Shown here piece after piece: positions 1 to 27,162 of a stretch of 27,162 bases of DNA. The position numbers and the translations under genes are program-made. Source of the stretch: a virus; the IMG/VR virus record IMGVR_UViG_3300032011_004328, positions 1 to 27,162 of that record; one strand, written 5' to 3'. The notes beneath the pieces were generated by a model. It saw only the letters and a list, made by a program, of their open reading frames with translations, was not told where the DNA came from and did not search any database. Every line of letters begins with the position of its first letter. The first letter of the stretch is position 1.

Positions 1-605
1 GAGCATATTGTGCTATTTTTTGGAGCCTGGCGCTTGCATTGTCTTTCATTTTTCATTATATATTCGCACCTAACAAACTCAAAGCCAACAACGTCATCAT
101 ACTTTCTCTTTCCAGACTTGTCTTTTTCTGTAGATAAAAGTGCTTTTTCCGCAGAGTCATAGCCATTTTCCTTATCTTTTTTGTAAACAGGCCTCATTAT
201 AACAGGGGTTACAACCTCTCCATGTGGTATTTTGCCAAGCTCTCCATGTTGCGCGGTTGGAACAAAATTACTCGAAACACCGTCATCCTTTTTCATAGTG
301 ACACCCTGACGAATAGTGGCTTCTGCCGTAGAAGGCTCTGCGGTATAGGCCTTATTGCCACTATAGTCATTATCACGAAGCATAATCATGCTATCACCAC
401 ACTCTGCCTCCACCTGCTCATTAGACGGCTTTATGCCGGCTAGGTCATCTTCGTAATCAAAAAATGTATCAAACCCCGCATTTTCAACCTGCGGAGTATC
501 AACAAAATTTCCGTCCCTCCTGTGCCCCATGGCGTCTGACAACCTATCTTTCAGCGGCACACCCTTCACATAAACCTGTCTCTTTCTTACATCATTTGGA
601 TTCAT
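1..605 (-). CDS. Hypothetical protein, 3' end beyond window, ends in a Cys-rich zinc-binding-like motif
   Basis: An open frame of 201 codons runs from ATG at 603-605 to the left edge without a stop, so the C-terminus is missing. GGAGG lies seven bases upstream of the ATG, and a late-promoter-like TATAAATA lies just before that. The protein begins MNPNDVRKRQVYVKG and is polar and charged, with no membrane segment or signal peptide. Its last visible part has three cysteines spaced C-x9-C-x10-C (CEYIMKNERQC, then KRQAPKNSTIC). From memory of the family, small phage and bacterial zinc motifs of the type C-x9-C-K-x9-C-x2-H have the same spacing, and the final histidine would fall just outside this window. 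The gene is separated from the capsid operon by a terminator and so begins a new transcription unit. Its function is unknown. That the frame is a gene is well supported; zinc binding is inference. Confidence 0.8.
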   Translation of the reverse strand, partial: MNPNDVRKRQVYVKGVPLKDRLSDAMGHRRDGNFVDTPQVENAGFDTFFDYEDDLAGIKPSNEQVEAECGDSMIMLRDNDYSGNKAYTAEPSTAEATIRQGVTMKKDDGVSSNFVPTAQHGELGKIPHGEVVTPVIMRPVYKKDKENGYDSAEKALLSTEKDKSGKRKYDDVVGFEFVRCEYIMKNERQCKRQAPKNSTIC

Positions 606-623
606 TAAAACCTCCATTATTAA

Positions 624-631
624 TATTTATA
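624..631 (-). promoter_or_regulatory. Candidate T4-type late promoter (TATAAATA)
   Basis: On the minus strand this reads exactly TATAAATA, the consensus of T4-type late promoters. It lies between the terminator after the capsid gene and the start codon at 605. Initiation some 6 bases downstream would give a very short leader that still includes the GGAGG ribosome binding site. The region is AT-rich, so a chance match is possible. The position, directly after a terminator and before a new gene, is what makes it credible. Confidence 0.45.
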
Positions 632-654
632 ATACCATAATCAAATACAATATA

Positions 655-694
655 ATAAATAAAAAAAGACCCCGGAGAAATCTCCGAGGTCTTT
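655..694 (-). terminator. Rho-independent terminator after the major capsid gene
   Basis: The sequence at 665-694 folds into a GC-rich stem: AAAGACC and CGGAGA pair with TCTCCG and GGTCTTT, with one C/A mismatch and a 2-4 base loop. In the minus direction it is followed by a run of seven T and further T-rich sequence. It begins about 32 bases after the capsid stop codon, which suits the end of the head operon. A shorter T-rich stretch on the other side might give weak activity in the opposite direction. Confidence 0.85.
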
Positions 695-726
695 AATATT
701 TTTAGCCAAATATAGCTATAGCTATA

Positions 727-1800
727 TTATGCAGCAACAGTACCGGAAGCGACACCACGTGGGTTAACGATACCAATACCAATGATTTCGCTAACAACCC
801 AACCAAGCTTAAGCTGCTTGGGCTCATCCGCAGGAAGAACCTCGATGTCCTGTCTTACCGGCATAACACCGACAAACTCAGGATCTGCACACGCAAAGAC
901 TGTACCTGCAGGAACAACCTTGGACACGACAATGTCTGCGCCAAAGATGTGGCCATAAAGACCAGTCTGAAGGATTTCTCTCTGTGTTACAGGATCAATC
1001 TGAGATGCACCAGTACCACCAGCAGACTCCCAGTTCAACATATCAGTGAATTCATTGATATTCATGAAGAACTTAGAGGTTACAAGGTCCCAACGATCAA
1101 CCGTTCTCTTCATTTCAACAAGACCAGCCTTTGAAAGCATGGAGTTGTTAGTCGCCGCTAAGGCGCTCACCGCCGTTCCGGCAGCAAGCTGCGCACCAGG
1201 AGCATTAGCATAGTCAAGGTTGACAGCGCCGTTTTCACCACCAGCAGCAGAGCCAGCAAAAGCAAGAGCGGCAAACACGTTTGCATCTTCCTGAGCTTGA
1301 ATCTCCTGTCTTGCCTTCTGCTGAGCACGATCGATTACATTGAACCGACGACGCTTAACTTCTGCAATACGGACAGTTGGGTTTGAAACAACTTCAAACT
1401 CAGGGACGGTCACGCGATCACCGAAGACACGAGACTCTGGAGCAGAACCGTTGCTAGAAACAACGACAGCTGCAACATCAATATCTCGGTCATACACTGG
1501 AAGCGCGCCCTGTGGGAGAGGATCAACGACGAGAGCCTTGCGACCTACACCTTGATAATCCAAGTTCCTACGAATTGGGTTTGCCATAGCCTGACCAAGA
1601 GCAATCTTGCCCTCTTGTGTCATAAGCGCCTGCTTAATCATATCATCTCTCTGAGAATCGTTGAGAGATGGTGCTGCACCAGCAACATCATTAGCCGACT
1701 GAAGCTCTTCTACGATAGAAGCGTACTTCACAATTTGACTCAATGCATCCTTTACGTTGGAGGCGTTGAGTTCACCATTTGTATTAAATATATTACTCAT
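727..1800 (-). CDS. Major capsid protein (HK97-fold)
   Basis: This 357-aa protein is the likely main shell subunit. Evidence is its size, its place at the end of a portal-protease-capsid series, the strong terminator behind it, and its character: a helical, polar N-terminal part (about residues 1-80), then beta-rich segments around RRNLDYQGVG and YDRDIDVAAVVV, a basic stretch EVKRRRFNVIDRAQQKARQEI like the spine helix region of HK97-type capsids, an Ala/Gly-rich segment, and a C-terminal part (GLYGHIFGADIVVSK, then KLGWVVSEIIGIGIVNPRGV) typical of capsid P and A domains. The ATG overlaps the stop of the upstream gene (ATGA), which implies translational coupling. The N-terminal helical region may be a delta-like domain removed during maturation, and it contains IVKYAS near residue 24, but no cleavage site can be proven. 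The gene looks richer in GC than the 22-26 kb genes. Family assignment rests on recognition, not on a search. Confidence 0.85.
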   Translation of the reverse strand: MSNIFNTNGELNASNVKDALSQIVKYASIVEELQSANDVAGAAPSLNDSQRDDMIKQALMTQEGKIALGQAMANPIRRNLDYQGVGRKALVVDPLPQGALPVYDRDIDVAAVVVSSNGSAPESRVFGDRVTVPEFEVVSNPTVRIAEVKRRRFNVIDRAQQKARQEIQAQEDANVFAALAFAGSAAGGENGAVNLDYANAPGAQLAAGTAVSALAATNNSMLSKAGLVEMKRTVDRWDLVTSKFFMNINEFTDMLNWESAGGTGASQIDPVTQREILQTGLYGHIFGADIVVSKVVPAGTVFACADPEFVGVMPVRQDIEVLPADEPKQLKLGWVVSEIIGIGIVNPRGVASGTVAA

Positions 1801-2507
1801 CTTGCACCTCCGTTACCTAAAAAGTAAATTGCATGTGTTTCAACTGTTGCAGCTCCAGTTCCAGCAAGGGTAGAGGTTGTAGATACAAGAGATGTATCGT
1901 TAACCGTACCAAGGAACAAGCCGATCTGCGATGCAACAAGAGTATCAGTGGTTATCATATCAATAACATGAGTGTTCGTTCCGCCGTCAACGCAAAGCTG
2001 ACCACCGGTGGATCCGGCTGCGATGCACGTAGCTGAAGCTGCAGCAACTCCATAAACAGCGTCATTGAGGCCTGCTGCATCAGCAGCTGCCGATACCCAT
2101 ACAGGCTGGCTGCAGCCATAAAGACCAGGCTTGTCCCAAAGGGTTGCCTTGCCAGAAGCATGTGCTGTGTTTGGACCAACAACAACAACGCCAGTTGTTG
2201 ATAACGTACCAAAGCCAGTTCCCTGACCTGCGGTACCACCAATTACGCTACCAAAAAGAGTTCCGTAACCAGTTGAGCCTTCATCAACGAGTCCATGCAG
2301 CTGAGGCACCGTTCCGGCGCCAGTTGTGGGGGCAGTATCTACTGGTCCGTTAAGTGTTAAGGTTGTAAGGCCAGCCCAGCCATCTGCGGCCGACCGGCCA
2401 GCAGCTGCGCCAAACGTCGCTACCTCTCCACCTACGGGCGTAGCCCCATCAGCCAGGTCAAATTGCCCAAGGGGCTCCATACCTGGTTGTAAAAGTGTTA
2501 ATGCCAT
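1797..2507 (-). CDS. Gly/Thr/Ala-rich virion protein coupled to the capsid gene, possible head decoration protein
   Basis: The 236-aa product is rich in Gly, Ala, Thr and Val with very few lysines, and is predicted to be mostly beta strand. It opens MALTLLQPGMEPLGQFDLADG, followed by a low-complexity region with many G-T-G and T-T-G steps. Three cysteines (YGCSQP, ATCIAAG, GQLCVDGG) lie in the second half. AGGAG seven bases before the ATG is a good ribosome binding site, and the stop codon overlaps the capsid start by four bases. Equimolar, coupled production just before the capsid gene is typical of head decoration or head-stabilising proteins, so that role is inferred from context. A short fibre or other virion surface protein is the main alternative. 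No family is recognised with certainty. Confidence 0.8.
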   Translation of the reverse strand: MALTLLQPGMEPLGQFDLADGATPVGGEVATFGAAAGRSAADGWAGLTTLTLNGPVDTAPTTGAGTVPQLHGLVDEGSTGYGTLFGSVIGGTAGQGTGFGTLSTTGVVVVGPNTAHASGKATLWDKPGLYGCSQPVWVSAAADAAGLNDAVYGVAAASATCIAAGSTGGQLCVDGGTNTHVIDMITTDTLVASQIGLFLGTVNDTSLVSTTSTLAGTGAATVETHAIYFLGNGGAR

Positions 2508-2566
2508 AATAATTTCTCCTAAAACATTAAATTAAATAGAATGTGAATAAAATTAATAATTAAATT

Positions 2567-5500
2567 TTATTCCTTAATAAATTTGCGAATTGCAATATTT
2601 ATTTTTTTCATAGACTGCCGGTCACCACTAAGACTTGCAAATGTTGCCAGCTTATTAAGCCTATCAACAATATTTGCGTGCTTTGATCTATAGTTCCCTG
2701 ATGGCGTATTCCTTGCAATCTCCGCCATTCTATTGCCACTTTCAATCGCATTCTCGACCAACCCGCCATTACCCATAGCATCAGCTACGTTTATTGACTT
2801 TGGATGAGCAGAACCAATTAAATCTGCGCCAGTTTCGTCATGAACATTGTAATAAGAGCTGTAACTATCCTCTTCAGCATTATCGTTAATTTTATGCGCA
2901 CCCTCAAGCCCCGCATAAAAAGAACCAGCATACTCCTTGGACAGATCCTGTAAGGCATCATCCAAGTAAGTATTTAAAAAATCATCTGCGTATTTTTTCA
3001 TAATATCACTATAAAAATTAGTAGATTCTATATCGTCACGTTTTAATTCATTATCATTAGTAGATTTATTAATATTATTTGAAGCAATTTTATTAATCCG
3101 AAACTCCCTTATCGCCCTATCACTATCTATGCCGCTAGAGTTTGTTGCGGCTATTTTATGTGATAAATAATCGGGATCATTCATCATGATTCTATCATAT
3201 ATGGGCGTAGAGCTATTTTTAATAATATATCCTCTTTGTGTTAAAATTTCACCCTCTTTTTTCCATGCGGGGTAACTTTTATTAAGCATCCCCTCCCAAT
3301 CAGATCTGAGCTGCCTTGTAGCTTTTTCTGGGTCCCTATGATACGACTTGCCGCTCGGCCTAGTAATCCTAGTGCTATGATCCGCAGGAGTGTATTTAAA
3401 ATAATTCTTTGCGGAATCCATCGACTGATTCAACAACTCCATCCAAGGAATGGTTGATCTTCCGCACTTATTTATTAATGCCAGAGAGAACTGCATCGGA
3501 CCAACATCTGCTAAATGATGCTTATAATACCACATTACAAACCCAGGAGCAAATGGTCCACCATGTAATTTTCCAGACATATATGCGCCATACCAAATAT
3601 GGAGAAACTCATTATATCTTGATACAGACTTAGTATATGCGCTAGCATATTGATCCACCCCAATATGCCCTTTAGATAAAGTATTGGAACCAATAAGTCC
3701 CCCTACTCCATCGAAGCCATATATATATCTTACGGTCCATTCTCCGCCCGGCTCCTCAGGCGGAACATCAACGGGGTGGCCTGGATCAAACATTGCACTC
3801 ATTATGCACGAAGCTGGAGCGGGCATTCTTAGGATATCCCTAATCTGTTTGTCAAACGCTCTCCCATTTGTCTCAGTCTTCCCTTGTAAAAATGTTCTTA
3901 TTGATATTGGAACGGTTATTGCGCCAGATTCGACAGTTCCAAGCTGAACCTCAACCACATCTTCTCCGAGTAGGTCTGGAAGTGGCACGTCGCCACCCGG
4001 GATCGCGCCCTTTCCTCCGTGCCCCCACCATGCACCATGAAACTCTGGATTTCCAGAATCCTTTTCGTCTTTGGCGGCGGGCCTCTTCTTACTCCCCTTC
4101 TTCGTGTAAACTTCTGGTGGGCCATATTGTGTTGCGCCCGGACGCTGCGCGGCTCCAGAGCCAGAATAGGACCAATCATTATCTATCCTACCTATATAGC
4201 ATCCATAAACAAGACCCTTTCCATAAGCTTCTTTTAATAGCTCCTTTAATTTTGCATATTCCGTGTTTTCGCTTGCAATTTTAAGCTTAGCTTCTTGATC
4301 AGAGCAATCTGCCTGGGAACCCCTGGCCTGGCATATAGATAAAGAGTTTGATGCACTCCTTACCTCATCAGATTTTGAAATAAGAGTTTTATACTCCTCG
4401 GCCCAAGCAGAATACTCTTTATAAAGCTTATCCGCTTCGGGCAAGCTCTTATTTATCCATGCTGAATTTATAGCTATAGTTGGCCATCCAGCAGGGCACT
4501 CATTCAGATCCTCCTCTAGTACATACCATACGTTTGGCGCGATATGCTCTTTGTTAGAATCCAGTTTTAACTTTATATATTCATTATTGTTTGGGTTACT
4601 AGGCTTTACCTCTCCGCCATCAAGGATCGTTAGCCTCTCGTTATTCGGATCTAGATCTGAACTTGGTATCTTAATTTCAGGCTCGGGAGTCGTGGGCTCG
4701 GGAGTCGTGGGCTCGGGAGTCGTGGGCTCGGGAGTCGATGGGCCGGGAGACGTAGGCTCGGGAGTAGGCTCGGCGGGAGCGGCCTGCCTATCGCAACTTA
4801 TAAGTCCAATAACCTGCTTATTGGTTAAGCCGTTAAAAAAATCTCCGTCCCAGCCGACCTTTGAATTCAAAACATATCCGCCATCTGGAGAAATTATGGG
4901 ACCGGATCCAAACCATTGCGAATTTAAAAAAAGATCTGGCCGCGCCGCCTTGAGGGCCTCGATATCGGTGTCAGTCACGTTGCTTATATTATTGCTGCCA
5001 TCGCCAATATAATTCCCGCCGAGAACGAGGTCTAATTCCGCTGCAACATCGCTAATACTAGCCTTATTTATAAAATTTGTATAATATGATCTCGAGATGC
5101 GCTTCAAATCGTCAGGGTCATTAAAAACTTTATTACCAGTTCCATAATCTTCTTCCCCCATAGTAACATAGCTGCCGTCACTGAGCTTCTCAGCCTGAAG
5201 CCACATGGCCGGAACCATCACTTTAACCGCGTTTGGGTGCGGATATTTGATTGCAGATTCCGCATAATGTTTAAACAATATATTTTTTACAAGATCTTTT
5301 ATGTCCTTTGTACCGCCCGAATCCGAACCCATCCCGGGGGTGGGGTTCTTCTTTTTATCTTTGTCCCCAGAATCATCATAGGTTTCGGTAAGCCAATCGT
5401 TTCCATCAGGGTTCAGGTTTGCGGCGCTGACGCACCATGCCTTAATTCCTGAGCCGCCCCATTTTCCACCCGGTGCGGCTGTTTTCTCGATACCGTTACT

Positions 5501-5599
5501 CTCTAAAACGCCCACGGAATCTTTGAGCATAGATTTGTCCAAAAGATATCTCTCTATCTCTAAAGCTATTTCAGTATTTTTATTATGCTTAATTATCAA
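2567..5599 (-). CDS. Large virion-associated protein with Pro-Glu-Thr linker, TTG start
   Basis: This 1010-aa protein has no recognised family. The start is TTG at 5597-5599, chosen because AGGAG lies exactly six bases upstream and no in-frame ATG is near (the first Met after it is residue 24). Residues 1-45 resemble the N-terminal leaders of the giant protein upstream and of the 204-aa protein: a helix EIALEIERYL followed by EKTAAPGG. A first domain (about 46-265) is polar and soluble. Residues about 270-307 form a Pro-Glu-Thr linker with repeated TPEPT units. A second large domain contains several aromatic clusters (FLHIWYGAYMSG, GFVMWYYKHH). The last 40 residues form a two-helix segment (RLNKLATFA ... 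INIAIRKFI) like ones in neighbouring proteins. It follows the giant gene after 58 bases and precedes the decoration-like gene. An internal or minor head protein fits, but this is inference. Confidence 0.85.
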   Translation of the reverse strand: MIIKHNKNTEIALEIERYLLDKSMLKDSVGVLESNGIEKTAAPGGKWGGSGIKAWCVSAANLNPDGNDWLTETYDDSGDKDKKKNPTPGMGSDSGGTKDIKDLVKNILFKHYAESAIKYPHPNAVKVMVPAMWLQAEKLSDGSYVTMGEEDYGTGNKVFNDPDDLKRISRSYYTNFINKASISDVAAELDLVLGGNYIGDGSNNISNVTDTDIEALKAARPDLFLNSQWFGSGPIISPDGGYVLNSKVGWDGDFFNGLTNKQVIGLISCDRQAAPAEPTPEPTSPGPSTPEPTTPEPTTPEPTTPEPEIKIPSSDLDPNNERLTILDGGEVKPSNPNNNEYIKLKLDSNKEHIAPNVWYVLEEDLNECPAGWPTIAINSAWINKSLPEADKLYKEYSAWAEEYKTLISKSDEVRSASNSLSICQARGSQADCSDQEAKLKIASENTEYAKLKELLKEAYGKGLVYGCYIGRIDNDWSYSGSGAAQRPGATQYGPPEVYTKKGSKKRPAAKDEKDSGNPEFHGAWWGHGGKGAIPGGDVPLPDLLGEDVVEVQLGTVESGAITVPISIRTFLQGKTETNGRAFDKQIRDILRMPAPASCIMSAMFDPGHPVDVPPEEPGGEWTVRYIYGFDGVGGLIGSNTLSKGHIGVDQYASAYTKSVSRYNEFLHIWYGAYMSGKLHGGPFAPGFVMWYYKHHLADVGPMQFSLALINKCGRSTIPWMELLNQSMDSAKNYFKYTPADHSTRITRPSGKSYHRDPEKATRQLRSDWEGMLNKSYPAWKKEGEILTQRGYIIKNSSTPIYDRIMMNDPDYLSHKIAATNSSGIDSDRAIREFRINKIASNNINKSTNDNELKRDDIESTNFYSDIMKKYADDFLNTYLDDALQDLSKEYAGSFYAGLEGAHKINDNAEEDSYSSYYNVHDETGADLIGSAHPKSINVADAMGNGGLVENAIESGNRMAEIARNTPSGNYRSKHANIVDRLNKLATFASLSGDRQSMKKINIAIRKFIKE
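4679..4790 (-). repeat. Tandem 15-base repeats encoding TPEPT
   Basis: A 15-base unit (gggctcgggagtcgt on the plus strand) is repeated about four times almost perfectly, with degenerate copies at the side toward 4790. It lies in frame inside the 1010-aa gene and encodes a proline-rich linker of repeated PEPTT. The near identity of the DNA copies suggests slippage or recent expansion. The plus-strand open frame here (Gly-Ser-Gly-Val-Val repeats) is a by-product. Confidence 0.9.
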
Positions 5600-5605
5600 G
5601 ACTAT

Positions 5606-5610
5606 CTCCT
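5606..5610 (-). promoter_or_regulatory. Ribosome binding site that fixes a TTG start
   Basis: AGGAG on the minus strand lies six bases before TTG at 5599. No other start codon in this frame is well placed, so this site decides the N-terminus of the 1010-aa protein. Confidence 0.7.
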
Positions 5611-5657
5611 ACTTTGCTCATAATAAATATTAATTAACAGAACCTGGGCTAACTTGG

Positions 5658-8600
5658 TTACTCATCTTGTTTTTCTGGCGGCACCGGCCTATTGATACCT
5701 TTCTGTATTACAATAGTTTTATTGCCCTCTGGACGGACTGCGGGCGGCCGTTTGGCAGGTGGCGCATCGGAATCACTGCCGTCAACCTCTGTTGTCTGCA
5801 GGGCCTCAAGCGAAGGGTTTCCTAAGAAGCCAGCATCATATCCATCTCCAGGATAGAACCAATCTGAGGTTGATATATCAACACCCGGAATTCCAAGTGG
5901 CCACAACAAGTTTATCTCACCTTCTCCGCTCGTAAAGGCCGGATCTTGGGACCGCTCCTCAAGGCTTATTGCCCCGGGAGAGACCATATCCGTTAGCAGA
6001 TCATAAAGGGCATCATGTCCGTCCGCAAGGCCTTCTAGAAGACTCCGATTATCTCTATAGTGCTTCAACATTCTCTTCATTTGGCCATCTAATTTACCAG
6101 ATAATATTTCAAGTTGGTCATCCATATGGGCTCTCTGATAAGATGTCATGCCAGTAAACTCTCCCTCTGCAGTCTGGTCCCAAAACTTTTCTTCCTTCTC
6201 TTCTTCTGAGCACCCTCGTGCACGTTGGTCATTGTTGGCCGCCTCCGCCTCTATATGATTACACTTGGTGTAATTATAATAAAACCTCTTATCATCGGTT
6301 GGATTATCCGCACGCTCAGCCGGATCTTTCAACTCTTTAATTATGCGCTTAGTATGGCCGTGGAAAATTGAGATGTCCTCGCCATATGGAATTAATGAAT
6401 CATGGCCACCAGCAATCTCAAACCCATCTATACCATATTCTTCTACCGCATCAACATACTGCTGGTATGTTAGGGAGTCATTGGTTGAATACGATGTATT
6501 CTTGGGATCAGAAATACTTATTTCTCCAGCACCGCTCCAAGACAATTCTTCAAGCTTTCCTTGATAAGCCACAATAACCCTATCCGCTATTACGGCATCT
6601 GCCAGCAACCCATTTATCCTCTCTGCGCTCAAATCTTCTTTATCTATAACATCATTCTGCCACCACATAGAATCCTCGGATGCAACAGATGATAGTCCCA
6701 AGTGTATATTGTGCGAGTCACTAAACCCAGTTGATGCAAGACTCATTTCGACAAGGGTATCTATGTAAACGCCATTGGTCGCATCTGCAAATGGAAAATA
6801 ACAACTCTTGTCATCTGTACAGTCCCCGCCCTTAGATTCTGGAACTCCAGCCATAACAAACGCCCTAACATTTTTCCGTAGTTCTTTATCAAAATCACCA
6901 TCAGCTTCCATGTCTGCAGAAATTGCGTCCTTTTGTCTCTGAAGATTTCTTTTTATAACTTCGTCATCTGCCATGACCAAAGCATCTGTCATCGCACACA
7001 TTGGAAGGTTTACCATAAACTTCTTTAGACCCTCAGGAAAATCCTGTCTAGTGATTATACCCTGCGTGCCGGTCTCCCCTTCCAGGAGGTATTCTGCAAA
7101 CTTCTGGCGAAGAGCGGTGCTTCTATGGGTTCTATCACTAGCCACATATCTGAACGCACTATATGCGCAAAATATACCCCAGCCGCCTAGCATCCCGTAG
7201 CCCACCTTCTCTGGTGTAGAAGCGCCACTCATCTTGAAGAACTTAAGGAAAGCAAGCATTGACGTATGCTCCATCCACTTTAGCATAAGCCATGGTGGAA
7301 GAGTTATAATGGCAGCATTTATACTTATAATATGAGAAACTGTATTATGAACACCCATAAAGGCGAGCATGGCCATGCGCTTCCCAAACTCCGCACTCTC
7401 ATAAAGATTGCTCCATCCCTTAAGGCTAAGGGGGCCCTTCTCGAAAGCGCCCAAAACTCTAACATATCTAGGCATTCTGTCACCAGCCCAACTAAAAGGC
7501 TTCGTATCAAGCCAGAAGCCAAATGCAAGCGATCTCGTATGCAGCCATCCATCGACGCCGTTCTCTGCGGCTGCACCTGGAACCTGAAGAAGCCCCTTTG
7601 CGAAATTCCCCCTCGTTCCCATCATGTATTCAAAGCCAATATCCGTTCCCTTGTTTACAAGAAACTGTGTTGCATCCAAAGTTCTATCTGCCCATTTATT
7701 TCCAGTATACCCGCCCTGCCACCTATCGCGGCCACGGCCAAATGGCGCCTCATGGGCTCTTTGATGAGGAATCTGTGCATCCGGATCTGTATGATACTTT
7801 CTGTTTTGTGTCATGATCCTTCTATGATCATTCATAGCTTTTTTTGTAGCTGCTTTATAACTATCTGCAAGCGCTGATCTTACTGGGCTTGGTAAGTGCG
7901 AATTATGCAGCAAAAACTCTTTTGCAGCCCTATCATCCTTTTTAGTAGTTAAGACAACTAATTCAGACAGCGGTTTTGATGCCTTTGCTTTTACTGCAGT
8001 ATAAACATCGGATGACACCTCTCTATCTACCATAAGGGCGAGCTCCTTAAGATTTCTATAGAATTCATCAAACGTTGCATCTCCTACTTTCAATACCCCG
8101 TCAGAATAGGAGACCATGTCTTCATCAGCTACCTTGCCTTGGTCTCCAAACTTCAGTGGGTTGCCGCCTTCTGTTTGCGGCATCAGCGGCCTTTTTCCGA
8201 ACATACCCTCTGCAGAAAACATGCTCCGAACCACTTTCGCATGCTCTGCCGCCTCCGCTCCGGACATGCCGGCTGGTGCGCCATATCTAGTAAGAAGGTT
8301 TTTTCCAAACTTATTAATAAGCTCATACTCATAGGTTTCTAATAGGGCGAATCCATAGTTATTGTCGCGAGGATGATAATTTATCTGCTGAAGTAGCGTT
8401 ATAACCCCAGCGCCGCCGGGATCATCTGGTTGGCCATACAACAACTTCCACAAAGCATGCTCTTGCGATTGATATGGGGCTTCTTCATGAGGTATTCTAT
8501 TTGGATTAAAGCTACCCTTCATAGGCTTGCCATCGGGCCCTGACTTGGCAGGATTCCCCGTAATAGATGGTAGGTCCCTTAGGAGGTTAAAGTCTTGTCG

Positions 8601-11600
8601 TGCCATTCCGAGATCACCTGTCGACACACTTCGTCCAGAAAGCATGCCCGCTAAAGCTGCAGCACTCTTTAGCTTCACTTGAGCTTCAGCGAGCCTTTCA
8701 TTCCTAAACTTTAAAGCATCTATGGCTACCGCCATTATTGTATCAAAATAATCTATCTTTCTACCCAAACTATCAAGTATCGGTAGATCAAATTGCATTT
8801 GAAGCTCAACAACATCATCCGAAGCCTTGCTATATCCAACCGGCAAAAGCTTCTTACCATCGGGATCAATTCTTATTTGAATCCTGCTGTTTGGCCCTGG
8901 TCTTATTCCTAACTGGTCATATTGATGGAATACTTCTTTTATTTTTCTTGCGAGTGATGCTATTGCGTCACCCTGAAGGCCTCCGGCACCTTCTTGGGAT
9001 AATCTCATAAGAACATCATAGCCTGTGCTTGCACCCGTTAGCTCATCATATGACACTTCAAATTTTCTATATTTAGGATCACCAGCGTTGTCTAAAATAA
9101 CCCGCCCCCTCTCGTCTTTCAATTCCGACCTAAACGTTATCGATACAACACTGCCATCATCGTTCCTATTGACATCAACTACCTCTCCAATTCCAGGAAC
9201 CTCATCGCCCTTTTTGCAATTAAGGCACATTCTAGCTGCATCTTCAGATAACAAATCTAGATCCCTTCTGCTTGGGGCAACCGGCCATGTATACTCAATA
9301 TAATCAGGCGAGGTATCCGGCCCCGTCTCCCTTGGAACGCTAGATATGTACTCACTTGACGAGCCGTCCTTCGATACCGGGTTTAGGCGACTCGCCTCAT
9401 CATATCGGCTCCTGTGCTGCAAGCCCCTTCCATTTGATATTACAAACGGATTATCTGAGTCAATTGCACCCGGATTATCATAAAACTCATTTATAGTGTC
9501 GATATGCCTTGAGTTTTCACCACCGGCTACTCCGGTAATAACATAAGTATTTTTTGGGTCAAAATTAGCTATTTCTGTAGGTTCACCTGTGGCGGCGGCT
9601 CTCGACGCCTGATACCATGTGTCTACAGCCTTGGACCCATCTGTCGTTATAAAAAATGCATCTACTGTGCCAGAAGAAGTGTATACGGATGTCGTTCTAT
9701 ATCTTATTATATCACCCTCTGCTAATTCCCCTGGGGCATCTTCAATCCCAGATCTTTGAAGGATTATTTTTTGTGCATCATCTAGCGGCTGGGTCTCGCC
9801 TACACCCAATATGTGATATACATATGTAAGCCCTCCCTCTTCAACCTCTACCTTAACTGAGGCCTGAGCGGGCCCAAATTGCATAGACTTAAGCTTTCCA
9901 GACCTAATTACGGCCCCCAAATACTGCCTTGTACTGGGGTCAACCATCCTTGTTAGATCACTATTTGAAAAGCCAGAAAGATTCTCAAGAGCATTTAGAC
10001 TTACATTTGTGCTCAACAAGCTATAAGTTCTTCCTCCATCACTAGAGCTTTTAAAGTTATATATTCTATATCCACCGTCAACTCCGGCCTCTATATCAAC
10101 TTGTAAAAATTTATTTTTACCAACATTAAGAGCTATAGACCTTACCTGTCCCGAATCCTCCACAAGATCGACTGAGCTTATCACGCCTCTTAGCCCGTCA
10201 ATAGCCGCTTCTTTATCTGCGGCAGTACTTTCTCCAACAATCTTCCCGACATAATCTTCTATGGGCTTAAAGCTTCTTCTTGAGGCTGCATCAAATAAAT
10301 TTGCAAAAAATGGATTATCCAGCTGTACATAAGAGTTTGCGGACAACTGCCTTTTTATATCTTTCAATATCCCGCAAAGCTCTTGGATGTTGTCATCCAT
10401 ATTCTTTGCGTGTGCAAATAAATTTTCAGCAGCACTATACTCATCTACGTATATGCCCGGGGAAACATTCCAATCTCTGGATATCTTATTGCCCCTACTG
10501 ATACTTTTTAGGTTAGGATATGCATCATTAGTTCTAAATGTAAAGATGTCGCCTGTCCCATGATCACGGAATTCTATTACTACCCCACCAGCATCATCAA
10601 ATGGATTCACGGATATAACTTCGCCATCTATATGCTCTCTGCCCTCTGATCTTAAATCAGGATGTCTCTTTCTCTTCTTTGGATTTAACACTACCCTTAG
10701 CTCATCACCGGCTCGGATTGGCCACACATCTTGATTGTCGCGCGGGTAAGATGCCGCGTCAAAGGCCCTATTCAGCGAAATTTCGGTTTCAAAACCAACA
10801 ATAGGTCTGCCAGTTTCGGCAAAATCCAGAAACCCATCTACATTTGTTATAGACACATTCCCCTCTAATCTGGCAGCAGGTTCTTCAATAATCACCTTCT
10901 CATTTCGACTCATGGCTTGAGCTTTCGTCCTTCTGTCGATTCCGTAACTAGGCAAATCAAAGCTACCCCTGCGATTTGTCTGGACAGAACGCCATACAAA
11001 CGCCACCTCTCGTGGGCCACTTGCGACCGGATCAGTAGTAAACACTATAGCGTCTACAGATACCACTGATCCCTCAGGAGTTTCTATCCCAAGCGCTTCA
11101 TCCCTATTTCTATAAATCCCTATCTTTTCTTTAGATATTCCGGCTCTAGACATATCATCTTCTGTCATGAGTCTGCCTTGCCTAGCAGCCTGCTCAAGTA
11201 TGTCCCTTTGCGCATCGCTATCAAGGCTTCTTAACCTTACAAGTGCTCCGCTACGTGCTCTGGCAAGATCAGAGTCCATTGGCTTCAACGAAAACACTCT
11301 AAATGGAGCCGGTTCGTCAGCGACAAGCGGCCTTAATGTCGAAGCTACAGCCTCAACCCGACCAACGCCAGGGGCTCCTACAACATCTGGCACATAAATA
11401 TCTAACTCATAATATGCTTTTGTGACGGCCGTTCCATCTTCCATTGTGCCACTTGACTCAAGCCCAATTCTAACCCTCCTATTAACCAAAACATCTGGTC
11501 TAAGAGCTCTCTGCTCATCCCCATACCATGCCTCCGGCATGGTATTGGGTCCGCCCTTGGCGGGTTCGTCTGCGTATGTAATATTCCACGGGGCCTCTTC

Positions 11601-14600
11601 AATACCCTCGTTTACAATATAAAGAGGGCCTTTGTGGCTATCAGCATCATTAGCATCTCCGATAACTCTTCTTAGCACAAATAGATTATATCCATCCACA
11701 TATGCTGCCACAATACTGTCATCGCTTTCTAACAACTCTTTTTTAACTCTATTGCTTAGCCTTGGAAGCCCCTCTATGCCTTCGGCAGAATCAAGAGTTT
11801 CGGCCCTCAATATATTTGGTCTGAAAACAAGAGCTCTTGGGTCATCAGCCATGCCTATATTAAAATCAAATAATTCATTTTTAAAATGAATCGTTGGAGT
11901 TAGCCCATATTCCTCTGCAATAGACCTTAAATCTTCGCTAGCCCTATATAGATTTGGATCCCTAATTGATGCGCTTGTTGTGTCCGAAGCAATATCGCCA
12001 CCCTCATCAATCAGTATTAGCCCATGTGGGTCACTAATAACCTCTAATTCGCTATTATCCTTTTTTACAACAAAGTGACTTCCCGGAACGCCATCTTCCC
12101 TGGGGATTGACCTAATAATAACGCCATCTTCATTCCAGTCTGGCATCCTAACTACGTCACCAACTCTATAATCATTAACAACTGCGCCGCCATCCGTGGC
12201 AATTGCGGTAGCTCGCACAGAGTCTTCTCCCGGAAGACCAGTCCAATGATCTATCTTAAAAATAATACTTGGATCTGGTGGCAATGGGTCATCCGGAGTA
12301 AAACCAATTCCTGGGCGGCCAAGTATCTTATATGAAAGTTCCTTCAAGACGCTGATATCTTCGACGGCAGTTACCAGCTCACCCTCATTTATAACTTTTG
12401 CGCCGGATCCATCACCGACAATAAACTGTATTTGAAATTGAGAGTAATACTCACTCCTTTCTCCACCTGGCCCTATCTTATAACCTATTGAGCCACCCTC
12501 GCTAACGGCCTTGCCATCTGGCCCAACCCTTCTTATATAAACGGGGTTCTCGCCGCCGATGCCAATTACTGCATCAAGAGCGCTCCTTTCTGCTTCGGAT
12601 AACGCACGCCTGCCTATACTATCCAACAGAATTGGTTTTCCAGCTGCATCATCACCATATGTAGATATTCCAACGGGAATTCCGTAGCTCCGAAGACCCA
12701 TCTCATTGTCCACAGTCAGTAACTCTTCTATATTAGTAATAGCCTTAGAGTCTGTAAGAGGCTTGTATTCAGAATTAGGATCTAGCTTATTAGCAACCAT
12801 TAGGGCATTATCATCTATTCTAAAGTAAAGATTGTCCAGGTGGCTAGAAGCTTCACTCAAAATATCAATTTTGCCGCTTTCATAAGATATATAGTAATTT
12901 CCATCAAGACCTTTGAATAAGGATACTGCTGGGTTGGGCTGTTCAGATACGCCTTTTAACAGATTAAGCAGCTGAATCTGAGCCTCTGACAGCCCTGATT
13001 CCGCAAGCAAGTTTTGCTTCACTCCTTTTTCTTCACTAAAAAGGAATTTTAAATTTATAGACCTGCTTGATGCTACGTTGTGCATTGATATAGCGGCAGT
13101 GGGTGCCGCACTTATTTTTGTGGAAACCTCTGCATCATCCACCCCCGCATCACGAGAGGCTCTTCTCATTCCGGCAATACTTATCGCCTCCTCTCTATTT
13201 GGATAAGGGCCGCTAAACTCTTGACTTACCCTGGACATAGTATCAATATGTTTTTGCCAAGCAGAACCTGTTACCCTCTGCATATGATTAGAAGCTTTTG
13301 GCAAATCACCTGCGGATGTCCCTAAGAAAACTCTAACCACCGTGTCCTGATGGTCTTTTAGTCTTGAATAAACAGCTATACTGACCGAATTACCTGTTAT
13401 ATTTGAAATTTGTATTGCAAGATTTCCCGTCAAAACATCTGATGCTACGGCCTCAAACCACTCATCCGTGCCCTCTATGGTATATAAAATCTTAGTATTT
13501 CTTAGCGGAGTGTCCCCATCACCATACACCACATAGGCGCCCTTATGTGTGCCAGGATCCTCGTATTTGGTTAAATTTGGAAGAGGACCGGATGATTTAT
13601 TGCCTATTTCCGCACCATCATCTATGCTTCTTCCATACATAATGTCATCTATGGCTTTGCCGTCGATTAAATCTACTACATCATCGGCACCAATCTCTGC
13701 CAGGTCCTCAATACGAGCAGCCGGGCTTTGATCGCCCTGTAGAGTCGGAATATCCCAGCCATCCCAGTCATCCCAGCGAATTTCACCACCGGGAAGATTA
13801 TGACCGGACGAAAGATCATAATCTGATACGACCTCATCCTGCCGACTCGGTACTATGACGGCGTCATCAAGAGATGGAGCAACGCCTCTTGTCTCAGAAC
13901 CTCTTTGGAAGAAGGCGAGCATATCCTCATCTTTATATAAATTGTAGAAACCGCCATCCTCAAGCCTATTTAATGTGGCCCCTACAGAATCCAGCTCGCC
14001 ATGCTTAATATCTTCTAATCTCACTCCATTAATTTCTATTTCTATATCATAGCGCTCCGCATGCGCCGCGTGAAGGTCAGTTATTGCGCGGGAAGCATGA
14101 GCGGACCATCCCTCACTATTCTGCTCTATTATCGCTCTAAGCCTCATGTCAACAGCATCAATTTGATCTATAAGGATAATGGCTTGTCTTTTTGTAATTC
14201 GACGATGCTTATAAAGATCTGCCACTACCCCCTGGAAGAGGGCAAGCTCTTGGGCCAAAGTACGAGCTAGGGATCCGTTTGAATAAAGATCCTGTCTCAC
14301 CCCGGACCCACCACGGCCAGCACGATTCATTTCGCCAATTAGATCCGTAAGACGCTCCATGGCCATGGACAAGGTTGCATTCGAAGTACCATTTTCGCGC
14401 TCCATAATAAACACTGGAGATGGTATATCCTCACCAACCAATGCCCTTCTTATATCAGGGTATGTCTCAAGGTACACACCTCCGGGCTTCATGTCTCCAT
14501 ATGTGATAGCATCGGGTCTTGCGGGCTCATTTGGCCTCCACCCAAAACCATCCATGGCCTTGCCATTATATTGCCCACTTATATAGTCTGCATGATTTAA

Positions 14601-17027
14601 TATAAAATATGCCTTAGCATCAGCCTTTTCTTGCCCATCAAGACTTCTGCCGAAAGCATTATTCATATATTTATCTACATAATTAAACTCCCGATCAAAA
14701 ACAGGCTCCAAATCCCTTGGGTATTTAGAATCATTTATTTTAGTAAGCAATGATGCTTCAAACAAGCTTTCTAAATCCTCTATTACTTTTCCGCTATCGT
14801 CCAGCACGAACCCTAAAGCTCCGCCCGGCAACTCAATCTTCCCTAGATCATAAAGAGCTTGCTTTAAAACTGCGACCCTATACTCGTCCAGCCTTTCAAT
14901 CAGAATGTCCGAAACCCTCCCTACACCATTTGGGCCGGCATTCAAAATATCATCAAGAACCCTAAGAGACTTAGAGTCATCAAATTTATCAATTACTTTT
15001 TTAGCGTCAGAGTACGCTATCCCAATCTTTTGATTAAGAGGCCTCGTTCCATGCATCGAGCTAACTATGGATTCTGTTATTTCATATCGCAACAATGTCT
15101 CTAAGCTTGAAAACCAATTTTCTCTATCAAGGCTGCCTTGATAATTATGAGCTCTAAACGACCCATTCATCGGACCCAAATCGCTATTTTTGCCTAGCGC
15201 CCTACCAAAGCCTGAAATGGATTCGTTATAGTTTATTATACGACGAGTGGGGCGCAAAACATCTGTTAGCTTGGCAACCTCCGCAACAGCATCCTCATAA
15301 GAAGCTGTACCTGGGCCAATACGAATATCTGCAAAATAACTACTTCTGGTACTAGGATGCAAGTCACCAACTGCCTTCATTTGAGTCTCAAGTAGCCTTA
15401 GCTGCTCCATCACCGATGACCTTGAAGTAAGGCCCAAAGAAAGCCTTTGCTGATCGGACAATCCCGCAGTAACCAAAAGAAGCTCAGCCTCTCTTAACTT
15501 AAGAAAAGCTTGCTTTAAGCTGTCGGGGGCCGCATCTGTCCCACCAGTCAAGATTTTTGCCAGCACCTTCGGTTCGCCTGCTCCATCTTTTATAGCACGA
15601 TATAAGCCGTACAACTCCCTATGAAGACCTCTATAGACAGAGGCCCCATTGTTGTCGTATTTGATTGGTATATCAGCTACAACTTGTGATAAAATCTCAT
15701 ACGCCGCAGACTCCAGCGTGGACTCGTCAAACGGGTCTAGCCCAGAGGCCTCCGATGAAAATCGAACCGTTACCCTATTGGGCCTATCCTCGACGGGGCC
15801 AAAGCCGGATAAATACCGCCCCATCGATTGTTCGACTACATCATCAAGCGATGCCGGAACTTCACCTGCAACCTCAGCAGTTTCGTCTGTAGTTTTGGCA
15901 GCACCCTCGGCACCTTCACCTGCAACCTCAGCAGTTTCGTCTGTAGTTTTGGCAGCACCCTCGGCACCTTCACCTGCAACCTCAGTAACTTCGTCTGTAG
16001 TTTTTGCAGCACCTTCGCCCGCAACCTCAGCAGCCTCGTCTGTAGTTTTAAGGTCGCCAAGCTCATCAAGGCGGCCCGCCGGAACGCCCGACTCAACTGG
16101 AGCGGCTACCGTAGTTGACCTATAAATCTTAGATTTTTGGAAAAGCCGTGCGGCAGAGGCTTCCGTCTCAAGGAATGCTTTTAAATAATCATCCTGATTT
16201 GAAAGAGGTCTTATTGGATTAGTAAATACGTCATTGTTTTTAAATGCATCAATTGCGACAAGCCACTCCTTCGCTATAAGTTCAGTCGGGCTGAAGTCAC
16301 CCAGGTCTCCGCTCTCGAAGTCATCAAGAAAGCGGCGCAATTTAGGCTTCTCAATGCCAATTGCTCCACCAATAGTCTTGTATTCATATCCGCCGCCATC
16401 TTTTATCAAAATAACGCTATTTTCATATTTATCAAGAATTAATCTGCATAACCCAATGAGCGCGTCGTCATCAAGATTCCCCGTCTCCGTTACCGTTCCG
16501 AATATTTCCCCGAGAGGATTAGTAAACCGCTCATTAGTCTTCAATAGACTATCAGCCATTAGAAACTTAGCAATTGCTCTAGAATTTTTTTGATGCCCAG
16601 TATAAGCTGCGGCCATGATAGGCCCTGCGTTTTTCGCGGGCTGTGACGTTCCAGACTTATCACCAAAACCCTCAGGGTAGAGCTTTAAGGACTTTGCTCT
16701 ATCTTCCATGTAAGCATTAAGCGCTTTTTCTAAGTCATCTAATGTAACTTCGCCACTCCCAAGGTCTAAAAATTTAACCTCAGGCTTAAGCTCAAATCCC
16801 TTAGCCTTTATGCCACTACGAAGCACCGTCTCAATGCTGCTAAGAGAATCTGCACCGCGAACAACTTTATATATATCGTCAACCGGGACCTTTGTCGTAG
16901 CAACAATTAAATCAATAATACCCGTTGGAGCTGCGGATTTAACAATATGCGGCTTGCTCTTTTGTAAAATCTTTACAAGCTCTTGCTCTATATCGCTATT
17001 TGCCCTGGAAACTGCGCGTATCTTCAT
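5658..17027 (-). CDS. Giant 3789-aa virion protein with C-terminal hydrophobic segments, candidate internal/ejected protein
   Basis: One uninterrupted frame of 3789 codons starts at ATG with AGGAG five bases upstream, two bases after the previous stop. No family is recognised. Residues 1-36 form a leader (helix DIEQELVKIL, then HIVKSAAPTG) shared with two neighbours. Residues 326-389 hold four acidic 18-residue repeats. The middle is a long series of soluble segments, including four stretches that begin with a Gly-Asp step and look like small SH3-like beta barrels (near 1618, 2100, 2432 and 2600; the last has CLNCKKGDEV). Near the C-terminus are hydrophobic stretches at about 3216-3253 and 3274-3296 that could cross a membrane. 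The C-terminal ~450 residues are acidic and end in a Pro/Lys-rich tail. By analogy with huge ejected proteins of podoviruses (T7 gp16, N4 virion RNA polymerase), delivery into the cell with the DNA is possible, but no polymerase or transglycosylase motif was found. It lies inside the head module, which favours a head location over a tail one. Confidence 0.9.
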   Translation of the reverse strand: MKIRAVSRANSDIEQELVKILQKSKPHIVKSAAPTGIIDLIVATTKVPVDDIYKVVRGADSLSSIETVLRSGIKAKGFELKPEVKFLDLGSGEVTLDDLEKALNAYMEDRAKSLKLYPEGFGDKSGTSQPAKNAGPIMAAAYTGHQKNSRAIAKFLMADSLLKTNERFTNPLGEIFGTVTETGNLDDDALIGLCRLILDKYENSVILIKDGGGYEYKTIGGAIGIEKPKLRRFLDDFESGDLGDFSPTELIAKEWLVAIDAFKNNDVFTNPIRPLSNQDDYLKAFLETEASAARLFQKSKIYRSTTVAAPVESGVPAGRLDELGDLKTTDEAAEVAGEGAAKTTDEVTEVAGEGAEGAAKTTDETAEVAGEGAEGAAKTTDETAEVAGEVPASLDDVVEQSMGRYLSGFGPVEDRPNRVTVRFSSEASGLDPFDESTLESAAYEILSQVVADIPIKYDNNGASVYRGLHRELYGLYRAIKDGAGEPKVLAKILTGGTDAAPDSLKQAFLKLREAELLLVTAGLSDQQRLSLGLTSRSSVMEQLRLLETQMKAVGDLHPSTRSSYFADIRIGPGTASYEDAVAEVAKLTDVLRPTRRIINYNESISGFGRALGKNSDLGPMNGSFRAHNYQGSLDRENWFSSLETLLRYEITESIVSSMHGTRPLNQKIGIAYSDAKKVIDKFDDSKSLRVLDDILNAGPNGVGRVSDILIERLDEYRVAVLKQALYDLGKIELPGGALGFVLDDSGKVIEDLESLFEASLLTKINDSKYPRDLEPVFDREFNYVDKYMNNAFGRSLDGQEKADAKAYFILNHADYISGQYNGKAMDGFGWRPNEPARPDAITYGDMKPGGVYLETYPDIRRALVGEDIPSPVFIMERENGTSNATLSMAMERLTDLIGEMNRAGRGGSGVRQDLYSNGSLARTLAQELALFQGVVADLYKHRRITKRQAIILIDQIDAVDMRLRAIIEQNSEGWSAHASRAITDLHAAHAERYDIEIEINGVRLEDIKHGELDSVGATLNRLEDGGFYNLYKDEDMLAFFQRGSETRGVAPSLDDAVIVPSRQDEVVSDYDLSSGHNLPGGEIRWDDWDGWDIPTLQGDQSPAARIEDLAEIGADDVVDLIDGKAIDDIMYGRSIDDGAEIGNKSSGPLPNLTKYEDPGTHKGAYVVYGDGDTPLRNTKILYTIEGTDEWFEAVASDVLTGNLAIQISNITGNSVSIAVYSRLKDHQDTVVRVFLGTSAGDLPKASNHMQRVTGSAWQKHIDTMSRVSQEFSGPYPNREEAISIAGMRRASRDAGVDDAEVSTKISAAPTAAISMHNVASSRSINLKFLFSEEKGVKQNLLAESGLSEAQIQLLNLLKGVSEQPNPAVSLFKGLDGNYYISYESGKIDILSEASSHLDNLYFRIDDNALMVANKLDPNSEYKPLTDSKAITNIEELLTVDNEMGLRSYGIPVGISTYGDDAAGKPILLDSIGRRALSEAERSALDAVIGIGGENPVYIRRVGPDGKAVSEGGSIGYKIGPGGERSEYYSQFQIQFIVGDGSGAKVINEGELVTAVEDISVLKELSYKILGRPGIGFTPDDPLPPDPSIIFKIDHWTGLPGEDSVRATAIATDGGAVVNDYRVGDVVRMPDWNEDGVIIRSIPREDGVPGSHFVVKKDNSELEVISDPHGLILIDEGGDIASDTTSASIRDPNLYRASEDLRSIAEEYGLTPTIHFKNELFDFNIGMADDPRALVFRPNILRAETLDSAEGIEGLPRLSNRVKKELLESDDSIVAAYVDGYNLFVLRRVIGDANDADSHKGPLYIVNEGIEEAPWNITYADEPAKGGPNTMPEAWYGDEQRALRPDVLVNRRVRIGLESSGTMEDGTAVTKAYYELDIYVPDVVGAPGVGRVEAVASTLRPLVADEPAPFRVFSLKPMDSDLARARSGALVRLRSLDSDAQRDILEQAARQGRLMTEDDMSRAGISKEKIGIYRNRDEALGIETPEGSVVSVDAIVFTTDPVASGPREVAFVWRSVQTNRRGSFDLPSYGIDRRTKAQAMSRNEKVIIEEPAARLEGNVSITNVDGFLDFAETGRPIVGFETEISLNRAFDAASYPRDNQDVWPIRAGDELRVVLNPKKRKRHPDLRSEGREHIDGEVISVNPFDDAGGVVIEFRDHGTGDIFTFRTNDAYPNLKSISRGNKISRDWNVSPGIYVDEYSAAENLFAHAKNMDDNIQELCGILKDIKRQLSANSYVQLDNPFFANLFDAASRRSFKPIEDYVGKIVGESTAADKEAAIDGLRGVISSVDLVEDSGQVRSIALNVGKNKFLQVDIEAGVDGGYRIYNFKSSSDGGRTYSLLSTNVSLNALENLSGFSNSDLTRMVDPSTRQYLGAVIRSGKLKSMQFGPAQASVKVEVEEGGLTYVYHILGVGETQPLDDAQKIILQRSGIEDAPGELAEGDIIRYRTTSVYTSSGTVDAFFITTDGSKAVDTWYQASRAAATGEPTEIANFDPKNTYVITGVAGGENSRHIDTINEFYDNPGAIDSDNPFVISNGRGLQHRSRYDEASRLNPVSKDGSSSEYISSVPRETGPDTSPDYIEYTWPVAPSRRDLDLLSEDAARMCLNCKKGDEVPGIGEVVDVNRNDDGSVVSITFRSELKDERGRVILDNAGDPKYRKFEVSYDELTGASTGYDVLMRLSQEGAGGLQGDAIASLARKIKEVFHQYDQLGIRPGPNSRIQIRIDPDGKKLLPVGYSKASDDVVELQMQFDLPILDSLGRKIDYFDTIMAVAIDALKFRNERLAEAQVKLKSAAALAGMLSGRSVSTGDLGMARQDFNLLRDLPSITGNPAKSGPDGKPMKGSFNPNRIPHEEAPYQSQEHALWKLLYGQPDDPGGAGVITLLQQINYHPRDNNYGFALLETYEYELINKFGKNLLTRYGAPAGMSGAEAAEHAKVVRSMFSAEGMFGKRPLMPQTEGGNPLKFGDQGKVADEDMVSYSDGVLKVGDATFDEFYRNLKELALMVDREVSSDVYTAVKAKASKPLSELVVLTTKKDDRAAKEFLLHNSHLPSPVRSALADSYKAATKKAMNDHRRIMTQNRKYHTDPDAQIPHQRAHEAPFGRGRDRWQGGYTGNKWADRTLDATQFLVNKGTDIGFEYMMGTRGNFAKGLLQVPGAAAENGVDGWLHTRSLAFGFWLDTKPFSWAGDRMPRYVRVLGAFEKGPLSLKGWSNLYESAEFGKRMAMLAFMGVHNTVSHIISINAAIITLPPWLMLKWMEHTSMLAFLKFFKMSGASTPEKVGYGMLGGWGIFCAYSAFRYVASDRTHRSTALRQKFAEYLLEGETGTQGIITRQDFPEGLKKFMVNLPMCAMTDALVMADDEVIKRNLQRQKDAISADMEADGDFDKELRKNVRAFVMAGVPESKGGDCTDDKSCYFPFADATNGVYIDTLVEMSLASTGFSDSHNIHLGLSSVASEDSMWWQNDVIDKEDLSAERINGLLADAVIADRVIVAYQGKLEELSWSGAGEISISDPKNTSYSTNDSLTYQQYVDAVEEYGIDGFEIAGGHDSLIPYGEDISIFHGHTKRIIKELKDPAERADNPTDDKRFYYNYTKCNHIEAEAANNDQRARGCSEEEKEEKFWDQTAEGEFTGMTSYQRAHMDDQLEILSGKLDGQMKRMLKHYRDNRSLLEGLADGHDALYDLLTDMVSPGAISLEERSQDPAFTSGEGEINLLWPLGIPGVDISTSDWFYPGDGYDAGFLGNPSLEALQTTEVDGSDSDAPPAKRPPAVRPEGNKTIVIQKGINRPVPPEKQDE
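15861..16052 (-). repeat. Four tandem 54-base repeats encoding acidic 18-residue units
   Basis: Two perfect 54-base copies (15861-15914 and 15915-15968) are followed by a third shortened to 45 bases (15969-16013) and a fourth, partial and diverged copy (16014-16052). They encode the pattern AAKTTDETAEVAGEGAEG at residues 326-389 of the giant protein. The unit is in frame and is Ala/Glu/Thr-rich, probably a flexible or helical spacer after an N-terminal domain. The identity of two copies points to recent duplication. Confidence 0.95.
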
Positions 17028-17029
17028 GC

Positions 17030-17461
17030 CTACTCCTCTTCAAGTATCTCATCTATAGTACGCTCTATCTTATAAGCAAGCTCGATTTCTCTCTTATCTG
17101 TGGCCTCTTTTAACAGGTCTCTTAGCCTAGCCACAACCTCCATTTCAGACGGGCCATCATCTGCATAATTTTCAACAGCATTTTCTTCAGATTCTTCGTC
17201 AGATTCTTCATCATACTCTACGACACCATCTTCTGCGGAGCTCAAAGTCTCCACGGCCCTATTTGCATCGTCAGTAGCTTCAGTGAGCTCTTTCATACTG
17301 TTTGTGGCCTTGTCAACCTCGTTCGTAGACTGAGTGATGTTGGATTTTTTTAGTATGGCCTCCAAAGATTCTATTGTAGACAAAACCTTCTTTTCAAGCT
17401 CCTGTGCAACCTCACTGTTATCCCATGCAGCCCTATCTTCCTTACTCCACTTAATGGTCAT
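17030..17461 (-). CDS. Acidic helical protein, unknown function
   Basis: The 143-aa product starts at ATG with AGGAG seven bases upstream and ends two bases before the giant gene, so the two are probably co-translated. It is strongly acidic and helical: residues 15-60 have coiled-coil character (EVAQELEKKV, then IESLEAILKK), a middle stretch is very rich in Asp/Glu/Ser (EYDEESDEESEEN), and residues 106-143 form two more helices ending LEEE. The helix EVAQELEKKV also fits the leader-helix pattern of three neighbours, but K[ST]A does not follow. An assembly chaperone or internal scaffold for the giant protein is possible from position and composition alone. Confidence 0.8.
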   Translation of the reverse strand: MTIKWSKEDRAAWDNSEVAQELEKKVLSTIESLEAILKKSNITQSTNEVDKATNSMKELTEATDDANRAVETLSSAEDGVVEYDEESDEESEENAVENYADDGPSEMEVVARLRDLLKEATDKREIELAYKIERTIDEILEEE

Positions 17462-17525
17462 TGTAAACTCCTAAAACATATATGTTTATCAAACTTAATT
17501 AAATTAATTAGTAGCATTTTAGAAT

Positions 17526-18218
17526 TTACAATAACATAAATTCTAAAGTACCATTCGTTGCCGATGGCGGGCCTGTAACATACGCTATCCCAGGATGGTT
17601 TTCTGTTGCCTGCTTAGAAGTAAGCTTTCCATCTAAACCAACATATAAATTCGCATTTAATGGATAAATTTGAGTTGTATCAAACTGATCTACCGCATAA
17701 ATTCCTCTTTGATAATGAACAGTAACTCTTCCGCTTCCAATCGTTGAATCATCACCAGGCTTCGTTGCCACCCTGTATATATAATTCACAACTACTTTAA
17801 AGCTATCATTTATGCCATCATCATCAGAGTCATAATTTAGCTCCGCACCAGCAGGTATGGTTATCACGCCATTAACAGAGTTTAAAACTACAGAAACTGT
17901 TGATGTAAAACTATCCTCGATAATAGACGGAAACTCAAGAATTTGCGTAACATCAGCAAGATTTACTAGATTCCCATTATCATCAGTTCCTGACACACCA
18001 GCATCAACAAGCACGATCTCATCCACTTGTGCGGCAGTAAATGCGGTGGTTCTCACATCATCTATAATTCCCAAAGGAGCAGTTCCGTCACTAACTCCTG
18101 CAACTATATCATTTCCTATTAGCTTTAATTGAGCAAAAATTCCAGCTTCAAACTCCGCAGTAGGGTCAACAGAGAGGCTCATTGGGAGCGCATTACCAGT
18201 GTGTATTACCTTTAGCAA
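17526..18218 (-). CDS. Cement/decoration-like capsid protein, TTG start
   Basis: The 230-aa protein starts at TTG (18216-18218), supported by AGGAG six bases upstream. It is beta-rich. The N-terminal part has the layout seen in small phage cement or decoration domains: a short strand, EFEAGIFAQLKLIGNDIV, then SDGTAPLGIIDDV. Residues 130-138 read DSDDDGIND, a DxDxDGxxD loop typical of calcium sites in thrombospondin-3 and dockerin repeats. The C-terminus (ENHPGIAYVTGPP, GTLEFMLL) looks like a terminal beta strand. Its position between scaffold and capsid genes and the strong hairpin before it suit an abundant head surface protein. This role is inferred from family resemblance seen by eye. A tail or baseplate component is less likely. 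Confidence 0.8.
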   Translation of the reverse strand: MLKVIHTGNALPMSLSVDPTAEFEAGIFAQLKLIGNDIVAGVSDGTAPLGIIDDVRTTAFTAAQVDEIVLVDAGVSGTDDNGNLVNLADVTQILEFPSIIEDSFTSTVSVVLNSVNGVITIPAGAELNYDSDDDGINDSFKVVVNYIYRVATKPGDDSTIGSGRVTVHYQRGIYAVDQFDTTQIYPLNANLYVGLDGKLTSKQATENHPGIAYVTGPPSATNGTLEFMLL

Positions 18219-18224
18219 ATCCTT

Positions 18225-18229
18225 CTCCT
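18225..18229 (-). promoter_or_regulatory. Ribosome binding site that fixes a TTG start
   Basis: AGGAG on the minus strand lies six bases before TTG at 18218 of the cement-like gene. The next in-frame Met is residue 13 and has no such site. Confidence 0.7.
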
Positions 18230-18244
18230 TTGCTCAAACAGACC

Positions 18245-18278
18245 GTTAAGCTTGGCAGAAAATTCTGCCAAGCTTAAC
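18245..18278 (-). other. Perfect 16-base inverted repeat between two structural genes
   Basis: GTTAAGCTTGGCAGAA is followed after two bases by its exact reverse complement, giving a stem of about 14-16 pairs with a small A/T loop. In the transcribed direction the bases after the stem are GGTCTGTTTGAGC, which is not a T-run, so it is not a standard terminator. It begins 12 bases past the end of the 204-aa gene and ends about 26 bases before the TTG of the cement-like gene. It could protect an mRNA end, be an RNase cleavage site, or act as a leaky stop. Confidence 0.85.
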
Positions 18279-18289
18279 ATATAAAGACC

Positions 18290-18904
18290 TTAGGCCTTTA
18301 AAATCTTGTCTATAGTAGCGGAAACCAAGTCAGAAGCGAAGAATTTCTTTTCACTATTGAGATTGAATGCAATCTTTTCTAGCTCAGAGGCCACAACGAC
18401 CTTTTTCCTCGCTTCCTGCATGGCGTCTTTTCTAATGCCAAGAGCAGTAGACTCAACTACATCAGCAGCAAAGTCTTCACCCTTGCCTCTTAGGCTATTA
18501 GCAATTTTACCAAGGCCACGCAAAATCTTCACTGTTTTTTTATCCGCAGAAATGCTAATCTTGCTCTCTCTAACTCTATCTGCCTTATTATTTGCTTCAA
18601 GCGAACGCTTCTTTTTCTCATAAGCGTTTGCTGTAATGTTCTGCAAAATCTTTTCTTCGTCAGATGTGTCATCTGAACTGAAATCTTCTATCTTATTCTC
18701 TAAGTCACTTACGCTTCTATTTGGCTCATCTTTATTGTTAATAATAAAGTCGCCAGCAGTTGAGTTTAAGATATTATCATCAGGATCATCTAAAGATGCA
18801 GTTTTTTTGACATGCGCCCCAAGGTTCTCTTGGGACGCATTTTCATTGACAAGTCTAAGAAACTCTGCAGCTAAATTATCACCAGAATATCTATTACCTA
18901 TCAT
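18290..18904 (-). CDS. Helical head-associated protein with leader and duplicated two-helix module
   Basis: The 204-aa product starts at ATG with a purine-rich AAGGGGG site upstream, nine bases after the protease/scaffold stop. Residues 1-40 form a leader with helix NLAAEFLRLV followed by HVKKTASLDD, matching leaders of the giant and 1010-aa proteins. Residues about 40-115 are polar, acidic then basic, and probably disordered. Residues 128-157 and 172-202 are two copies of one helical module (LGKIANSL ... DFAADVVESTALGI and LEKIAFNL ... FFASDLVSATIDKI). It is rich in Lys, Asp, Asn and Ser with no cysteine or tryptophan. Its place right behind the protease/scaffold, and its cleavable-looking leader, suggest an internal core protein of the head. 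No family is recognised. Confidence 0.85.
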   Translation of the reverse strand: MIGNRYSGDNLAAEFLRLVNENASQENLGAHVKKTASLDDPDDNILNSTAGDFIINNKDEPNRSVSDLENKIEDFSSDDTSDEEKILQNITANAYEKKKRSLEANNKADRVRESKISISADKKTVKILRGLGKIANSLRGKGEDFAADVVESTALGIRKDAMQEARKKVVVASELEKIAFNLNSEKKFFASDLVSATIDKILKA

Positions 18905-18913
18905 AAAGCCCCC

Positions 18914-21900
18914 TTAGTCCCACATTGAGACAAGAGCGTCTATTGTAGATGATGGTTGCAGCTGAGATGAATCCTCAACGCCAATGTTGATTCCGCCAAG
19001 ATCCGAAGCGACCTTTACCCTGCTAACCGACTTTGCATTTGCTATGCTACGCTTAAACGCCTCAAAAGCTCTGTTGTCAAACAGCATGATTTCATCAACC
19101 TGCCTGTCAAGAGCCGGCTTCGTACTTGCGATAAGACCCTTTCTTTGCATATCCATGCCAACATCATATGCCCTTCTGAGCTTAAGCTTGTAAGTCTCAC
19201 GATCATTTTCATCTGCCTTTTGATTCATTGTTTTTGCAAGCTCATCCTTAACATACGTGCTGGCAACAACGGCGACATCATCATCTGCTTCATTTGTAAC
19301 GACCGCATCATCTGCTTCATTTGTAACGACCGCATCATCCGCTTCATTTTCAACAGCAGCAGCATCTGCTTCATTTTCAACAGCAGCGTCATCTGCTTCA
19401 TTTTCAACAGCAGCGTCATCTACATACATAGCATCCATAGCCTTCTTAGCCAACGCCTCTCTATTGGCCCTTCTTTGAGACAAAGTCTTCTGCTCTGCGC
19501 TCTTAAGAAGGTTTTCTCTTCTCCTTCTTCGCATATCAACAGCCTCTGCAACAAGAGTGTTGACTCCACCATCTTCAACTTGCGTAGCAGGTGCCTCATC
19601 GTTTGCACCCTCACTTCTCACAACTTCTGCGTCAGCACTCTTCATAAGAGGAGCAAGGCTTCTTGCCATCTTAGTAAGAGCTCTTGATTCTCCACAAATA
19701 TGGTTTGAGTCTCTAATTGCGGCATATGCAAGGTTTCTAAGCTCAGAAGCTTGCGCTCTTGTTAAATTTGAAATATTTGCATATGTCTCATTTATCATTT
19801 TGAGCTCACCTGCAGAATCACGAAGCTCAGCAATGGCGGTCTTAACCTGCCTTGAGACATTACGAGCCAAAGAAACACCATCAAGCCCATCGCCCTCAAG
19901 CCCAGCGTCGGCATCATCCTCTAGGTCTATATTAATATTAACTTCTTCTTCTCCGCCCATATCTCCCAAAAGGCCCCTTAGGGTCTCTACCTCTTGCTCG
20001 ATGGCAAGAAGAGCATTCTCTGCGGCCTCTCTAGGATCTTCTTCCGCTTCCTCTGGAGCGGCCTCTTCCAGCATCTCTTCTGGAGCAGCTCCTAAATCTG
20101 CCGCCAATTCCTCCGGAGCAGCATCGCCCATCTCTGGAAGCTCAGGCATGGCTGGAAGCTCAGGCATCTCCTGCGCTGACTTAAGAAGTGCGCCAACATA
20201 TTCAAGCCCACTCTCTCTAATCTGGGCAACAACTTCTTTTGCATAATCCTGACTGTTTAGCCATTCCCAATTGCTATTGAGATCTGGTCCGAAAATTTTC
20301 CCTGCAGTCGTAGATATGACCTTGTCTTTTCCGGCGAAGACCTCAAATCTTGATCCTGCGCGGTCAACTGTTCCGTCTAAGCCCTTTCTATGACTGAGCT
20401 TTGTTCTTAGGCCGGGGCCCTTATATGCAGCACGCTGCACAAGCTTCTTCTTTTCCATATCTCCAGGAAAGGTTCCCTTGTCACCACCCATGTTTCCATC
20501 TTGATGCATCTGCTTGTCTTGATTTCTGTCATATGGCTCACTCTTATATGTATTTGGCTCAACGCCATCTGCGCCGCCCTGATGATAAGCCATCCTCCTA
20601 AGCCTTCTCTCTTCTAACTCAGCACGGCTGAGCTTCTCCTTAGTTTCCTTATCGCCAGGAACCATACCATCAGTGCCTCCAAGATTCCCATCTTGCTTCA
20701 TCTGCTTGTCCTGATTCTTGTCATATGGCTCACTCTTATATGTATTTGGCTCAACACCATCGGCGCCACCCTGGTGATAAGCTATCTTGCGGCGTTGTTC
20801 CGCACGCTTACGTAGTCTTGATTCATTCATGATATCCTCCATTAATGATTTAATTATTGTTTTAGACTCTTTTCCACTGGCACTGATAACGGGACCGCTA
20901 TCACGCATCACACCACCTGCGTCAAATTCACCTCTACCTTCCTCCCATCTAAGATCAGAAGGTGTAGATCGTCCTGCAAACATTGATGTGCCTCCGTCTG
21001 CGCCAGTAGGCAGAGCGGAACCTTCGGGAAGCAAACTTTCGCCACCCGCAGCAGTTTCAGGGTCCGTAAAGCTCTCGCCAAACGGGCCCTCAATATCTTC
21101 TTCGAGCACGGAGTCATCTCCGTCACTCGTAAATGCATCTATAATCTTTTTGAACGCATCATAAGCAGCAGTAGCCGCCTCACTTTCATCCCTTCTCTCA
21201 TTTGCTTGCTCATAAGTAAAGCCAAATGCGGCTCTCGTGTCATTAAGCGCTCTAGCAAACTCAGAGGCCTCGTCAGGAGTTGTACTTTCAGAGTATGCGT
21301 TTTTTACTAAATTATTTTCTTTTAAAAATCCAGCAACTATCTTTCTGCGTTGTGGTATCGAGCAGCCATCATCGGAGCATGCTGCCTTCATTATATTATT
21401 AAGATGCTCAGCTTGAGGCTCACTAAGTCTTGAGACCATAGAGTCAAAGTTATCTACCCCATAATTTATAAACTCGTTTCTATAGCTATTTAATGACGCT
21501 ATGCAGCTTAAAAGCCTAGCGCCCGGCTCCGCAGGCTGTACGACGAGACTATACTCTATCGGCTTCAAGCCCACATTTATTTCACCATAAGCGCTTCTGT
21601 TTGTAACATGGTCACAATATTCATCAAGAGTCGTGGCAACATTTGAACATTCCGTGCATATAGAGTTTTCAACGGCAGTCCCCATGGAACCGTACCTCAC
21701 AAGGCCCGTCTCAACCTTTCTTGCCAGATCTGGGTAATTAATTTTGTCAAGCGCACAAAGCCCAACCACCTGCTTGAGCTTGTCATCATAATAAGTATCT
21801 AAGATTATACCCCTTATGCCGTCAACAGAGCTGGACTCATGGTCCCTACATAGTGGCATGCCAATCCAATCAGCTGTCGCCTTCCTCAACTCTGCTTCTG

Positions 21901-22213
21901 GAAATATATCACCATTATTATTCTTATGCGGCTGAACATTCCCATGCCACTTCCAGTTTTTATCAAAATGCCCCCAGGCATCTTCTCCGCCAGAAAGCTT
22001 TTTTATTGTCCCAGAATCATCAATCAAAGAAGACTCTGCTGATTTTAAAAATATTATAGAAAAATATAAAAAGTCATCAGACTTTGGTGCTATACTTTTT
22101 ATTTTGGATGCAAACTTATTAAACCTTGCAATAATTTTCGGATCCGCAAGAATAGCAGACTCATCAATCTTTATGCTTCTGTCTATATGAGATTTAGCTC
22201 TTTTATTAATCAT
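18914..22213 (-). CDS. Prohead maturation protease fused to a scaffold-like region
   Basis: The 1099-aa product most likely processes the prohead and forms part of its inner scaffold. Residues about 85-235 resemble the herpesvirus/HK97/T4-type prohead protease fold: NNNGDIFPEAEL, then PLCRDHESS with candidate catalytic His125, then RYGSMGTAVE with candidate Ser176, about 50 residues later as usual for the fold. After the serine comes a Cys cluster (C186, C189, C200, H202) that may bind zinc. The remaining 850 residues are acidic and helical with low-complexity Glu/Ala stretches, two 36-residue repeats (478-513, 542-577) and five 9-residue acidic repeats (932-976), all scaffold-like. Residues 29-59 match a helical module seen in neighbours. 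Five K[ST]A sites (K57, K678, K791, K858, K904) could be self-cleavage sites. No strong ribosome binding site is visible. The third catalytic residue is not assigned. Fusion of protease and scaffold in one chain is known from herpesviruses and some phages. Confidence 0.8.
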   Translation of the reverse strand: MINKRAKSHIDRSIKIDESAILADPKIIARFNKFASKIKSIAPKSDDFLYFSIIFLKSAESSLIDDSGTIKKLSGGEDAWGHFDKNWKWHGNVQPHKNNNGDIFPEAELRKATADWIGMPLCRDHESSSVDGIRGIILDTYYDDKLKQVVGLCALDKINYPDLARKVETGLVRYGSMGTAVENSICTECSNVATTLDEYCDHVTNRSAYGEINVGLKPIEYSLVVQPAEPGARLLSCIASLNSYRNEFINYGVDNFDSMVSRLSEPQAEHLNNIMKAACSDDGCSIPQRRKIVAGFLKENNLVKNAYSESTTPDEASEFARALNDTRAAFGFTYEQANERRDESEAATAAYDAFKKIIDAFTSDGDDSVLEEDIEGPFGESFTDPETAAGGESLLPEGSALPTGADGGTSMFAGRSTPSDLRWEEGRGEFDAGGVMRDSGPVISASGKESKTIIKSLMEDIMNESRLRKRAEQRRKIAYHQGGADGVEPNTYKSEPYDKNQDKQMKQDGNLGGTDGMVPGDKETKEKLSRAELEERRLRRMAYHQGGADGVEPNTYKSEPYDRNQDKQMHQDGNMGGDKGTFPGDMEKKKLVQRAAYKGPGLRTKLSHRKGLDGTVDRAGSRFEVFAGKDKVISTTAGKIFGPDLNSNWEWLNSQDYAKEVVAQIRESGLEYVGALLKSAQEMPELPAMPELPEMGDAAPEELAADLGAAPEEMLEEAAPEEAEEDPREAAENALLAIEQEVETLRGLLGDMGGEEEVNINIDLEDDADAGLEGDGLDGVSLARNVSRQVKTAIAELRDSAGELKMINETYANISNLTRAQASELRNLAYAAIRDSNHICGESRALTKMARSLAPLMKSADAEVVRSEGANDEAPATQVEDGGVNTLVAEAVDMRRRRRENLLKSAEQKTLSQRRANREALAKKAMDAMYVDDAAVENEADDAAVENEADAAAVENEADDAVVTNEADDAVVTNEADDDVAVVASTYVKDELAKTMNQKADENDRETYKLKLRRAYDVGMDMQRKGLIASTKPALDRQVDEIMLFDNRAFEAFKRSIANAKSVSRVKVASDLGGINIGVEDSSQLQPSSTIDALVSMWD
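19286..19420 (-). repeat. Five tandem 27-base repeats encoding DDAAVENEA
   Basis: Three copies of DDAAVENEA-type units and two of DDAVVTNEA occupy residues 932-976 of the protease/scaffold. The two sub-types cluster separately, which suggests duplication after divergence. The stretch is highly acidic and predicted helical or disordered. Confidence 0.9.
20483..20590 (-). repeat. Second copy of a 36-residue direct repeat in the scaffold region
   Basis: Residues 542-577 (AYHQGGADGVEPNTYKSEPY onward to GNMGG) repeat residues 478-513 with only a few changes, at a period of 64 residues. The DNA is also nearly identical. A weaker similarity continues beyond (GMVPGD against GTFPGD), so the original unit was probably longer. 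Its function is unknown. Confidence 0.95.
20675..20782 (-). repeat. First copy of a 36-residue direct repeat in the scaffold region
   Basis: Residues 478-513 of the protease/scaffold (AYHQGGADGVEPNTYKSEPY onward to GNLGG). It is preceded, like the second copy, by a cluster of arginines and lysines (EQRRKI here, RRLRRM there). See the partner copy at 20483-20590. Confidence 0.95.
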
Positions 22214-22243
22214 TTATGCGAACCCATTAATTTGAAAATATTA

Positions 22244-22271
22244 TTTATTTTACTTTAAAAGTCAAAATAAA
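22244..22271 (-). other. AT-rich inverted repeat before the protease/scaffold gene
   Basis: TTTATTTT and AAAATAAA flank an inner ACTTT/AAAGT pair with one bulged base, in the 70-base gap between the 56-aa gene and the protease/scaffold gene. It could be a weak RNA stem or part of an AT-rich promoter region. A near match to a late promoter (AATAAATA) overlaps the gap. With almost only A-T pairs it may be chance. Confidence 0.35.
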
Positions 22272-22283
22272 TTTAAATATTAG

Positions 22284-22454
22284 TTATTTTGAAGTTTTGT
22301 GTAATTTTTTAGACAAATCATACTTTTTTAATGCCTTAATGCGTCTATCATCAGATTCATCATCCATGTATATCACATCCTCTTCTTCGTCCAGATCTTC
22401 CTTGCTCTTTTTAACAACGACCTGTTTTGTTTTATCACCAAACTTTATAAACAT
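22284..22454 (-). CDS. Small 56-aa charged protein, unknown function
   Basis: A short frame starts at ATG 22452-22454, three bases after the stop of the 775-aa gene, with GGAG about six bases upstream and a TAA stop at 22284-22286. The product (MFIKFGDKTKQVVVKKSKED onward) has a basic N-terminal third, a very acidic middle (DLDEEEDV, MDDESDD) and a lysine-rich helix at the end (RRIKALKKYDLSKKL). Spacing, ribosome binding site and position between two genes support it as real. It is too small to classify; a small scaffold or assembly partner of the protease gene next to it is only a guess. Confidence 0.7.
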   Translation of the reverse strand: MFIKFGDKTKQVVVKKSKEDLDEEEDVIYMDDESDDRRIKALKKYDLSKKLHKTSK

Positions 22455-22457
22455 TTG

Positions 22458-24785
22458 TCACTCCGATAGTGGAACTATTCCCATTATATCATTATAAATA
22501 TAATTCTTCATTCTTGATAACGCTTCTTCGCAATCACTCATCGCACTTAATGATGCAGATGTATTTTCAGAAAGAATTGAGAAGAAATTTATATCATCAA
22601 ACTTATCAATTAAATCAAATACATTTTGTACATATTCAATATATATTTTAGTTGAAGACGCAACACTATCAATAATCTCAGTCGTAGTGGATACGTCTTT
22701 TATACCATCCATTGATTTTAAAACCCTAAGCACGGCCCTTAATGAGCCCTCTACTGATTTTTTTGTCTCAATTGATGATTGATTATACATCCCCTTCGTC
22801 TTCCTTATGAGATCTGAGTCGCCCTGTATCTTTTCATATTCGGATACATTATGTTCAAAATTATTTTTTACAGTTTCTAAGTAAGACAATATCTTGTCAA
22901 TATCAGAAACACACTCCTCGGCAACATTCTTTGTTCCCGTAGGAACCGCAATGCCTGCAGACTTTGAAATATAAAGAGTTGGGCTAATGCATCTATATTT
23001 TTGCTTAACTATATCCAAAATATCACCACTCCCACTTTCTTTATCTATATGCAAGACATCATAGTCTATATTCAAAGAAGTAAGCCCGTACTGATCTTCT
23101 ATTTTTTTAGCAATAACTTCACCAATAGCATCATCAAGATTTAGCCTCGTTACAAAGACGATCTTTTCTTTATAATTGTTTGACTTTTTTATTATTTGAG
23201 TAAAAAACTCATTATCATCATTAGATAAAATTCCATTATTTGAAATAAAATTATAAAAACTTTTCTTATATCCCTTTTCGATTTTATATCTTAAGCCTAT
23301 CGGGCTGGGTTCTAGAATTGACTCCACCCCTACCTCCACAAACCCTTCCCCATTATCTCTCGAGTAAAGCTTTATTGGATTAGACGAATCACCTATTCCT
23401 ATAGAGTCTAAATCGAATATAGATATATTGCGATCAAAACCTGGTGTGCCATATATATTAGATATCGGCCTACCCATAGAGCTTGTTTTTAGAATATTAT
23501 TATTTAAGCTTACTATTTTATTATTATAATAGCTATAGGATCCAAAATTATATGCAGAAGATATTTTTGCAAACATCTTTATGTTATTATCCACAGATGC
23601 CTCAAGCATGGAATCTGCGACCTTGTTTTTACCAGAGCCTATAGAGCCCATTTTTATATCAATATATTTTCCTTCATATATTCCGAGATGATTTGATACG
23701 CCACCAGGAACCTCTAGGACATTAGAGACATCAGAGCATCCAAACACAGCTACTGATCCGGGTTGAATATTCTTATACATTTTTTTAATTTTATTATCTT
23801 TATCAATAAACAATATGTCTATTGGGAATCTGACACTGCCCATATGATACATTACGTCAGTCGGCTTTTTATATTTAAATAAAAGACCAGAGCCATAATT
23901 TAGCTTACTGTAAGGCTGCAATCCATCCAACTTCTCTTTGTTTGTTGATGCAACATCGCAAGTAAAAGAAACCTTGTTATTTAAATAAAAATCAGGATTC
24001 CTTTTAAATCTGTCCAAACTATCCTGGCTGCTAAGCCTATATAGCTGGCCACCATACTCATGAGAATTTACGCCATTCTCTACCTTTTTCAAAGAAACTG
24101 GACATATATTATTTGAAAAATCTGAATATATCGTAACACAGGCTATTTTATCTAAATCATTCTTCTTTATTATAATTTCAGAAAAAATATTATCTTTGTT
24201 TTTCACAAACACATCTGATGTCTTTATGATGCTAAATCCTGCATTATTAATTGAAGATAATGCATGTTTTAATTTTTCATTATTTTTTAAATATATAGAG
24301 CCATATGATAACGGCCTCATTTGTGAATATATATTTTTAAAAAATAAATTATCATTTTTTGAAGAATAGTCAAAAACATGAAGAATATCAAACTTTTTAC
24401 CAAAGTTATAATATCTTAAATCTTTATTAGCTTTGTTATCAATATTAAAAATATCAAGACCCTTCTTTGATATCCCGCTCGTATTTCCGTTTATATTTAA
24501 AAGAGAAGACTTTTTATTTAAAATAGAAATAATTCTCGCAAGAAGCTCTCCTTCATTATCAACGCTATCTTGATCTTCAACATATGAGCTTAGACCGTCA
24601 CCATCTACATCAACAGGGCTCATTTTTCCTTCAGAGTATCCGTATATCTCGTACTCCGAGGACGCCTTTTCAGGGCTTAGCATATCATAATCATTAGAAT
24701 CTACGGTTACATCACCAAAGGTGTCTCCGTGATTATGGTCCTGGCTCCCAGTCCACGGCCAAGATTTTTTTACAATATCTCTCAT
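22458..24785 (-). CDS. Mosaic virion-module protein with degenerate YHS and DUF192 domains
   Basis: The 775-aa product starts at ATG with AGAGG upstream. Residues 59-70 form a 12-residue EF-hand-type loop (DVDGDGLSSYVE). Residues about 110-208 (FDILHVFDYSS, then MRPLSYGSIYL, NNAGFSIIKTSDVF) look like the second half of a class I methyltransferase-type Rossmann fold, but no SAM-binding glycine motif is seen. Residues 228-268 match the YHS domain layout (CPV, HEYGGQLYRL, then DSLDRFKRNPDFYL), yet the second cysteines usual in YHS are replaced by serine, so metal binding is doubtful. Residues about 298-377 match DUF192: GLLFKYKKP, SVRFPIDILFIDKDNKI, then VLEVPGG and HLGIYEGKYIDI. The C-terminal 220 residues are helical. 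Placed between portal and protease/scaffold, it is probably a virion or assembly protein. DUF192 is the firmest part; the methyltransferase reading is weak. The gene is AT-rich. Confidence 0.85.
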   Translation of the reverse strand: MRDIVKKSWPWTGSQDHNHGDTFGDVTVDSNDYDMLSPEKASSEYEIYGYSEGKMSPVDVDGDGLSSYVEDQDSVDNEGELLARIISILNKKSSLLNINGNTSGISKKGLDIFNIDNKANKDLRYYNFGKKFDILHVFDYSSKNDNLFFKNIYSQMRPLSYGSIYLKNNEKLKHALSSINNAGFSIIKTSDVFVKNKDNIFSEIIIKKNDLDKIACVTIYSDFSNNICPVSLKKVENGVNSHEYGGQLYRLSSQDSLDRFKRNPDFYLNNKVSFTCDVASTNKEKLDGLQPYSKLNYGSGLLFKYKKPTDVMYHMGSVRFPIDILFIDKDNKIKKMYKNIQPGSVAVFGCSDVSNVLEVPGGVSNHLGIYEGKYIDIKMGSIGSGKNKVADSMLEASVDNNIKMFAKISSAYNFGSYSYYNNKIVSLNNNILKTSSMGRPISNIYGTPGFDRNISIFDLDSIGIGDSSNPIKLYSRDNGEGFVEVGVESILEPSPIGLRYKIEKGYKKSFYNFISNNGILSNDDNEFFTQIIKKSNNYKEKIVFVTRLNLDDAIGEVIAKKIEDQYGLTSLNIDYDVLHIDKESGSGDILDIVKQKYRCISPTLYISKSAGIAVPTGTKNVAEECVSDIDKILSYLETVKNNFEHNVSEYEKIQGDSDLIRKTKGMYNQSSIETKKSVEGSLRAVLRVLKSMDGIKDVSTTTEIIDSVASSTKIYIEYVQNVFDLIDKFDDINFFSILSENTSASLSAMSDCEEALSRMKNYIYNDIMGIVPLSE

Positions 24786-24836
24786 TAAAATATACCTCTC
24801 ACTATCATATGAAAATAATTAATAAATATCTAATAA

Positions 24837-25124
24837 TCATCTAAGTTTTTTAGATAGCTCATCTAAAACAAGTCTTATAAAATATGGGTCCTTGCTGTTT
24901 AATATATTTTTTATCAAACTTATAGATACACCTATTGACGCTCCGCCGGGGCTTTTCTTATTACTGATTTCCAAAACATTCATTTCATTCATTTTATCAT
25001 ATATAGAAGAGTACGCCCCATGCCACTTATCATATGACATTGAAGACACCATTATTTGTATAATATCAAATATTTTTTCAGCAACATGCTGTGGATTGTT
25101 TTCCATTTGAGAATACTTATGCAT
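24837..25124 (-). CDS. Small helical protein, unknown function
   Basis: The frame encodes 95 residues from ATG at 25122-25124, one base after the stop of the upstream gene. A longer form from TTG at 25133 would overlap that gene by eight bases and has no better ribosome binding site, so the ATG is preferred, though the site before it is also weak. The protein is helical and rich in Ser, Met and Ile (HVAEKIFDIIQIMVSSM, then SIGVSISLIKNIL), with a Gly-rich turn SPGGAS in the middle and a basic C-terminal helix. No motif is recognised. Translational coupling to the upstream 240-aa gene is likely from the spacing. Confidence 0.7.
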   Translation of the reverse strand: MHKYSQMENNPQHVAEKIFDIIQIMVSSMSYDKWHGAYSSIYDKMNEMNVLEISNKKSPGGASIGVSISLIKNILNSKDPYFIRLVLDELSKKLR

Positions 25125-25125
25125 A

Positions 25126-25848
25126 CTACTCAACCATTTTTGACTCTACGAGCAAAAGGCACTTTTGATATGACATCTTTTTTGCGTCATAAACACTGCT
25201 ACCGTTTGACATAGAGATATTTATAAGACGACTAAATTTAGTCGCCATCTTTTTTATAAAACTATTTTTCATATCAATGTCTGACTCATTAATTTTTATT
25301 ATCAAATCATTAAATGCATTAGAATAATCTATATTATTATCTTCAGCGGACTTTATTATTAAATAGTCGATAAAATCTGAAGCATCTTTCTTTTTGTTTT
25401 TATCAAGAGCGTTTGACAAATCAATAAGATAACTTGTTAGATCAAAGCCTTTACCTTCTGAATCATCTATTTTATTTTCAAGACCAAGAAAGTGTGTCTC
25501 CATATTTTCTTCTCCACCCAAATTTGTAAAATCATTTGGAACAAGGCCAAAATACGGATCTGGCGGGCCAGGGATATCTATGGACGGCATATTTCTTACC
25601 GGCTCTATAGTTTTTTCATTTCCAGATGAGTATGCTGATTTCGCTATTCCGGCAGCCCTAGAGGCCTTTTTTTTATTTGCCCTGTACCTATAAGATAAGC
25701 TCTTAGCCTTATACTTTTTAGGCGGCTTAATCTTACCTTGAACTATATCCGCTATAGTAAATTCTTTTCCGTCCAAAGTTTCATAAAGAGGTTGCGTAGA
25801 AGTAACCCCGGATAGCTTCTTTATCTTTGCTCTTCTGTCCCTGCTCAT
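25126..25848 (-). CDS. Basic/helical protein following the portal gene, unknown function
   Basis: The start is taken at ATG 25846-25848 because AAGGAGG lies five bases upstream; the GTG just before it would be too close. The 240-aa product has a very basic N-terminal quarter (MSRDRRAKIKKLSG, KPPKKYKAKSLSYRYRANKK), a Pro-rich link (SIDIPGPPDPYFGLVP) and a helical C-terminal half. Residues about 137-168 carry the two-helix module shared with neighbours (LIDLSNAL ... DASDFIDYLIIKSAED), with KSAE at its end as in the protease/scaffold; another KSA (GIAKSAYSS) lies near residue 70. The basic region could contact DNA or an acidic scaffold. Its place between portal and protease suggests a head-assembly role, but no known family is recognised. 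Confidence 0.8.
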   Translation of the reverse strand: MSRDRRAKIKKLSGVTSTQPLYETLDGKEFTIADIVQGKIKPPKKYKAKSLSYRYRANKKKASRAAGIAKSAYSSGNEKTIEPVRNMPSIDIPGPPDPYFGLVPNDFTNLGGEENMETHFLGLENKIDDSEGKGFDLTSYLIDLSNALDKNKKKDASDFIDYLIIKSAEDNNIDYSNAFNDLIIKINESDIDMKNSFIKKMATKFSRLINISMSNGSSVYDAKKMSYQKCLLLVESKMVE

Positions 25849-25853
25849 CACAA

Positions 25854-25860
25854 CCTCCTT
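25854..25860 (-). promoter_or_regulatory. Strong ribosome binding site deciding an ATG over a GTG start
   Basis: AAGGAGG is a full anti-16S match five bases before ATG at 25848. The in-frame GTG at 25851 would be only two bases away, too near for normal initiation. Confidence 0.75.
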
Positions 25861-25865
25861 TTAAA

Positions 25866-27162
25866 TCACATGCCGGGCATGTCTGGCGGGCCCATAGGCG
25901 GCGCCCCTGGTGGGCCGCCCATATCTGGCGGCCCTATAGGTGGTGGCGGACCTCCGCCCATATCCATGCCCGGTGGACCATCCATAGGAGGCGGCGGAAC
26001 ACCCGGTAGCCCAGCAGGACCCGCTCCAGAGCCCTGAACCTCCGGAGGAGGCTCCGGAATCTCCTTTCCTGGCTCTAGACTTCTAAGCTCTGCAAGCCTC
26101 ATCGTTTGTAGTGCAGCAAGTTCTTTTTGCATTATAGCTTCATTTACAGCCTCTTCTCTCAGTCTAGTTATCTCTTCTTCATATGAAAGGCCAAGAGCTC
26201 TATATAAAGATTGCATCGAAACCTGCTTGTTTGATACAAACTGACCAATGCTGCTCGTGTAATCCCCCATATCATATAAATTCATATGATTAAAATCTAT
26301 ATTTGGAATCTGCAAAACTTTCTCGCCATCTGAGTATTCAAAAAAATCTTGAACTTCACATATTGGTGCAAATATCTTTTGCTCAAGCCACTTCTTCATC
26401 ATATTTCTAAATATATCATATCTCTGCCTTAGCACCTCAAGACCAACCGATGAACTCGCATACGTTACAGATTCTTGGTCCATAAGCGCCTTTGGCGTCA
26501 TCAGCCCTGTGTATATATTGCCCATTATCAAATCTATATCAGATGATATATCCATAACACCACCGTTGTACCCAACCCTCTCGACAGTAACTCCTGCGTG
26601 CGTAACCAACTTGAAATCTTTATCATATTGAGCTTCTTCTAGTATATTCTTAAAAGCCTCAATATCTTCTTGCGTAGGTCTATACTCACCCTCTCCGCCA
26701 AGCTTTACCAAGGTCATTGGGTTAATCATACCATCAGCCTGTGCAAACTTGCTCTCTCTTAGCTTATCATAAAGCATTAGGTCTTTATAGATAGATACTA
26801 TAACGGATGTTCCTCTAACATCATACGGGGAGCTCAGCAGCTTTAGATGCGCCGTGTTAAATGAATCTAGCGGTATATTCTTTCCGCGCTTAACATAGTC
26901 CACTATATGCTTTGGAATTTTCTTCTTTAATAAAATATCAGAAGGAGATGTTGATCCAACCAGCCTCTGCAGAGAGGCGTCCGGCCTTAATGATATTATA
27001 GACTGGTCCCCTATGATTGACTTCTTTACATGTACATAATCTGGATTCAATATAGTTATTCTTCGCCATGTTCCCGTTGAATGATCCAACTCTGCATACG
27101 GAAACGCCTCTCCCATCTTCCAGAACTCTAACGCAACTCCATAAACAACATTGTAAAGATCT
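25866..27162 (-). CDS. Portal protein, 5' end beyond window
   Basis: The frame is open to the right edge, so 431 C-terminal residues are seen and the N-terminus is missing; the internal Met at 27116 is not the start, since sequence upstream reads DLYNVVYGVALEFWK in frame. Portal features are: the segment GEAFPYAELDHSTGTWRRITIL with VHVKKSI, the long helical stem region (EDIEAFKNILEEA), GVTVERVGYNGGVMDISSDIDLIMGNIYTGL, and the helix VLRQRYDIFRNMMKKWLEQKI, all typical of large myovirus portals that form the dodecameric DNA entry ring at one head vertex. The last 65 residues are a Pro/Gly/Met-rich tail (for example PPPPMDGPPGMDMGGG) that is probably disordered. The gene stands first of the module, as portals usually do. 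The family call is by recognition, with good but not complete certainty. Confidence 0.85.
   Translation of the reverse strand, partial: DLYNVVYGVALEFWKMGEAFPYAELDHSTGTWRRITILNPDYVHVKKSIIGDQSIISLRPDASLQRLVGSTSPSDILLKKKIPKHIVDYVKRGKNIPLDSFNTAHLKLLSSPYDVRGTSVIVSIYKDLMLYDKLRESKFAQADGMINPMTLVKLGGEGEYRPTQEDIEAFKNILEEAQYDKDFKLVTHAGVTVERVGYNGGVMDISSDIDLIMGNIYTGLMTPKALMDQESVTYASSSVGLEVLRQRYDIFRNMMKKWLEQKIFAPICEVQDFFEYSDGEKVLQIPNIDFNHMNLYDMGDYTSSIGQFVSNKQVSMQSLYRALGLSYEEEITRLREEAVNEAIMQKELAALQTMRLAELRSLEPGKEIPEPPPEVQGSGAGPAGLPGVPPPPMDGPPGMDMGGGPPPPIGPPDMGGPPGAPPMGPPDMPGM

Follow-up and report, generated by a model that had tools for sequence, protein, structure and literature searches.

A conserved N-terminal leader on head-block proteins of an uncultured phage G relative: a probable capsid-targeting propeptide system

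The window analysed here, a stretch of 27,162 nucleotides, represents the block of head genes from a jumbo/huge phage that is uncultured and has Bacillus phage G as a relative. The two share a homologous protease (31 % to gp19) and a homologous major capsid protein (MCP), i.e. a phage G-like head module. Genes central to the present analysis are:

727–1800, minus strand: MCP, 357 aa (phrog_2522; 47 % to phage G gp27, PDB 6wkk)
5658–17027, minus strand: giant protein, 3789 aa, probable head cargo
18914–22213, minus strand: p1099, prohead protease fused to a long scaffold-like region (PHROG match and conservation; catalytic roles putative)

The prohead protease p1099 is located in the same gene block, as in T4 and as proposed by the first-pass annotation, and matches phrog_18299 ("head maturation protease", E 1.5e-10). 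Its protease domain comprises approximately residues 79–240 with invariant H125 and S176, and its scaffold-like region is rich in the motif Phi-x-K-x-A. According to gene order, the leader carriers described below are flanked by the portal/protease genes on one side and by the capsid gene on the other; two of them, p143 and p204, are small, acid-rich proteins.

The giant has no match in Pfam, PHROG, PDB or among phage proteins, and its hydrophobic segments are weak (maximum 1.41). Searches with its N-terminal 500 aa, a C-terminal stretch and a two-sequence alignment retrieved only the 135-kb contig G009/L006, which is cut inside the giant; this sole relative found is a 3317-aa fragment with the N-terminus lost at the contig end. 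The phage collection, queried with the C-terminal half, contained no homologue. AlphaFold models of giant residues 2591–3789 (pLDDT 29.8) and of the MCP (mean pLDDT 46) were too poor for use.

Leader elements and associated motifs were located as follows:

16959–17000, minus strand: leader helix of the giant, residues 10–23, NSDIEQELVKILQK (16.8 and 17.1 with the relatives' profiles)
16932–16940, minus strand: K30-S31-A32 of the giant (IVKSA↓AP), candidate protease site ending the leader (cleavage putative)
5537–5578, minus strand: leader helix of p1010, residues 8–21, NTEIALEIERYLLD (leave-family-out, 0.45 % of background)
5477–5485, minus strand: K39-T40-A41 of p1010 (K-x-A in 29 of 31 p1010 homologues)
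2987–2995, minus strand: K869-Y870-A871 of p1010, a K-x-A directly ahead of the conserved C-terminal domain
17378–17419, minus strand: leader helix of p143, residues 15–28, NSEVAQELEKKVLS (profiles; distant loci have it at the matching gene position)
18842–18883, minus strand: leader helix of p204, residues 8–21, GDNLAAEFLRLVNE, second subtype (conserved in 23 distinct family sequences)
18797–18805, minus strand: K34-T35-A36 of p204 (K-x-A in 23 of 23 homologues)
1720–1764, minus strand: MCP residues 13–27, ASNVKDALSQIVKYA, a similar helix and KYA within the N-terminal extension lacking in phage G gp27

Positions 16919–17027 (minus strand) code for residues 1–36 of the giant. Upon re-reading, all leader residues originally reported for the giant (DIEQELVKIL, residues 12–21), p1010 (EIALEIERYL, residues 10–19) and p204 (NLAAEFLRLV, residues 10–19) proved correct. 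The proposed set of three carriers was too narrow, since it missed p143, the strongest carrier, and probably also the MCP. Leaders of p143, p1010 and the giant share the consensus S-E-[VI]-[FM]-x-E-[YLF]-E-[KR], and that of p204 follows [GA]-D-x-I-A-x-E-[FM]; on sequence comparison, the p204 leader is related to but distinct from the p143/p1010 type and is assigned to a second subtype. The N-terminal block of p143 is conserved as a whole (e.g., WSKED...SEV..ELE), and likewise that of p204.

Best ungapped 12-mer scores compared with random N-termini within the window did not set the three originally named leaders apart (giant/p1010, p = 0.07; giant/p204, 0.36; p1010/p204, 0.22), and stronger values were obtained with p143 (giant/p143, 0.0045; p1010/p143, 0.0026). 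Anchored 14-mers served as leader seeds, in place of a regular expression that had proved too loose. In leave-one-family-out comparisons against background, p1010 (0.45 %) and p143 (0.34 %) were supported, whereas p204 (30 %) and the MCP (12 %) were not significantly similar to the other leaders. An out-of-sample set of 30 proteins, taken from 19 distant loci where they occupy the place of p143 or p1010 and not used for training, scored at least 8 in 87 % and at least 12 in 57 % of cases, compared with 3.0 % and 0.3 %, respectively, of 881 background proteins. As judged from these profiles, the leaders are shared beyond chance once relatives are included; in pairwise comparison inside the window alone, the three do not exceed chance. 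The likeness originally claimed for three leaders holds for the giant and p1010 by the relatives' profiles, and falls short of significance for p204.

For the giant itself, a 14-column profile built from the relatives' p204, p1010 and p143 proteins gave residue 10 a score of 16.8, the highest among its 3776 windows (runner-up, 12.2) and a value reached by 0.1 % of 883 background N-termini. With a profile of 77 leaders of the relatives' p143/p1010 type, the giant scored 17.1, matched by 0 of 1805 background ORFs. The first-pass annotation had suggested a profile search against the rest of the genome and its relatives; with a profile from the relatives' proteins only, the giant's leader scores above all unrelated proteins of seven relative genomes. 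The evidence for a leader on the giant derives from one sequence, and other giants of the relatives (3182–3472 aa) are without it in the profile scan.

The C-terminal domain of p1010 occurs as a separate ORF in three loci (L071, L078 and L079), with its first methionine beside K-x-A (MQKKAD). In L078, a blind scan detected the leader on a 1048-aa ORF, unrecognised as a p1010 homologue, which adjoins the separately encoded C-terminal domain.

A K-x-A motif follows the leader in 88 of 93 family members. Downstream occurrence exceeded the shuffle mean in p1010 (29 of 31 versus 12.2), p204 (23 of 23 versus 8.2), p143 (21 of 24 versus 11.6) and the MCP (15 of 15 versus 3.5); the window's own p143 lacks K-x-A after the helix. 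The first-pass annotation had read K[ST]A after each helix and had made its claim dependent on conservation in homologues. K[ST]A is indeed present in all three proteins and the helix is kept in homologues, but the middle residue is variable, so that the general motif is K-x-A rather than K[ST]A. In p1010, p204 and the MCP, K-x-A is followed mostly by S, G or Q, the offset of K from the helix varies (sd 4–5 residues), and in distant loci K-I-A often lies within the leader helix itself.

The extended motif Phi-x-K-x-A-[small] is enriched over expectation in p1099 (29 versus 4.6), p204 (11 versus 1.5), p1010 (19 versus 5.5) and p775 (13 versus 3.4), and not in p236, p230 and p205; the p143 family displays no overall enrichment of Phi-x-K-x-A, and swapped-motif controls gave no comparable enrichment. 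Within the 3789 residues of the giant, it occurs at the K30-S31-A32 site only (2.0–2.5 expected). In six of seven genomes, the densest 20-gene window for Phi-x-K-x-A overlaps the head block. The motif is also found in G002 (151–162 kb), where unrelated small proteins bear it inside a helical-hairpin tag; this peak outside the head block was rejected as a head signal, since it represents the repeated tag, and Phi-x-K-x-A need not mean cleavage because of its presence there. Direct reading revealed no (L/I)-x-E, the T4 cut motif, before K-x-A in the giant, p1010 and p204; [S/A/G]-x-E, the cut motif of phiKZ and SPN3US, is absent from the giant's leader and occurs in p204 (AAE) and p1010 (ALE) inside the helix only.

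The MCP probably belongs to the leader set, though its helix match to the other leaders is not significant; the proposal that MCP and p204 carry the same helix as the giant was discarded on the same grounds. Residues 1–44 form the extension that gp27 lacks, and A19, L20, I23, V24, Y26 and A27 are invariant in 23 homologues. N-terminal sequencing placed the cut of the phage G MCP at ALA↓Q (A27↓Q28), leaving 255 of 282 residues (PMC5646251); this sole cut mapped by experiment in the lineage is not at K-x-A. The equivalent site here, ALG69↓Q70, is invariant in 23 homologues; if the cut is conserved, all residues ahead of Q70 would be removed.

Several known systems resemble this arrangement. In T4, a short N-terminal capsid targeting sequence of 10–20 residues (PMC3012670, PMC5694885) is conserved on internal proteins of diverse bodies (PMC3012670). 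Here, too, an N-terminal element is common to otherwise unrelated proteins whose head location is suggested by gene position, and a prohead protease is encoded in the same phage; the helix sequence differs from that of T4 internal proteins and Alt, K-x-A replaces (L/I)-x-E, and the leader, whose removal is putative, measures 30–40 residues. In P1, the 30 N-terminal residues of DarB (250 kDa) suffice to load a reporter into heads and 9 do not (PMC9024508), which parallels an N-terminal signal on a giant protein presumably loaded here. A consensus shared by the Dar proteins was suspected, but BLAST found none (PMC9024508), whereas one common to several proteins is seen here. The jumbo-phage prohead protease of SPN3US/phiKZ removes N-terminal propeptides, in SPN3US mostly of 111–254 residues, from several head proteins (PMC10052503). 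The present phage likewise combines such a protease with leaders, putatively removed, on several head-block proteins; the giant's leader lacks [SAG]-x-E and is shorter than most SPN3US propeptides. Phage G itself contains Phi-x-K-x-A in gp13, portal gp14 and gp19.

The shared leader is N-terminal, conserved while bodies vary, and situated on head-block proteins. It is probably the capsid-targeting propeptide system of a large, uncultured phage group, and p1099 probably removes it. Of the new head-targeting signal proposed earlier, the shared conserved signal was thus observed, and targeting to the head is most likely, given gene context and the T4 and P1 precedents; removal at K-x-A, with putative cleavage and cut site, is plausible. 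Each cargo or core protein would carry a short N-capped amphipathic helix, a variable-length linker and K-x-A-[S/G/Q/A/N]. In the forming prohead, the helix may attach each protein to the scaffold/core, its presumed binding partner, and the shell would then close around the core, enclosing unrelated proteins including the 3789-residue giant. The p1099 protease domain probably cuts after K-x-A, freeing cargo from its leader, and the scaffold part of p1099, in which this motif abounds, would be fragmented. The broader proposal, namely one short leader code loading unrelated proteins of up to 3789 residues plus a new protease rule Phi-x-K-x-A↓[S/G/Q/A], is tentative and has less than even probability.

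Among other explanations, Phi-x-K-x-A may function in helix packing, of which the hairpin LIKLAxxLDxRGLxKEADxLD is an example, with targeting real and the cut elsewhere or nonexistent. Hairpin copies at the N-termini of several small G002 proteins and the phage G cut at ALA↓Q instead of K-x-A speak for this reading, but no hairpin follows the p1099, MCP and leader sites, and the preference for S, G or Q after the motif argues against it; it is considered unlikely, if a serious contender. Somewhat less credible is a permanent core-assembly element, with p143, p204 and p1010 as scaffold/core proteins binding each other or p1099. The small size and acid-richness of p143 and p204 and their wholly conserved N-terminal blocks would fit, whereas variable bodies behind a fixed leader, with K-x-A at changing distance, rather resemble a tag with a processing site.

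Routing to tail, membrane or replication compartment is improbable: a receptor is not named by sequence alone, but the carriers' position between portal/protease and capsid genes and the leaderless other very large proteins of the relatives point away from it. That ordinary amphipathic N-terminal helices resemble each other by chance would agree with the non-significant pairwise scores inside the window, yet is highly improbable in view of the relatives' profiles and the K-x-A counts against shuffles, and was already disfavoured by the out-of-sample test.

As the head contents of giant phages are mostly unknown, a leader recognisable by sequence is of value in that it would render head cargo predictable from genomes alone; it could also be used to tag foreign proteins for loading. 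For the protease, K-x-A offers a cut rule open to experiment and, if true, Phi-x-K-x-A↓[S/G/Q/A] would list the whole head cargo plus scaffold cut sites from genomes. No earlier description of the leader was found in the open-licence literature. Protein p98 was dismissed as an extra carrier, its look-alike helix being internal in relatives with p98 fused behind p241. For p230, a single-sequence search gave no matches and an alignment search found 80 loci.

The main genes of this 27,162-base IMG/VR virus record are all located on the minus strand:

Minus strand, in gene order: portal, p241, p98, p775 (DUF192), p1099, p204, p230, p143, the 3789-aa giant protein, p1010, p236, major capsid protein (MCP), p205 (numbers give lengths in amino acids)
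18914–22213, minus strand: p1099, prohead protease plus scaffold-like part
22458–24785, minus strand: p775, within the head gene block, DUF192 domain (E 7.8e-20) and a YHS-like stretch

The MCP shares 47 % identity with gp27 of Bacillus phage G (structure PDB 6wkk), and the contigs that supplied relatives reach 435 kb. The first-pass annotation had described similar N-termini in the giant, p1010 and p204, i.e., a short helix (residues 12–21 in the giant) followed by K[ST]A (K30-S31-A32 in the giant). This observation holds and belongs to a wider conserved leader system. The residues and distances reported were exact; taken by themselves, the three leaders were no closer to one another than random N-termini, and the likeness became significant once profiles of relatives were used. 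Judged by these profiles, the giant leader is clearly of the p143/p1010 type. The previously unlisted p143 is closer to the giant and p1010 than those two are to each other or to p204.

A first profile was trained on leaders of 14 residues each from p204, p1010 and p143 homologues in 80 loci found via the MCP, excluding the window's own. With this profile the giant scored 16.8 at residue 10, the top of 3776 windows (runner-up, 12.2), a value reached or exceeded by 0.1 % of 883 background N-termini. Among 1817 ORFs of seven relative genomes, the 16 highest scores all came from members of the three leader families or from proteins at the corresponding gene position; the top-scoring outside protein (15.5) lacks K-x-A. 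With a profile of 77 p143/p1010-type leaders the giant scored 17.1, which none of 1805 ORFs reached. Leaving out one family at a time supported p1010 (0.45 % of background) and p143 (0.34 %), whereas p204 (30 %) and the MCP (12 %) gained no support; at least two leader subtypes therefore exist. The sole relative of the giant found is a fragment missing the N-terminus.

Distant loci outside the training set were fetched via the conserved neighbour p230 (48–58 % identity). Scores of at least 8, 10 and 12 were attained by 87, 67 and 57 %, respectively, of 30 proteins from 19 such loci (p143 position and next large gene), as compared to 3.0, 0.8 and 0.3 % of 881 background proteins. Several loci, among them L231, L238 and L244, carry two or three adjoining, differing proteins with p204-like leaders upstream of p230. 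A 216-aa protein of L231 (5335–5985) with a p204-like leader contains a CCHC zinc-knuckle-like stretch (CTFCGKFGHEQKNC) and is possibly a nucleic-acid-binding head cargo.

K-x-A follows the helix in 29 of 31 p1010, all 23 p204, 21 of 24 p143 and all 15 MCP sequences, far more often than in shuffled sequences. When 124 families occurring in four or more genomes were ranked without bias by K-x-A-[SGAQTN] within residues 13–55, p204, the MCP and p1099 took the first three places. Over whole proteins, the extended motif Phi-x-K-x-A-[small] (Phi, L, I, V, M or F) was most enriched in p1099 (29 seen vs 4.6 expected), with p204 third, p1010 fifth and p775 eighth among 153 families; genes upstream of the terminase also ranked high. 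Control motifs (reversed, with R or E in place of K, or with V or G in place of A) showed no comparable enrichment. The giant's single site is located at the leader. In p1010 homologues that could be anchored, the motif directly precedes the C-terminal domain, and where this domain forms a separate ORF, its first methionine adjoins the motif. In six of seven genomes, the 20-gene stretch richest in Phi-x-K-x-A overlaps the head block; the exception (G002) is due to a repeated hairpin tag.

The prohead protease gene lies within the head block, and its H125 and S176 are invariant in 30 aligned sequences. By analogy to T4 and P1, whose targeting signals the leader would resemble in its working, the helix would dock leader-bearing proteins onto the scaffold or core, with the protease cleaving behind it. 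A cut at K-x-A, between Ala and a following S, G or Q, is a plausible candidate. The MCP cut of the phage G type falls elsewhere: mature phage G MCP comprises 255 of 282 residues by N-terminal sequencing (PMC5646251), hence a cut at ALA27|Q28, and the window equivalent, ALG69|Q70 inside an invariant stretch, is likewise not K-x-A. MCP residues 1–44 form an extension missing from gp27; if the phage G cut is conserved, the MCP leader would be lost along with the propeptide. Since the leader shares neither the T4 nor the phiKZ cut motif, it is not counted as a member of either system.

Repeats were observed in p1099 (two ~64-residue tandem repeats with R-x-A-Y-x-Q-G-G between protease and C-terminal part; acidic ADDAAVENE repeats near residue 950) and in the giant (KTTDExAEVAGEGAEGAA in tandem, residues about 330–395, window 15840–16040). 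The hairpin tag, MIKELIKLAxxLDxRGLxKEADxLD, forms the N-terminus of many differing small proteins and is internal or C-terminal in others (G002, 144–162 kb, L120–L121; also G004_118, G004_125 and G005_64); it matched no Pfam family. A terminase-adjoining gene of relatives (G001_105, G002_45, G004_117, G005_57, G006_67) starts with MK(I/V)..., followed by W-x-x-[DE]-F and K-x-A-[ND]. Phage G gp11 (L112, 6979–8160) has the same start (MKNKSV...GWIEDF...NKEAN), possibly a third leader type. Portal genes of relatives contain large intein-like in-frame insertions, two in G001 (90249–94109) and one in G005 (84229–86451). The MCP of G006 (79551–80573) is split into two ORFs (162 and 135 aa) separated by a gap, reflecting a frameshift, intron or assembly error. 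Inserted GIY-YIG-like and HTH-containing (homing-type) genes lie beside p230 in L206, L227, L229 and L234.
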